From an uncultured Caulobacterales bacterium (lineage in GTDB: Bacteria; Pseudomonadota; Alphaproteobacteria; Caulobacterales; Maricaulaceae): a stretch of DNA of 64,000 nucleotides. Below the pieces are notes generated by a model. That model searched no databases and had not been told where the DNA came from. It saw nothing but the letters and a program-made list of their open reading frames with translations. Positions 1-64,000 of the stretch are shown here, piece after piece. Location of the stretch: the NCBI GenBank assembly GCA_947503715.1, contig CANNER010000004.1, forward strand, positions 124,001-188,000, in the 5' to 3' direction. Within the stretch, counting starts at the first letter, position 1. Each line of letters starts with the position of its first letter. The translations under genes and the position numbers were made by a program.

Positions 1-412
1 AGGTCGCGCGGGGGAACGTTTCGCTGTTCGAAATTCAGGTGCAGACGCCGTGGTCGAAGGACTCGGCACCAATGGCTGCGAATATATGACGGGCGGCACA
101 GTCGTCGTACTCGGTTCTGTCGGCGATAATTTCGGCGCGGGCATGACGGGTGGCATGGCCTATCTCTATGACGAGGAAGACGCATTCGAAAAAGCCGTCA
201 ATCCGGACAGCGTCGTGTGGCAGCGGTTCGGTTCGGAGTTCTATGAGGAACAGTGCATAGACTTGATCCGCAAACATGCGAGCCAGACAGGTTCAGAGTT
301 TTCGAAGAAGATTCTGGCGGAATGGGATTTCGCACGGGGTAAGTTCTGGCAGGTCATTCCGAAGGAAATGCTGACTCGTCTGGATGTCCCGTTACAAGAC
401 GCGGCAGAATAG
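1..412 (+). CDS. gltB: Glutamate synthase large subunit, C-terminal fragment
   Basis: Only the last ~136 codons are inside the window; the frame is open from base 2 to the TAG at 410-412. The visible protein is the end of the GXGXG (alpha-subunit C-terminal) beta-helix domain of GltB: it reads GRAGERFAVRNSGADAVVEG and continues with GTNGCEYMTGG and DNFGAGMTGGMAYLYDE, repeats typical of this domain. The family makes two glutamates from glutamine and 2-oxoglutarate in the cytoplasm with NADPH and the small subunit GltD. A strong terminator follows four bases after the stop, so gltB is the last gene of its transcript and gltD is not immediately downstream. The identification is secure; start, N-terminal amidotransferase and FMN domains are off-window. 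Confidence 0.95.
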   Translation, partial: GRAGERFAVRNSGADAVVEGLGTNGCEYMTGGTVVVLGSVGDNFGAGMTGGMAYLYDEEDAFEKAVNPDSVVWQRFGSEFYEEQCIDLIRKHASQTGSEFSKKILAEWDFARGKFWQVIPKEMLTRLDVPLQDAAE

Positions 413-415
413 AAT

Positions 416-443
416 AAAAAACCCGCCTCGAGGCGGGTTTTTC
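416..443. terminator. Bidirectional intrinsic terminator
   Basis: The perfect inverted repeat ACCCGCCTC/GAGGCGGGT (421-429 with 430-438) is flanked by an A-tract on the left and a T-tract on the right. The hairpin with a following U-run therefore works on both strands. It ends gltB (+) and the convergent 51-codon gene (-). Confidence 0.9.
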
Positions 444-449
444 TTTGAA

Positions 450-605
450 TTAGTTCGTTTCGATTTTGATACCGTCATCGAGGTCGATGGCCAAATCCGG
501 TTGCTCACTCGGCGCGAACAGGAAATAGGCCAGAACGGCCACGGCAACCACAAGGCCACCTACGATAAGATAGAGGCCTTTTCCGCCTCCTGAATTGTCT
601 GCCAT
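450..605 (-). CDS. Small single-pass membrane protein (51 aa)
   Basis: This is a short hypothetical. The start at 605 (MADNSGGGKG...) is chosen over an upstream in-frame start because it is preceded by a good ribosome site (AAGGGGG, about 9 bases upstream on the minus strand). Residues ~11-31 form one hydrophobic segment (LYLIVGGLVVAVAVLAYFLF), with a short glycine-rich cytoplasmic-type head and an acidic tail (DLAIDLDDGIKIE). No domain is recognised. It ends against the bidirectional terminator and stands alone, divergent from the GMC oxidoreductase operon, with which it shares a ~190-bp promoter region that carries a near-perfect palindrome at 698-717. Function unknown. Confidence 0.6.
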   Translation of the reverse strand: MADNSGGGKGLYLIVGGLVVAVAVLAYFLFAPSEQPDLAIDLDDGIKIETN

Positions 606-697
606 ATTATATATCCCCCTTATGGAATGTTTGGGCATATTCGTAACGCCGTATCCCACCTTAGGTTCCCCAAAGCTTGAAACAATCATAAATCAAG

Positions 698-717
698 AAA
701 TGACAACATTGTCATTT
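698..717. promoter_or_regulatory. Near-perfect 20-bp palindrome, LacI-type operator candidate
   Basis: AAATGACAACATTGTCATTT has 9-bp arms around a 2-bp centre (CA). It lies between the divergent 51-aa gene (-, start 605) and the GMC dehydrogenase operon (+, start about 794). The AATGACA-N4-TGTCATT layout resembles operators of LacI-family sugar regulators; such sites usually have CG at the centre, which this one lacks. No LacI-family gene is in the window, so the regulator would act in trans. Confidence 0.5.
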
Positions 718-793
718 TTAATTCTCTCGCCTAGTCTTCCCGATAGAATGCCCATCAAGCCTGAATGGCGCGGGCGGATTGGAAGGGGACCTT

Positions 794-1585
794 TTGACAC
801 TATTACCCATTGGTAGACCTCCACGACGCGCAATCAAAATATCACGCAGGCGGATGTTGCAGATGGCTGCGGCGCTTTCCGTCGTGGGTGGCTGCGCGCC
901 AAAGTCGATCAAGACTGCGGCGGTAGATGGGATTGCACCTTGGCCGTCTAACATAGCAGTACCTGAAGTCGACCATGCAGGTTACGGTCAATTCCCCGAT
1001 TATTTTGAGATCGGAGAAGTCGGGCCGTGGCCGAAAATTCTATCCGACCAACATAAGCGACAATTGGAAAAATTCGCCGACCTCATTCTGCCAGCAACAG
1101 AAACGGCTCCCGCGCCGTCGGACGTAGGGATAGCGGAATTCTTTGATGACTGGGTCTCCGCGCCCTACCCTTGGATGACGGATACGCGGCGGACGGTGCA
1201 TCACGGCTTTGCGTGGTTAGATGCACAAGCGGAGTTGATGTTCAAAACTAAGTGGCTGGACCTATCGGACGCACAGGCCACTGAAATTCTGACCATGATG
1301 AGCGAATCCTCGCGCGAGAGCGGGCCCCTGACCCAGCCCGCCTGGATGTATAAGAACCTGCGTGAGCTGACGATTGGGGCCTATTACACGACGCCGGAAG
1401 GTGAAGTCGATTTGGGCCATGTCGCGGCGCAACCGCTGACAGGGGATTATCCCGGCCCGACGGGAGAGGCGCTGGATCATATGCGCGACCTTATTTTGTC
1501 ATTGGATTTGGAGTGGGAGGATCTGCCCGTGGGACCTCCGCCCTATGACACATCCTATGCCTTCACGGGGGATGAGCCCAAATGA
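794..1585 (+). CDS. Gluconate 2-dehydrogenase subunit 3-like protein, Tat-type signal
   Basis: The protein matches the small (subunit 3) family of membrane-bound gluconate/GMC dehydrogenases. These are periplasmic partners needed for export or stability of the FAD subunit. The N-terminus carries an SRRRMLQMAAAL twin-arginine motif followed by a hydrophobic stretch and a Cys (VVGGC). The body contains the typical FADLILPATETAPAPSDVG segment with DDWV after it. No in-frame ATG lies upstream of the twin arginines, so the start must be unusual. A TTG at 794 sits 4 bases after GGAAGGGGA (781-789); a second TTG at 779 is possible but has no clear Shine-Dalgarno. The stop overlaps the next start by 4 bp, so the two genes are translationally coupled. 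Substrate cannot be read from sequence. Confidence 0.8.
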   Translation: MTLLPIGRPPRRAIKISRRRMLQMAAALSVVGGCAPKSIKTAAVDGIAPWPSNIAVPEVDHAGYGQFPDYFEIGEVGPWPKILSDQHKRQLEKFADLILPATETAPAPSDVGIAEFFDDWVSAPYPWMTDTRRTVHHGFAWLDAQAELMFKTKWLDLSDAQATEILTMMSESSRESGPLTQPAWMYKNLRELTIGAYYTTPEGEVDLGHVAAQPLTGDYPGPTGEALDHMRDLILSLDLEWEDLPVGPPPYDTSYAFTGDEPK

Positions 1586-3285
1586 CCAATGTCGTGAATG
1601 AAGACTATGATGTTGTTGTCGTAGGGTCCGGCGGCGGGGGTGGTATGGCGGCTTACCGTTTGACCGCATTGGGCGTGAAAGTCTGCCTCGTCGAACAAGG
1701 CCCCAACCAAGCGCCCGAAGACATCCCAATGTTCCAACGCAATGACGAAGCGCCACTGCGCGCGATTGGAACACCGGATAAAAATTGGGGTTATTTCGAC
1801 AATGGCATTTGCGGCACGTGGCTGCCGGACCAACCCTACACCTCAGATGAAGGCGTGGATTTCACATGGTATCGCGCGCAAGTGGTGGGCGGCCGCACAA
1901 ACCATTATGCCCGCCATAGTCCACGCATGGGGCCTTATGATTTTATTCAGGGCGACCTCGACGGTCTCTCCCCCAATTGGCCTGTCACATATGACGAGAT
2001 GAAACCGTATTACGACGCGACAGAAGCCGTGGTCGGGATTAGCGGTGTGAATACGGGGATGTATAACCATCCCGGAACGCCGGAGGATATTCTCCAACCC
2101 GCTATCGCGCCCCGCGCCTATGAGCTTCTCATGATGGCATCGGCGCGGAAAGTTGGTGTGCCCGCTTTCCAGCGTCACAACGCCATCCTGACGCGAAACC
2201 TCGGTGACCGTTTGGCCTGTTTCTATGCGACGCCCTGTATGCGCGGCTGTTCCATTGGTGCCGCGTTTTCCAGCTCGACCTCCCTCATCCCGTTGGCGGA
2301 TAAGACGGGCAAACTGACCATCGTGACGCGGGCCAAGGTCTGCACGGTGGAAACGGGTGCAGACGGTAAGGCGACAGGCGTGACCTTTGTCGATACGCAA
2401 ACGGGCGTGGAGGGTCGCATTAAAGCGCGTTCGGTCGTGCTCGCCGCGAGTGCCTGCGCAACGGCGCAAATTCTACTGACCTCTGGCAAGGCCGGTTCAA
2501 AAGACGGGCTGGCCAACAACTCCGGGCAAGTCGGTCGCAACCTGACCGATACACCAGCCGTGCGCGTGACGGGGAAGTTTGCAAGCTTGGAAAACCGTCC
2601 ACGCTATGACGAGTTTGGCGCGAATATGGATCACATCTATATGCCGTGGTGGGGATATGAAGCGCAGAAGAAAGGCGTCATGGATTTCCCGCGCGGCTAT
2701 CACATCGAAGTCGGTCAGGGCTTCCGCGACGCGCCGGAATTAAACGCCATGCAGCAATATTCTGACCGCAATGGGTTGGTCTTTGGCGAAGGCTTGCGCG
2801 ACGAAATCCGCCGCCATTGGGGGAGTTTCGTCTATCTGGACGGGCGTGGGGAGATGGTCGCGAATGAAAAGTCCTATTGCGCGTTAGATTCCGAGATGAA
2901 GAATAAATGGGGCTATCCCGTCCTGCGCTTTTCCTTCGAGTGGTCTGATTACGAATATAACCAGATCGAACATATGCAGGAAACATTCTCAGCCATTATC
3001 GAACGCGCGGGCGGCGAAGTCGTCTCCGGCCTCGGCGCATCGAAAGACGAGATCAGTAAACCCGGCGGAATGGTGCATGAAGTCGGCACAACGCGGATGG
3101 GGACAGACCCCGACGCGACAGTCTGTAATCCATATGGGCAGTGTTGGGATGTGGACAATCTTTACGTCATGGATGGGGGCGTCCTGCCGACAAACCCCCA
3201 TAAAAATCCAACGCTGCATATTATGGCGCTGGCTTACCGGAACAGTGAAAATCTCGCCGAACGTCTCCGCAATGGCGAGATTTAA
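1582..3285 (+). CDS. GMC-family FAD oxidoreductase (gluconate-dehydrogenase-like large subunit)
   Basis: A 567-residue GMC oxidoreductase. The N-terminal dinucleotide motif VVVGSGGGGGMAAYRL (about residues 12-27) binds FAD, and VVGGRTNHYARHSPRMGPYDF follows as the second GMC signature. The C-terminus holds HEVGTTRMGTDP and the active-site segment TNPHKNPTLHIMALAYR, with the His/Asn pair used for alcohol or sugar oxidation. Its length and partner fit the catalytic subunit of membrane-linked sugar or sugar-acid dehydrogenases. These are exported with subunit 3 by the Tat system and pass electrons to cytochrome c or quinone. The usual third gene, a multiheme cytochrome c subunit, is not present. 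It ends 5 bp before a convergent aminopeptidase gene. Family call is sure; substrate unknown. Confidence 0.88.
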   Translation: MTNVVNEDYDVVVVGSGGGGGMAAYRLTALGVKVCLVEQGPNQAPEDIPMFQRNDEAPLRAIGTPDKNWGYFDNGICGTWLPDQPYTSDEGVDFTWYRAQVVGGRTNHYARHSPRMGPYDFIQGDLDGLSPNWPVTYDEMKPYYDATEAVVGISGVNTGMYNHPGTPEDILQPAIAPRAYELLMMASARKVGVPAFQRHNAILTRNLGDRLACFYATPCMRGCSIGAAFSSSTSLIPLADKTGKLTIVTRAKVCTVETGADGKATGVTFVDTQTGVEGRIKARSVVLAASACATAQILLTSGKAGSKDGLANNSGQVGRNLTDTPAVRVTGKFASLENRPRYDEFGANMDHIYMPWWGYEAQKKGVMDFPRGYHIEVGQGFRDAPELNAMQQYSDRNGLVFGEGLRDEIRRHWGSFVYLDGRGEMVANEKSYCALDSEMKNKWGYPVLRFSFEWSDYEYNQIEHMQETFSAIIERAGGEVVSGLGASKDEISKPGGMVHEVGTTRMGTDPDATVCNPYGQCWDVDNLYVMDGGVLPTNPHKNPTLHIMALAYRNSENLAERLRNGEI

Positions 3286-3290
3286 TTAAT

Positions 3291-6047
3291 TTAGCGCGCC
3301 TTTAACGCCGCTGCGAGGTCGTCCGCTTTCGCCTCTTTCAAGGCCGCGCAGAGCTCAATCGACTCCAGCGTTTGCATCAGCGAGCGCTCATAACCTGGCA
3401 TGAGTTCCGCATTGGCCGTCATGAAGTCACGGACCTCATTGCGCCCCTCAATCGAGCAGAAATTACGACCCGCACCCGGCAGGCCGCCCTTGCGGACATC
3501 CGGCACTTTTGCGACGTAAGTTGAAAGGTTCGCCTTGAACCAATCCCACGTCCGGTCACCGAATTTATCGGAGGCGAGCAAGCCGTTCAGCACAGTCCCC
3601 GCCTGACGCCCCGTCAGCGGGCTGTCTTCCGAGAGGACCACATCGGCGAGGAGCATTTCGTAGACGGCCTCATCTTGCGTCGACGCCAGCGCACCAGCTG
3701 CCGCGCCTTTTTCCAGTGAGGACCCGTTTGCGGCCATCGCGAGAAGTGGCTCATAAGCGGGCTTGCCGATTTTGCGCATGGTTTCACGCAAGGAAAGACC
3801 CAACATATTCGGCGCAAGTTTGGATTTATCCACCTCGCCTTCCAGGCCCAGATATTGAATGCCGCGCTTGACCATAAGGTTCTGGATTTCCTGATCCTTG
3901 CCGGTGCGCGCGAGGAGGCTGGCAAGGGTCGGCGCGAGGAGATTGCCCTCCACCGTATCCGTGCCGACAATGCGTTTATAGCGGTCCTTATACATCGCCC
4001 GCACATTGCGCGCGACATCATCGCGGCTGCCCTCCGGCAGCTCTGACGCCATGAACCCAATCAGACGTGTGGAGCCGGACGCGACATCATATTCCGGATG
4101 CGCGGCAAAGGCGGCCATACCGTCGAGGAAGACATCCGCCTCGACTTCGCCTGCACGGAAGGCCGCGACGAGACTGTCCAGTGTCACAAGCGCTTCGCGT
4201 GTATTTAATTGATCGAGATTGTCGATAAGCACCGCCCAGCCCGCTGTATCCAATGTGAAACGGTAATAGCCCGCACCATCGGCATTCGGCATGATATAGG
4301 CGGGACAGGTTTTATAACGGTTTGGAACCGTCATCACACTGGAGGTGTCTTTGACAAGGTCACATGACTTAGCCTTGGCTTCGCCTTGCGTTGTGGACAG
4401 GCAAACGGGAATTTGCCAACTCTGCCCCTGTTTCGTCGCAGACCCAAGCGGGGCATAACGCGATTGCGAAATTTCGACTTTCGTATCAGAATTTCCATCC
4501 TCACATGTGGCTTCGACTTTAATCAACGGCAATCCCGGCTGATCGACAAAGCTCTTCATCGCGTCGACGACATCCGCATTGCCGGACCCATCCGCGATGG
4601 ATTGGAAGAAATCATCGCCTGTGGCGACATCATCCGCATAACGTTCCATATGCAGGCGGACGCCTTTTTGGAACGCCTCTTCACCGAGATAGCTCTCAAA
4701 CATGGACAGCACACCGCCGCCCTTGCGGTAAGTAATGCCGTCAAATTGATCCATGACATTTTCAGATCGGGCCAGCGGTTCGCGGACTTTGCGGGTCGTC
4801 GACAGCGTGTCGATATTCATCGCGCCAAGTGAGGCATTCAACGTCACGCGGTCATAATTCGCCTCCGGATAGGCAATATCAATCGCCTTATTTCCCATCC
4901 ATGTCGCGAAGGCCTCATTCAGCCAGATATCCTCCCACCAAACGGGGGTGACGAGATTGCCGAACCATTGATGGGCAAGTTCGTGAGAATGCACACGGTC
5001 ATAGGCGCGGCGTTGGGAAAGCGGGGAATCCTCATCCATGAGAAGCAGATATTCACGGTAAACAATCGCGCCCGGGTTTTCCATCGCGCCAAAGGCATAT
5101 TCCGGCGCAGCAATCAGATCGAGTTTCTCATAGGGATAAGGAATCCCGAAATATTCCTCCAGCGCCGTCAGAATGGGTTCTGTGCCAGCGAGTGCGAAGT
5201 CGAGATTTTCACCCTCGCCCTTTGCCGCAATCGCGCGCAGCGCCAGCGGTGTCTTGCGCACTGAATTTGGCGGGATCGTGCCGAAATCATTCATCTCATA
5301 TGGACCAACGGCGAAAGCAATCAAATATGTCGGCAGCGGACGGGTTTGCGCAAAATTATGCGTCGTCCAGGCCCGGCCATCCTCGCCTTCACCATCCGCG
5401 ACGCCCGTTTTCGGTGTGTTGGAAATGACGACATTGTCCGACGGCGACGTGATAGAGAGCGTGAACGGGACTTTGAATTTCGGTTCATCAAAACTCGGGA
5501 AAGCTTCACGTGCGCCGAGTGGTTCGAACTGCGTGACGATATAGGCATCATCGCCGCGCTTGACCTGATAGGCGGAATTTAAGTTCTGGTTATAGGGCGT
5601 CTCGTAATTCAGCGTGATGGTCGCCATACCATTCGGCAGTGCCTCTGCGGAAATGAGTTTCGCAAGACCGGACGGCGCATCTTCCAACGGAACCGCCTCG
5701 AATGTCAGGTCCATCGTCGTGCCATCTGTATAGGCGATAGAGGCGGAGGAAACCGTCATTTCCTTGGCGTGAATCCAGACCTGCTCACCCGCATCTTTCA
5801 TCTCGACATCAATCGCGACGGTGCCGGACATCGTGTCCGCTTGCGGATCAATCGTCATGTCGATGCGATATTCGCGCGGGATGGCCGTTTCGGGGAGCTG
5901 AGCATGCGGAATCTCCGTACCCGCTTTCGTCACAATCTCGGTGACCTCGGGTGTCTTCACCTCCGGTGCATCCGAGGCGGGCTGGCAGGCCAATAAGAGC
6001 ACGGCTGTACTGGCCGCCGCCAATAATTTAGAAAGTCGCATGGTCAA
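3291..6047 (-). CDS. M1-family zinc aminopeptidase, lipoprotein-type signal
   Basis: A 918-residue gluzincin. The exopeptidase motif GAMENPG is at about 320-326. The zinc site HELAHQWFGN is at 355-364, with the third ligand Glu378 in WLNEAF. A C-terminal ERAP1-like helical domain follows (about 570-918). The family removes N-terminal residues from peptides. The N-terminus MTMRLSKLLAAASTAVLLLAC gives a lipobox (LLAC, Cys21), so the enzyme is predicted to be exported and lipid-anchored, unlike cytosolic PepN. A likely role is trimming imported peptides in the periplasm. It is monocistronic: it faces the GMC operon convergently and is divergent from the CDF gene, with a 124-bp promoter gap. Confidence 0.93.
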   Translation of the reverse strand: MTMRLSKLLAAASTAVLLLACQPASDAPEVKTPEVTEIVTKAGTEIPHAQLPETAIPREYRIDMTIDPQADTMSGTVAIDVEMKDAGEQVWIHAKEMTVSSASIAYTDGTTMDLTFEAVPLEDAPSGLAKLISAEALPNGMATITLNYETPYNQNLNSAYQVKRGDDAYIVTQFEPLGAREAFPSFDEPKFKVPFTLSITSPSDNVVISNTPKTGVADGEGEDGRAWTTHNFAQTRPLPTYLIAFAVGPYEMNDFGTIPPNSVRKTPLALRAIAAKGEGENLDFALAGTEPILTALEEYFGIPYPYEKLDLIAAPEYAFGAMENPGAIVYREYLLLMDEDSPLSQRRAYDRVHSHELAHQWFGNLVTPVWWEDIWLNEAFATWMGNKAIDIAYPEANYDRVTLNASLGAMNIDTLSTTRKVREPLARSENVMDQFDGITYRKGGGVLSMFESYLGEEAFQKGVRLHMERYADDVATGDDFFQSIADGSGNADVVDAMKSFVDQPGLPLIKVEATCEDGNSDTKVEISQSRYAPLGSATKQGQSWQIPVCLSTTQGEAKAKSCDLVKDTSSVMTVPNRYKTCPAYIMPNADGAGYYRFTLDTAGWAVLIDNLDQLNTREALVTLDSLVAAFRAGEVEADVFLDGMAAFAAHPEYDVASGSTRLIGFMASELPEGSRDDVARNVRAMYKDRYKRIVGTDTVEGNLLAPTLASLLARTGKDQEIQNLMVKRGIQYLGLEGEVDKSKLAPNMLGLSLRETMRKIGKPAYEPLLAMAANGSSLEKGAAAGALASTQDEAVYEMLLADVVLSEDSPLTGRQAGTVLNGLLASDKFGDRTWDWFKANLSTYVAKVPDVRKGGLPGAGRNFCSIEGRNEVRDFMTANAELMPGYERSLMQTLESIELCAALKEAKADDLAAALKAR

Positions 6048-6171
6048 ATTCCCGATTTGTCAATTTTCTCGCGCCTAACCTATTTCAACAGGCAAGACAT
6101 TCCAATTCGCAAGCACATTCCGACAAAAATCAATCTCGCCTTTACAAAAGTTATGCTATAACACTATCCGA

Positions 6172-7191
6172 ATGAGTGCGAATGGCGACATATCAGAGGC
6201 GGACCTCAAGGTCACTGCAGACGACCGCTTTGACCAGCCCAACCGGCGTGGGCGTCCCGGTCGTCTGCCGCCGGATCATTCTGCCATTATCACACGCCGG
6301 ATCACAGCCCTCGCCGTGGGCTTGGGGCTTTTCATGGCGGTCGGGAAATTCTGGCTTTGGGGACAGACGGGATCTGTCGGTATTCTCGCATCCCTCGTGC
6401 ATTCCGCGCTGGATATTTTCGGAGCGGTTGCAAGTTTCATTGCCGTGCGGTTTGCCGTGCGGAAACCCAACGGGAAATACCGGTTTGGCTTTGGCAAGGC
6501 GGAAAGTTTTTCCGCCGTCTTCCAAGTTTGCCTGATCGTCTTTGCAGCCTTCCACCTTCTGGAGGAAGTCGTCGGCCATATCGGGCATAGCCACGGCGTC
6601 ACGCAATCCGGTCCCGCCATTATGGTGCTCGTCGTCTTTATTGCCCTCACACTCTGGCTGATTATCGCGCAGAGCTGGGCCATTCGTGCGACGGGGTCGA
6701 TAGCCGTGCGCGGTGATCGCGCGCATTATATGGCGGACCTTCTCGCCAATATTTTCGTCATTATCGGTATCGCACTGGCCAGTTATACAACGCTGACTTG
6801 GGCAGACTCCGTTGTCGGTGGATTGATGGCGATCTGGCTGCTCTTCACAGCGGTGCAAATTGCCCGACTCGCCTGGGCGCAATTGATGGACCGTGAGTTA
6901 AATGAGGATGAGCGCCGCACGATTGCCCGCCTCGCCATGTCGAATAAGGCCGTTCGCGCCGTGACAGAGTTGCGGACCCGTGCCTCAGGCCCACATTTGC
7001 ACATACAGATGCGTCTGGATTTGGACGAAACACTCTCCTTGTCAGACGCTCATGATATTATTCTGGCCGTAGAGAAAGATATTATGACGGAATTTCCGGC
7101 GGCGGATATTCTTATCCATCCTCATCCGGCAGGGTGTGGGCATAGTCACGGAAACAAGCGATTCCAGAAACTGGGCGAAGTCTCTCCGTAA
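6172..7191 (+). CDS. Cation diffusion facilitator (zinc-type CDF exporter)
   Basis: 339 residues with six predicted membrane segments (about 43-215) and a cytoplasmic ferredoxin-like domain (about 220-320). It aligns by eye with E. coli YiiP/FieF: SLVHSALDIFG in TM2, RFGFGKAES after TM3, and HYMADLL in TM5. The transport-site residues are His77/Asp81 and His185/Asp189, an HD-HD site like zinc-selective CDFs rather than the DD-HD of YiiP. The tail is His-rich (HPHPAGCGHSHG). These proteins exchange Zn2+ (or Fe2+/Mn2+) for protons across the inner membrane. The gene is alone behind its own promoter; the next gene follows after 60 bp. Confidence 0.9.
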   Translation: MSANGDISEADLKVTADDRFDQPNRRGRPGRLPPDHSAIITRRITALAVGLGLFMAVGKFWLWGQTGSVGILASLVHSALDIFGAVASFIAVRFAVRKPNGKYRFGFGKAESFSAVFQVCLIVFAAFHLLEEVVGHIGHSHGVTQSGPAIMVLVVFIALTLWLIIAQSWAIRATGSIAVRGDRAHYMADLLANIFVIIGIALASYTTLTWADSVVGGLMAIWLLFTAVQIARLAWAQLMDRELNEDERRTIARLAMSNKAVRAVTELRTRASGPHLHIQMRLDLDETLSLSDAHDIILAVEKDIMTEFPAADILIHPHPAGCGHSHGNKRFQKLGEVSP

Positions 7192-7251
7192 CTGCGAATT
7201 AACCACGCGTCTTAAAGATTCATTTGCCATGTTTCGACTAAGACCTGTCGG

Positions 7252-7944
7252 ATGCGTACGCTTTACCATTTTCCACTTCACCCGCCCTCTCGCATGGCGC
7301 GGATCGCCTTGGCTGAAAAAAAGCTAAAGGTGAAAGAGATCATCATTGATCCGTGGTCACCTGAGCCTGAATTTTTAAACCTGACGGCAGAAGGCGCACC
7401 GCCCGTTCTTGTCGACCTGACGCAACACGGAACACTCACGATTAGCGGGGCGCGGTCTATTACTGAATATGCGAATGACGGATCGAAACGAAACCCTCTC
7501 CTCTCAGAGGACCCGTTTGAACGTGCCGAGGCCCGCCGCCTCTGCGCGTGGTTTGACACGCGGTTCACGGAGGAAGTGGACAGCTACATTCTGGCCGAGA
7601 AAATCGAACGGGCCGTCCTGTCACAAACGCAATTTGATGTGGGGGCCGCAGATCCGGACGTCCTGCGCGAGGGTCGGGCGAATCTGGACGATCACCTGAC
7701 ATACCTCACAACCCTATTGGAAAAGCGGGATTGGCTGGCGGGACGCCGTTATTCTCTCGGCGATATTGCAGCGGCGGCGCATCTCTCCTGTCTCGATTTC
7801 TTGGGAGAGATTAGTTGGCGGGACCGTCCGATCCTGAAAGACTGGTACCAGAAAATTAAATCCCGCCCGGCCCTGCGCGGCCTGCTGGGAGATCGGGTCG
7901 CGGGGCTGCGCCCACCACGGTATTATACAGATCTGGATTTCTGA
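7252..7944 (+). CDS. Glutathione S-transferase family protein
   Basis: A 230-residue cytosolic GST. The N-terminal thioredoxin-like domain (MRTLYHFPLHPPSRMARIAL...) keeps the cis-proline region GAPPVLVD and the glutathione gamma-Glu pocket SGARSITEY. The C-terminal all-helical domain carries the usual WLAGRRYSLGDIAAAAHLSCLDFLG motif with its structural Asp. Ser in the PPSR segment could serve as the thiolate-activating residue, as in zeta/beta-like classes. The substrate is not evident. It is followed by an exported protein after 20 bp and then queG, so the three may be co-transcribed. Confidence 0.88.
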   Translation: MRTLYHFPLHPPSRMARIALAEKKLKVKEIIIDPWSPEPEFLNLTAEGAPPVLVDLTQHGTLTISGARSITEYANDGSKRNPLLSEDPFERAEARRLCAWFDTRFTEEVDSYILAEKIERAVLSQTQFDVGAADPDVLREGRANLDDHLTYLTTLLEKRDWLAGRRYSLGDIAAAAHLSCLDFLGEISWRDRPILKDWYQKIKSRPALRGLLGDRVAGLRPPRYYTDLDF

Positions 7945-7964
7945 TTTGGGTTTCTGGAGACGGA

Positions 7965-9047
7965 GTGTTAGGCAGGCGTTCTAACTCAACAAGGCTTTAT
8001 TTCGTGAAATCTTTACTTGCTTCCGCCGTCATCGCGACAGGTCTTTCATTTGCAACACTGGCGCCGTCTCCCGTCTGGGCGCAGTCTTCAACAAATGCAC
8101 AGATCGAAGCCCTCAATGAGATGGTCGCGTGGACGCAGGCGTCTGCGCAAATTCAAACGGACCTGATGTCTCTTTTCAGTGCCGATATGATGGGCGAAAT
8201 GTATGCTGTGCTCAATGCCGGTGATATGGACGAAATCGCGCGGTTTGGGCAACGGTTTGAAGCGCAACGCCAAGCGGTTCTCACACGCGCGGAACAACAG
8301 ATGAATGCGCTGCCGAAACCTGAAAGATGGAATATCGACCCCAGCCTCTTCTCGCGTCAGGAAAGTGCGACTTACCGCGCGGCGCTGGGGCAATATAATT
8401 CCATGCAAGAGACCTATGACGAATATGCCAAGATGTCGGGCGGTATGTCAGACATGTTCATCAATCTCGAAACAATGGATGAGGATGCCCTTTTGCAGCT
8501 GCAGCAGGTTCAAGTACGAAGTTCCATCCGTATGATCGAAATCGAAAACCGCCAAATTGACGGCTATCTCATTGCAATTGAGCCTGAAAACCCGAACCAC
8601 CAATTCCAGAAGGTCGTCAAACAATTTAATATTGCCACGATTCCGGAAATCGAATGGTCAGCGGAAGCCAATACTGACCTGGCCACACGCCAGAGCTATG
8701 GCCGGGAGATGCGGGATGCACTCCTTCCTATCGGTCCCCTGATTCGCCAAGGCCGCGCCAACATGGTGCGCCAAATTGCAGATTTGGAAGCGGCGGGGCG
8801 TGGTGCACTTTCGCCTGCGGATGCAGAGCTTTTGCCTAAAGTGATTCGGCTCTATGAGAGTTTTGAGGAGACGTTCGATATTGAAGAAAAAATCCTGACC
8901 TCTTCGATGAGCAGTGCGCGGCTCTATTTATCCGATGAAAGCGATGACGCGATTTCCGCGCGGATTGACGAAAATGATCTGGCCTTTTTCGCACTCTTGG
9001 AAGATCGCGCCAGAATATTCGACGCCCGCCTCTCTATGCTTGAATAG
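7965..9047 (+). CDS. Exported helical protein of unknown function
   Basis: 360 residues with no recognised domain. A Sec signal is clear: KSLLASAVIATGLSFATLAPSPVWAQ, with cleavage after VWA. The GTG at 7965 follows GGAGACGGA closely, but a second GTG at 8004 would give a more ordinary signal peptide starting at the KSLLAS segment, and either may be used. The mature part is rich in Glu, Gln, Met and Ala and predicted to be long helices (for example EARIRQ-like runs around residues 70-110 and 240-330), consistent with a periplasmic coiled bundle. It sits 20 bp after the GST gene and 2 bp before queG. No function is proposed. Confidence 0.72.
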   Translation: MLGRRSNSTRLYFVKSLLASAVIATGLSFATLAPSPVWAQSSTNAQIEALNEMVAWTQASAQIQTDLMSLFSADMMGEMYAVLNAGDMDEIARFGQRFEAQRQAVLTRAEQQMNALPKPERWNIDPSLFSRQESATYRAALGQYNSMQETYDEYAKMSGGMSDMFINLETMDEDALLQLQQVQVRSSIRMIEIENRQIDGYLIAIEPENPNHQFQKVVKQFNIATIPEIEWSAEANTDLATRQSYGREMRDALLPIGPLIRQGRANMVRQIADLEAAGRGALSPADAELLPKVIRLYESFEETFDIEEKILTSSMSSARLYLSDESDDAISARIDENDLAFFALLEDRARIFDARLSMLE

Positions 9048-9049
9048 AC

Positions 9050-10099
9050 GTGGCGTCCGGGCTTCCGAATAACCCACTGAAAAGACTAACGCAGCGCGCC
9101 GAAAAGCTTGGCTTCACGCGCCCGTATATCGTTGATCTCGACAGGTTTGGTGAGCAGCCCGGGCAGCATCTGCAAGAGGCGATTGCGCAGGGTCATCATG
9201 CCTCCATGACCTGGATGGAGGAAACTGCCCTTAGGCGATCTCATCCAAAAAACCTCTGGCCGGAGGCGCAATCGGCGGTCGTGCTCGGTATGAATTACGG
9301 ACCGGAAACGGACCCGATGGCGACCCTGTCACAGTCAGAGCGAGGCACGATTTCCGTCTATGCGCGCGGCCGCGATTATCATGATGTGATGAAGGGGCGA
9401 CTGAAAGAATTGGCCGGATTGCTCGCGCGGGACACGGACGAAGATGTGAAAATTTTTGTCGATACAGCGCCGCTTATGGAGAAGCCACTCGCCATGGCGG
9501 CGGGACTGGGTTGGCAGGGAAAACATACTAATCTGGTCAGCCGTGAATTCGGGTCTTGGCTCTTTATCGGATCCATCCTCAGCGCCGCAAAACTCTCGCC
9601 CACACCGCCGGAGTTAGATCATTGCGGATCGTGCCGAGCCTGTCTGGATATTTGTCCGACAGACGCGTTTCCAAGCGCTTATAAATTAGATGCGCGGCGC
9701 TGCATTTCCTATCTAACGATTGAACATGACGGCCCGGTTGAGGAAGAGCTTCGCACCAAAATGGGGAACCGCATTTATGGCTGCGATGATTGCCTTGCCG
9801 CTTGCCCGTGGAATAAATTCGCGCAGGCCGGACAGGAGGCGAAACTCGCCGCGCGGGAGGATTTAAATGCGCCTAATCTGGTGGAGCTTTCTCAACTTGG
9901 CGAAAATGGTTTCCGTGCAAAGTTTTCCGGCTCTCCCATCAAACGCATTGGATGGACACGTTTTTTGAGGAACGTCCTATATGCAATCGGCAATAGCGGG
10001 CAGCATGAATTGAGCGCCTTGGCCCAAGATTACTCCCATGACGAAAGACCGGTCATTCGCGACGCAGCCAGTTGGGCCATCTCGCAGTTAAATAAATAA
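9050..10099 (+). CDS. queG: Epoxyqueuosine reductase
   Basis: QueG performs the last step of queuosine tRNA modification, reducing epoxyqueuosine to queuosine with cobalamin and two 4Fe-4S clusters in the cytoplasm. All key features are visible: the VDTAPLMEKPLA segment with the catalytic Asp (about 138), the first cluster motif CGSCRACLDICP (Cys192, 195, 198, 202), Cys218 in RRCISYLTIEH, and the second motif GCDDCLAACPW (Cys245, 248, 252). A HEAT-like C-terminus follows (LAQDYSHDERPVIRDAASWAI). At 349 residues it has normal family length. It starts with GTG only 2 bp after the previous stop, which suggests translational coupling. Confidence 0.95.
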   Translation: MASGLPNNPLKRLTQRAEKLGFTRPYIVDLDRFGEQPGQHLQEAIAQGHHASMTWMEETALRRSHPKNLWPEAQSAVVLGMNYGPETDPMATLSQSERGTISVYARGRDYHDVMKGRLKELAGLLARDTDEDVKIFVDTAPLMEKPLAMAAGLGWQGKHTNLVSREFGSWLFIGSILSAAKLSPTPPELDHCGSCRACLDICPTDAFPSAYKLDARRCISYLTIEHDGPVEEELRTKMGNRIYGCDDCLAACPWNKFAQAGQEAKLAAREDLNAPNLVELSQLGENGFRAKFSGSPIKRIGWTRFLRNVLYAIGNSGQHELSALAQDYSHDERPVIRDAASWAISQLNK

Positions 10100-10160
10100 A
10101 TTTATAAATTACAATCTTGGGTTAGTTTTCCCCACAAGTTGAATTCTTCACACGCTTGGG

Positions 10161-11609
10161 ATGCACCAGGGAAAGATAAAAACTCAGCTAAAATGGAAAG
10201 ACTTCGAGCAGCTCGGCTTTGCCGATAAGCCCGCAACCCGTCCCCTTTCCAAATCCATGATCCGGCTGTGTATCTTTGGATATTTAATCTGGCTCTGCTT
10301 GGATGTCCGAGACGCCGTTACCGGATTATTTGCAACAATGGCCTGGGTCAGCGTGATTTTCGCCCTGTTCAGGGTTGCGGCAGTCATCACACCGAAACCG
10401 AAGTCAGCGGGTCTGGCAGAACTCACCTCTGACCTACCGCACTATACTGTGCTCGTGCCCCTGTTCCATGAGGCACAGATGGTCCCTCACCTGATGGCCA
10501 GCCTCGCGCGGTTAAAATACCCGCTTCATAAACTCGACATCGTTCTAATTACGGAGGACGTCGACCCGTTTACGACGACTGCCGTTGCGAAAGCCCTCTA
10601 CCCACCCTTCCGGCAAGTCGTGGTCCCGAAAGGTACGCCACAGACGAAACCGCGCGCCTTGAATTATGCACTCGAATCTTGCCGAGGAGAATTTGTCACA
10701 ATTTATGATGCGGAAGATCGCCCGCATCCGGACCAACTTCTCGCCGCGATTGCCGGTTTTAGGGCGCGACAAGACTGGGCAGCCGTTCAGGCCCCGCTGG
10801 ATTATTTCAATGATCGGGATAATTGGCTGACGCGCCAATTTGCGTTGGAATATGCGGCGCTGTTCCATGTCTGGGTGCCGTTCCTGACGCGTCTCGGTCT
10901 GCCATTCCCACTGGGGGGAACGTCGAACCATATGCGTCGCGCCCCTTTGGATGCGGTCGGCGGATGGGATGCTCATAATGTGACGGAGGATGCGGACCTG
11001 TCTTTTCGCCTGGCGGCGCGCGGTCATAAAATCGGATATATCCATCCGCCGACACAGGAAGAGGCCGTCTCTATCCTGCGCGATTGGCGATATCAGCGCG
11101 CGCGGTGGATTAAAGGTTACATCCAGACCTGGGATGTTCATATGGCCTGCGCCTTTGCGCCGGGTGGCTGGGCGGGATTGAAGCGATTCTTCACGCTCCA
11201 ACTCACCCTCGGCCTGACCCTTTTATGCGTTTTATTCTATACACCGGTCATTGTCGGGCTGGCTGCGATGGCCGCTATCATGTGGTGGGTCGGGACACCG
11301 ATTGAGATTGGTCCCATTTATGGCGGAACCTTTTTAGTCTCTATTACGATTGGCTGCCTCATCGCAGCTGTGGGTGCCATCCGCAGCGGAAAAACTCATC
11401 TGATTGCATCTTCACTTTTCATGCCTATTTACTGGACACTTCTGTTTGAGCCCACATTGCGTGCGTTTAGAGAGATGCGAACAAAGCGGTTCCACTGGCA
11501 CAAAACCCGACACGGGGTCAGTCGGACCGTTCCCGAAGACCAGACGCAAATTGCGCAGCAAGAGGCCATACAGACCAATCATGACACCCGCTCAAGATCT
11601 CACGATTAG
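10161..11609 (+). CDS. Family 2 glycosyltransferase, membrane-embedded
   Basis: 482 residues. N-terminal membrane helices (about 33-76) are followed by a GT-A domain: TVLVPLFHEA at 96-105, the metal/UDP-sugar site YDAED (182-186), the acceptor-side TEDADLSFRL (276-285) and QRARWIKGY (QxxRW, 312-320). About four more C-terminal membrane helices follow (about 335-455). This is the layout of processive polysaccharide synthases and of exopolysaccharide GT2 enzymes. The polymer cannot be named. There is no PilZ domain. The last 29 bases overlap the start of a small membrane-protein gene, so the pair probably work together. Confidence 0.88.
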   Translation: MHQGKIKTQLKWKDFEQLGFADKPATRPLSKSMIRLCIFGYLIWLCLDVRDAVTGLFATMAWVSVIFALFRVAAVITPKPKSAGLAELTSDLPHYTVLVPLFHEAQMVPHLMASLARLKYPLHKLDIVLITEDVDPFTTTAVAKALYPPFRQVVVPKGTPQTKPRALNYALESCRGEFVTIYDAEDRPHPDQLLAAIAGFRARQDWAAVQAPLDYFNDRDNWLTRQFALEYAALFHVWVPFLTRLGLPFPLGGTSNHMRRAPLDAVGGWDAHNVTEDADLSFRLAARGHKIGYIHPPTQEEAVSILRDWRYQRARWIKGYIQTWDVHMACAFAPGGWAGLKRFFTLQLTLGLTLLCVLFYTPVIVGLAAMAAIMWWVGTPIEIGPIYGGTFLVSITIGCLIAAVGAIRSGKTHLIASSLFMPIYWTLLFEPTLRAFREMRTKRFHWHKTRHGVSRTVPEDQTQIAQQEAIQTNHDTRSRSHD

Positions 11610-11796
11610 TCTGATTGCCGTTGCCGTCTGTGCGGGACTGGCCATTTTGGGCATGCGGAATAATTTCAAGGAAAAGCACGATATCCGACCGCATCGCCCG
11701 CCGTGGATGGTGATCTCCCTCGGCTCTATCGCGGTCGGATTTATGGTTATCGTTCACATCGCCAATCTCTTGGGATTTGAAACGGGTAACCGTTAG
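11581..11796 (+). CDS. Small two-helix membrane protein (71 aa)
   Basis: The ATG at 11581 lies inside the 3' end of the glycosyltransferase gene in another frame. The product has two hydrophobic helices (about 8-24 ISLIAVAVCAGLAILGM, and 43-63 VISLGSIAVGFMVIVHIAN) joined by a basic loop (NNFKEKHDIRPHRPPW). No family is recognised. The overlap with the GT2 gene suggests co-translation and perhaps an accessory role. Its stop overlaps by 4 bp the stop of the convergent symporter gene. Confidence 0.6.
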   Translation: MTPAQDLTISLIAVAVCAGLAILGMRNNFKEKHDIRPHRPPWMVISLGSIAVGFMVIVHIANLLGFETGNR

Positions 11797-13274
11797 TCAA
11801 TCGGCGTCATGGCTTCTTTCGAACGGGAGAAAACATTATGCGCATCCCAGACCGGCTTCCGGCCCATCAGGACTGAGAGCAAGAGCGAGAGAGCCACACC
11901 GGAGATCAAGGTGATCGCCATCATGTGAATATAGTGCAGATCAATATTCGCCTCACCGAACGGGTTGGTTGCCCAACCGTAGAATGCGACGCCATAGAGA
12001 ACGCCCAAGATCATGGCGTAAGGATTTACATTGCGGAATAACAGCCCAACGATAAAGGCCGAGAGGATCGGCATGGACAGCAAGCCATAAAGACGCTGGA
12101 CCAAATCAATAATCGAATTTTCAGGATTATTGAAAATCGGGATCATCGCAAACCCGAGCAGCACCATGGCGATTGACACCCAGAGGGACAATTTGCGCAC
12201 ATTTGGTTTCTTATTCACATAGGTCTCGTGAATATCCATAACCCAGAGCGCCGCAGACGCGTTGAGGATGGAGTTAAATGTCGTCAACACCGCCGCCGCA
12301 ATGGCAGCTGCGAATGCACCCGACAGGAAGGTCGGCAGGATATCGCCAACTAGACGGCCATAGGTCGTATCGCCAATATCGCCATAGAGCTTAAATGCCA
12401 CGATCCCCGGCAAAACAATGATCGGTGGAATGATGAGCAAGCGAATGCCTGCAGCGGCCAGAATACCCTTTTGCGCTTCTTTAACACTCGGCGACGCCAT
12501 GGCGCGTTGCGTGATGGTCTGGTTTGTCGACCAATAAAACATCTGGATGAACAACATGCCGGTAAAGAGTGTCGCAAAGGGAATATCACTCTCCGGAGAC
12601 CCGATCAGGGTCAGCCGTTCTTTCGGAATGCCCGAGAAATCCCAGCCAATTGTATTGAGCGCAATAATGGTAACGGTGATCGCCAAACCCAATAGGAGAA
12701 TACCTGAGAATGTGTCCGAGACCGCAACCGCTCTCAGCCCACCAAAAATCGCATAGGCAGAGCCCACAATCGCAAACAGCGCCGCGACGATATAAAGATT
12801 TATATCTAAACCAAAAAGGTTGAGCATAAAGAGAGACCCACCATAGAGAATGGCGGGCAGGAAGATGAAGATATTCCCGAGTAGGAAGAGAATAGAGATC
12901 AACGCCCGAATATGTGGGTTATTAAAGCGTCTCTCCAGCAGTTCTGTCGTCGTGGTACAATTATATTTGTAATAGACCGGAATGAAGACGAAGGTCAGCA
13001 TGATCAAACCAACAACGGCGGCCAGTTCCCACCACGCCAGCAACGCCATTTGCGCACCGTTCATACCGACAAGTTGATCTGTAGAAAGGTTGGTGAGTGT
13101 GATCGAGCCTGCCACAAAATACCATTTCAGGCCGCCCCCCGCGAGAAAATATTCCTGCTCTCCATTCGTGCCTTCGCCGCGCGTGCCGCTCCCCCGGCAG
13201 AACCACCATGTGAGAAAACCGATTAGCGCGCTGATGCCGAAAAACACCGCAAACTGCGTTACATTTAATTCCAT
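11793..13274 (-). CDS. Sodium:solute symporter (SSS family), probable galactose/galactoside importer
   Basis: 493 residues with about 13-14 membrane helices. It resembles vSGLT-type sugar/Na+ symporters: YFLAGGGLKWYFVAGSITLTNLSTDQLVGMNG (TM1 sodium-site region), PVYYKYNCTTTTELLERRF, and AAAVLTTFNSILNASAALWVMDIHETY, the TM8 motif that completes the Na2 site. It is the last gene of the minus-strand galactoside cluster, 44 bp after the GH36 gene. Because that GH36 has no signal peptide, the transporter may bring in intact alpha-galactosides, or galactose, or both. A TTCGAA operator-like site at 13292-13301 lies 18 bp upstream of its start, so it may also have its own regulated promoter. Confidence 0.85.
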   Translation of the reverse strand: MELNVTQFAVFFGISALIGFLTWWFCRGSGTRGEGTNGEQEYFLAGGGLKWYFVAGSITLTNLSTDQLVGMNGAQMALLAWWELAAVVGLIMLTFVFIPVYYKYNCTTTTELLERRFNNPHIRALISILFLLGNIFIFLPAILYGGSLFMLNLFGLDINLYIVAALFAIVGSAYAIFGGLRAVAVSDTFSGILLLGLAITVTIIALNTIGWDFSGIPKERLTLIGSPESDIPFATLFTGMLFIQMFYWSTNQTITQRAMASPSVKEAQKGILAAAGIRLLIIPPIIVLPGIVAFKLYGDIGDTTYGRLVGDILPTFLSGAFAAAIAAAVLTTFNSILNASAALWVMDIHETYVNKKPNVRKLSLWVSIAMVLLGFAMIPIFNNPENSIIDLVQRLYGLLSMPILSAFIVGLLFRNVNPYAMILGVLYGVAFYGWATNPFGEANIDLHYIHMMAITLISGVALSLLLSVLMGRKPVWDAHNVFSRSKEAMTPID

Positions 13275-13291
13275 CGGTTTCCCCTTCGCTT

Positions 13292-13301
13292 CGTTTTCGA
13301 A
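13292..13301. promoter_or_regulatory. DeoR/GlpR-like operator half-site upstream of the symporter
   Basis: CGTTTTCGAA is identical to 18556-18565 in front of the TonB receptor. TTCGAA cores also occur at 18591-18596 and twice at 19656-19667 before galT. Read on the minus strand it is TTCGAAAACG, 18 bases from the symporter start codon. Confidence 0.5.
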
Positions 13302-13318
13302 GTCGTTGAATAATTAAG

Positions 13319-15538
13319 TTAGCCGCCTGCCCTGCGAAATACAAATAGGTGAGAGCTAAAATCCCCATCATCCATATATCGCACGCCCGGTGATTTCTCG
13401 CCCACGGCCACTTGGGGCATAGGCATCCCGCTCTGCATGAGGGCATCCCCGCGGTAATTTTCGTCGCTATCTTCCAGATGGTAATCGGCGGACGGGTCCA
13501 AGCCCACCAAATGCGCCCTGCGGAAAGGCAGGTTTGGTGCGGAGAGAATGTGGAAATAGGCCAGATAGACGGTGTTGCCATCGCGCGTCGTATATTGCCA
13601 GGCGACCTCATTTGCGGTCTTCTTCACGCGATCAAATGTGCCGCCGATCATGTCATCGGCTGTCGCCTTGGCGAAGGCCATATAGTCCTTCACCTCGTCC
13701 TTATGCGTTTCTATATCGGCTTCCGAAAGAGAGACCCCACGCGCAGCGCAGAAAACCCCCGCCATGAAACGGGTCTTAACAGATGTGACGCGACCGTTCT
13801 GATGGTTGGGGGATGGCCCAATATAGGCGGCCGTGACATCCAGCGGGAAGAGATGTGACGCCCCGCCAATAATGGACAGACGCGCAATCGGATCGCACAT
13901 ATCGGAAATCCATCCCTGCGGCATGTAGGACAACATACCGAGATCAAAACGGTTGCCGCCGGAGGCACAGTTCTCAAACAGGACATCCGGATAAGCAGTC
14001 GTCAGACGGTCGAGCAATTTATATAGGCCCAACATATAACGATGCGAGGTTTCGCGTTGGCGGTTTCGGGGAAGCGCCGCGCTCCCAACCTCCGTCATAT
14101 TGCGGTTCATATCCCATTTTACATAATCCACATCGCCGCAGGACAGGATCGCATCGATTTCATTATAGAGGTAATCCTGAACATCTGACCGTGAGAGATC
14201 AAGCGTCAGTTGATTGCGTCCCAAGGATGAAACCCGGTCCGGCACGTGTAAAATCCAATCGGGATGTTTTTCAAATAATTGACTGCGGGGATTGACCATT
14301 TCCGGCTCAAACCAAATCCCGAATTTCAGTCCTTTGGCTTTCACTTTCGCCGCCAGCGCGGGAATACCGGAGGGGAAGCGAGCCTTATCCGCCCGCCAAT
14401 CACCCAGCGATGTCGTGTCATCCTGCCGGCCTTCGAACCAGCCATCATCGAGGACCAACATATCGACGCCGATCTCTACGGCCTTATCCGCAAGATCGAG
14501 GACTTTGTCCTCATCCACATCGAAATAAGCGGCTTCCCATGTATTTAAATAGGTCGGACGCGGCACGTCGCGGAACCGCTCAGGCGTCACACACGCGCGA
14601 ATAAATCTATGCCAATGATGGGAGAGCTTACGCAAACCCTCACCGGAATAGGCGTGTAGGGCCTCCGGCGTACAGAAATTTTTTCCGGGTTTGAGACGCC
14701 AGTGGAAATTAAACGGATTAATACCTGCCAGAACGCGAGCATCTTCAAACTCGCCCTTCTCAACGGAAATCGCAAAATTCCCGGAATAGAGCAGCGTCGT
14801 ACCGTAACACTTTCCGTAATCCTCAGTCGCCCCTTTTTGAAGGACCGCAACATAAGGATTATGCGCCGCGCTGGATGTCCCGCGCGCACTGTCGGAGACG
14901 AACCGTCCCTGCGGGAGGTCGATACGTTCCTCATTAAATTCACGCGCCCAAGTCCCGTGGAAATGTTGAATTTCGTAATCACCCGAGGGAAGATCCAACG
15001 CGGAAGAAAACGCGTGCTGCAACTGTATTTCTTGTTTGCCCAAATTCCTGAATTTCGCGGATCGCGCGATCACGCCATGATCCGCCCAGATCGTGTAATA
15101 AAGCTCGACGCGTAGCTTATGGAGACGATCTTGCAATGTGATGATAAGCGTCTCTGACTCGCCTCCTCTGGCAGACGGAAGCTTTTTTAGGCGGGGTTTC
15201 TCTTTGACGATTTTATGCTTTTTATAATGCAGGGAAAAAATCGTATTCCCATGCGCATTCCGACCATGGACGGCGGGAAACCGATAATCCGATGTTCCAA
15301 AGCCCGGATATTCCTGCGGCGTATCCGAAAGGGAATAATGTTTCCCCCCCTGAAAGGTCGAGGCCACATGCCGGATTGTGCGGCGGTGATGAACCGCCAC
15401 ATTTAACGGGTCAGAGAGCGCACCGCCAAAATGGAGGTGTTCTAATATTCCTTCGGCGGAGACACGAAAGACATAGGATAAATGTGCATTTGAGAGCGCA
15501 AATGTCAGATCATCGGAAACAGTAATCAGGGCTGTCAT
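13319..15538 (-). CDS. GH36 alpha-galactosidase
   Basis: A 739-residue clan GH-D enzyme with an N-terminal beta-supersandwich, central TIM barrel (about 330-650) and C-terminal beta domain. Diagnostic motifs are LDDGWF (364-369), GIWFEPEMVN (407-416), VKWDMNR (473-479, nucleophile Asp476), ENCASGGNRFD (522-532) and WISDMCDPIARL (543-554, acid/base Asp546). The normal family form is a ~730-residue tetramer that releases terminal alpha-1,6-galactose from melibiose or raffinose-type sugars. No signal peptide is visible, so hydrolysis is cytoplasmic, downstream of an inner-membrane importer. It lies between the TonB receptor and the symporter genes, separated from the receptor by a terminator (15571-15600). 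Confidence 0.95.
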   Translation of the reverse strand: MTALITVSDDLTFALSNAHLSYVFRVSAEGILEHLHFGGALSDPLNVAVHHRRTIRHVASTFQGGKHYSLSDTPQEYPGFGTSDYRFPAVHGRNAHGNTIFSLHYKKHKIVKEKPRLKKLPSARGGESETLIITLQDRLHKLRVELYYTIWADHGVIARSAKFRNLGKQEIQLQHAFSSALDLPSGDYEIQHFHGTWAREFNEERIDLPQGRFVSDSARGTSSAAHNPYVAVLQKGATEDYGKCYGTTLLYSGNFAISVEKGEFEDARVLAGINPFNFHWRLKPGKNFCTPEALHAYSGEGLRKLSHHWHRFIRACVTPERFRDVPRPTYLNTWEAAYFDVDEDKVLDLADKAVEIGVDMLVLDDGWFEGRQDDTTSLGDWRADKARFPSGIPALAAKVKAKGLKFGIWFEPEMVNPRSQLFEKHPDWILHVPDRVSSLGRNQLTLDLSRSDVQDYLYNEIDAILSCGDVDYVKWDMNRNMTEVGSAALPRNRQRETSHRYMLGLYKLLDRLTTAYPDVLFENCASGGNRFDLGMLSYMPQGWISDMCDPIARLSIIGGASHLFPLDVTAAYIGPSPNHQNGRVTSVKTRFMAGVFCAARGVSLSEADIETHKDEVKDYMAFAKATADDMIGGTFDRVKKTANEVAWQYTTRDGNTVYLAYFHILSAPNLPFRRAHLVGLDPSADYHLEDSDENYRGDALMQSGMPMPQVAVGEKSPGVRYMDDGDFSSHLFVFRRAGG

Positions 15539-15570
15539 GATTTAGCGGTCAACCTCAATATCTAGCGGGC

Positions 15571-15600
15571 AAAAAAAGAGCGGCTTACCGCCGCTCTTCG
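15571..15600 (-). terminator. Intrinsic terminator after the TonB receptor gene
   Basis: The 9-bp stem AAGAGCGGC/GCCGCTCTT (15576-15584 with 15590-15598, 5-base loop) is followed on the minus strand by seven T. It lies 25-54 bp after the receptor stop, between it and the GH36 gene. GH36 and the symporter must therefore be expressed by partial read-through or from another promoter. Confidence 0.85.
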
Positions 15601-15624
15601 CATATTAGAGTGTGACGTGTCAGC

Positions 15625-18483
15625 TTAGAAAGCTGCGCGTGCACCGATTGTGAAGCGGCTGCCTGTATCTTCATATGTCAGGAGGCGGTTCTCAAAGCGC
15701 GAGAAGTCACGTGTGTCTTCGTCGAGAATATTGATACCCTCTGCAAAGATTTGGAATGTGTCATTGATGTCATAGGCAGCAGACGCATCCAACTGACCAT
15801 AAGCTTCACGCTCACGCGGTTCGCCCTGATCTGAGAAGGCTGCGACCAAGAACTCATCACGGTAGTTATAGGTCACACGTGCCTGGATCGGGCCTTTTTC
15901 ATAGAAACCACTAATGTTGAAAGAGTGGGGTGACAATCCGTTATAATCCAGATCGGAATTTCCTGAACCTTCGGCACGGTCAATAGAGCTATCAACATAT
16001 GTGTAGTTAATGGCCGCACCGAAGCCGTTCTCAAAAGCTTTTTGCAAGGCCGCTTCAATACCAACAATGCTACCGGTCTCGCCGTTACGTGTCCGTGTAT
16101 CGAGGAAGGTGACATCACGTGTGACATCGGTTCCACCCGGGTTGGAGGCGTTACCTGCCGGGAAGACGACTTGTCCCGGAACAGGTAGAGTTTGCGATTC
16201 CAAGAAATTATCGAAACTTTTGTAGAAACCCGTCACACCAAAGAAGCTGAGGTCATCCATATACCATTCAAAGGCTGCATCGAAGTTTGTGGATTCGAAA
16301 GCTTCGAGGTTCGGGTTACCACCTGTTGATGTCGGTGCATTTGCACGTCCCCCAAACTGGTTCGCGACACCCAGCGCCGTCAGCGTTGGACGCGTAACAG
16401 TTTTAGACGCTGCGAAACGCACAATCTTATCTTCCGTGACATCAAATTTGATATTCGCGGATGGCAAGACATTCGTGTAGCTGTTCTCGATCGTGATATT
16501 TGTTGGATCGGCAAAAATCGGAATAAGTTGTGTATCGCCATCAGATTCACGGAACTGGGTCACGGGCTGATCCACACCGGAACTGGATGTTTCAGTATGC
16601 GTCACACGGAGGCCGAAATTTGCGGAGAAAGGAATGGCGCCCAATTGCTTGTCGAGCCATGCCGTATTGAAGAAGACGGATGTGACTTCTTCATCAACCG
16701 CAAAACTACCCGCCGGGTTAAATTCCGGATCATAGAAACCAAGGAATGAGTCCGTCGCGTCGCGCCGCGCGCGAAGCTCTGCGTCCGACAGAGCCCCGCG
16801 ACCGGACCGGTTCGGATCAGAAATCGCCGCATCAGAATTAAGCTGACCAAAGGCATCTTCGAATGTCGCCGTTAGGAAATTAAGGGGAATACCGTCACGC
16901 CCACTGACACCGCTTAGGAAACCGTCCAGATTAACCTGACGCAGAATGCTGTCATCAAAATCTGTCGCATATCCACAATAGGCACAGAACACGCCGCCAC
17001 CTTGGGTCGGGGAGAAGTTGTCAAACAAGTCGCGGGACTTTGTACGATCCGAATAGGACGCGCCAACAGTGATAATTTCCTCACCGGTTTTGGACTCCCA
17101 GTCCAATTTCCCTTTGGCTTCAAAAACCTCGTCATCAATAACTGTCCGGTTGACGTTCACAAAGTGAAGGCGTTGGATGGAGGGGTTTAGTGTATTTGTG
17201 AGGTTTGTAATCGTTGTCAGGTCATCACCATCAGGCAGTTGAATCAGAGGTGATGTCGGCGCAAGGGCACCCAAAACAACAAATGGGTTGATACCGTCAC
17301 GTTCGGCTTTTGACGTCGAAACATCAAAATTCGCAGTGAGGCGATCATTTAATTCCCAATCCAGATTAGCACCGATAAGATAAGTTTCCGCTTCGCGATT
17401 AGCTGATGTCAGCACGTTATCGTTCTGTGACGGACCTGTCGTCAACCCGGGGTTACGACCCAAGAAATCCAATCCCGGACGAGAGAAAGATGTGACTGTA
17501 CCGTTCGCATCAACGACCGGATCAATGAATGGCGGGCTGAAAAAGCCGGAGAACTGACGATCAAAAGAGCTGACATTAAATTCTGTGTAGAGACCATCAA
17601 CCGTTAAAGTGACAGCGTCTGTCGGTGCAAACTGAACGGTACCATTGGCTGTCAGACGTTCACGCTCTTGCGTGTCACGGCTAACAATTGCTTGTTGTTG
17701 AACACGCGTACCGGCCGGCAGCGACTCAACATTTTCAGCATCAGTCAAGCCTGTTGCACCCGCAGTTCCTGCACCACCTGTATTGATGAATGGTGCACCG
17801 GAACGCTCAGAGAAACCACCTGTCAGGACACGGTCGCGTTGTGAACGGCGGTCTGAATAAGACAAACCACCTGCAACACCGATTGTGTTATCTTCGTTTG
17901 TCCAAGAGCCAACTAAAGACCCTTCTGGTGAAATTTGATCACGTAGTGTGTCATAAGTACCGGAGAGAGACGCTGCGAAATTCGTACCCGGACGCTCTAG
18001 CGGACGGTTCGTTACGATATTAACCAAAGCGCCAATCCCACCTGACTGACGGGACGCATCCGGCGTTTTGAAGACTTCTGCGCGCTGAATAATGTCGGAG
18101 GAGAGTACGTCAAATGAGAATTCACGACCGTCATTATCTGTTGCGATTGTACGGTCATTAATCGTGACCACGTTGAATTCCGGCCCAAGACCCCGAACTG
18201 TGATGAACTGCCCCTCACCGCCGGACCGGTCAATTGCGACACCCGTAATACGCTGAAGGCTTTCAGCGATATTTGTGTCGGGGAATTTACCAACATCTTC
18301 TGCCGAAATGGCATCGACGATGGAATCAGAATTACGCTTCACATCGAGTGATTGTTCGAGCGAGCTGCGAATACCTGTTGCAATGACGACATCGTCGCCT
18401 GCGGTTTGCGCCATAGCAGGTAAGGACGCGACCATTGCGAATGCGCCTGCGGAACAGGCCAAAATTGTTTTTGTGGATTTCAT
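15625..18483 (-). CDS. TonB-dependent receptor (Caulobacter/Xanthomonas carbohydrate type)
   Basis: The start at 18483 (MKSTKTILACSAGAFAMVASLPAMAQ) is preferred over the longer frame because it gives a clean signal peptide and a GAGGGA ribosome site. The product is about 952 residues. The plug domain (about 35-160) begins with SIVDAISAEDVGKFPDTNIAESLQRITGVAIDR, typical of the large TonB receptors that carry sugars across the outer membrane in Caulobacterales and Xanthomonadales. The barrel ends in ...FTIGARAAF with terminal Phe. Genes on both sides (GH36, SSS, DeoR, galTKE) point to alpha-galactosides as ligand; this is inference from context. The 301-bp upstream region holds two TTCGAA sites and nested TGACA/TGTCA palindromes. 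Confidence 0.92.
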   Translation of the reverse strand: MKSTKTILACSAGAFAMVASLPAMAQTAGDDVVIATGIRSSLEQSLDVKRNSDSIVDAISAEDVGKFPDTNIAESLQRITGVAIDRSGGEGQFITVRGLGPEFNVVTINDRTIATDNDGREFSFDVLSSDIIQRAEVFKTPDASRQSGGIGALVNIVTNRPLERPGTNFAASLSGTYDTLRDQISPEGSLVGSWTNEDNTIGVAGGLSYSDRRSQRDRVLTGGFSERSGAPFINTGGAGTAGATGLTDAENVESLPAGTRVQQQAIVSRDTQERERLTANGTVQFAPTDAVTLTVDGLYTEFNVSSFDRQFSGFFSPPFIDPVVDANGTVTSFSRPGLDFLGRNPGLTTGPSQNDNVLTSANREAETYLIGANLDWELNDRLTANFDVSTSKAERDGINPFVVLGALAPTSPLIQLPDGDDLTTITNLTNTLNPSIQRLHFVNVNRTVIDDEVFEAKGKLDWESKTGEEIITVGASYSDRTKSRDLFDNFSPTQGGGVFCAYCGYATDFDDSILRQVNLDGFLSGVSGRDGIPLNFLTATFEDAFGQLNSDAAISDPNRSGRGALSDAELRARRDATDSFLGFYDPEFNPAGSFAVDEEVTSVFFNTAWLDKQLGAIPFSANFGLRVTHTETSSSGVDQPVTQFRESDGDTQLIPIFADPTNITIENSYTNVLPSANIKFDVTEDKIVRFAASKTVTRPTLTALGVANQFGGRANAPTSTGGNPNLEAFESTNFDAAFEWYMDDLSFFGVTGFYKSFDNFLESQTLPVPGQVVFPAGNASNPGGTDVTRDVTFLDTRTRNGETGSIVGIEAALQKAFENGFGAAINYTYVDSSIDRAEGSGNSDLDYNGLSPHSFNISGFYEKGPIQARVTYNYRDEFLVAAFSDQGEPREREAYGQLDASAAYDINDTFQIFAEGINILDEDTRDFSRFENRLLTYEDTGSRFTIGARAAF

Positions 18484-18555
18484 TTTCGATTCCCTCAGAT
18501 GTTTTCGCCCGTTATTTTTATCGGGTCTTCTATACTTTTTATTCATGTGCCTGTC

Positions 18556-18600
18556 CGTTTTCGAACGGTCAAGATAGAAAAATGTTGTTTTTCGAACATT
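18556..18600. promoter_or_regulatory. Paired DeoR/GlpR-like operator sites before the TonB receptor
   Basis: Two TTCGAA-centred sites lie 73-118 bp upstream of the receptor start: CGTTTTCGAA (18556-18565) and TTCGAACATT (18591-18600). The first 10-mer is repeated at 13292-13301 before the symporter. The second is the exact reverse complement of AATGTTCGAA at 19652-19661 before galT. The ATGTTCG half-site is like that of GlpR, a DeoR-family repressor. Confidence 0.6.
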
Positions 18601-18639
18601 GTGACAAATTAGCATCATGACATCGCTGTCATTTGTCAC
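18601..18639. promoter_or_regulatory. Nested inverted repeats, LacI-type operator candidate
   Basis: Inner palindrome ATGACATCGCTGTCAT (18617-18632) has 6-bp arms and a central CG, the usual form of LacI-family operators. Outer arms GTGACAAAT (18601-18609) and ATTTGTCAC (18631-18639) add a second inverted repeat with a different centre. It is next to the DeoR-like sites, about 118-156 bp upstream of the TonB receptor. Confidence 0.5.
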
Positions 18640-18784
18640 TCAAACATTTCGGTATCGAATATTTCCGGACATAGTGGATATACGGAACAGATGCACGGAA
18701 TCATAATGTGGCCTGATTTAAACGAGCCTCATAAGCGCCCTCAGACGTGTTATCGCACGATAAGTCTTTACAAGCTCAATAAAC
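18640..18784. other. Rest of the 301-bp gap between TonB receptor and DeoR genes
   Basis: No gene is seen. A short palindrome TTATCGCACGATAA (18750-18763) lies 22 bp after the DeoR stop; it lacks a T-tract, so it is at best a weak terminator or a protein site. The remainder is leader and promoter DNA for the receptor. Confidence 0.4.
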
Positions 18785-19558
18785 CTAATCCTCGCAGACA
18801 TGTACGTCTGTATCGGACTCTCGACAGAGGGTTTTAAATTTTTCACTCAAGGGCGCGTCTGTGACGAGTGCATCAACATCGCGCAAATGCCCGGTCCGAT
18901 TCATCGCCCGAATCCCAAATTTATGATGATCTGCGATTAGAACGACTTTCTGCGAATTCCGCATAACGGATTGCGCCGTTCGGACTTCATCCGCGTCAAA
19001 ATCCAGTAATGCCCCTGTTTCATCGATCCCGCTAATGCCGACAATTCCCACATCCATGCGAAAACTATCGACGAAACTAATGGCAGAGAGCCCAACAACG
19101 GCCCCATCATGATGCCGAACCTGTCCTCCGGCCAGCATAATTCTGAAGCTTTCATTTTTCGACAGGATCGTTGCAACATGCATATTATTCGTCGCAACAT
19201 GGAGGTCTTTATGATCCAACAGAGCCTCAGCCACAGCTTCTGCTGTCGTACCGATATTCAGGAAAAGCGAGGACCCATTCGTGATGAGCGAGGATGTTAG
19301 CTCGGCAATTTTGCGTTTGGCTTCCAAACCGCTCAGGCGTCGATCCTCATAGGGGAGGTTGACAGCACTCTTGGCTTGCCCGGCCCCACCGTGAAACCGC
19401 GTGAGTTGACCCTCACGCCCAAGTTCATTCAGGTCCCGCCTTATCGTCTGAGGTGTCACTTTAAATTCGGCCACCATAGCTTCCGTTGAGACGAAACCAT
19501 TTTGCGCGACCATATCCAAGATGGCCTGCTGACGATCAGAAGGTATAAAGTTTGTCAT
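18785..19558 (-). CDS. DeoR-family transcriptional regulator of the galactose locus
   Basis: 257 residues counted from the start at 19558 (MTNFIPSDRQQAIL...); the longer upstream frame is not plausible as it lacks a domain. The N-terminal winged helix-turn-helix carries the DeoR signature DRQQAILDMVAQNGFVSTEA continuing to FKVTPQTIRRDLNELGREGQLTRFHGG. The C-terminal DeoRC sensor domain (about 75-255) normally binds a phosphorylated sugar. It is divergent from galTKE with a 123-bp gap and upstream of the TonB receptor. The GlpR-like half-site ATGTTCG overlaps its own start codon (19557-19563), which suggests autoregulation. A role as repressor released by a galactose metabolite is inferred. 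Confidence 0.9.
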   Translation of the reverse strand: MTNFIPSDRQQAILDMVAQNGFVSTEAMVAEFKVTPQTIRRDLNELGREGQLTRFHGGAGQAKSAVNLPYEDRRLSGLEAKRKIAELTSSLITNGSSLFLNIGTTAEAVAEALLDHKDLHVATNNMHVATILSKNESFRIMLAGGQVRHHDGAVVGLSAISFVDSFRMDVGIVGISGIDETGALLDFDADEVRTAQSVMRNSQKVVLIADHHKFGIRAMNRTGHLRDVDALVTDAPLSEKFKTLCRESDTDVHVCED

Positions 19559-19651
19559 GTTCGTTTGTCTAAACAATCTCGCCGCGAACGTAAACCAACA
19601 TGAAATATCACACGAATTCCCCCTAGCCATGAGCGGAGAGCTTGGATAGAG

Positions 19652-19667
19652 AATGTTCGAATTCGAA
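19652..19667. promoter_or_regulatory. Operator-like palindrome before galT
   Basis: AATGTTCGAATTCGAA contains the perfect 12-bp palindrome TTCGAATTCGAA (19656-19667). The 10-mer AATGTTCGAA is shared, inverted, with 18591-18600. It ends 15 bp before the galT start, a position where a bound DeoR-type repressor would block transcription or elongation. Confidence 0.6.
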
Positions 19668-19681
19668 AATGACGACGTTCT

Positions 19682-20764
19682 ATGATTGATGAAACGAACA
19701 CACTTTCTACGGTGGCTGCAGGCCGGACTGTTTATCGACGCCATTTCACAAAACGGGATGGGCGCCCACTTTTCCTCTATGGATATAAGGCCCATTCCGA
19801 AACGGCTCTACCTCAAGAAGAAGCCGAGGTTGCTAAGGGCGGAGAACTCCGTTGGCACCCCTTGCGCCGCGAGTGGAATGTTTATGCCCCGCATCGTCAG
19901 AACCGGACCTTTAAACCGTCTTCAGCAGACGACCCGCTCGCGCCATCTCGTCCCGGCGGACCCGAGACCGAAATTCCGTTTACCGATTTCGAACTCGCAA
20001 TTTTCGAAAATAAGTTCACGAGCCTTCACCGCGAAGCTCCGGAACCCCAACAGGTCATAGGCGTCGAGAGCGCAGTTGCAAAAGGTCATTGCGATGTCGT
20101 CGTCTACACGCCGGAGCACACAGGTAATCTCCACACAATTGGGCAGGACAAACGACGCCTTCTTCTCGCGGCTTGGAATGATCGCTATGCAACGCATTTT
20201 TCCAATGGCGCGAAATTCGTGTTACCATTTGAGTCGCGTGGCGACGCGGTCGGCGTGACATTGCATCACCCACACGGTCAGATTTACACATTTCCTTTCG
20301 TCCCAAAAGTTCAACGCGACGCCGCCGCAGGATTCCAAGACGGATATGATCTGGTCGGCCATATGGCGGACTGTCGTGAAACCTATGGCGTGACCTCGGC
20401 AGGTGGAATTGATGTCATCTGTCCGCCCTTTGCTCGCTTCCCCTATGAAACTTACATTGTCCCGCAGCGCCCTGTGAAAGGGCCTTGGGAATTCACAGAG
20501 GAGGAAGCCGACGGGTTCGCGCATTTGCTCGGGGACATGACCCGCCGCTATGATGCGCTATTCGGGCAAACCACGCCCTATATGCTCTCGCTTCATGCGG
20601 CGCCTGTTGGCTTGGAAAAAGACTGGCAGTTTTCTGCACAGTTCTATCCCCTGATGCGGGCGCCCGGACGGATTAAATATCTTGCGTCTGTCGAACAATC
20701 GACGGGCACATTTACTGTTGATGTTATGCCCGAACGTGCGGCGCAGGAGCTCCGAGCCTTATGA
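19682..20764 (+). CDS. galT: Galactose-1-phosphate uridylyltransferase
   Basis: 360 residues of the HIT superfamily. The catalytic motif HHPHGQIY is at 195-202, with nucleophile His198 in HPH. It moves UMP between UDP-glucose and galactose-1-phosphate in the Leloir pathway. The substrate-binding N-terminal region (RWHPLRREWNVYAPHRQNR) and FENKFTSLH are conserved. The CxxC zinc ligands found near residue 52 in the E. coli enzyme are not there: the corresponding stretch reads DDPLAPSRPGG. This places it in a subgroup without that metal site. The stop overlaps galK by 4 bp (ATGA). It is the first gene of galTKE, divergent from the DeoR regulator. Confidence 0.94.
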   Translation: MIDETNTLSTVAAGRTVYRRHFTKRDGRPLFLYGYKAHSETALPQEEAEVAKGGELRWHPLRREWNVYAPHRQNRTFKPSSADDPLAPSRPGGPETEIPFTDFELAIFENKFTSLHREAPEPQQVIGVESAVAKGHCDVVVYTPEHTGNLHTIGQDKRRLLLAAWNDRYATHFSNGAKFVLPFESRGDAVGVTLHHPHGQIYTFPFVPKVQRDAAAGFQDGYDLVGHMADCRETYGVTSAGGIDVICPPFARFPYETYIVPQRPVKGPWEFTEEEADGFAHLLGDMTRRYDALFGQTTPYMLSLHAAPVGLEKDWQFSAQFYPLMRAPGRIKYLASVEQSTGTFTVDVMPERAAQELRAL

Positions 20765-21825
20765 TCGTCGCAGAATTCAAACGCGTCTTCGATATTGCAC
20801 CCTCCGTCACAGGATTCACGCCCGGTCGCGTAAATCTGATAGGAGAGCATACGGATTATAATGGGGGGAACGTTCTGCCGACGGCACTTGATCTCGGCGT
20901 GACCCTCGCCCTCGCCCCGCGTGAAGATGGCCTGATCAGAATTTGGTCCGATAAATTTGACGGTATTGCCGAACGGAAGATGACGGATGCCGCCAGCGAT
21001 CACTGGTCCGATTATATTGCGGGGGCCCTACAACTCGCGCGATCCGAGGGGTTCGGGCCGGACGGGGCAAATATCGCGGTCACAACCACCCTACCCTTTG
21101 GCGCAGGTATCTCGTCTTCTGCGGCTGTCACAGTCGGCGTGATACGCGCGGCGGCCGGTCTTTCCGATAATTCCCTTACAGACACAGACATTGCCGTTCT
21201 CGCCCGTCGGGTCGAAAATGAATATATCGGCATGCCCTGTGGTATTATGGACCAAATGGCCGTCGCGATTGCGAAACCCGGTCAGGCCTTATCACTGGAC
21301 ACAAAGTATTTGGAGTTTGGCCTCGTCAATCTTCCTGAAACACATCACATGGCTGTCATCCATTCCGGTGTGTTCCGGCAGTTGAATGAAGGGCGTTATA
21401 AAATTCGCAAAGAAGAATGTGACGCCGTGAAAGCTGCTCTCGGCCATGATGATCTCTGCCTCATGACGGACGCGGAATTCGCGTCACTGGCGCACCTGGC
21501 CGCGCCCCTGCGCCGTCGCGCAAAGCATTGTATGACGGAACATCGCCGCACAGTGGCCGCAACAGTAGCACTGCAAAAAGGCGAGATGGCAGCGTTTGGC
21601 GTGCTCATGAATGAGAGTCACATTTCCATGCGCGATGATTTCGAAATGTCAGTTCAACCCGTCGACGCACTCGTGGCGGACGCGCAAAAATTCGGCGCAA
21701 CGGGCGCCCGTCTGACCGGCGGTGGTTTTGGTGGCTGTATTGTTGCTTGTATTGAAAAAGAAAAACTGGGCGCTTGGCGGACGGCTCTGCTCGACGCTCA
21801 TCCAGACGCTTTTTGGGTTTGCTGA
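20761..21825 (+). CDS. galK: Galactokinase
   Basis: 354-residue GHMP kinase that phosphorylates galactose at C1 with ATP. The galactokinase signature PGRVNLIGEHTDYNGG is at 21-36, the ATP-binding loop FGAGISSSAAVTVGV at about 115-130, GMPCGIMDQMAV holds the catalytic Asp, and GARLTGGGFGGCIVA near 315-330 closes the nucleotide site. It starts inside the galT stop and ends one base before galE, so the three are a tight operon. No aldose-1-epimerase is seen nearby. Confidence 0.96.
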   Translation: MIVAEFKRVFDIAPSVTGFTPGRVNLIGEHTDYNGGNVLPTALDLGVTLALAPREDGLIRIWSDKFDGIAERKMTDAASDHWSDYIAGALQLARSEGFGPDGANIAVTTTLPFGAGISSSAAVTVGVIRAAAGLSDNSLTDTDIAVLARRVENEYIGMPCGIMDQMAVAIAKPGQALSLDTKYLEFGLVNLPETHHMAVIHSGVFRQLNEGRYKIRKEECDAVKAALGHDDLCLMTDAEFASLAHLAAPLRRRAKHCMTEHRRTVAATVALQKGEMAAFGVLMNESHISMRDDFEMSVQPVDALVADAQKFGATGARLTGGGFGGCIVACIEKEKLGAWRTALLDAHPDAFWVC

Positions 21826-21826
21826 T

Positions 21827-22834
21827 ATGTATGACTTAAACGGACAGGATATTATCGTCGTCGGCGGGGCGGGTTATATTGGCAGCCATGTTTGCAAAAT
21901 GATTGCGCAACAGGGCGGCCGCCCCATCACATTCGACAACCTTTCCGCCGGACATGAACATGCCGTGCAATGGGGGCCGCTTGAAAAAGTTGATCTCTGT
22001 GACCGCGCCGCCTTGGACACAGCATTCAAAAATTGGTCCAACGCCACTGCCGTGGTCCATCTTGCCAGTTCTATCGAAGTCGGTATTGGTGAAAAGCAGC
22101 CCGCAGAATTTTATACAAATAATGTGGTCGGCGCATTGAACCTGCTCGACGCCATGCGCGTGGCAAAGCTCGATAAGCTCATATTTTCGTCCACCTGCGC
22201 GACCTATGGCGAGACAGATAAAATGCCGATTGAGGAGAGCGATCCTCAATTACCCTTCTCCGTCTATGGCAAAACCAAACTCGCCATTGAGCATATGATA
22301 CAGAGCTATCACAAAGCCTATGGTCTGAACTATGTGACGCTGCGTTATTTCAATGCGGCCGGCGCAGATGAAAGCGGACTAATCGGCGAAGAGCACGATC
22401 CCGAAACCCACCTGATCCCGATTGCGATGCAAGCGGCGGCAGGTCGCCGGAAAGAGTTGACCCTGTTCGGTACAGATTACGACACGCCCGACGGGACCTG
22501 CGTTCGCGATTACATCCACGTCAATGACATCGCCCGCGCCCATATATGTGCACTTGAGAAATTCGAGGCCGGATTATCAAAAGCTGAAATCAATATCGGC
22601 ACAGGCGATGGCGTCAGTAATCTTGACGTTCTGAAAACGATTGGCGAAGTGACAGGTCATGTTGTGCCTTATGTCGAAGGCGCCCGCAGAGACGGCGACC
22701 TCTCCAAACTCTATGCTGATAAGGGACAAGCGAAAGCAGTGTTAGGGTTTGAGCCCATTCATTCCAGCTTGGAAAATATCATCAAGACGGCGTGGAACTT
22801 TCACAATTCTCGATGGCAGAATTTAGAGAATTAA
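21827..22834 (+). CDS. galE: UDP-glucose 4-epimerase
   Basis: 335 residues from the ATG at 21827, which directly follows the galK stop; a longer upstream frame would overlap galK for 100 bp and has no homology. It is an extended SDR with NAD-binding GGAGYIGS (13-20), catalytic Ser/Thr in FSSTCATYG (120-128) and YGKTK (Tyr147, Lys151). NAAGADESG and GTCVRDYIHVNDIA are typical of GalE. It interconverts UDP-galactose and UDP-glucose, closing the Leloir cycle and supplying UDP-sugars for surface polysaccharides. Its last 12 bases overlap a convergent flavoprotein gene. Confidence 0.95.
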   Translation: MYDLNGQDIIVVGGAGYIGSHVCKMIAQQGGRPITFDNLSAGHEHAVQWGPLEKVDLCDRAALDTAFKNWSNATAVVHLASSIEVGIGEKQPAEFYTNNVVGALNLLDAMRVAKLDKLIFSSTCATYGETDKMPIEESDPQLPFSVYGKTKLAIEHMIQSYHKAYGLNYVTLRYFNAAGADESGLIGEEHDPETHLIPIAMQAAAGRRKELTLFGTDYDTPDGTCVRDYIHVNDIARAHICALEKFEAGLSKAEINIGTGDGVSNLDVLKTIGEVTGHVVPYVEGARRDGDLSKLYADKGQAKAVLGFEPIHSSLENIIKTAWNFHNSRWQNLEN

Positions 22835-24061
22835 TTGCTTGAGTGGAACGACCTCATCCGCGAGGCGGGATCGATCAAGTTCCATCCCTTTCGTTAGAAC
22901 CTGCCGACCAAACATAAAATCACGTGGCGCATTCACGGCATCAACGGCAAGAAGGTCTCCATCCTTGAAATAGTAAGCTGCGAAACTTCGACTACCTTTT
23001 ATGTCTCCGCGAATAATTAATTCGTCATATCCATCTGACAGGCCCGCGATTTGAAGTTTGAGATCGAATTGATCCGACCAGAACCATGGCAGCGCATCAT
23101 ACGGTTTTTCCGTCCCGTTAATATGCAGCCCAACCGTCTTCGCCTGTTCCGTTGCATTCGGCACAGATTCTAAGCGTAAATGACAATCATAATGCGGGTT
23201 GTGATGCCACGTTACATCACCCGCAGCATAAATTTCCGGATCAGACGTTTGGCAGAATTCATTTACGGCGATGCCATTGCCAATGTCCAATCCCGCAACT
23301 TCCGCCAATTCAACATTGGGAATGACGCCTATTCCAATAATGACGATATCAGCGTCGAAATCCTCATCAGTAGATGTTTTCACAGATAACCCGGACTGGG
23401 ATTCAATGATTGCCGACGCCATCACCTCTTCACGGATATCAACGCCTTCTTCCCTATGAATGCGTTTGTAAAAACTTGAGAGCTCGGGGGCCGTCACACG
23501 TTGAAGGATACGCGGCATGGCTTCTAAGACGGTAACCTCCATCGCCTGCTGTCGCAAACTCGCGGCGGTTTCTAAACCAATATATCCGCCACCAATGATG
23601 ACGGCGCGTCGTCCTGCGGAAACTTTTGATTTTATCGAAAGCACATCTTTTGAGTCGCGCAGATAAAACACATTAGCCAGATCTTCCCCCGCAATCGGCA
23701 AGCGTCTGACCCGCGCGCCCGTACACAAAACGAGTTTATCATAGGCAACCGTCTCGCCCTCATCAGTGAGCACTGTCTTTGCATGGCGGTCTATCGCACC
23801 AACCCGTGTCGCTAATTTCATTTCGATGTCAGCAGTCTCGTAAACAGACTCAGGGCGCAGAAAAATATCATCCAATGATTTATTTCCGGACAGGAAATCC
23901 TTGGACAGAGGTGGGCGATGATAAGGCAGAACGGCTTCGTCCCCGATGACCGTCACACTGCCCGCATATCCGCCCTGTCGCAGGGACACGCAAAGCTGCG
24001 ATGCGGCATGAGACGCGCCAACAATGACTACGCCGGGATCTGTGTGAGTTTCCATAGACAC
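22823..24061 (-). CDS. Ferredoxin/rubredoxin reductase-like FAD oxidoreductase
   Basis: 412 residues (start could be the Met two codons later). The FAD motif VVIVGASHAASQL is at 11-23, PYHRPPLSKDFL follows, NAD(P)H motif AVIIGGGYIGLETAASL is near 155-170, and the second FAD motif EIYAAGDVTWHHN near 290. A reductase-C domain with WFWSDQFDLKLQIAGL ends the protein. This is the reductase of ferredoxin-dependent oxygenase or P450 systems, which passes electrons from NAD(P)H to a 2Fe-2S protein. No ferredoxin or oxygenase gene is next to it, so its partner is elsewhere. Confidence 0.88.
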   Translation of the reverse strand: MSMETHTDPGVVIVGASHAASQLCVSLRQGGYAGSVTVIGDEAVLPYHRPPLSKDFLSGNKSLDDIFLRPESVYETADIEMKLATRVGAIDRHAKTVLTDEGETVAYDKLVLCTGARVRRLPIAGEDLANVFYLRDSKDVLSIKSKVSAGRRAVIIGGGYIGLETAASLRQQAMEVTVLEAMPRILQRVTAPELSSFYKRIHREEGVDIREEVMASAIIESQSGLSVKTSTDEDFDADIVIIGIGVIPNVELAEVAGLDIGNGIAVNEFCQTSDPEIYAAGDVTWHHNPHYDCHLRLESVPNATEQAKTVGLHINGTEKPYDALPWFWSDQFDLKLQIAGLSDGYDELIIRGDIKGSRSFAAYYFKDGDLLAVDAVNAPRDFMFGRQVLTKGMELDRSRLADEVVPLKQLIL

Positions 24062-24129
24062 CTTGTCCGCCCCATGCCCGTGAAAATCAAGAGATTGCGT
24101 TCAGTGAAAAACCCTGTTCAATAACACCT

Positions 24130-24870
24130 ATGAAAAATCCCTCCAAAATCCTCGTCACTGGCGCGACCTCCGGTCTAGGGCGTGAGATAGCATTGCAACT
24201 TGCGGGGCGCGGCGCACATGTTCTGGCAACGGGACGACGGGTTCAGAGATTGGCGGAGCTGGAAGCCAAAGGCTCTATCACAGGATATCAGCTCGATATG
24301 AATGATCCTGACGCGATTGAAGCGTTTTCCGCACAGCTGGGTTCATTAGACGGACTCATCCTCAATGCGGGTGTGACCTTTGCGGATGATTTTGAGAGTG
24401 GGGACTACGCAACAGACGCAGCTATGGTGCAAACCAATGTGCTTGCAAACCTGCAGCTGATCCGGCTTTGCCTCCCGGCCCTCACCGCCACCAAAGGATG
24501 TATCCTTTTGGTCGCGAGCCTCGGCGGATTAACACCTGTGCCCTATCAATCCGTCTATGCGGGGACGAAAGCCTTCATGGTGAATTTCGGACTTTCCCTG
24601 CGTGAAGAACTCGCGCCCTCCGGCGTGCGAGTGAGCGTCTTTGCGCCAGGCGGGATCAAAACAGAAATGACGGATATTCCGGCCATGTCGCATTTGGAGA
24701 AAAACCTCGCGCCCGTTGCAGAGGTCGCGAAAGCCGCCCTGAAAGCCTATGATGAGATGCCCGCGATTTGTGTGCCGGGCGGAGAAAATAAGCTTGTCGC
24801 GGCAGCCGGGAAATTACTGCCGCGTGGGTTTATGGCGCGACAGGCAGCGAAACTTTACCGCAAGGACTAG
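24130..24870 (+). CDS. Short-chain dehydrogenase/reductase
   Basis: A 246-residue classical SDR. Cofactor motif TGATSGLG is at 10-17, followed by TGRR (34-37), which suits NADP(H). NAG is at 79-81 and the catalytic set is Ser130 and Tyr143-x3-Lys147 (SVYAGTKAF). It resembles DltE-like SDRs of unknown substrate. It is divergent from the flavoprotein gene (68 bp) and its end overlaps fghA by 4 bp convergently. Confidence 0.87.
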   Translation: MKNPSKILVTGATSGLGREIALQLAGRGAHVLATGRRVQRLAELEAKGSITGYQLDMNDPDAIEAFSAQLGSLDGLILNAGVTFADDFESGDYATDAAMVQTNVLANLQLIRLCLPALTATKGCILLVASLGGLTPVPYQSVYAGTKAFMVNFGLSLREELAPSGVRVSVFAPGGIKTEMTDIPAMSHLEKNLAPVAEVAKAALKAYDEMPAICVPGGENKLVAAAGKLLPRGFMARQAAKLYRKD

Positions 24871-25694
24871 GCTTTCAAATATCTTGCATGCCACGCGATA
24901 TGTTCATCCAGAAAGCTGGAGACAAAATAATAGGAATGATCGTAGCCGTCCTGCATACGGAGTGTCAGCGGAATCTTCGCAGTCTTGCAGGCAGCCTTTA
25001 GAGCCTCGGGCTGCAATTCTTCCGCGAGGAATTGATCCTCCGTCCCCTGATCCACGAGAATGCGAGCGGTCCGCGCACCGTCTTCAATCAAACACACGGC
25101 GTCATGCGCGCGCCACGCCGCCGTATCATCACCCAGATAACCGCCCAGCGCCTTCTTGCCCCAAGGCACGTCACTGGGATGACAAATCGGGGAGAAAGCG
25201 GAAACAGATTTAAAGGCACGCGGATGACGCAGGCCAATGGTCAGCGCCCCATGTCCGCCCATGGAATGTCCCGTTATCCCCTGCCGTTGCATATCCGCAG
25301 GGAAATTCGCGGCAATTAAGTCCGGTAATTCCCGCTCGATATAACTGCCCATTTTGAAATGTTCAGCAAATGGGGCTTGCGTCGCGTCCAGATAAAACCC
25401 TGCGCCCTGCCCAAAATCATAGGCGTCATCATCGGCGACACCTTCCCCGCGCGGCGAGGTGTCCGGCGCAACGAAGATAATTTTATGCTGCGCACAGGCG
25501 GCACGATATTCACCCTTCTCCGTCACATTGGCGTGGGTACAGGTCAGGCCGGAGAGATAGGTCAGGACCGGAAACGGACCTTTCCCTTCAGGCACAAAAA
25601 CCGAGAACGTCATCGGCGTTCCGGTTGACGTACTGTCATGGCGATAGACGCCCTGCGTCCCGCCATGAGATTTATTTAGCGACAGCGTTTCCAC
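24867..25694 (-). CDS. fghA: S-formylglutathione hydrolase
   Basis: A 275-residue esterase-D type alpha/beta hydrolase. The nucleophile Ser144 sits in GHSMGGHGAL; the family signature LSGLTCTHANVTEKGEYR and APDTSPRG is complete; the remaining triad is DQGTEDQFL (Asp) and GYDHSYYF (His). It hydrolyses S-formylglutathione to formate and glutathione after FrmA. It starts with GTG that overlaps the TAG of the preceding VOC gene by one base, so translation is coupled. It is the last gene of the formaldehyde operon frmA-orphan-VOC-fghA. Confidence 0.94.
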   Translation of the reverse strand: METLSLNKSHGGTQGVYRHDSTSTGTPMTFSVFVPEGKGPFPVLTYLSGLTCTHANVTEKGEYRAACAQHKIIFVAPDTSPRGEGVADDDAYDFGQGAGFYLDATQAPFAEHFKMGSYIERELPDLIAANFPADMQRQGITGHSMGGHGALTIGLRHPRAFKSVSAFSPICHPSDVPWGKKALGGYLGDDTAAWRAHDAVCLIEDGARTARILVDQGTEDQFLAEELQPEALKAACKTAKIPLTLRMQDGYDHSYYFVSSFLDEHIAWHARYLKA

Positions 25695-26071
25695 TATTTC
25701 GCCGTTGTGAACGCGCAGATTTTATTGCCGTCTGGATCGCGTAAATATGCGCCGTAAGGGTTACCCGGCGCACCTGAGCGCTCGCCCGGTTTGCCTTCGC
25801 AAGTCCCGCCATTGGCGCAGCCCGCCGCGTGAAACGCGTCGACTTCAGCGCGTGATTTCGCTCCAAAACCAATCGTCCCGCCATTCGCAAATGTTGCCGG
25901 TTCGCCGTCAATCGGCTCCCCCACTGCGAAAGCGCCGCCCTTGCCCATATTACCATAAAAACAACGGTTCCCCATTCGATTTCCGGAAACACCAAGCGCC
26001 CCGAGTGCGGCGTCATAAAAGATAATCGATTTATCCGGGTCATTTGCCCCGACCATAACGTGTGTGAACAT
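25694..26071 (-). CDS. VOC-superfamily (glyoxalase-like) protein
   Basis: A 125-residue two-module betaalphabetabetabeta protein: MFTHVMVGANDPDKSIIFYDAALG at the start and GNPYGAYLRDPDGNKICAFT at the end, typical of glyoxalase/bleomycin-resistance folds. Small VOC proteins like this are often found between frmA and fghA in alphaproteobacteria. A role with glutathione adducts is plausible but unproven. It starts 20 bp after the orphan gene and overlaps fghA. Confidence 0.85.
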   Translation of the reverse strand: MFTHVMVGANDPDKSIIFYDAALGALGVSGNRMGNRCFYGNMGKGGAFAVGEPIDGEPATFANGGTIGFGAKSRAEVDAFHAAGCANGGTCEGKPGERSGAPGNPYGAYLRDPDGNKICAFTTAK

Positions 26072-26091
26072 AGGGTTTCTCCTTTGGTGAA

Positions 26092-26541
26092 CTATTTTGA
26101 TTGATATTTTAAACTCAAGCCAATTCTAGGTCTTGCAGATTCGATCTTGAGTTCTTCATTTGATCTGAAAGGCCAAAAATTTTCATCACCATAGTTTCTG
26201 TATGCATCAAGCTGACGTTGATATTTATTTGGTTTCAGAGTAATCCATCCCAAAAGAGCTTTCCACCATGATGGATAAGAAGGCCAATTGAATTCCAGAT
26301 CAGAATGAAGAAAAAGAATACACCTTTCCACTAAACGCCTGCCTTTCGGGCTAAGGCTGTCAGGCTTTAAAGTATGCTCTTTAAAATCATCGTATGTCGA
26401 CCATAATATATCTTCCAATTCATGGATAACCCGTTCGTTCGTGTTAAATAATGAGAGTTCAAATTCGTGATTGGTCATCCTACCTGTCACGAGTTTTCGA
26501 ACAAGTTTAGAAAACTTTCGTCTGTCCGAGAAGTTTACCAT
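26092..26541 (-). CDS. Hypothetical protein, AT-rich gene inside the formaldehyde operon
   Basis: 149 residues with no recognised family. The ATG abuts the frmA stop (TAG then ATG) and the gene ends 20 bp before the VOC gene, so it is fully inside the operon. The protein is charged and aromatic (KYQRQLDAYRNYGDENFWPFRSNEE; SYPSWWKALLGW), with no signal peptide; it looks cytoplasmic and mostly helical. Codon use is clearly different from its neighbours: many A/T third positions (tta, aaa, gat, ttt), which suggests arrival by transfer. Confidence 0.7.
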   Translation of the reverse strand: MVNFSDRRKFSKLVRKLVTGRMTNHEFELSLFNTNERVIHELEDILWSTYDDFKEHTLKPDSLSPKGRRLVERCILFLHSDLEFNWPSYPSWWKALLGWITLKPNKYQRQLDAYRNYGDENFWPFRSNEELKIESARPRIGLSLKYQSK

Positions 26542-27657
<1,116 letters not shown>

Positions 27658-27703
27658 CTATTCAGTAAATAGGATAGACTCTCAGGGAAGCGACGCAAGA
27701 CGC

Positions 27704-28441
27704 CTATTGGCGTTTTTCGTGTTCCTTATCTGTGAACGCATCAAAGGCGTCTATCACGTCATCGACGCTGCCCTGCATCTCGACATGACCGTCTTTGAGC
27801 CAAATTGCTGTCTTACAATAACGGCGGACAATTTTGGTATTGTGACTGGCGAGAACAAAGCCTGAGGCGCCTTCGACCATACCCTTGAGACGCTTTTCGG
27901 CCTTCAACCGGAAGACGCGGTCACCTGCGCCAATCCATTCATCGAGAAGCAGGATTTCGGGCTTCAATGCCGTGATCGTTGCGAAAGATAAGCGCATCGC
28001 CATGCCTTGCGAATAGGTCACCATGGGATCATCAATGACGGCTTCCAACTCGCTGAACGCAATAATTTTGGGCATGATCTCAAGCATTTCGGCGCGGGAA
28101 AACCCTGCGATCATCCCCATCAGGAGGATGTTGGCCCGACCCGACATATCAATCCGCATCCCGATACCGAGATTAAACAGAGCCGCTGTACGACCGTTAA
28201 TTTCGACGCTGCCTGTATCAGGTTCATAGATACCCGCAAGAATACGCAGCAACGTCGATTTTCCGGAGCCGTTCAGCCCAACCAATGCGAGGCTTTCACC
28301 TTCCACAATTTTCAAATTAATACCGGAGAGCGCTTGCTTTGGCGGCGCGGCTTTGCGCGTCAGAAGGCCTTTCAATCCACCCGCGACACGCGGATAGGTC
28401 AGTGAAAGGTCTTTGACGTCAATGAGGGTTTTGCGGCTCAT
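27704..28441 (-). CDS. ABC-2 polysaccharide exporter, ATP-binding subunit
   Basis: 245 residues. Walker A GLNGSGKST is at 55-63, the signature YSQGMAMRLSFA at 143-154, Walker B ILLLDEW at 163-169, and an H-loop in LASHNTKIV. The order and the long arm before the signature match KpsT/Wzt-type ATPases of O-antigen, capsule or teichoic-acid exporters. It ends soon after the nucleotide domain, so it lacks the extra carbohydrate-binding C-terminal domain of long Wzt proteins. It starts 4 bp after its permease partner. Confidence 0.9.
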   Translation of the reverse strand: MSRKTLIDVKDLSLTYPRVAGGLKGLLTRKAAPPKQALSGINLKIVEGESLALVGLNGSGKSTLLRILAGIYEPDTGSVEINGRTAALFNLGIGMRIDMSGRANILLMGMIAGFSRAEMLEIMPKIIAFSELEAVIDDPMVTYSQGMAMRLSFATITALKPEILLLDEWIGAGDRVFRLKAEKRLKGMVEGASGFVLASHNTKIVRRYCKTAIWLKDGHVEMQGSVDDVIDAFDAFTDKEHEKRQ

Positions 28442-28445
28442 GACA

Positions 28446-29225
28446 TCAGACCCAGAACACGACGCGTTTACGGAAAATTTGCAGCAAGATAATGGCTAGT
28501 ATCCAGCCGACCAAACTCATCACGCCCACGACAATCCAGGCCTTAATCGGCATCGTGCCATAAACAATCGGATCACGCACAATGGCAATATAATGTGTCA
28601 GCGGATTCCAATCGAGCATGGCTGCGCGTTTGCCGACCTGTGACGGAAAGTAGAGGATGGGCGTGAGGAAGAACATTACGCCCATAATCGCCTGCACTAA
28701 ATGCGCCGCATCGCGAAATCGCGTGCAGATAATGCCGAGGACAATTTGGACCCAGACCGTATTAATTAATATCACGATAAAGCCGACAATCGCCCATAAT
28801 CCTTCCAACGGGATTTTCCATGGCGACAGAACAACAACAAAAAGAATAACGGGAATTTGGTAGGCGAATTTAATCAGGCCGCGCAGAATACTTTGCAGGA
28901 TAAACCCCGTCAGCGGTAGGTCTGTTGCCAGCAACCAGTTTCGGGAATGCACAAATATATTTGACCCATCCACGACCGTTTGCTGCAGGAAGAAAAACAG
29001 CCAGAGCCCGAACGCCAGCCACATGGCAAACTCGCCCGGCTCGCCCGGGGCAAAGGATCCGAAGATGAAGAGCTTCACGGCCACGAACAGGGCGAAGGCG
29101 AACGCAATCCATGCGACACCCACGATGGAGCGTTTATAAGTTTGCTGCATATCGGTCACGGCCAGACGCGCCCATAAATTGGTGCGTCCCAATGCGCTGC
29201 CGATATCCCTGAATGCATCCATCAT
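28446..29225 (-). CDS. ABC-2 polysaccharide exporter, permease subunit
   Basis: 259 residues with six predicted helices of the ABC-2 type. DLPLTGFILQSILRGLIKF and the late GVMFFLTPILYFPSQVG with NPLTHYIAIVRDPIVYG are characteristic of KpsM/Wzm/RfbA-type permeases. It forms a pair with the ATPase downstream and would move an undecaprenyl- or lipid-linked glycan across the inner membrane. No glycan biosynthesis genes are nearby; the GT2 enzyme at 10-11.6 kb is distant. Confidence 0.9.
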   Translation of the reverse strand: MMDAFRDIGSALGRTNLWARLAVTDMQQTYKRSIVGVAWIAFAFALFVAVKLFIFGSFAPGEPGEFAMWLAFGLWLFFFLQQTVVDGSNIFVHSRNWLLATDLPLTGFILQSILRGLIKFAYQIPVILFVVVLSPWKIPLEGLWAIVGFIVILINTVWVQIVLGIICTRFRDAAHLVQAIMGVMFFLTPILYFPSQVGKRAAMLDWNPLTHYIAIVRDPIVYGTMPIKAWIVVGVMSLVGWILAIILLQIFRKRVVFWV

Positions 29226-29276
29226 TATGCGTGCGGATTAAGGCCGTGACAGCGTAACTGCAACCGCCAATTCATG

Positions 29277-30458
29277 TCATTCGCCCTGTGTTACATCATG
29301 GCCGTAAAGCCAATCCATCCGGCGGTGGACAATGGACGGCACCAACCGCCCTGCTAGCCACATCGGCCCATAAGTCGCGAGTTGTTCAGGCACAGTGCGT
29401 TTGTGGAATGTGCGCATATTTGCGCGGGACGCGGCTTGGACTTTTGCCGTGCGCGCCAATCGCTTGGCTTGATAAGCTTGCAAGCCTCTGGGAGACTGCA
29501 CTTTTGCGAGTTCCTCTGCCAGCACCCAAGCGTCTTCCACGGCCATTGCGGCGCCCTGTGCGAGGAAGGGCAGCATGGGATGGGCGGCATCCCCAAGCAA
29601 AACAACCGGCCCATCCGTCCATTTTGGAAGCGGGTCTCGGTCAATCAAAGCCCATTTATTGAGGGTCTCCGCCTCCTCTATCAGTGACGTAATCGTTGGA
29701 TGCCAGCCTGCGAAATCCTCTAATGCGTCAGCCTTATCGCCTTTGACAGACCAACCTTCCTCTTGCCAATCCGTGCGTTCAACGACGCCCACAAAATTCG
29801 CGAGCGACGCATCCGCGCCTAAGCAATATGTCACCGCATGCCGACCTTTCCCGAACCAAGCGCAGGCGGTGTGCCGCGGTGCATTCCGGCCCAGACGGTC
29901 CATGGGCACAACAGCCCGCCACGCGACATTTCCTGTAAATCGCGCTTTCTCAGGTCCCAACATGGTCTCTCGGATTATGGATTTGATACCATCCGCCCCA
30001 ATGAGGATATCACCCTCAATATGAGAACCACCCTCTAGAATGACCCGAATACCGGTCTCCAATGTTTCATAAGACTGAATTTTTGAGCTTAGTTTCAACA
30101 CGCCCGGTGGAAGATTAGCGGCCAGCGCTTCAATATAATGCGCGCGGTGAATGTGAAAATAGGGCGCTCCCCAGCGCGTCTCGCTTTGGTTCGCCAAGGG
30201 GATATCAAAGATGGGACGCCCGCTTTCGCCCATCCGCGCTTCAATTGAGACGGGTCGGAAAGCACGCTTGGCCACATCGTCCAAAAGATCTAATTTCCTT
30301 AGAACCTTCACCGCATTGGGCGAAATTTGAATGCCGGCGCCTACCTCTTTGAGGGCGCTAGCTTGTTCTAATAATACAACCTCTAGGCCGCGACGATGGC
30401 AGGCAATTGCAGACGTGATGCCCCCAATCCCTGCCCCGACGATAATTATCTTTGTCAT
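29277..30458 (-). CDS. Class A flavin monooxygenase (hydroxybenzoate/salicylate-hydroxylase-like)
   Basis: 393 residues. All three fingerprints of class A single-component flavoprotein hydroxylases are present: GAGIGG (8-13), GADGIKS (the DG motif, near 155) and GDAAHPMLPFLAQGAAMAVEDA (the GD motif, near 285). VGAGIQISPNAVKVL is typical of the 3-hydroxybenzoate-6-hydroxylase and salicylate-hydroxylase branch. It uses NAD(P)H and O2 to hydroxylate an aromatic or related ring. No aromatic pathway genes are adjacent, so the substrate is open. Confidence 0.88.
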   Translation of the reverse strand: MTKIIIVGAGIGGITSAIACHRRGLEVVLLEQASALKEVGAGIQISPNAVKVLRKLDLLDDVAKRAFRPVSIEARMGESGRPIFDIPLANQSETRWGAPYFHIHRAHYIEALAANLPPGVLKLSSKIQSYETLETGIRVILEGGSHIEGDILIGADGIKSIIRETMLGPEKARFTGNVAWRAVVPMDRLGRNAPRHTACAWFGKGRHAVTYCLGADASLANFVGVVERTDWQEEGWSVKGDKADALEDFAGWHPTITSLIEEAETLNKWALIDRDPLPKWTDGPVVLLGDAAHPMLPFLAQGAAMAVEDAWVLAEELAKVQSPRGLQAYQAKRLARTAKVQAASRANMRTFHKRTVPEQLATYGPMWLAGRLVPSIVHRRMDWLYGHDVTQGE

Positions 30459-30493
30459 AAACCGAACGTGCAGATTTAACGCCTCTGACGCAA

Positions 30494-30523
30494 TAAAAAA
30501 GGCGATGCCACGGCACCGCCTTT
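30494..30523 (-). terminator. Intrinsic terminator after the second TonB receptor
   Basis: Stem GGCGATGCC/GGCACCGCC (30501-30509 and 30512-30520, one wobble pair) is followed on the minus strand by six T. It lies 25 bp after the receptor stop. Confidence 0.8.
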
Positions 30524-30547
30524 AAAGCTACTGAGTTTCAGAAAAGC

Positions 30548-33133
30548 TTAGAAAATCCGCTTCAAACTCGCAGAAACGGTTGTGCCACGATCAAAACTGT
30601 CTGTGATGACAGTTGTGTCACCTAACGTCTGGCTGGCTTCATATCCATCGTTAAAGATGTTCTGGACTTTAAAGCCCAGTTCGTACTCGCCGCCTTTGAT
30701 GTTGAAATCATGGTTATAAACAAAGTCGACCGTCAGGGGCAGTTCTTCGATAATGGAGGGCAAGCCGTTTGAGAGGTCTTCAACCGCACGGATACGCTCG
30801 GAAGAATAGTTCAATAGGAAAGTTGCTTCCCATCCACCGTCGAAATCCTCAAGACCCAGCTGAAGATTGGCGAGATGATCACTCTGTCCCTGCAATTTCC
30901 GACCATCGGAATAAAGACCCGAAGCCGATAAAACGAGGGGATCGACACCCTGCGCCGGATTAACACTGGGCGGGGTGATGAAGACATCGCCGTTAGCACT
31001 CACCGAACTGTCCGTGTATGTATAATTCGCACGAATGATGAAGTCTTTCCCGTTTAGCGCATCAACGCCAAGACCGGAAAGCTCGGTCACTTTTTCGAAC
31101 TCAACTTCCATCCCATAAAGTTCTGCGGACGGGGCGTTCAGGAAACTCGTCGCATTAGACTCGCCGAGGCCGTTAAAGATAAATTCCTCAATCGGATTGG
31201 TGAAGTCTTTGTAGAACCCACCGAGCGTCACAAATTGCTTGCGCCCGAAATAATATTCGACGCGCGCGTCGAGGTTATTGGCTTCCGAATTTTTCAGGAA
31301 GGGGTTACCGACGAAACGGTCATCCGTTTCCGTGTTGACGAAAATGGATGGTGTGAGTTCGCGGAATTGCGGGCGGTTTATCGTTTTGGACGCTGCGAGG
31401 CGCAGCTGCAAATTATCCGCAAATGTGTAAGTCAAAGTCGCAGCGGGAAGGAAAAAATCCTGTGCCAATGCGTCAAATTCAAACCGGCTGCCCTCGACAG
31501 TGGCTTGAGCAATCGCCGTGTCCTGCGTGGAATCTTCATACCGTGCGCCCGCGGAGAAACGGAGCTTCTCGTTTACCTCAACATCAACACCCGCATAAAC
31601 ACCGATGACCTCCAAGGCCGCTTCAGACTGATCCGGGAAGCCTGTTGTGCCGCCGCGACGGATTTCGAGGATGCCTGCGTTTACAACTTCATCGGAGAAA
31701 ATCTGGTCTATTCGCGAATTACGGAGTTCCGCTGGCAGAGAACCGAAATAGCGGAAATCCGCCTGTTCGCTGTCACGGGACTTATCGAGATAAGCACCAC
31801 CAAATTTCAGGTCTGTTTCCAACCCACCGAGAGAAACAGGTATGACGAAGTCGAGTCCTGCATCGAATGTCGTGTCGTCCAGCTCGGAAAAACGGATATC
31901 GTTATTTGTACCGGGACGGTTAAACTGGAATTGGAAGCCGTTGCCGTTTTCAAAATCCTCGTAGTTCACGCGACGCTCATAGGGCGCATCACGGCCCGCT
32001 TCCGCATAGGCGAGACGCCAATTGATCTCGGCATCGTTCAAACCACTAATAAAGTGAGAACCGAGGATTTGTCCCATATAGACTTCGCGCTCAAACCATT
32101 CGGTGAAATCCTGACGGAAAATCCGGTCTTCGCGGTCAACACCGGTCAGGATACGCGCTTCAGCAGAAGACTGACGTGTCGCCAGACCGACAAATTGAAT
32201 GTCGTGATCTGGGTTGAACTCGATTCCCAAGCCTAGCAGGCCGTTCAGCGAAATTTTGTTTTCCGTAGAACGACGCGTACCTTGGTCGAGAATTTCGAGG
32301 CCTTCGGAGCCGATATTGGCCGTGTTGTCTTCGCCCTCGCGCGTTTCCCAACTATTGTCATAGCCAAGCGTGGCGAGCAGTCCGACGGACATGCCGCTAT
32401 CCATATCCCAACGTTGACCGCCGGAAACGCGGACACCGCCATTAAATGGAATCTCGTCCTGTTGATCAATGATAAGCGTGGAGAAGCTCTCGAAATTTTC
32501 TGTCGGAACGCCATTCGCATCCAGAGGCGGAGCATCACGCAAACCATCATCAAATCCCGTAAAGTCGGAACCTGATCCGTCATAAGTAAGGCCTTCTTCC
32601 AAAGTGGTCTCAGAATTATAAGAACCGGAGACGGAGATTTCGAGGAAGGGTTCATTCGGCAAGGATTTGGTCGTCATATTAATCGCACCACCGCCAAATT
32701 CACCGGAAAATTCAGGCGAATAAGTCTTGGACACGACCACACCGGACAGGACCGAAGTCGGGAACAGATCCAGCGGCGCAACACGGCGCAGCGGTTCCGG
32801 CGACGGGAGCGGCGAACCGTTCAATGTCGCGCTGGAGTAACGCTCATTCAGGCCGCGCACGACGACGAATTTGCCTTGGCTGAGGGAAAGTCCCGTCACG
32901 CGGGTCAGGGCCGAGGCAATATCGCCCGCACCCGTTGTCTCGAATGCACCTGTGTCGAGCACGCTTGTGATCTCAGATGTCACGCGTTTGGTATCAGGAA
33001 TATTCGTTGCGGTCGCGATGACCACATCCTCAGTGCTGGTATCCTGCGCCAATACAGGCGCGGCTGTCAGCGTGGAAAGTGCGGTGGCGCCCATGAGGAG
33101 GCGGGTGAGTTTTTTTTGTGTCATGTGCGTCAT
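30548..33133 (-). CDS. TonB-dependent outer-membrane receptor
   Basis: 861 residues. The signal peptide ends near ALA-QD (TLTAAPVLAQD). The plug (about 35-155) has TSVLDTGAFETTGAGDIASALTRVTGL then FVVVRGLNERYSSATLNGSPLPSPEPLRRVAPLDLFPTSVL, a form common in Caulobacterales and Sphingomonadales. The barrel ends in SASLKRIF with terminal Phe. A duplicated beta-rich lipoprotein is encoded 103 bp upstream on the same strand, separated by a small hairpin, and PHO boxes lie before that gene. The ligand is thus likely a phosphorus compound, by inference from the regulatory sites alone. Confidence 0.9.
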   Translation of the reverse strand: MTHMTQKKLTRLLMGATALSTLTAAPVLAQDTSTEDVVIATATNIPDTKRVTSEITSVLDTGAFETTGAGDIASALTRVTGLSLSQGKFVVVRGLNERYSSATLNGSPLPSPEPLRRVAPLDLFPTSVLSGVVVSKTYSPEFSGEFGGGAINMTTKSLPNEPFLEISVSGSYNSETTLEEGLTYDGSGSDFTGFDDGLRDAPPLDANGVPTENFESFSTLIIDQQDEIPFNGGVRVSGGQRWDMDSGMSVGLLATLGYDNSWETREGEDNTANIGSEGLEILDQGTRRSTENKISLNGLLGLGIEFNPDHDIQFVGLATRQSSAEARILTGVDREDRIFRQDFTEWFEREVYMGQILGSHFISGLNDAEINWRLAYAEAGRDAPYERRVNYEDFENGNGFQFQFNRPGTNNDIRFSELDDTTFDAGLDFVIPVSLGGLETDLKFGGAYLDKSRDSEQADFRYFGSLPAELRNSRIDQIFSDEVVNAGILEIRRGGTTGFPDQSEAALEVIGVYAGVDVEVNEKLRFSAGARYEDSTQDTAIAQATVEGSRFEFDALAQDFFLPAATLTYTFADNLQLRLAASKTINRPQFRELTPSIFVNTETDDRFVGNPFLKNSEANNLDARVEYYFGRKQFVTLGGFYKDFTNPIEEFIFNGLGESNATSFLNAPSAELYGMEVEFEKVTELSGLGVDALNGKDFIIRANYTYTDSSVSANGDVFITPPSVNPAQGVDPLVLSASGLYSDGRKLQGQSDHLANLQLGLEDFDGGWEATFLLNYSSERIRAVEDLSNGLPSIIEELPLTVDFVYNHDFNIKGGEYELGFKVQNIFNDGYEASQTLGDTTVITDSFDRGTTVSASLKRIF

Positions 33134-33202
33134 GGATACTGTCCGGTTGAGCGCTGAAAGAAAAAGCGGACTGACGACGAGGTTAGTGATCGTCAGCCCT
33201 GT

Positions 33203-33223
33203 GCCGCCCCTTGAGGGGACGGC
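33203..33223 (-). other. Intercistronic hairpin
   Basis: GCCG-CCCC/GGGG-A-CGGC forms an 8-bp stem with one bulged A and a 4-base loop between the lipoprotein and receptor genes. There is no T-tract, so it may stabilise or process the mRNA rather than end it. Confidence 0.4.
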
Positions 33224-33236
33224 AGTTCATTAAGGT

Positions 33237-36035
33237 CTATTGTTGTGCAACTGTTGCGGTCGAGCTGCGATCAACCTGCAGTGTCCAACCTTCATACCAA
33301 GTGTCATCCGCATCTTCGACGGCCCCGACATAATCGGCTGCATCAAAGAAGGGGTCGATTGTAGACGGGTCAGTCGCGGGTGTTGTTGTGTCGCCATCGG
33401 CAGGCACATATTGGTCATTATCGACACTGGATGTGCCCGCAGAGACATTGTTTGCACCGGCATCGAACGCGGCGACCGTCGCGGCATCCCCTGCGTCGTC
33501 ATCCGTCTCAAGGTTCTCGGCATTATCCACGACCAGCATGCTGTCAAATGTGATATCGCCGGATGTGACCTGAGCAGCTGTTTCGCTATCGTCAATATCG
33601 ACACCGGCGTCCTGGAAACCCGTAATGAGACCATTCAGGAATTCACCGGCCGTGCCTGCGCGAATGACCATCCCGCTATCGCCGACATCGCCGCCGACAA
33701 AGGTAAAGTTGGACACAGTCGGATTAGAGCGAGGCAGAAGCGTGTTGTTTGAAGAGCGGTTATCACCTTCAATCGCGCGGTCGCCCGCATCATCGGCTTG
33801 GTCCACGATGACGAATTGGGCGTTACCAACCCAGCCATCTGTCCAATCCATGCTGTCATCGCCATTACCCGTCAGGAAGACGTGTTTGACATTGACCGTC
33901 CCGCCGAAAAACTCGATGCCGTCATCCGAATTGTTGTGAACCTGAATAAAGTCGACCTGTGTGCCGGAACCGATGCCTTGGAATGCGATGCCGTTCAACT
34001 CGTCCTCGTCATTGATAAGGTTGCCGGCAAAGGAGACCCGCGTAAAGAAAAGGTTGCCGGAGTTGTCCGTTGAGTCATTCCCGCCGAACAGACCGGAAGA
34101 ACCTTCGCCGGATTTCTCACAATTGACGGACCCGCCTGTGGCTGTCGCATCGATACAATCATTGATTGGCGCGCGACCATTGATGATGAGGCCACCCCAT
34201 TCGCCGCGATCTGTTAGCGGGTCAAAGGCATTGCCCGCTGCATCTTCGCCAAAGACTTCCTTGCGGGATGTCATGTTGACCGGCGCCGTTTCCGTGCCGT
34301 TGGACCGGATTTGCGAGCCGCGGGCGATGACGAGGTAATCTTCACCGGAGCGACCGAAAATCGTCACGCCCGGATCAATTGTCAGGATCGCAGAGGCTGC
34401 GCCCGCAATTGGGGCTGCCGGGTCACCACCGGCATCTTCACCGATAAAGACCGCACCATCGAGCTGATAGATAAAGTTATTATTCAGGCGGACATTGGAT
34501 GTCACCGTCCCTGCCAATTCGCAGATATCTTTGCCATCAACACTCTCACCCGTGGAAAGTGTACCCGCCGGACATTCCGTCGGGCTTTCTGTAATCGCAA
34601 ATGTCCAACCGGAAGCCCAGTTGCTGTCCGGTGTTTCGGTCGGACCGAAAGCGCCGATATAGTCGACATTCTCGAAGCCGGGCTCAGTCGACAGGTCTGC
34701 TGCCGTGACACCTAATTCAGCATTTCCCGGGAAGAAATCGTTGGACAGAGAGTTATTGCCCTGAACGACATTGGGGGAGTTAGCGACAAAGCTCTCCGTG
34801 TCGAATGTTTCGCTGCTATCGCCGCTCTCGATATTATCCGCATTGTCGAGGAAGAGTGACGCATATGTCAGAGAGCCGTTCTGGGCGCGGGCAATGGAGC
34901 CGTCATCAATGTCGATACCGGCATCCTGGAAGCCCGTGATGATACCATTCACGATATTGGCGTCCGTGCCAGCGCGATTGACGACGCCCGTATCGCCGGA
35001 CGCGCCGCCGAGGAAGGTGAAGTTGGCGATTGTCGGATTGGAGCGTGGGGTCAGCTCATTGTTCGAGGAACGGTTATCGCCCTCAATCCCGCGATCCCCC
35101 GCATCTTCACCCTGACGGACCAACACATATTGTGCGCCACCCTGCCAGCCATCCGTCCAATCAAGGCTATCGTCGCCGATACCCGTTAGGACGAGGAAGT
35201 TACACTGGACCGTGCCGCCGAAGAACTCGACGCCGTCATCGGCATTATTATGGACCTGAATATGATCGCAAGTCGTGCCCGCGCCGACGCCCTGGAAAGC
35301 AATACCATTCAATTCATCCTCATCATTGATGAGGTTACCCGCATATTTGACCTGCATGAATTGCAATGTACCCGAATTGTCCTGGGCATCATCACCACCA
35401 AAGAGACCGGAAGAGCCTTCGCCGGATTTTTCACAATCTGCAGAGCCACCCGTCGCTGTTGCGTCAATACAATCATTGATCGGTGCAAAACCGTTAATGA
35501 CCAAACCGCCCCAGAGACCCCGATCCGTGTCAGGATTGACCGTACCCTGTACGTCTTCAATAGATGTCATAATGACGGGCGAATCCGCCTCACCCAGCGC
35601 GTTCAAACGCGACCCGCGGGAGACAACCAGATAGTCTTCGCCTGCCTTACCAAAAAGCGTCACCCCTGCCGGAATGGTCAGGGCCACATTTGCGCCGCCA
35701 TCTTCACCGACAAAGACCGGGCCGTCCAGCGCATAGCCGTTTTCGGCTGTGAGGGTGAGGTTCTCGGTCACTGTGCCCGTAATGGTACAGGCCTCGACTG
35801 TGCCCGTTGTATTTGTGATCGTCTCCAGCGTTGTGCCTGTCGGACAATTATCATTCGGGACCAAGTCGACATCAGCAGCCGTTGCACCGCCACCGGTCGT
35901 TGGCGGGTTAATGACAACCGGCCCCACATCACCCGGAGATGAGACTGATCCCCCATCACAGGCCGCGAACGCAAAGGCCGCTACAGAAGATAAGAGAAGA
36001 CCTCGGACAGCGGAGGATTTGGAGAAAAGAGTCAT
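33237..36035 (-). CDS. Two-fold duplicated beta-rich lipoprotein, partner of the TonB receptor
   Basis: 932 residues. The signal ends in a lipobox (FAAC, Cys26; Asp at +2). After a short Pro/Gly linker the protein consists of two homologous halves (about 58-485 and 486-932). Each has a cysteine-bearing head (ECPAGT.../NCPTGT...), then LDGPVFVGEDGG, TIPAGVTLFGKAGEDYLVVSRGS and DRGLWGGLVINGFAPINDCI. Next come SGEGSSGLFGG, GNLINDEDELNGIAFQG, HNNADDGVEFFGGTV and DRGIEGDNRSSNN. The periodic short strands suggest a right-handed beta-helix. Such proteins next to TonB receptors are common in this clade, often misnamed 'multidrug transporter'; no enzyme activity is established. A surface-capture or binding role for the receptor is inferred. 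PHO boxes lie 95-157 bp upstream. Confidence 0.82.
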   Translation of the reverse strand: MTLFSKSSAVRGLLLSSVAAFAFAACDGGSVSSPGDVGPVVINPPTTGGGATAADVDLVPNDNCPTGTTLETITNTTGTVEACTITGTVTENLTLTAENGYALDGPVFVGEDGGANVALTIPAGVTLFGKAGEDYLVVSRGSRLNALGEADSPVIMTSIEDVQGTVNPDTDRGLWGGLVINGFAPINDCIDATATGGSADCEKSGEGSSGLFGGDDAQDNSGTLQFMQVKYAGNLINDEDELNGIAFQGVGAGTTCDHIQVHNNADDGVEFFGGTVQCNFLVLTGIGDDSLDWTDGWQGGAQYVLVRQGEDAGDRGIEGDNRSSNNELTPRSNPTIANFTFLGGASGDTGVVNRAGTDANIVNGIITGFQDAGIDIDDGSIARAQNGSLTYASLFLDNADNIESGDSSETFDTESFVANSPNVVQGNNSLSNDFFPGNAELGVTAADLSTEPGFENVDYIGAFGPTETPDSNWASGWTFAITESPTECPAGTLSTGESVDGKDICELAGTVTSNVRLNNNFIYQLDGAVFIGEDAGGDPAAPIAGAASAILTIDPGVTIFGRSGEDYLVIARGSQIRSNGTETAPVNMTSRKEVFGEDAAGNAFDPLTDRGEWGGLIINGRAPINDCIDATATGGSVNCEKSGEGSSGLFGGNDSTDNSGNLFFTRVSFAGNLINDEDELNGIAFQGIGSGTQVDFIQVHNNSDDGIEFFGGTVNVKHVFLTGNGDDSMDWTDGWVGNAQFVIVDQADDAGDRAIEGDNRSSNNTLLPRSNPTVSNFTFVGGDVGDSGMVIRAGTAGEFLNGLITGFQDAGVDIDDSETAAQVTSGDITFDSMLVVDNAENLETDDDAGDAATVAAFDAGANNVSAGTSSVDNDQYVPADGDTTTPATDPSTIDPFFDAADYVGAVEDADDTWYEGWTLQVDRSSTATVAQQ
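33240..35870 (-). repeat. Internal tandem duplication of about 1.3 kb in the lipoprotein gene
   Basis: The N-terminal half (about 34,581-35,870) and C-terminal half (about 33,240-34,580) encode closely similar sequences. APINDCIDATATGG, CEKSGEGSSGLFGG, GNLINDEDELNGIAFQG and EGDNRSSNN occur in both in the same order. Differences cluster in the head segments. Confidence 0.85.
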
Positions 36036-36129
36036 GTGAAGGCCTCACCTACGAAAATTCTTTCAAGACGAGGCATTTCAGAATCGGTTACCTAACCTCG
36101 TCGTAACAAAGCGGCGTTTGACGTCTGAA

Positions 36130-36147
36130 TGTGACAGGCGGGTCACA
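36130..36147 (-). promoter_or_regulatory. Weaker second PHO-box-like site before the lipoprotein gene
   Basis: On the minus strand this reads TTGTGACCCGCCTGTCAC (bases 36148-36131): two heptamers with the 11-bp repeat of a PHO box, the second perfect and the first degenerate. The same bases form the inverted repeat TGTGAC-N6-GTCACA. Confidence 0.4.
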
Positions 36148-36174
36148 AATAGTTAGAGGTTTTTTGAATATTCC

Positions 36175-36192
36175 GTGACAGTTCAATGACAG
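36175..36192 (-). promoter_or_regulatory. PHO box (PhoB binding site) before the lipoprotein-TonB receptor operon
   Basis: The minus strand reads CTGTCATTGAACTGTCAC: two perfect heptamers (CTGTCAT and CTGTCAC) with a 4-bp spacer, the canonical PHO-box layout in the orientation of the gene. It lies 140 bp upstream of the start codon. An A/T-rich TATTCAA follows about 5 bp downstream as a possible -10. Confidence 0.8.
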
Positions 36193-36212
36193 CGCGTGGG
36201 CTTGGTCCCACG

Positions 36213-36242
36213 AAAAAGGCGTCCCAAATGAACGGAACGCCT
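36213..36242 (-). terminator. Terminator after the TPR gene
   Basis: On the minus strand AGGCGTTCC and GGGACGCCT pair (one bulge) and are followed by TTTTT. It lies about 50 bp after the TPR stop. Confidence 0.65.
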
Positions 36243-36292
36243 GTGGATAAGGTTAAAGACTATTTAAGAGTCAGAGAATTGAGGGATAAGCT

Positions 36293-36874
36293 CTAGATCG
36301 CGGCTCTTAAATTGGCGAGATTTTCCTGCGCCATGCTCCATCCAGGCTGTAACGTCAGGGCGCGTTCATAGGCTGCAATCGCCCCCGCGCGGTCACCGGA
36401 CATTTCGAGCGTGAGCGCCAAGCCGTAAGCCGCCAATGGCGCAGCGCGCTGATGATCCGCGCAATCCGCAAAGCGAGCTTTCGCCGTCGCCGCATCATTT
36501 TCCAGCAAAGCCGCAAAGCCCAGACCGAGATTGGCAAATTCATTATCGTCGACAAGGCGCGCAGCCTTGTCGAAATCGCGTGTCGCGGACTCAACTTTTC
36601 CGGAGGACAGGCGCAACAGACCCCGACGTGTCAGAAGATCAGAGCGGATATCATAATCCGGCACGGATGCCCGGTACGCTTTTGTACAGGCGCGAATTGC
36701 GCGGGAGGAGACATCACTCATATCCGCATTCAGACAATCCGACAGATTACCGAGTGTTTGAACATCCACAGTGGGAAGTGCGGTTGCGAGCGAATCCTGC
36801 GAGAATGTCTCAGTGGCATGGGCGGCGCCGACGCTGAGGCCGAGTGCGAGAAGTGTTGTTGTGATCCGTTTCAT
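36293..36874 (-). CDS. Small periplasmic TPR protein
   Basis: 193 residues. A Sec signal MKRITTTLLALGLSVGAAHA is followed by TPR-like helical pairs: RSDLLTRRGLLRLSSGKVESATRDFDKAARL (about 75-105), ANLGLGFAALLENDAATAKARFADC and AAYGLALTLEMSGDRAGAIAAYERALTLQPGW (about 150-180). Such proteins are scaffolds; in this clade they often accompany TonB receptors. The start has a GGAG-type ribosome site (AAAAAAGGAGATCACA). A PHO-box-like site lies 111-128 bp upstream, so it may be in the same regulon as the lipoprotein and receptor. Confidence 0.82.
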   Translation of the reverse strand: MKRITTTLLALGLSVGAAHATETFSQDSLATALPTVDVQTLGNLSDCLNADMSDVSSRAIRACTKAYRASVPDYDIRSDLLTRRGLLRLSSGKVESATRDFDKAARLVDDNEFANLGLGFAALLENDAATAKARFADCADHQRAAPLAAYGLALTLEMSGDRAGAIAAYERALTLQPGWSMAQENLANLRAAI

Positions 36875-36984
36875 TGTGATCTCCTTTTTTGCTCCCGAAT
36901 GTTTCGGGCGAGTTCACCAACTCTGTTCTTTTATGGGGCTGCAGACGCGCGCCGTTGGCATACGCACCGAAAGCCTAACCTCTT

Positions 36985-37002
36985 GTGACATCTCTGTTAC
37001 AC
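36985..37002 (-). promoter_or_regulatory. PHO-box-like site before the TPR gene
   Basis: The minus strand reads GTGTAACAGAGATGTCAC: two heptamers at 11-bp spacing, the second (ATGTCAC) close to consensus and the first (GTGTAAC) weaker. Orientation and distance (111 bp from the start) fit the TPR gene. Confidence 0.5.
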
Positions 37003-37005
37003 AAA

Positions 37006-37023
37006 CTGTCACAAAACTGTCAA
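37006..37023 (+). promoter_or_regulatory. PHO box on the plus strand
   Basis: CTGTCACAAAACTGTCAA has two near-perfect heptamers with an AAAA spacer. It points away from the TPR gene toward a region with no plus-strand gene. It may add a PhoB dimer to the neighbouring site or drive an unseen short transcript. Confidence 0.65.
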
Positions 37024-37196
37024 GAAATAAGGTGTTAACGGGGCGTTAAGGTGAGCTATTCACTTCACGTGGGAGGAAATTTTTATATAAGAAACAGTTA
37101 TTTAGATAAATTTATATTGAGAATATTTTTTACAAATTTATGACAGTTATTGTCATATTTGTCACATTCTGACTGTCACATAGCGAAATATAAATG

Positions 37197-37226
37197 AAAA
37201 CGGTCGGACCAAAAGGACCCGACCGT
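37197..37226 (-). terminator. Terminator of the giant gene
   Basis: ACGGTCGG (37200-37207) pairs with CCGACCGT (37219-37226); on the minus strand TTTTC then ATTT follow. It starts 26 bp after the stop at 37252. Confidence 0.8.
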
Positions 37227-37251
37227 CATTATAATTACCGTATTTACGGCC

Positions 37252-40200
37252 TTAGAATTTTCCGACCAAGTTCAAATACCAACCCAGATCATCTTCGTCT
37301 TCCAGCGCGCCGAGATATTGCTCCTCGATACCGCCCCATGTGACGCCGACGCCCAGCTTGGCATTGTCGTTCATGTGGCGATAGACGCCGGCCTGCCCCC
37401 CTGTGCGGGTGATGACGCCGTTACCGATATCCAACCAGCGGCCTTCCAGATGCAGATCCCATTGGTGGGTCGCGTGGTAGTCGAGGCGGATGACACCGAG
37501 GTCAGCCGAGGACTTCGTAAAGTCGAGGCTCTCACGGTTGGATGTGACCTGTCCGGAACGATGCGCATATTTACCGCCCAGCGTCCATTTCTGCGACACG
37601 TCATAGGCGGCATCCACGGAGACAATTTCCGAAATCTGACGATAGTTCAGAGTCTCGCCGCCAAAGCGCTGACTCGTCGGAGATAGGTCTTCGAGATAGG
37701 TATATTTGGCCAGCAAGTTGAAGCGGTCATCCCAGATCGGGCGGTACGCCGCCGCGATAGAGCCTTCAGTGAACTCGGCCTCATTAAAGTCGACTGGACC
37801 TAGATCACCATCTTCCGTTTGTTTGGACATGGCGCGGTTGAACTTACCCTGCAGACGCAGCTCTTCGCTCGCCTGATATTGCGAGGTCCAACGCAGGAGC
37901 CAAGTTTCGCGCTCGGCGTCTGTGTCGATATTTTTGTCCTGACGCCATTCAGCGGCAAAGCCGGCCTTGAATCGCTCATTCGCGAATCCGGTCGACAGAC
38001 CAAAGGCTTCACGGTCGAGTTGGTCGATCCGACCCACTTCGCCGTTCAAACCGAAGTTCCACTTTCCGGGCGTGTATTCGACGCCATAGGCATGTGTAAT
38101 TCCGTTCAGACCGCGTTGATTGAACTGCAAACGTTCCTCACCAAAGACGGAGAGTGCATCGCCGTAACGCTTGCGCGCCCCGACATTGAACGTGCCGTAA
38201 TTAGATGTCGGCTGCGCCTGTAGCGGAAGGTCATAGGCGAGGTAATATTCGTCGCCATCCTCTTCCTCGCGGCGGAGTGTTGCGCGCGCACCCAGACCGT
38301 CTTCGCCCGTGGAGACTTCGCCGCCACCGAAGAATGTCTTGGATAGGCGGACTTCGCCGCCCACGCCCAGACGGTCCGTTGTGCGTGTATTGTCACCCGT
38401 CAAACCAACTTGGCCAAAGACATAGAGATTAGAGTCATCCGTAAACTGATACTCTCCGCGCAATCCAACAGACGCTCCGGCATTGCCGCGTGCATCATCA
38501 TTAAAGGACAGACCACCGCTAAGTGTTGTCTTCTCGTTCAGGGCGTAATCGACGCGCGCTTCGGCGAAGCTGTTCGTGCCGATGATCTCGGAGTCGGAGA
38601 TATCCGCGCGGGCGCCGAATTCGAGGCCCTTGGCAATCACGATATCCATACCGCCGCCAAACTGCTCGACCGAGCTATTGGTCGCTTCTGCATAGCCCGC
38701 AAAGCCGGCCTGACGTTTGCGCCAATAAGTATAGGCGGAGCCTTCGAGATCAGAGACTTCGGAGAAGTTGACCGCCGCCTCAATCGCATAAGCCATGGCG
38801 TCCACATTATCGTCGCCAAAGACCTCTCCACGGTCGGCGGCATTATAGGTAAAGCCGCCATCAATAGAGGCAAAGGTTTCGACACCCAGACCTTCACTGC
38901 GGGCGATTTCGCCTTTGATGTAAGTCCCAGCCGCATATTGCAGGGTCAGGTCCATCTCATAGAGGTCAGATTCCACGCCGCCATCATCAGAATGATTATA
39001 GGTCGCGCCGAGTTTGACGTGATCGCCGAACCAGCGTTTGGCCCGTGCGCCATAGACAGCGCCCGTGTCATTCGCACCGAAGACGGGCGTAAACTCATAA
39101 TCAGCGACAAGGACTTGCGCATTGCCGGATTGTGATCCGTCGCGGAAGAGACGTCCGTCATCCCCCGTACTGCCCAGCGGACGGGTCAGGATCACACGAC
39201 CTTGGATAAAGTCGAGATCATAATCTGTCCCATATTGTAGGCGACGGGATTCTGTAACCAGACCGGAGACACTATCGCGCGTTTCCACGCGGAGCTGTTC
39301 CGAGCCAATCGAAATATCACCGTGACGTAAGTAGTAGACCGAGCCGCCCGTGCCGCGCAGTTCATCGCGCGCCTGGCGGGTTCCGCCTTCTGCGATGAAG
39401 GCTGTGACGGCTGTGCGGGCATCGCCCAGCGTCGTGAAGCCGTTTTCATCCCAGTGCAGTTTCGCACCATAGAGCGTCCGGTTCACACGGGCGAATTCCG
39501 TATCGTTGAAATCGGTCTGATAATTGCCCCAGAGCGCATAATCATCGTCCCGTTCCACACGGGCATAGATACGACCGGATGTCGGCGCGTCCTGCTCAAT
39601 CGTGGAATTATCACCATAGGTCGGATAATAACGATCGGGGTCCAGACGCCGCAGCAATTGATCAAGGTCTTTATCATCCAATGTGGAGACAAGGTCGCCC
39701 AATCCGGCTTCGCCCGTATCCGCTGTTGCTGTGACCGTCCAACGGTCATTCAGGCGGGAGCGGACGTAGAAGGCCACGCGGCCTTCCTCAAACGTATCGT
39801 CATCTCCAATGCGTTGACCAATCGTCGCCTCGACCTGCGCGACATAGAATGTCTCGCGGGCTTTGACATCGACCATACGGGCAATGGTTTGACCACCGGC
39901 TTCGATCATGACGGATTGCTCTCCGGCGGGCAGAAGCTGTTCCATGACGAAACGTCCCTGCTCATCGACGCGGACCTGCTCACCCATAACAGTCGCAGTT
40001 TCACCCGCAACATTGCGGCCATAGACGCGCACGGCTCCGCCGCGCACGAGGATGTTCGAGACTTGTAATGTATTCTGACCAAAGCTGTTCGGCGCTTCCG
40101 CGACCCACTCGGATTCCGTCAGATCGAACTTAGCCTCACTAACACGCAGACGTTTCGGTGCAGTGTCATCAAAGGCCCCGTCTTTGCCGTAAGCGCGCAG

Positions 40201-43200
40201 GATATAGAGCATGTTTTCAGGCAGGATATCCGGCACAGCCATAGAGGCCTCTGTCCCTGTCACAGGTATCGTGAAGAGCGGCTCTCCCCGTGCGGAACGT
40301 CGCGCATCAAAGACGCGAATTTCCAGACGGTCCGTAAAGGCAGCATAGTTGGAATAGGTCGCAGCCTTCAGCGTGCGGACACCGTTCCAGTTCACGACAT
40401 CCACCTGCGCATTTAGGCGCTTGACGGGATCGAGACTATCGACAGTCGTTTCCAGTTCCATACTGTCAACATAGGCAGACGTGGAGTTACCCCAGCCCAG
40501 CCAACGTTGCAGACGACCCGGAGCCGGGCTTTGATCCGCTTCCGTCACGCGGTCACGACGACCCAGAACAGACGCGCGATTGCGACGCGTGTCAGATGCG
40601 AGCGCACCCTCGTCATCCTGGTCAGTATGATTGTCACGCAGACCTCCACCATTATTCCAGCGACGATCTTCATCACGATCTGTCAAAGCATCACGTCCGA
40701 CAGGTCCGATCAGGCCATTTTCACCAAGAGCGAAGGCCTGACGATCTGTCCCGTTTTCTCGGCCATTATCTTTGATAGCGTCCATCTCACCTTCATCGGA
40801 TGGTACACGCCCACCGAAGACTTCGCCTGCAATATTGCCAGACTCTTCGTAATATTTAGCCTGACCCCAACTCGCCTCAAGCGCGATGTCTTTAAGAGAG
40901 TTTGGCGCAAGATCGCGGACGGCTTCCAAAGCTACCTGAAGGCGGGCCTGGGCGGCATCAACGCTCATGTCGTCTTCTGCATTGAAGACAAGGACAGCGC
41001 GTTCGGCCGCATCATTCTGTGCGAGGAAGCTCTGCAGCTCCTGCACTTTGGCAGCCGCAATACCTGTCCCGTCGAGATTGAAGTCCTCGGCCATAAAGTC
41101 GACGCGGAGCTTCGTGCGGAAACCGGCACCGAAATTCATCTTCACGAATTTACCACGTGTAGCGCGGACAACCCGCGGGTTCTCCGTCGTCGGCGCATAG
41201 CCGAGCGGCAATGTACGCGTGTCAGCTTTCAACAGGAAGTTGGACCCGTTTTCAGCATCCGCCAAGATCGCACATGGAATGTGATAGCGACCATATTCAT
41301 CCGTTGTGATGATGTCTCCGTTCACGGTCACGAGGCGGACACCCGGCAGACCGGGTTCGCCGTCATCCGGATATCCATTGACGTTCACGTCATCATACAC
41401 ACGACCAATGACGGGCGTACAATCGAAGCTTGGTTCAGGGATGTAATCCACAACAGCCGTTGCAATATCTGAGCGTGTCCCTGTTGCCGTATTTTCGGCA
41501 AAGGCCTGGTTCTCATGCGCGCCGAACGTGACATTCGGACCTGCGAGCAATTGCAGATTGACCGAGACAGTTTCACCGGGTTGCAGCGCATCCAGAGGCG
41601 TCACTTCACCCGCATTCAGGGACCAACTTAATACCCCACGGGAGCGGACTGTTGGTTCCAATTCAACAACATCAGACGCATCCGACACACGTGCACTCTC
41701 CGGCACATAGGCGAACCCTTCCGGCAGGCGGTCTACAATATCGACACCCGTCAGAGTCGACGCCGACTCGTTCGTGACCGAGATTGTGTAGAGCACGGGA
41801 TCACCGATCTGGACCGTCCGCGGGCTCGCCGTTTTCGTGACGCGCAGGAAGCTGGCATCGGCGAGCGGCAGGAGTTGGAGCGTAGCTCTGCCCTCACCCG
41901 AAATGTCTCCCGTATCGCGCGGACCTGTAGCGGACACTGTCGCGACATTCGTATATTCACCGTCAACTGCCGGATTAACCGCGGCTTGGAGATTGACGCT
42001 CAGGATTTCACCCGGCGCGAGATCGCCTGTCCCGATCAGAAGATCAGTCACAGTTTGCCCGTCAAAACCCGGATTGACCTGTCCCGCGAAGCCATCAGGT
42101 GCGGCGGTAATGTCGAGCGTTTGAACCTCAACACGGTCAATGCCAAAGACAGCAGCCAGATCATCCTCAATTCGGATATCCTCAACCAACGTTTCACCTG
42201 TATTCGTCACATCGAAATTATAGCTGACCAATTGACGGCCATCATCAAGACGTTCCGGGTCACCCGTGCTGGATTTCGCCAGCTCAATGGCCGGAATACC
42301 ACAGGCGCGGAGCGGGATATTGTTCAGCAGGACAGAGGGATCGCCCGCTTCGAATTCAAATTCGAAGTAGAACGGCGCATTGGCCTCTGCGGAGAAGTCC
42401 GCGATTTGACCCGTGTCACCGACTTCGGACGACCCAAGAATGGCAGGGTTATCCGTGCGTGTGCTGACATCCAGACCGTCTTCGATAGGAAGGCGGGCCG
42501 TGCTGACCAGACCTGTCTCAGGATAGGTCGGCGTGAGCGTGTAGCGACCCGGGGCCGTGACGTAGAACTGATAGAAACCATCAGACCCGTCTTGGACGAT
42601 AACAATATCGTTGAGCGCTCCGACGGCACTGTTCACGCCGTTTGGACCAGCAACAGTGATGCCACCACCTGGCAGGATATTGCCGTTTTCTTCGCAATAG
42701 AAATAACCTGTTGGATCGTAATCCATGCTGTCAGGGATACCGTCACCATCGCGGTCCGCTGTTGGGCTTTCAAAACGATCCGGTGCGCCGTCACCATCCT
42801 CGTCGCCGAGATCAACAGGCGCAGGATTAGTGTCTTCGGGCGTATCAGGTGTGACCGTGTCATCATCCGACGCAACAGGCTGCGGCAAGATTGGCGATAC
42901 ACCAAAGGCTGTGTTGCCCTGTGCGGGAACGCCATTTGTAATATCGATCTGGGCGGTCAGGGTCAGAGAGGCCATCTCACCCACGGCGAGATTATCCATG
43001 CCTGCGAGCAGATCTGTGATTGTCACGCCATCATACTCACCATTGGCGGTGACACCTGTGGCGTCGACTGTCGGTGTTCCAACCAGTGTTGCAGGCGCAA
43101 AACTAGCCGCAAGATCATCTTCCAACTGAACATCGGTCAGGGTTACATTACCCGTATTTTCCAGCTCAAGATTATAAGTCACTTCGAAAATCGGACCGAA

Positions 43201-46200
43201 CATCTGGCGTGTATTTTCCGTCGTCTTGCGGACATCCAGTTCAGGTTCAACCATGGCTTCAACCGTCTCGGAGACTTCCCCGGACTCGGAGCCACCGGAT
43301 GTCGCCGTGGCGAGGTTCGTCACCTGCCCTGCATCCAGATCCGCCTGTGTCACCGCATAATCTGCGGAACATGTCAGCGTGGCTTGCGGCGCGAGACCAC
43401 CCGCTGGCAGAGCCGGACAGGTCACATCCGCGATCTTGTCATCAGAAACGGTGACAGGCGTTGTGAGTGTCAAGTTACCCGTATTCGTCACGTCATATTC
43501 GTAAGACACGATGTCACTGACGGCAGAGAACCCTTCGGTTGTCGCGCGTTTGACGATGAGCAGGCTTTCCTCAGCCTCGGTCTCAACTGTGACTGTATCA
43601 GGTGCAGAGGTTGTTTCACCATCTGACGCAGTCGCGATATTGGTCACGGATCCCGCGTCCAGATCAGCTTGCGTCACGATATAGTCCGCAGAACAGGTCA
43701 ATGTCGCTTGTGGGGCTAGACCACCAGCTGGCAGTGCAGGACAGGTGACGTCTGTAATTTTATCGTCAGAAACCGTAATCGGTGACAGGATGGACGTGTT
43801 ACCCGTATTCGTGACGAGATAATCATAAGTCACAATCTGACCCGGCGCATTAAGAGCTTCGGTCTCTGTAGACTTTTCAATCGTCAGTTCCGGTGTCTGT
43901 GTGCCCGTAATGGTCACAACATCAGGCTCAGACGTTTCACCGCCGGAACTCGCCGTCGCGATATTGGTAACTTGACCCGCATCTAGATCGGCTTGTGTGA
44001 CTTCATAATCTGCCGAACAGGTCAGCGTCGCATTCGGGACTAGGCCCGGATTTGTCGGACAATTAATTTCACCGATCTTGTCATCGGACACTGTGAAGGC
44101 ATCGGTCAGCGTAACGTTACCCGTATTGCGGATGATGAAGTCGTAGGACAGCACGTCGCCGACCATCGAGAAGTCATTGGTCTGCGCGACCTTATCAATA
44201 GTAAAGGCAGACGTAATGTTGCCGGAAACAGTCTCGGTCTCTTCATTCGAAGATGTCGTTCCATCCGTCGCAGTCGCGACATTTGTTACTGTTCCTGCAT
44301 CAATATCGGCCTGATCCAACGTATCCGTTGCCGTACAGGTGATGGACGCATTTGGCAGCAATCCACCCGCTGGCAGCGCCGGGCATGTGATCGCAGCAAT
44401 CCGGTCATCCCTAATGGTGATGGCTTGTGTGATTGTCGTATTACCCGAATTGGTCACGAGATATTCGTAATCCAGCGTGTCGCCCGCTTGCGCGAATTCA
44501 GTTGTCAGCGCGGTTTTCACGAGCGTGAGGGACGGGGCTTGCGCGGCCTCTGCCGTCTCGGACACTTCTTCCGAACTTGTCTCGCCATCTGTCGCTGTCG
44601 CCAGGTTCGTGACAAATCCGGCATCCACATCGGCCTGTGTGATTTCGTAATCAGCCGAACAGGTCAGGGTCTGCGTTGGCGCAAGGCCACCGGCCGGTAG
44701 GGCCGGACAGGTCACAGATGAGATTTTGTCATCGGACACGGTAATCGGCGCAGTGACGGTCACATTACCCGTATTGGTCACGACATAATTATAACTGACA
44801 ATGTCACCCGCCGCAGAGAAGTCGCCGGATGTGGCCGTTTTCTCGAGGGACAGTTCCGGCGTTTGTGTGCCGGTCACGGTCGCGTAGTCTTCATCAGACT
44901 GCGTGGCGCCTGAGCGCGCAGAAGCCGTGTTGGTCACAAAGCCCGCATCCAGATCGGCCTGCGTGACTGTATCTGTGGCCGTACAGAGCAATGTCGCGCC
45001 CGGCTGCAATCCACCAATGGGCAGGGCTGGACAGGTGACGGTATCAATGCGGTCATCCGTAATTGTGACGGGGTCCGTCAATGTGATGTTACCCGTATTC
45101 GTGACGACATAATTATAGTCGAGCGTATCGCCCACGGCTGTGAAGTCGCTATTTTGTGCGAGTTTCTCAATCGTCAGTTCAGGGGCTTGTACACCGCCAA
45201 TCGTTTCGGTCTGCGGCGTTGATGTCGTTGTGCCGTCCGTGGCTGTCGCCGTGTTGGTAACAAAGCCCGCATCAATATCCTCTTGGGAGACTGTATCCGT
45301 ACCGCGACAGATCAATGTGCCACCGGGAGCGAGGCCGCCCGCGGGCAATGCATCACAGGTCACATCCGGAATGCGGTCATCCGAGATGGAAACCGGGAAC
45401 ATGATCGTTACGTTACCAAGGTTGGTGACGGTATAAGTATAGTCCAGCGTGTCGCCGACATTTGTAAATTCTGTCGTGACGGCGTCTTTGACCAAACCGA
45501 TTTCAGGCTGCTGATCGGCCGGAATTGTGACAAAATCTGTCGGGCTGTTCGTCCGTGGATGTGTCGCGAACGCGTCATTGGTGACGGAGCCGCGGTCCAT
45601 ATCGGCCTGCGTGACTTCGTAATCCGCTGTACAGGTTTCAATCTGCCCCGGAATGAAGTTGCCTGTATAACAGACAAAGGTGCCGATCCGGTTATCCGTG
45701 ACGGAGATATTGCCCGTGAGAGTCACGTTACCTGAGTTCTCAATCTCGAAAGAATAAGTCAGGATATCGCCCGCCGCCGAGAATGGCAGTTCATCCGAGG
45801 ACTTACGGATTTCTAGCGCAGGATTGGCATTGGCCGGAATCGTCTCACTATCCGGCGCAGAGGTCGTTGTGCCGTCCGTCGCCGTCGCGATATTGACGAC
45901 CACGCCAATGTCGAGATTGTCCTGTGTGACGACATAATCGGCGGTACAAGTCAGGCTCGCATCCGGCGCCAGACCGTCCGTTGGAAGAGCCGGACAAACA
46001 ACATTCGGGATGCGATTGTCACTAACCGTAATCGGATCTGTAATCGTTGTGTTACCCGAGTTGGTGACGACATATTCATAGGTCACGATATCGCCCGGCA
46101 GGGTGAAGTCGATATTCGTTGCCGTTTTCTCAATCACGAGTTCAGCCGTGCGGGTCGCAAAGACACGACGCGTTGTTTCGTCCGACTCTGTATCACCGCT

Positions 46201-49200
46201 GGCGGCTGACGCCGTGTTCTCAACCACGCCTACATCAATATCGGCCTGTTCGACTTCGTCCGTACCCGTACAGGTAATGGATGCGCCCGGAACCAATCCA
46301 CCCGCCGGCAGCGCCGGACAAGTGACATCGGGAATGCGGTTATCTGAGACGGTGACCGGATCAGTCAGTGTCACGTTACCCGTATTGGTGACGTCAAAGG
46401 TGTAAGTGATGATCTGCCCAGGTGTGTTAAACGTGGAGAGATCGGAAGATTTGCGGATGGAAAGGGCTGGCATGTCGTCAGCTTCCACCGTCGCGCTATC
46501 CGTTGGCGATGTCGTTCCACCATTAGACGCGGAGGCGATATTCGTCACCTCACCCGCATCCAAATCGGCCTGTGTCACAAGATAAGTCGCCGTACAGACG
46601 ATCTCCTCGCTCGGCTGCAAACCTGCCATGGGCAGGGCCGGACAGATGACGTTTTCAATCTTGTCATCCGCAACGGAGATATTCCCCGTCAATGTGACAT
46701 TACCCGTATTGCGGACGCGATATTCATAGGACAGCACATCACCTGGTGCGGAGAAACTGGTCTCCAGCGCGGATTTCACAACTGATAGCGCAGGCGTCTG
46801 CGTTGCCGGGACTGTGACGTCATCTGTTGAGGAAACTGTTGTTCCCGTGCGGGCGGACGCCACATTAGTGACTTCGCCAGCGTCGATGTCAGCTTGCGTG
46901 ACTTCATACTGCGCGGAACAGGTCAGCGACGCATTCGGGGCCAAGCGACCGCCCGGCAGCGCCGGACAGGAAACGGACGCGATCTTGTCATCAGACACCG
47001 TGATCGGCTCGGTAATGGTAACATTACCCGTATTCGTGACGAGATAATCATAATCGACAATTTCACCGACAGTCGTGAAGGATGTACTACGCGCAGACTT
47101 TTCAATCGCGAGTGCAGGCTGGAGATCGGCGGATACGGTTTCGTCAACCGGATCCGTCGTTGTCGTGCCATCGGTACCTGTCGCCCGGTTCGTCACGGAT
47201 CCATTATCAATGTCCTCTTGGGACACGGTGTCTGTACCCGTACAAGTCAGGCTCGCGCCCGGAACCAATCCACCAGCTGGCAGAGCCGGACAGGCGACAG
47301 AGGCGATGCGATCATCGGAAACGGAGAGGGCGTCTGTGACGGTCACATTACCCGTATTCGTGATGACGTAGCTGTAAGTCACCATATCGCCGACCGCCGC
47401 ATAAGTCTGCGGAGAGGCCGTCTTCGTCATGGCGAGGGACGGGGTTTGTACGCCGCCCACCGTCTCGGACACTTCCGGCGATGTGTTGATACCGTCTGTT
47501 GCCGTGGCGAGGTTCGTCACCTGCCCCGCATCCAAATCGGCCTGCGTCACAACATAAGTCGCGGAACAAGTCAGACTTTCCGTTGGCGCCAATCCACCTG
47601 CCGGAATGACCGGGCATGAGACAGACGCGATCTTGTCATCCGTAATTGAAATCGGATCAGTCAAGGTCGTGTTACCGGAATTTGTGACAAGATAATCGTA
47701 ATTAATTGTATCGCCAACCCGTGTGAAATCAGAGGTTTGCGCCGTCTTCACAACGGTCAAACCTGGCACGAGATCTGCATCGACAGTTTCAGTTGTCCCA
47801 ACAGGAGACAATGTGCCGCCAGCGGGTGTGCCGGAGACGGAAACGGTGTTTGTCAGAGAACCGTTATCAATATCGGCCTGCGTGACTGTATAGGACCCGG
47901 TACAGGTGAAACTTGCGGTCGGTGCCAGAGCTGCGGACGAGCAGGAGAGGCTTGGGATCAGGGGATCGTCCACGACGATGCCGGAGACCGAAACATTGCC
48001 CGTATTTGTGACGATGACTTCAAAGTCGACAATATCGCCCACAGCGTCAAAGCTGTTTGTGAGTGCGTTTTTGACGACGGAGAGACTAGGCGTTTGATCG
48101 CCTGAAATTGTGACCGTATCGGGAACTTCCGGCAGCGGATCGCCATTTGGCAGATCGGATTTGGCCGACGCATTATTGATGACTTCACCCGCGTCCACAT
48201 CCGCTTGCGTCACCTCATATGTCGCGGAACAGACCATGCTTTGCGCCGGTGCGAGTGTCGTCAGAGGACAGGTGACAGACGCAATCAGATCATCTTCAAT
48301 GACGATATTAGAGAGCGTAACAGAGCCCGTATTTTCAACATCGAATTCATAGCTGAGAATGTCGCCCACCATATCAAACGCGGTGGAAACCGCACGTTTG
48401 TCAAATGTCAGACTTGGCTGCGCATCACTTCCAACTGTGGTCGTGCCCGGCGTTTCCGTCGGTGTGCCGCCACCCGGCGGTGTCCCCGCGACAGAGGCAT
48501 TGTTAACGACTTCGCCCGCATCCACATCGGCCTGTGTCACGGTATAGCTGGCCGTACAAACCATGGTCTGCGCAGGGGCAAGTTCCGTCAGAGGACAAAC
48601 TACATTGGCAATAATGTCATCAGAGACGGAAACAGATGTCAGGGTGACATTGCCCGTATTTTCAACGTCAAATTCGTAATTAATGACATCGCCCGCATTG
48701 ACGAATTCCGCGGTTGTGGCGCGTTTCACGAAACCGAGGGACGGCGTACGGGTCCCCGTTACCGTCACATCCACAGGTGCCGAAACCAGCGTTCCGTTTT
48801 GTGCAAAGGCTTGGTTCATCACCTCACCCGCATCAATATCCGCTTGGGTGATCGTATAGCTGGCCGTGCAGGTTTGCGTTGCGCCGGGTGTGAGATTTCC
48901 GGTGACACAAGAAATTGTGCCGATCTTATCATCAATCACATCTACGCCACCCGTCAGGGTTACGTTGCCCTCATTCGTGACGTCGAATTGGTACTCAACA
49001 ACATCGCCCGCCATTGTGAAATCACTGAAGAGCGGTGTTTTCACGATGGACAGAGCCGGAGATTGATCCGCCGGAATTGTCTCGGACGTTTGCGTCGAGG
49101 TCGTTGTACCGTCCGTGGCAGAGGCCAAGTTCGTCACCTGTCCTGCATCCAAATCGGCCTGTGTCGCTTCATAGGTTGCGGTACAGGTCAGGCTGGCATT

Positions 49201-52200
49201 CGGGGCCAAACCACCTGTCGGCAGAGCCGGACAGTTTACGGTCGCGATCAGGTTGTCTGTCACTGTGATGGGGTCGGTAATCGTGACATTACCCGTATTC
49301 GTGACGACATATTCATAGGTCGTGATGTCACCGGGCAGTTCGAAATTCACATCTGTGGCCGTTTTGACAGTTTCAAGTGACGGCGTTTGCACAGCATCCA
49401 CGGTTTCGTCATCACCGGCAGGCGCTAGCGTGCCGCCCGCAGGCGTGCCGGAAGCTTCCGCATTATTCGTAACAGACCCGGCGTCCAGGTCTTCCTGCGT
49501 GACTTCATAATTCGCCGTACAGATAACCGTTTCCGTCGGGTCGAGATTGTCATCATTATTGCCAATCGCCGCAACGTCGCAGACCACGGTTGCGATCTTA
49601 TCATCGGTGACCGTTATGTCGGATACGAGGACATTGCCCGTATTCGTGACGGTGTAAGTATAAGTCAGAATATCGCCAACAGCATTGAACGATGTTTCGC
49701 CCGCAGCCTTGACCAATGTCAGAGCTGGCATTTGGACGGCGTCGACTGTCTCAGACGTTTCCGGTGGTGTCAGTGTTCCGCCATTCGGTGTCCCGCCAGC
49801 AGAGGCGAGGTTCGTGACAGAGCCCGTATCCAAATCAGCCTGCGTGACTTCATAAGTACCCGTACAGACAACAGATTCTGTCGGGTCGAGAATAGCATCG
49901 CCATTGCCGATAGCCGCAACATTACAGGTGACGGAAGCGATTTTGTCATCAGTTACGACAATATCGGCGATCCCGACATTGCCCGTATTCGTGACGGTAT
50001 AGTCGTAATTAATTAAATCTCCAATCGCGTCGAACTCGGTCTCACGCGCGATTTTTGCGATTGTTAGGACAGGTGATTGCGTGCCCGAAACCGTTGCATC
50101 ATCCGTTGGCGATGTCGTTGTTCCGTCAGACGCGGAAGCAACGTTCGTGACAAATCCCGCATCAAGGTCTTCCTGCGTCACGGAATAACTGGCCGTACAG
50201 GTCAGGCTTTGCGTCGGCATTAATCCACCAGCAGGCAAAGCCGGGCAGGTCACGACAGCCGGAACCGTGATCTTATCATCCTCGACTTCAATCGCAGACG
50301 TGAGTGTCACGTTACCCGTGTTTGTCACGAGATACTCATATTCCAACGTATCACCAATGGCGGCAAAGTCGGATGTGAGGGCAGTTTTCTCCAGGGTCAA
50401 AGCCGGGGACTGCGTCCCGTCCACAGTCGCCGTGTCACCCGCAGGAGTCAGAGTTCCCCCCGCTGGCGTGGCCGTTGCAGAGGCGATGTTCGTAACAGAT
50501 CCGGCATCCAGATCTTCCTGTGTCACAGGATATGTGGCCGTACAGGTCGTGAACTCTGTTGGGGCCAATGTTGTCACAGGACAGACCACCGTCGCGATTT
50601 TATCGTCAGAGACGATCAAGTTGGTAATTTCGACATTCCCGGTATTGGTGACGAGATATTCGTAAGACAGCTCATCGCCGACCATGGCGAAGTCCGTGTC
50701 AATCGCGGTCTTGGCGAGTGTCAGAGCCGGAGATTGCGTGCCGCCGACTGTTTCGGTATCCGTTGGCGGCACGAGCGTTCCCCCTGTCGGCGTACCATCA
50801 ACAGACGCGATATTCGTGACGGACCCCGTGTCCAAATCTTCCTGCGTGACTTCATATGTCGCAGTACAAGTCGTGGATGCCCTGGGCGCGAGTTCCGTGA
50901 CCGGGCAATTAATTGTCGCAATTTTATCATCTGAAACGCTGATACCGGAAATCGTGACATTACCACTATTCGCAACATCATATTCATAGGTCAGTTCATC
51001 ACCAACCATTACGAAATCAGTGGACGTCGCGCGTTTGTCGAGTGTCAGAACGGGCGCTGGTGTTTCCGGTCCCACGGATTCTGTATCCGTTGTCGGTGGC
51101 AATGTTCCACCGCTTGGTGTGCCCGTGAAGGTCGCCGTGTTTGTGATCGGCGTGCCAGAGTCGATGTCCGCTTGTGTGACTTCATAGCTGGCCGTGAAGC
51201 TGACCGTCTGCCCAACGGCCAGTGTCGCAATATTGGCAGGTGTGATCGCGGAGAGCGTGCCTGTGCCGTCATGGACATCTGACACACTTACATCGGTCAG
51301 GGTGACGTTACCCGTATTGGTCGCGGTGTACGTATAGGTGATGATATCGCCAACCGCGACATCCGTTGTGACGTCAGCCGTCTTTGCAAAATCGACCAGC
51401 GGCGCGGGTGCATCGGGTGAGACGGATTCCGAGTCTGTGGCGGGCGTAAGTGTGCCTGCGACAGGCGTGGCATTGGCTGTCGCTGTATTGGTAACGGGTG
51501 TGCCCCCATCAATATCGGCCTGTGTGATGACATAGGTCGCGGTGAAATCTGCAAACTGCCCGACGTCTAATGTAGGCACATTGGCAGGCGTAATCGCACC
51601 GAATGGCCCTGTCCCTTCATGGACATCGGAAACCATGACGTTGTTGACGGTGACATTGCCGGAGTTCGTGACGCGGTAAGTATAGGTAATTGTATCACCG
51701 GCGGCGGCATCAGCTGTCACGTCTGCCGTCTTGACGAGCGTCAGTTCAGGCGCAGGACCGTCGAGCACAACATTCTCATCATCCGTCGCAGGGACATAAG
51801 TCCCGCTGGGCGGTGTCGCAGCAACCGTCGCCGTGTTTGTGATCGGCGCAGCGGCGTCGATATCCTCTTGGGTCACAACATAAGTCGCTGTGAAATCTAC
51901 GAAATCGCCAATGGCCAGCGTCGCAACCGTCGCAGGCGTAATCGCGGAAAGCGGCCCTGACCCTGAGTGTACATCCGAGACCGAGATATCGGCCATCGTC
52001 ACATTACCCGTATTCGTGACGCGGTAAGTGTAGGTGATCGTCTCGCCCACAGACAGATCCGCTGTCGCATCCGCCGTTTTCGCCACGGTCAATTCCGGTC
52101 CGGAGGTTTCCGGTGTGACAGACTCGGTCGCATCAACGGGGTTCAACACACCTGTCGCAGGCGTCGCCGTCAGGGTCGCCGTGTTCGTGATAGCGACGCC

Positions 52201-55200
52201 CGCATCAATATCGCCTTGGGTCACTTCATACGTCGCCGTGAAGGTCGCCGTAGCACCGGGTGCAAGACTGGCCACAGAGGCCGGCGTAATGGCCGAGAGT
52301 GTACCGTCACCCTGATGAACGTCTGACACACTGACATTTGTCAGGGTCGTATTACCCGTATTCTGGGCCGTGTAAGTATAGGTGATCGTCTCACCCGCGA
52401 TGAGGTCGGATGTTTTGGATGCGACCTTATTGAAGATGACGTCAGGTGAACCCGGATCAGGTGTCACAGTCTCATCATCTGTGGCGGGTGTGTAACTACC
52501 GCGTGCAGGGGTTGCTGCAACTGTGGCCGTGTTTGTAATCGGTGTCGCGGAGTCGATATCTTCCTGCAGGACTTCGTAAGTCGCCGTGAAGACTTGCACC
52601 TCACCCGGCTCCAGATCGACAGAAGTAGGCGCAATCGCGGAGAGCGTACCCTGCCCTGAATGCACATCAGAGACCGAGACATTCGTCATCGACACATTGC
52701 CCGTATTCTCGACGCGGTAGCTATAGGTGATGGTATCACCTGCCAGAACATTAGCCGTTTTGGATGCGGTTTTCTGAACATCCAAGAGTGGGTTTGGACC
52801 TTCAACCGTGACGGTTTCATCCGCTGTCATCGGCGCGAGTGTGCCACCCTTTGGTGTGGCCGCAAGGGTCGCCGTATTTGTCAGGTCCGTTCCCGCATCA
52901 ATATCTTCCTGCGTGACAACATAGGTCGCCGTGAAAGTCTGGCTTTCCGTTGGGGCAAGATCAACAGAGGCGGGTGTAATCGCGGAGAGCGTTCCCGTAC
53001 CGGATTGGACATCAGACACGGAAACATTGTCTAGGCCGACATTGCCCGTATTCGTGACGACGTAAGTGTAGGTAATCGTGTCGCCTTCGCTGACATCAGT
53101 TGTGTCAGACGCAGTTTTTGTGAAGGTCGCATTCGGGGCCGCCGCTTCCGGCGAAACCGTTTCATCGGCGGTCACAGGAGTCAGCGCACCATTGGCGGGC
53201 GTGCCGTCTGCTGTCGCGGTATTTGTGATATCCGCGCCGGAATCGATATCTTCCTGCGTAATCGTGTAGGTCGCCGTGAAGATTTGGCTTTCCGTTGGCG
53301 CGAGGTCGACAGAAGCGGGTGTAATCGCGGAGAGCGTACCCGAGCCTGAGTGCACATCGGAGACCGAGACACCTGTGATCGTAATATTGCCGGAGTTCGT
53401 GACCTCATAGGAATATGTAATGACTTGCCCGACCTCGACATCCGCCGTCGCGTCCGCGGTCTTTGTCATGGAGAGTTCCGGCGCGGGCGCATTAACGGCA
53501 ACCGTCTCATCCGCTGTCACAGGTGTATAAGCGCCCAGTGCAGGTGTCGCCGCGGCCGTCGCTGTGTTTGTAATATCTGCTCCCGAATCAATATCGGCTT
53601 GGGTGATTGTATAAGTCGCCGTGAAAATTTGGCTTTCCGTTGGCGCAAGATCGACAGAGGCTGGCGTAATCGCAGACAATATGCCCGTCCCGGAATGCAC
53701 GTCGGAAATCGAGACACCGTTCATCGTGACATTACCGGAGTTTGTTGCCGTGTAGGAATAGGTGACGATATCACCTTCCGCGAGACCGGATGTTTGCGAC
53801 GCGGATTTTGTAAATGTCAGCGCAGGGTTAGGAGCTTCAACAGAGACCGTCTCGTCATCCGTTTCCGGTGTGAAAGTCCCTGTAGCAGGCACGGCATTCA
53901 CCGTCGCCGTGTTGGAAATATCCGCACCGGAGTCGATGTCTTCTTGTGTGATGACATAAGTTGCCGTGAAGGTCTGGCTTTGCATTGGCGCAAGGTCGAC
54001 ACTGGCTGGCGTAATGGCGGTGAGTGTGCCCGTACCACCATGCACATCGGAAACACCAACATCCGTCAAGGTGACATTGCCGGAATTAATAACGAGATAG
54101 CTATAGGTGATGGTTTCACCAGCAACCAATTCCGAGGATTTAGAAACTGTCTTTGCAAAATCAACATCCGGCGTCAGGGCTTCGAGGGTGACCGTCTCAT
54201 CATCCGTTGCGGGGGTGTAAGTTCCACGCGCAGGTGTAGCGGCAACCGTCGCCGTGTTTGTAATCGACGTGCCCGCATCAATATCCGCTTGCAAGACCTC
54301 ATATGTTGCGGTGAAGGTCTGCGACTGTCCGGGATCCAGATCGACACTGGCGGGTGTAATCGCGGATAGAGCGCCGACACCTGAATGCGCATCAGAGACC
54401 GAGACGGCCGTCATAGACACATTGCCCGTATTTTGGACGACATATGTATAGGTGATGATATCGCCAACCGAGGCATTCGTCGTCTGCGAAGCGGTCTTCA
54501 CGACCGTCAGTAATGGATTGGCAGCTTCGACAGTCACTGTCTCATTATCGGTGACAGGTGTGTAACTACCGGCGGCTGGCGTCGCATTGACAGTCGCCGT
54601 GTTCGTGATGTCCGTTCCCGCGTCGATATCTTCCAGTTGAACCACATAAGTCGCGGTGAAATCTTGGCTGTCTCCCGGCTGCAATGTGACGCTGGCAGGC
54701 GTAATGGCGGAGAGTGCTCCGGCGCCGCTCTGCACATCAGAGATGGACACATTCTCCATCGTCACATTGCCGGTATTTACGACGGCATATGTATAAGTGA
54801 TCGTGTCACCAACCTGAACATCCGTCGTGTCAGACGCCGTTTTTACAACGGTGAGTAAAGGATTTGGCGCTTCGACGGTGACGCTTTCGTCGGCTGTGAC
54901 AGCGGCCAGTGTTCCACGTTTTGGTGTGGCCGCGAGGGTCGCTGTATTTGTAATCGGCGTGGCCGCATTCACATCGTCCTGCGTCACGACATAGGTCGCG
55001 ATGAAAGTCTGGCTTTCAGTCGGGGCCAGATCAACGGAAGCTGGCGTGATCGCAGAGAGCGTTCCCGTCCCGCTATGGCTGTCGGACAGGCTGACATTAT
55101 CAAGCCCGACATTGCCCGTATTCGTGACGACATATGTATAGGTGATCGTTTGACCTTCGACGACATCCGTATCGTCAGAGGCTGTCTTAGTCAGGGTCGC

Positions 55201-58200
55201 AGCCGGAGTTGCGGCTTCGACGGCAACGGATTCGTCTGCTGTCGTTGGTGTGTAAGTTCCCCGAGCAGGCGTTGCGTTAGCCGTGGCCGTATTCGTAATC
55301 GCTGTGCCCGCATCCACGTCGGCTTGTGTGACTTGATACGTCGCGGTGAAAGTCTGGCTTTCCGTGGGCGCAAGATCAACCGAGGCGGGGGTAATAGCGG
55401 AGAGTGTGCCTGTACCACTATGGACATCGCTGATGGAAACAGCTGTCAAATCGACATTGCCATCATTCGTGACAACATATGTATAAGTGATCGTCTGACC
55501 TTCTACGAGGTCAACATCGTCCGAAGCTGTCTTCGTCAGGGTCGTAGACGGCGTGGCGGCTTCAACGGCAACCGACGCATCATCCGTTGTCGGGACCAGC
55601 GTGCCTTGTGACGGCGTCGCGCTCAACGTGGCCGTATTTGTGATAGCCGCGCCCGTATCAATATCTTCCTGCGTGACGAGATAGGTCGCCGTGAAGTCAA
55701 CAAAATCACCAACGGCCAATGTTGTTACATTTGCGGGCGTGACGGCGGAGAGCGTACCCTCCCCACTATGCACGTCTGAAACTGAGAGGTTACTTAACGT
55801 AACTGTGCCGTTATTCGTGACGCGATACGTATAGGTGACCGTGTCACCTGCCGAGAGGTCCGTCGAAACATCAGGTGTCTTGACGAGTGTTGCGGATGCG
55901 TTGGGTGTGGCCAATGCCAGAGACTCGCCATCCGTCGGCGGAGTGAAACTGCCATTGGCAGGCGTGGCGTTACCCGTTGCAGTGTTTGTAATCGGGCCAC
56001 CCGCATCAATGTCTTCCTGCAGAACGACATAAGTGGCGGTAAAACTGACATCATCACCCGGCAAAAGGGTCGCGACTGTCGCGGGCGCAATGGCGGAGAG
56101 CGTCCCTTCCCCGTTATGAACGTCAGAGACCGAGATATTTGTCAGGGTCACATTGCCCGTATTCTCAAACACATATGTATATGTGATCGTGTCGCCTTCT
56201 ACGACATCCGTGGTTTTATCCGCCGTCTTAGAAAGTGTCGCAGCTGGGGCGGGCCCTGCGGTTGTGACGGATTCATCCGCAGTCGCAGGCGTAAATACGC
56301 CACGGGTCGGCGTTGCATTCGCTGTCGCTGTATTCGTAATCGCGACACCCGCATCAATATCGGTTTGCTGCACAACATAAGTTGCCGTGAAGTCCTGATT
56401 GCCGCCGACGGGAATATCCGCAGTTGCAGGGGTGATCGCGGAGAGTGTGCCCGTGCCCGTGTGGACATCCGTGATTGTCACATCTTCCAACGTCACATCG
56501 CCCGTGTTCACGACATTATAGGTGTAGGTAAGGGTCTGGCCTTCGACGACATCTGTATCATCATCGGCGAGTTTGGTCATGGTGGCGGACGGTGCGGGCG
56601 CAGCGAGGCTGACGCTTTCATCGGCTGTGCGTGCGCCTAATGTGCCGCGTGCCGGTGTAGTATTGAGGGTCGCTGTGTTCGTGATATTCGCCCCAGAATC
56701 GAAATCGTCCTGCGTGATGACATAGGTCGCGGTGAAGTCCTGCGACGTACCGGGCGCGATATCGACGCCAGTTGGCGTAATCGCGGAAAGTGTGCCCGAC
56801 CCCGAATGAACATCGGAGACGGAGGTATTGGTCAGCGTAACATTACCCGTATTCTGAACGGTGTAAGTATAGGTGACGGTATCGCCCTCTTCTAAATCCG
56901 AATCAGGTGAAGCAATTTTGGAGAAGACGGCTTCCGGTGTTGGGGCCGTGACGGAAATACTCTCATCCGCTGTGGGCGCGACTATCGTTCCCCGGCGGGG
57001 TGTGGAATTGGCCGTCGCAGTATTGGTAATATCCGCGCCGCTATCTATGTCGGCCTGCGTGACGACATAGGTCGAGGTGAATGTCTGGCTCCCGCCATTT
57101 GGCGCCAATGAAACTGAGGCAGGCGTGACAGCAGAGAGTGTGCCCTCACCTGAATGGACATCCGTGATGTTCACATCGTTGAGTGTGATATTGCCATTAT
57201 TTGTTGCGACATATGTATAGGTGACCGTCTCACCCGCCGTCAGGTTCGTCGTCTTGTCGGCGACTTTTGTCAGCGTCATGACATTATTGGCGGCGGGGCC
57301 GGGAATGGACAAAGTACCGGACACGTTGCCCAATTGACCCTCAGTTGGGTTCGCCGTCACTTCCGCCGTGTTCACAAAAACGACATCGTTATCAATGTTC
57401 TCCTGCGTGACAATATGCTGCCCCGTACAGGTCATTGAGTCGCCCGAATTGAGCGATGTAAACGGACAAGAGACTGCGCCTGTAATGAAACTATCATCGA
57501 CGACAATGCTGTTGAGTCTGACGGATCCGATATTCGTCACCTCGAAACTATAATTGATAATATCGCCCACGGCGTCGTAATCCGTCCGGTCAGCCATTTT
57601 TTCAATCGTAACACCCGGCGCGACTTCCGGTGTGCCTGTTGCGTCTACACCGTCTTGGAAGAACCAGGCATTATCACCCCGTGTTGTACTACTCCCAGTA
57701 TCGTCATCCCGAATGAATGGTGTGGTGCTTCCGACAGACAGAATATTTGTAAGGAGCGGCCCAGGAAGATCGAACCACCCTGTACTTGTTTCAGTTGTGC
57801 CTTGATTACGGAAGCAGTTTTCCTGACTGGCAATTTGGGTCGTCCCGGTCAGGTTTGTACGTTGCACATCCGTTGGCCCAAGGTTGGACAGGCTGGAGAC
57901 TTCAATCCCGTTGACCAGAAAGGCCACGTCTTCAAAATCAAAGTTACCCGGACAGGCATCCGCATCGCGAACGGTAAGACGAGCGTAACCTTCGGCAATG
58001 GACCCACCGAAATAGTCAGAACACGAGACGATCCCGCAATTCAGTGTCTGTTGCGGGCCCAGTTGAAATGTCGGAATACCGCGGAAGGCGGTGGGAGTGC
58101 CTGTCCCTGCAAAACCTTGGAATTGCGTCGAAGGGTTGACGAACTGGTAGTAGATATTTCCGTTCACCCCTATCAAAACAAACATCGTGCCACCAACAGC

Positions 58201-58380
58201 AGGATATGTATCCGGGATTGGACCGTTCCCATTTGGAACAGTTTCCGTGAAGGTTGTTGCCCAGGCCGTTTGGGATGCGGCCGTCCCCGCGAGAAGGAGG
58301 GCGGCGACCGCCGAGGCTTTCGCTGTGCGGCTTAAAAGGCGTTTTGTACGCGTGAACAGTGTATATAATAAGTTCGGCAT
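37252..58380 (-). CDS. Giant DUF11-repeat surface protein with C-terminal outer-membrane-barrel-like region (about 7042 aa)
   Basis: A single uninterrupted frame of 7043 codons. The ATG at 58380 is chosen because it begins an ordinary signal peptide ([13 protein letters not shown], cleavage near 41); a TTG 14 codons upstream is less likely. Order: N-terminal beta domain (about 42-255); one cysteine-bearing DUF11-like unit (256-366); 18 cysteine-free units (366-2443); 24 units with one Cys pair each (2443-5048); a divergent pair of domains with DxDxDG Ca-binding segments (near 5190); further DUF11 units; an SdrD-B-like domain ([21 protein letters not shown], near 5650); a Gly/Asp-rich linker; and about 860 strand-rich residues ending in NLVGKF. 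The last part looks like an outer-membrane barrel. Each repeat is an Ig-like domain, so a long surface stalk anchored by its own C-terminus is inferred. Function (adhesion, cell contact) is unproven. Confidence 0.85.
43235..51052 (-). repeat. Repeat block B: 24 units of about 326 bp, each with a cysteine pair
   Basis: Units start with (L)(T/S)(L/I)xKxAxxxxF and include GD, [12 protein letters not shown](L/I), [19 protein letters not shown], [17 protein letters not shown] and VTNxAxA. The two Cys (after DDKI.. and in LTC) are kept in all 24 units. They run from [12 protein letters not shown] (near 51,050) to the unit ending [10 protein letters not shown] (near 43,235). Length per unit is 106-115 codons. 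Confidence 0.9.
51052..57282 (-). repeat. Repeat block A: 18 units of about 346 bp, cysteine-free
   Basis: Units contain [17 protein letters not shown], [18 protein letters not shown], TATYxVTQxDIDAG, ITNTATxxATPxxG and a T/D-E-S/T-V linker. No cysteine appears in any unit. Several neighbouring units share long identical stretches ([16 protein letters not shown] in at least five), a sign of recent duplication or gene conversion. Confidence 0.9.
57282..57615 (-). repeat. First DUF11-like unit, divergent and cysteine-bearing
   Basis: This N-terminal unit ([21 protein letters not shown]...) has the Cys pair of block B (VSCPF.., MTCTG) although it precedes the Cys-free block A. It looks like a capping unit from before the expansion. 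Confidence 0.75.
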
Positions 58381-58739
58381 GACCGGTTTCCATAAAATCG
58401 AAACCAGAGCGTGGTGACCCAAATGTTACGCAGATGTTAACTTCCCTTTCGAAATACGGTTAACAAATTCATTTGCATTTATCTGCGGTTCAAAAAGGTT
58501 AATATCTACATGAGCACGTCACTTAACCATCTGTATTTATTCTTTTTTCAAAATCTCACCCGTTAACTTATGCCCTGACCTACATTCGGGTAACGCCACT
58601 TTTGATTGTAGTCCTTTGCGGCGAATTGAGACGAAGGGTGACTCACAAATCGGAACCCATATGGGTTACGGATTGAGATTGCACATCCGAATTTCTTCGG
58701 TTAAACCATGGTTACGATTCGTAACTTAGTATTTAATCT
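58381..58739. promoter_or_regulatory. Divergent promoter region of the giant gene and HxlR gene, TTAA motif cluster
   Basis: 359 bp without a gene. Seven TTAA cores occur (58437, 58460, 58499, 58523, 58563, 58701, 58733), mostly within GTTAAC or GGTTAA. One is an exact TTAACCAT (58523-58530), a known CtrA half-site word in Caulobacter. The first five are spaced 23, 39, 24 and 40 bp. A palindrome-like ACCATGGTTACGATTCGTAAC (58705-58724 region) lies just before the HxlR start and could be its own operator. Confidence 0.45.
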
Positions 58740-59174
58740 ATGACCCGATCTTCGAAATCATATCCCGCACCCAACAAAGCGCCGGATATATTCTACGCAC
58801 CGGACCTTTGCCCGATACGCGGCGTTTTAGGTCATATTGGACAGAAATGGCCATCCCTCATTCTGTGCCACCTCTCCTTCGGAACTCACCGTTTCTCAGA
58901 GCTTCGCGGCGCGATTCCGGACATCTCTCAACGGATGCTGGCAAAGACTTTGAAGACGCTTGAACGCGACGGTCTGGTCAGTCGGGATGCGTGTCCCGGT
59001 ATGCCGCCAAGAGTCGATTATAGCCTCACCCCTTTGGGTGACAGCTATATCGAGCCCTTGCAGAATCTGATGAATTGGGGTGCTCGGAACAAGGCCAGAA
59101 TAGAAACGATCCGCCAAGCCTATGATGCTGAGACATCACCCGGTACCATTTTGCAGAAGACGAAGATCGGTTGA
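58740..59174 (+). CDS. HxlR-family transcriptional regulator
   Basis: 144 residues with one MarR-like winged helix domain. The family signature is clear: LCPIRGVLGHIGQKWPSLIL (Cys24 conserved), HRFSELRGAIPDISQRMLAKTL, LERDGLVSRDACPGMPPRVDYSLTPLG. Many HxlR proteins sense reactive electrophiles or oxidants through this N-terminal Cys. It is divergent from the giant gene and shares its promoter region, so it may regulate that gene or itself. The next 441 bp are non-coding. Confidence 0.9.
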   Translation: MTRSSKSYPAPNKAPDIFYAPDLCPIRGVLGHIGQKWPSLILCHLSFGTHRFSELRGAIPDISQRMLAKTLKTLERDGLVSRDACPGMPPRVDYSLTPLGDSYIEPLQNLMNWGARNKARIETIRQAYDAETSPGTILQKTKIG

Positions 59175-59615
59175 GACATGACCGGCCATAGGCCCGAAAT
59201 GCTGACATGTCGAATCAACATAAAAGAAAAAGTTCAAGTGAAACACTTTCAAAGATATTTTATGTTCTGAAAGAAGCACAACATATCAAATAATCCACAA
59301 AGTCTTTATATCAGAGAAATGGCGCACTGGGGATGCGTGGCTCTTGGCTCTTAAAACCGATATGAATCAATAACATAGAAGATATGAAAATGTCAATGGA
59401 CCCCAGTTTTTGCCTCGAAACTGACCCCCAGTGAAAAAGAGCTGAAATCGGTTAAAATCAAAGCTGGGTTGCTCTGCAATCCTGCCCCTTGGCGAAAGCG
59501 GGGTGTGCAAACGGAGCGGTAAATCGTGCGGGGTGGTGCGGGCGCAGGGCGAAGCCTGAGCCACGGCCCGCGCTATTTTCTGCGAAGTGCGCCGAGGGGC
59601 AGCGCCCCTAAGTCT
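59175..59615. other. 441-bp gap with possible IS-end remnant at the edge of the restriction island
   Basis: No convincing gene. The left third is AT-rich. At 59398-59407 and 59423-59432 the decamers GGACCCCAGT and GACCCCCAGT recur 25 bp apart; similar repeated CCCC(A)GT words occur at ends of some IS21-type elements, so this may be a remnant. From 59480 on DNA turns GC-rich, and a small hairpin AGGGGC/GCCCCT (59595-59609) lies right after the metallopeptidase stop. No transposase frame is seen. Confidence 0.35.
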
Positions 59616-60329
59616 CTAGTCTGCTAGGATCAACTCAGAGATATCATTCAAACGCTCACGCCTGTTTTCCCAATCACTCTGGTGTTTTGAGAGTAGGTTG
59701 TAGAACCGTTCGCTATGATTACGTTCAACAAGATGACATAATTCATGTAGCAATACGTAATCGATACATTGAATTGGTGCCTTAATAAGCTTGGGATTTA
59801 GTATTATTACACCTGATGGAGAACAACTTCCCCACTGTGTTGTCATTGCCTTAAGTGTGATTTTAGGTTCGGATAGCACCCATGTAAGACTGTCTATTAA
59901 AAGCAATAAGCGCTTTCTAAAATAGCTTTTAGCGCGCTCACGATACCACCGATTAAGGGCGTCAGGGACGGCAATTGTATCATCAATATTCACTATTATC
60001 TGCCCGCCCATGAGCTTCACACCACAACTTTCAGCGGTCACGACTTTTAAGATATATCGTCTGCCCAAATAGAAATGCGTCTCCCCTGAAACGTATTGCC
60101 TCGGCAATATGTGCGAGCGTTGCTCTTCTTGAATCTCTAGATTTTTGGTGACCCATCGAAGGCGTTTTTTAAGGGCGTCTCGCACCTCTGACTCGCATAC
60201 TCCGATAGGGGCTTGAACTTCGATACGGTTTCTTGGGTGAACCTTAATCCTTATTTTCCCTTCGAGGTTAGCTACCGAATTGAGTTCAAAATTTAGAAGC
60301 CTATCGCCATATTGAATTTGTCTTGTCAT
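59616..60329 (-). CDS. YgjP/DUF45-family metallopeptidase of the type I restriction locus
   Basis: 237 residues. The zinc motif HELCH is at 195-199 (LLHELCHLVERNHSERFY), with a further His205 and the TTQWGSCSPSG segment (163-173) typical of YgjP/DUF45 (SprT-like) proteins. N-terminal half holds beta strands (IRIKVHPRNRIEVQAP). Its start overlaps the hsdR stop by 4 bp. DUF45 genes are commonly found attached to hsdR; their role is thought to be accessory, but is not established. Confidence 0.88.
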   Translation of the reverse strand: MTRQIQYGDRLLNFELNSVANLEGKIRIKVHPRNRIEVQAPIGVCESEVRDALKKRLRWVTKNLEIQEEQRSHILPRQYVSGETHFYLGRRYILKVVTAESCGVKLMGGQIIVNIDDTIAVPDALNRWYRERAKSYFRKRLLLLIDSLTWVLSEPKITLKAMTTQWGSCSPSGVIILNPKLIKAPIQCIDYVLLHELCHLVERNHSERFYNLLSKHQSDWENRRERLNDISELILAD

Positions 60330-63300
60330 CTGGTTCCACGCGCAATGCCTAATCGCGTGATATCAACAATTCGGTTTGTCACTTCCGTGGCATTATCCAA
60401 ACCTATCACTTTAAAAAGAAGAGGTAGAACCGACTTCTTTATCGAATTTTCAATGCTTGATGGGTTCAAAGAATTCTCGGCAACGGACTGTGTAACTTGC
60501 TTGTCTAGCTCAATACTTAGCTCTGCAAACTCGTTTTCATTCCAAGATAGTTGGTTTCGTTCTACCGTCATTTTTAGCAATCCAAAGTAAGCTGACGCGT
60601 GCGGATTACCCTCTACCTTATCGGGAATTCCTAGCGAAGTACGGCGTTCTATTTGATCTTCAACTTCTTTAAATAAAGCATATTGCTTATAAGGATGTTC
60701 GAAGAGGGCTGCGGCTTCGTCCAAGGCATTGCGTAGCAACTCTGAAAAATGTGCTTGTGCATACGGGTCGACAGCAAGCTCTTGCTCTATGGTCCTAGTG
60801 AGGCGTGATTGAATGAGCTCTGTTTCGTTACGCGTTTTTTCTTCTGTCCAACTTTCCGCATCACCCTCTTTAGCAAGCTCATTGACTAGTAAAACGCCCT
60901 GCGGCTCAATAATTTTTTCGCCGATAATATGCTTATCAATTAGCTTGACTAGTTGACCTTCATAGGTGCTGTAATCAACCGTTTCCTCTGCATCTTGTTT
61001 AGCTGTGCGGCGAATTTCGCTGAAGAATTTCAAATCACGCTTATACATAGCGATTGTTTCTTCTGGAAAAGACCTGTCTTCAAAAAATGATCGAGAGCCT
61101 AAAGCTACTTTTAGGCACATCCCAAATTCAGTTAAGGCCTCGTAAAAGTCTTCACGCGTCTTTTGTCGCTCGTCGAAAACTTCACCATATCGGTCGACTA
61201 ACTGAGGAATAAGAACCTGCCGATATTGCTCGCGGTCAGCTTTATTTTTCACGCCTTCGAAAATCTTTAAGAGTGTTTTATGAAGGCCGGGAAGCTTCTT
61301 ATACTCCGTCGCAATATCGGAATAGAGTCCTTCTATGTCGGCGATTTCAAAGCCTGATTGCGTTTTTTCGGCTAAGTCTCTGTATTGCGTAAGGGCTGTG
61401 TCGAGTTCTTTTAGAATGCCTCTATAGTCAATTAGAAGACCATGCATCTTTTGTTCATGAAGACGATTCACTCGTGCAATGGCTTGGACAAGATTATGTT
61501 CTTTCAGTGGCTTGTCGATGTAAAGAACCGCATTCGCGGGTTCATCAAAACCCGTTAAAAGCTTGTCGACAACGATAAGAATATCAGGTGCTCCGGGTTC
61601 AGAAAAATCTTCTAGGACTTGTCGCTCATAATCCTCGGCATCTGTTTTGACATTATCCTTCCACCATTGCTGTACTTCAGGAACCTCAGACTCATCCACA
61701 TCAGTATGGCCTTCACGCGTATCTGGTGGCGAAATAATCACTGCGCTAGAAACCTTACCCGTGGCATCTAACGCTTTTTTATACCGTACTGCGGACAGCT
61801 TACTATCTGTAGCAAGTTGGCCCTTCAGACCAAGTTTTAGGCTCTTGAAGTTTGCTTCAAAATGAAGAGCAATATCCCAAGCGATTAATTCAATGCGGTT
61901 TAAAGAGCCATATATCTGCCCACGCTTTGCGTATTTTTGCTTTAAGTCGTTCTGCTGTTCGGGCGTCAAATCAGACGTGATTTTGTCGAACCAATTATCA
62001 ATTGCGGACTCATTAACGTCCAAAACGGGACGACGTTCTTCGTAGAGCAATGGCGTTACGGTTCCATCCTCAACGGCGCGCTGCATAGAGTAAGGGTGAA
62101 CTATAGGGCCGAATTTATTCTCTGTCTTATTCTTCTTAAGAAGCGGCGTTCCTGTGAAGGCAATAAAAGCCGCCTTAGGCAGCGCTAACCGCATACGCTC
62201 ATGGCTCTCCCCGCTATGGCTCCGATGCCCCTCATCAATCAGGACAATTAGGTTCGCGCTATCATTCTTAGCTTCATGGGACTTTACCGCACTTGAGAAA
62301 CGCTGCACGGTGGCAAATAAGATGCGTTCTTTTCCTTTGCCGATACGTTTCGCAAGATCGCGCCCACTCTTAGCTTTGGCATCCGAAGGCTGGCCCTTAC
62401 GCCCTAAAGCTCCCGCTGATGCAAAAGTCCGAGAGAGTTGTTTTTCAAGATCGAGTCGGTCAGTCACGACGATTATACGGCTCTGTGCGAGCGCATCATC
62501 CATTAATAGCGCCTTGCACAGCAGTACCATCGTAAAGCTTTTACCTGATCCTGTGGTATGCCAGATAACGCCGCCATTGCGTGTTCCTTTATCATCGGTT
62601 TCAGAGATACGCGCGAGTAAAGCCTTAATCCCGAAGACCTGTTGATAACGGGCGGCAATCTTACCCAGCTTACGGTCAAAAAAGATAGAATTACGGATGA
62701 AGTCGAGCAGTCTATCAGGCGACAGAAGGCTGATAATCAATCGGTCTTGATCCGTTACAAGCTGGGGCGCAGAAAAATAAGCCTGCATCTGTTCGCGGAC
62801 TTCTCCGCCGCGCCCATCTAACAAACTATTATCAGCGGCAGGCGTATTTTTGATACGGTCAAAATCTTCATCAGAGAGTATTTCCTCACGCCACTTCGCC
62901 CAAAACTTCTTAGGCGTTTTCGCGGTGCCGTAACGTCCGTCTGTGCCATTAATAGCAAGCAATAACTGACTATAAGCAAATAAATGCGGAATTTCGTCGG
63001 GCTTCTGATTGCGGATTGATTGGCTGATACCCTCGTCCATCATGGACGTATTCGGGTTGCCGGAATCTGGTCGCTTGGCCTCTATGACGACCAGCGGCAA
63101 GCCATTCACAAAGCAGACAATATCGGGACGACGTGTCTTTATACCATCCACTTTTAGAACATCAAACTCCTCCGTTACGGCGAAGTGATTTTGGCTCGGG
63201 TCATTCCAATCGATTATCGGAATAGTTGGGGAGTGGGTTTTCCCGTCAACAAATTCAGTGACAGTAATGCCAAAGACAAGCTTGTTATAAATTCCCTCAT

Positions 63301-63574
63301 TTGCTGTGATGAGGCCTTCTTGCATGCGCGGCGCGGTTAATTCTCGCACAATCTGATCAATCGCATTATTAGAAATCGGGTAGCGCTGACCCTTATACTC
63401 AAATGTTCGCTTTTTTAGCGCGTCGATGAGATGGGTCTTCAAAACAACATTCTGATTTCCACCGCGCAAAGCTGAACACTCTAAAGGGTTGATGTATTCA
63501 TACCCTAATGTCTTGAGCAATTTGAGCGCTGGGATTTGCGCCGTAAAAATTTCGGCTGTGTTGGGGCGGGTCAT
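60326..63574 (-). CDS. hsdR: Type I restriction enzyme, R (translocase/nuclease) subunit
   Basis: About 1082 residues. The start at 63574 is chosen as its ATGA overlaps the upstream stop; a Met four codons earlier is possible. N-terminal PD-(D/E)xK nuclease: RRPDIVCFVNGLPLVVIEAKRP (Asp151, Glu165, Lys167). Helicase motor: Walker A TTGSGKS (340-346), DEGH box (447-450), TGTPL (474-478), and GFDEPANAVLYID, QAIARVNR in motifs V/VI. The C-terminal part is helical and would join the HsdM2S core. HsdR translocates and cuts DNA lacking host methylation. HsdM and HsdS are not in the window and should lie beyond the right edge. The gene is AT-richer than the bulk of the window, as expected of a defence island. 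Confidence 0.95.
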   Translation of the reverse strand: MTRPNTAEIFTAQIPALKLLKTLGYEYINPLECSALRGGNQNVVLKTHLIDALKKRTFEYKGQRYPISNNAIDQIVRELTAPRMQEGLITANEGIYNKLVFGITVTEFVDGKTHSPTIPIIDWNDPSQNHFAVTEEFDVLKVDGIKTRRPDIVCFVNGLPLVVIEAKRPDSGNPNTSMMDEGISQSIRNQKPDEIPHLFAYSQLLLAINGTDGRYGTAKTPKKFWAKWREEILSDEDFDRIKNTPAADNSLLDGRGGEVREQMQAYFSAPQLVTDQDRLIISLLSPDRLLDFIRNSIFFDRKLGKIAARYQQVFGIKALLARISETDDKGTRNGGVIWHTTGSGKSFTMVLLCKALLMDDALAQSRIIVVTDRLDLEKQLSRTFASAGALGRKGQPSDAKAKSGRDLAKRIGKGKERILFATVQRFSSAVKSHEAKNDSANLIVLIDEGHRSHSGESHERMRLALPKAAFIAFTGTPLLKKNKTENKFGPIVHPYSMQRAVEDGTVTPLLYEERRPVLDVNESAIDNWFDKITSDLTPEQQNDLKQKYAKRGQIYGSLNRIELIAWDIALHFEANFKSLKLGLKGQLATDSKLSAVRYKKALDATGKVSSAVIISPPDTREGHTDVDESEVPEVQQWWKDNVKTDAEDYERQVLEDFSEPGAPDILIVVDKLLTGFDEPANAVLYIDKPLKEHNLVQAIARVNRLHEQKMHGLLIDYRGILKELDTALTQYRDLAEKTQSGFEIADIEGLYSDIATEYKKLPGLHKTLLKIFEGVKNKADREQYRQVLIPQLVDRYGEVFDERQKTREDFYEALTEFGMCLKVALGSRSFFEDRSFPEETIAMYKRDLKFFSEIRRTAKQDAEETVDYSTYEGQLVKLIDKHIIGEKIIEPQGVLLVNELAKEGDAESWTEEKTRNETELIQSRLTRTIEQELAVDPYAQAHFSELLRNALDEAAALFEHPYKQYALFKEVEDQIERRTSLGIPDKVEGNPHASAYFGLLKMTVERNQLSWNENEFAELSIELDKQVTQSVAENSLNPSSIENSIKKSVLPLLFKVIGLDNATEVTNRIVDITRLGIARGTR

Positions 63575-64000
63575 GGTGCATCCCATACATGAGCGGTGGC
63601 CGCGTCAAAAAAATGAACATTCAGAGGAAATGCGGGGTCACGAGTAGCTGCCCAGCCATGGGCACGTTCCCGAATGGCCGTATTAGCTTCGGAGTTTTCA
63701 TCGCCATGCAGGCTTATAAAAATTGCGCCACAATTGCCCTTTGAGATAGCCTTGAGTAAATGATTGTCATTTGAATCAAGAGAGTGTCCGTAAATAAAGA
63801 AGCAGCTATCAGCCTCTTTTCCTGCTTGTTGTAATTGCTCACTTGCATGAAACAAAAAGGGATTGTGAGAAATTTTTGTTTGTTTCTGAAGGCTCGTTCC
63901 CTCTGCGACAAACATGGGAAAATGCCCATCTTCAAGGTGTTGCCTACATTGATCCACGATTGGGCCACCATCTCGGCGCGGCGATAACTTTGTTATACTC
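63571..64000 (-). CDS. DUF4917-like protein, C-terminal part (runs off window)
   Basis: The frame is open to the window edge, so the N-terminus is missing; a GTG at 63957 is not the likely start because coding continues upstream (SITKLSPRRDGGPIVDQ). The visible 142 residues contain FVAEGTSLQKQTKI, SCFFIYGHSLDSNDNHLLKAI, AIFISLHGDENSEAN and VHFFDAATAHVW, which match my recollection of the DUF4917 family. GHSL-x-x-ND-x-H resembles SIR2-like/DUF4917 nucleotide-fold motifs. Its stop overlaps hsdR by 4 bp, so it belongs to the restriction operon; the role is unknown. Confidence 0.75.
   Translation of the reverse strand, partial: SITKLSPRRDGGPIVDQCRQHLEDGHFPMFVAEGTSLQKQTKISHNPFLFHASEQLQQAGKEADSCFFIYGHSLDSNDNHLLKAISKGNCGAIFISLHGDENSEANTAIRERAHGWAATRDPAFPLNVHFFDAATAHVWDAP

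Follow-up and report, generated by a model that had tools for sequence, protein, structure and literature searches.

The DNA analysed here, a stretch of 64,000 nucleotides (the window; G000:C4:124001-188000) from the 3.15 Mb genome of an uncultured Caulobacterales bacterium, encodes a 7042-residue protein that, to judge from its relatives, joins the two halves of what is elsewhere, across Pseudomonadota, a two-gene system: a fibre protein and the fibre's own, predicted very large outer-membrane barrel. We consider it probable, with real room for doubt, that the protein is a self-contained surface fibre, exported through or together with its barrel, retained by a conserved C-terminal module (CTD) that would act as plug and hook, covalently locked along its units and bearing a tip for attachment. 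The parts of this giant protein are of known kinds. Their combination, the order of the cysteine blocks and the two-gene system itself were found described in no paper of the open PMC literature that we searched (subscription papers lay outside its scope).

One frame from signal peptide to barrel

On the minus strand, 37252-58422 forms an open frame of 7056 codons with TTG at its upstream end; from the ATG at 58380, behind which a signal peptide lies, it gives a product of 7042 residues. An earlier note had placed a single open frame at exactly 37252-58380, and this was borne out, as were the signal peptide and C-terminal Phe that it listed, both present in the sequence. From N to C terminus the protein comprises a signal peptide, a tip, 43 DUF7507 units and a degenerate 44th, DUF11 domains, an SdrD_B-like domain, a hydrophilic linker and a strand-rich tail:

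37252..58380, minus strand: whole gene, 7042 residues, ~730 kDa
58258..58380, minus strand: signal peptide, residues ~1-41, cleavage site inferred by eye, hydropathy peak 2.14
57610..58257, minus strand: N-terminal tip domain, residues 42-257, 4 Cys
57280..57609, minus strand: unit 1, DUF7507 with a Cys pair, residues 258-367
51049..57279, minus strand: block 1, units 2-19, Cys-free, residues 368-2444, length varying between species
43261..51048, minus strand: block 2, units 20-43, residues 2445-5040, each unit bearing a Cys pair, with orthologues that are largely collinear in most relatives
41458..43260, minus strand: degenerate unit 44, Asp-rich stretch and DUF11 domains, residues 5041-5641
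40801..41457, minus strand: conserved C-terminal module (CTD), residues 5642-5860, SdrD_B-like with two conserved Cys, then the OmpA-replacing part
40471..40800, minus strand: hydrophilic junction linker, residues 5861-5970, free of any signal-peptide-like stretch, pLDDT <50 at its end
39850..40470, minus strand: strand-rich region preceding the barrel, fold not identified (AlphaFold2), residues 5971-6177
37255..39849, minus strand: predicted large outer-membrane beta-barrel with C-terminal Phe, residues 6178-7042
58740..59174, plus strand: HxlR-type regulator gene, divergent from the giant gene

The selection on the frame that the note had claimed appears to be purifying, with dN/dS at 0.06-0.21 where computable, a rough figure with synonymous sites near saturation. 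Because other genera hold the same architecture under purifying selection, chance is excluded as its source. An HxlR-type gene adjoins the giant gene in four of eight relatives (one of the eight, G058, lacks the gene's start), and none of the window's tested downstream neighbours recurs beside it in these eight. As for the Ca-binding segments that the note listed, the candidates are Asp-rich stretches near residues 5195-5228, which we take to resemble thrombospondin type 3 repeats but which matched no Pfam model.

Diverged repeat units with an isopeptide triad

DUF7507 (PF24346) matched in all four protein pieces scanned with Pfam, and a profile derived from the units themselves placed 43 of them at residues 258-5040 and the degenerate 44th at 5051-5144. 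The profile agrees with the 43 Ig-like units in two blocks counted in the earlier note, and the split lies in both cysteine pairs and period: units 2-19 have a period of about 115 and no Cys, while in units 20-43 the period is 105-115 (108 in most) and every unit has a Cys pair. Together with unit 1, the pair is present in 25 units and occupies the same two alignment columns in all 25. Tandem DUF7507 domains in a protein with a signal peptide, as found here, are one mark of a fibrillar adhesin with a CLIPPER_2 stalk.

Mean identity between units is 44% at the protein level and 52% at the DNA level; the closest pair in DNA reaches 77%. Within the gene one 30-mer is repeated and no 40-mer is, and Tandem Repeats Finder reported a single 24-base unit and no array of unit-length period; near-identical tandem DNA repeats of unit length were absent by both k-mer count and this program. 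The highly repetitive DNA of the earlier description is therefore repetitive at the level of the protein but not of the DNA. Since the units have diverged this far (77% in the best pair, no repeated 40-mer), assembly collapse or expansion of the array seems unlikely.

In an alignment of the 43 units, Lys in column 4, Asp in column 42 and Asn in column 93 are each present in 43 of 43, so that the Lys-Asp-Asn isopeptide triad is intact throughout. It matches the example triad, Lys72-Asp112-Asn152, given for DUF7507 in the accessible part of a survey (PMC12617251) that treats the family as CLIPPER_2, a predicted isopeptide domain, and that reports crystallographic evidence for an isopeptide bond in a DUF11 domain. 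The units may thus form such bonds. Among the nine giants compared, the triad (Asp or Glu accepted) is present in every unit found of G005, G091, G098 and G058; units short of it number 1 of 38 in G012, 4 of 27 in G019, 3 of 24 in G027 and 13 of 29 in G032, where Lys is lost in those 13, and include the window's unit 44.

A predicted barrel of unusual size

AlphaFold2, run on residues 5942-7042 with 29 aligned sequences, gave a tail model with mean pLDDT 70.7 and pTM 0.54, containing 34 strands of at least 7 residues from model residue 479 onward and another 8 in the stretch 259-427. Foldseek returned 43 matches in the PDB with E-values no higher than 0.001; their TM-scores are 0.08-0.21 when normalised by query and 0.03-0.38 when normalised by target length. 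Judged by title, three are apolipoprotein B and the others apparently outer-membrane or mitochondrial barrels (SprA, LptD, TonB receptors, SlpA, porin, VDAC, Tom40 and a pilus entry that we took as an usher); the best matches other than apolipoprotein are SprA. In sequence, no PDB relative of the barrel was found by single-sequence search, and a profile search found nothing but a designed transmembrane barrel (E 0.46).

Among the scanned members of the tail's family, none reached the threshold of any Pfam or NCBIfam model. In six barrels encoded as separate genes, several outer-membrane barrel families matched below the Pfam cut-off, with no Plug among them; five of the six had no NCBIfam match whatever. 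In the sixth, from locus L115, OmpA-type NCBIfam models matched at about 104-227, ahead of the barrel and below cut-off, and Pfam OmpA did not match. The earlier suggestion of a barrel-like tail, offered for checking by structure prediction, is supported by the strand pattern, the barrels among the Foldseek matches, the C-terminal Phe and the sub-threshold matches of relatives, but not as far as a closed barrel, given the pTM and the low TM-scores. We regard the tail as a predicted large outer-membrane barrel whose closure and strand number (34-42) are unproven at this pTM; as such it may rank among the largest barrels formed by a single chain.

Fibre and barrel as neighbouring genes

The usual annotation of the barrel's relatives on plasmids (24 records) is TonB-dependent receptor or hypothetical protein; OmpA family, outer membrane protein transport protein and other names occur singly, and some relatives are unannotated. 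Four of these records were examined (RefSeq via PLSDB), Phyllobacterium and Roseovarius isolates among them, and in all four an SdrD_B or DUF11 protein or, on a Pelagibacterium plasmid, a 'hypothetical protein' with 8 unit-like domains is encoded directly upstream on the same strand, with an overlap of 1 to 4 bases in three and a 72-base gap in the fourth. Together with 33 further places this made 37 barrel loci, near-copies among them (L120/L121 and L105/L106). A same-strand ORF lies directly upstream of the barrel in 32 of the 37 and carries, near its C-terminus, the CTD as matched by window residues 5500-5941; in two of these (L111 and L133) the upstream ORF is a contig-edge fragment. The spacing is -7 to +31 nt from stop to nearest in-frame start, from which the true spacing may differ. 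Module and barrel share one ORF at two more loci (L114 and L134), so that a CTD-bearing gene lies upstream of the barrel or is fused to it in 34 of 37, and three loci (L109, L110 and L123) lack a CTD partner. The contig-limited or frame-split barrels of G070, G028, G117 and G249 were not fetched with flanks; in G070 and G028 a CTD lies just upstream of the barrel.

As the partner ORFs end with a module that matches residues 5500-5941, residue 5942 lies close to the joint of two proteins that are separate elsewhere. A signal-peptide-like N-terminus was detected by hydropathy in 32 of 35 non-fused barrels (L119, L123 and L129 being the misses and L124 doubtful), and the window's junction has no second signal peptide, its hydropathy peaking at 0.94; the test is crude, with its threshold of 1.7 set afterwards. 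The earlier note was right that no secretion partner is encoded nearby, and the reason lies in the fusion: the partner is part of the window protein. Its picture of a self-anchored fibre is supported too, except that the tail is not just an anchor: in most relatives examined its counterpart is encoded on its own, next to a gene for a repeat protein.

The SdrD-B-like domain of the earlier description scores 28.8 bits in the window against a Pfam cut-off of 29.7, and exceeds the cut-off in three of nine partner proteins tested (L118, L115 and L107). Two Cys of the module are conserved in 33 of 42 sequences. OmpA domains end three of the nine partner C-termini scanned (L125, L126 and L128), and Pfam found no OmpA match in the other six or in the window. 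An OmpA-type peptidoglycan domain was accordingly rejected for the window, where the corresponding part merely replaces the OmpA domains of some relatives.

Fused forms in twelve genomes

CTD and barrel lie in one frame in 12 of 99 genomes of the family, from seven genera. Eight of these frames have both ends on the contig and span 5045-7056 codons from stop to stop, and four run off it; the truncated giants without N-termini are G058, G033, G060 and G095, and the G012 frame crosses a run of N (~128 codons) that makes its unit count uncertain. Strong CTD matches (E <1e-30) occur in 18 of the 99 genomes, all 18 of which also have a strong barrel match. Strong barrel matches occur in 20, the two without the module ending at contig edges there, and the 79 genomes without a strong barrel match have no strong CTD match (Fisher p 8e-18, to be read as an index only since the species are related). 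Eight more genomes have weak module matches of 4e-7 to 6e-4; the line at 1e-30 was drawn after the matches had been seen, in a gap from 1e-38 to 4e-7. Proteins of ~1700 residues that match only the first 300 barrel residues were excluded, and with them 40 of 99 genomes match.

G091 and G005 each have a fused copy as well as a split one. In a quick unrooted tree of 54 barrels, in which L134 forms a very long branch, 19 fused forms fall on one side of a branch with support 97; a single origin of the fused forms is possible.

An old inner stalk, a changing outer stalk and exchanged tips

The eight relatives that bear a name are six Caulobacterales MAGs, one Algimonas MAG (placed by NCBI taxonomy in Robiginitomaculaceae, Maricaulales) and one Hellea MAG. 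The stalk was compared with those of eight other giants. Of the inner 24 units, collinear reciprocal best matches were found for 15 in G098, 19 in G091, 18 in G012, 14 each in G005 and G058, 15 in G019, 7 in G027 and 3 in G032. The outer 18 units gave 5, 6, 5 and 3 in G098, G091, G012 and G005, a comparison that is fair only for these four (12, 12, 13 and 8 Cys-free units, respectively); the counts were 1 in G058, where the block is cut off, 0 in G019 and G027, which have no Cys-free units, unlike the window, and 1 in G032, which has one. The Cys-free outer block ranges from 0 to 18 units between genomes. Cys units beside the barrel number 24 in the window's genome, G091, G012 and G058, 18 in G098 and 33 in G005. 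From collinearity and Cys-unit counts together, the inner stalk is old, and of equal length in four genomes, while the outer part grows and shrinks. Size and two-block plan had seemed exceptional for this protein, a view that did not hold: the size recurs in other genera, and the plan in G098, G091, G012, G005 and G058.

The window's tip (residues 42-257) has no Pfam match of its own. The N-termini of the separate fibre proteins of L120 and L122 match it at 42-43% identity, and the fibre proteins of L120 to L122 all carry it at E 6e-39 or better; it was found in 6 of the 99 family genomes. G098, G005, G012 and G032 share this type of tip, which is replaced by DUF6923 and Big_9 in G091, by SpaA_2 in G027 and by P_proprotein in G019; the tip is a part that is swapped from relative to relative. 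A structure model of the tip had low pLDDT; its listed fold matches were Ig-type chains with low TM-scores, the solved DUF11 domain was absent among the 50 matches listed for this poor model, and identification of the tip by fold was set aside.

How the fibre could reach the surface

Four features speak for an external fibre held by its C-terminal end in its own barrel: how tightly the two genes are paired, the module at the fibre's C-terminus, the OmpA domains found in some partners, and the swapping of tips. OmpA domains are normally periplasmic, so a stalk that precedes them can be external only if it crosses the membrane. In the model that we favour, the chain would enter the periplasm by its signal peptide and the C-terminal barrel would insert into the outer membrane; stalk and tip would then exit through the barrel or together with it, while the module at 5642-5860 would remain inside the barrel or beneath it, serving as plug and hook, its OmpA-like end periplasmic. 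Outside the cell, the units would fold and be locked by up to 43 Lys-Asn isopeptide bonds and 25 disulfides into a stiff fibre of ~170 nm (43 x 4 nm, an estimate) presenting a swappable tip for attachment. What we draw on for this model, namely both halves in one frame, the linkage of partners, the triad, the block plan and the swapping of tips, is evidence from sequence; from it we infer the export route, bond formation and adhesion. Counting against the model are the three of 37 loci without a CTD partner, the lack of an OmpA match in most partner C-termini (6 of 9) and in the window and of a Pfam OmpA match in the L115 barrel, the pTM and TM-scores of the barrel model, the low confidence of the tip model, and G032, with its lost Lys residues and an inner block of poor collinearity (3 of 24).

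Disulfides and isopeptide bonds could block a narrow pore if they formed too soon. In the model autotransporter Hbp, an engineered hairpin held by a disulfide causes stalling (PMC8419823, in the part accessible), and therefore the units would either lock only outside, or a wide barrel would pass them folded. We advance only tentatively the further idea of a new kind of export, in which an SprA-sized barrel dedicated to each fibre, docked by a C-terminal SdrD_B/OmpA-like module, would pass folded, covalently locked Ig domains, translocon and cargo being here one polypeptide.

A rival that we think unlikely, yet worth serious attention, would make the barrel merely an anchor and plug, with no role in transport, and have the BAM machinery export the fibre in the manner of an autotransporter. 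A signal peptide, an N-terminal passenger and a predicted C-terminal barrel in one chain are indeed the classical autotransporter layout, and the tail ends in Phe, as is typical of BAM clients. However, in 32 of 35 non-fused loci barrel and fibre are encoded by two paired genes, and the barrel's 34-42 predicted strands compare with 12 in the classical autotransporter barrel (PF03797). The stalk has 25 Cys pairs, moreover, and Hbp, as far as the accessible text of PMC8419823 goes, tolerates folded or disulfide-locked inserts poorly.

Less probable again is a stalk that remains periplasmic and acts as a long tether or spacer. The N-terminal domains of barrel proteins are usually periplasmic, and OmpA-like parts adjoin the barrel in some relatives; but domains that replace the tip (SpaA_2, P_proprotein and Big_9) are known from surface proteins, the outer block is variable, and an extended chain of 170 nm would need to run along the periplasm. 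The unit family, too, is known from surface fibres in what is accessible of PMC12617251.

We find it very improbable that the protein is a repeat-extended TonB-dependent receptor, as the RefSeq names of some plasmid relatives would have it. In a Phyllobacterium plasmid exbB, exbD and a TonB-family gene do adjoin the pair, whereas such genes are unlisted in the other three plasmid neighbourhoods (the PLSDB gene table is incomplete). Neither Plug nor TonB_dep_Rec matched the window tail (E up to 0.01) or eight separate barrels (E up to 0.1), while the window's receptor at 30548-33133 was matched at once. An assembly artefact in array or fusion is barely credible: repeat arrays are often misassembled, but no 40-mer occurs twice here and the fused frame is common to twelve genomes in seven genera.

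The pairing unites proteins now annotated as DUF11, TonB-dependent receptor, OmpA family or hypothetical in one two-part, probable surface system across Pseudomonadota. Its fused and split forms offer a natural experiment on how isopeptide-locked fibres leave Gram-negative cells, an exit not readily explained by known autotransporter behaviour.

Relation to known systems

In repeat family, triad and the placing of a stalk in a surface protein, the window protein resembles the CLIPPER and CLIPPER_2 (DUF11/DUF7507) fibrillar adhesins of PMC12617251, where, in the part accessible, disulfides co-occur in 34.9% of CLIPPER_2 domains and an Acinetobacter example ends in an OmpA-like domain. That part of the survey mentions no barrel partner, whereas the window protein combines 43 units with an ordered block of Cys pairs and carries its barrel fused on. 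As the survey's source, AFDB models, is described there as limited to 1280 residues, proteins as large as this one lay beyond its reach.

In its logic the nearest known system is CdrA/CdrB two-partner secretion (PMC7616799, in the part accessible), in which a long adhesin of ~70 nm has its N-terminal tip outward and a cysteine hook keeps its C-terminus in the pore of the partner barrel. The window differs in its SdrD_B/OmpA-like C-terminal module, in having both partners in one chain and in a much larger predicted barrel. For type Vb, Pfam gave no ShlB/POTRA (Omp85) match in the window tail or six relatives and no N-terminal TPS domain in the window protein. ZirT/ZirS is similar in that a separate outer-membrane protein exports a partner, and has features common to two-partner systems and the intimin/invasin family; unlike here, ZirT is expected to be a compact barrel and ZirS is set free instead of being retained as a fibre (accessible text of PMC2270342).

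SprA, the type 9 translocon, is likewise a giant barrel, with 36 strands (accessible part of PMC12611786), and T9SS cargo has a C-terminal signal domain (PMC8545088). SprA belongs to another phylum, however, and the window's system has one barrel gene per fibre gene; no sequence relation between SprA and the window was detected, and Pfam SprA_N did not match the protein. Genome-wide searches with SprA_N and ShlB left their controls unmatched and so are uninformative. A link to the T11SS through the term 'DUF11' was discarded, since in the accessible text of the paper concerned the term is the prefix of DUF1194, besides one passing mention of PF01345. For type Va, the Autotransporter barrel domain PF03797 had no Pfam match in the window tail or six separate barrels. 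In inverse autotransporters (type Ve) the barrel is N-terminal to an Ig passenger, whereas that of the window is C-terminal.

Genes around the giant fibre gene

These features share the window with the giant gene, which encodes a fibre of Ig-like units fused to a predicted outer-membrane barrel:

Window 30548-33133: TonB-dependent receptor gene
Window 33237-36035 (-): gene for a 932-residue protein
Window 36293-36874 (-): TPR protein gene
Window 58740-59174 (+): HxlR-type regulator gene
Window 59616-63586 (-): overlapping genes for a YgjP-like protease and an HsdR-like type I restriction protein

The HxlR-type gene is divergent from the giant gene and is kept beside it in four of the eight relatives examined (G098, G091, G012 and G032), making it a candidate regulator. 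Directly downstream of the giant gene, the TPR protein has a signal-peptide-like start; its gene was not found next to the giant gene in the eight relatives. The 932-residue protein, encoded just upstream of the receptor gene, has a lipoprotein-like N-terminus and, by eye, two similar halves, and drew no match in Pfam or NCBIfam searches. GC in the protease/restriction stretch is 0.44-0.48, versus 0.49-0.58 in the rest of the window, and this stretch is perhaps a mobile island.

Related loci in the same genome and in other bacteria

In a Phyllobacterium plasmid (L098:11231-13532), exbB, exbD and a TonB-family gene lie shortly downstream of separate, neighbouring fibre and barrel genes; none of the three is among the genes that PLSDB, whose table is incomplete, lists for the other three plasmid neighbourhoods.

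A DUF11 frame of 1750 codons in the window's own genome (L062:3640-8889, contig C2 of G000) resembles the barrel only over the barrel's first 300 residues, and 1700-residue proteins of this type recur in the family and phylum.

In G032 (L060-L061), the isopeptide Lys is gone from 13 consecutive units (units 3-15), replaced by Thr or Asn, while the Asp and Asn of the triad are retained; judged from these residues, the run is a natural unlocked block.
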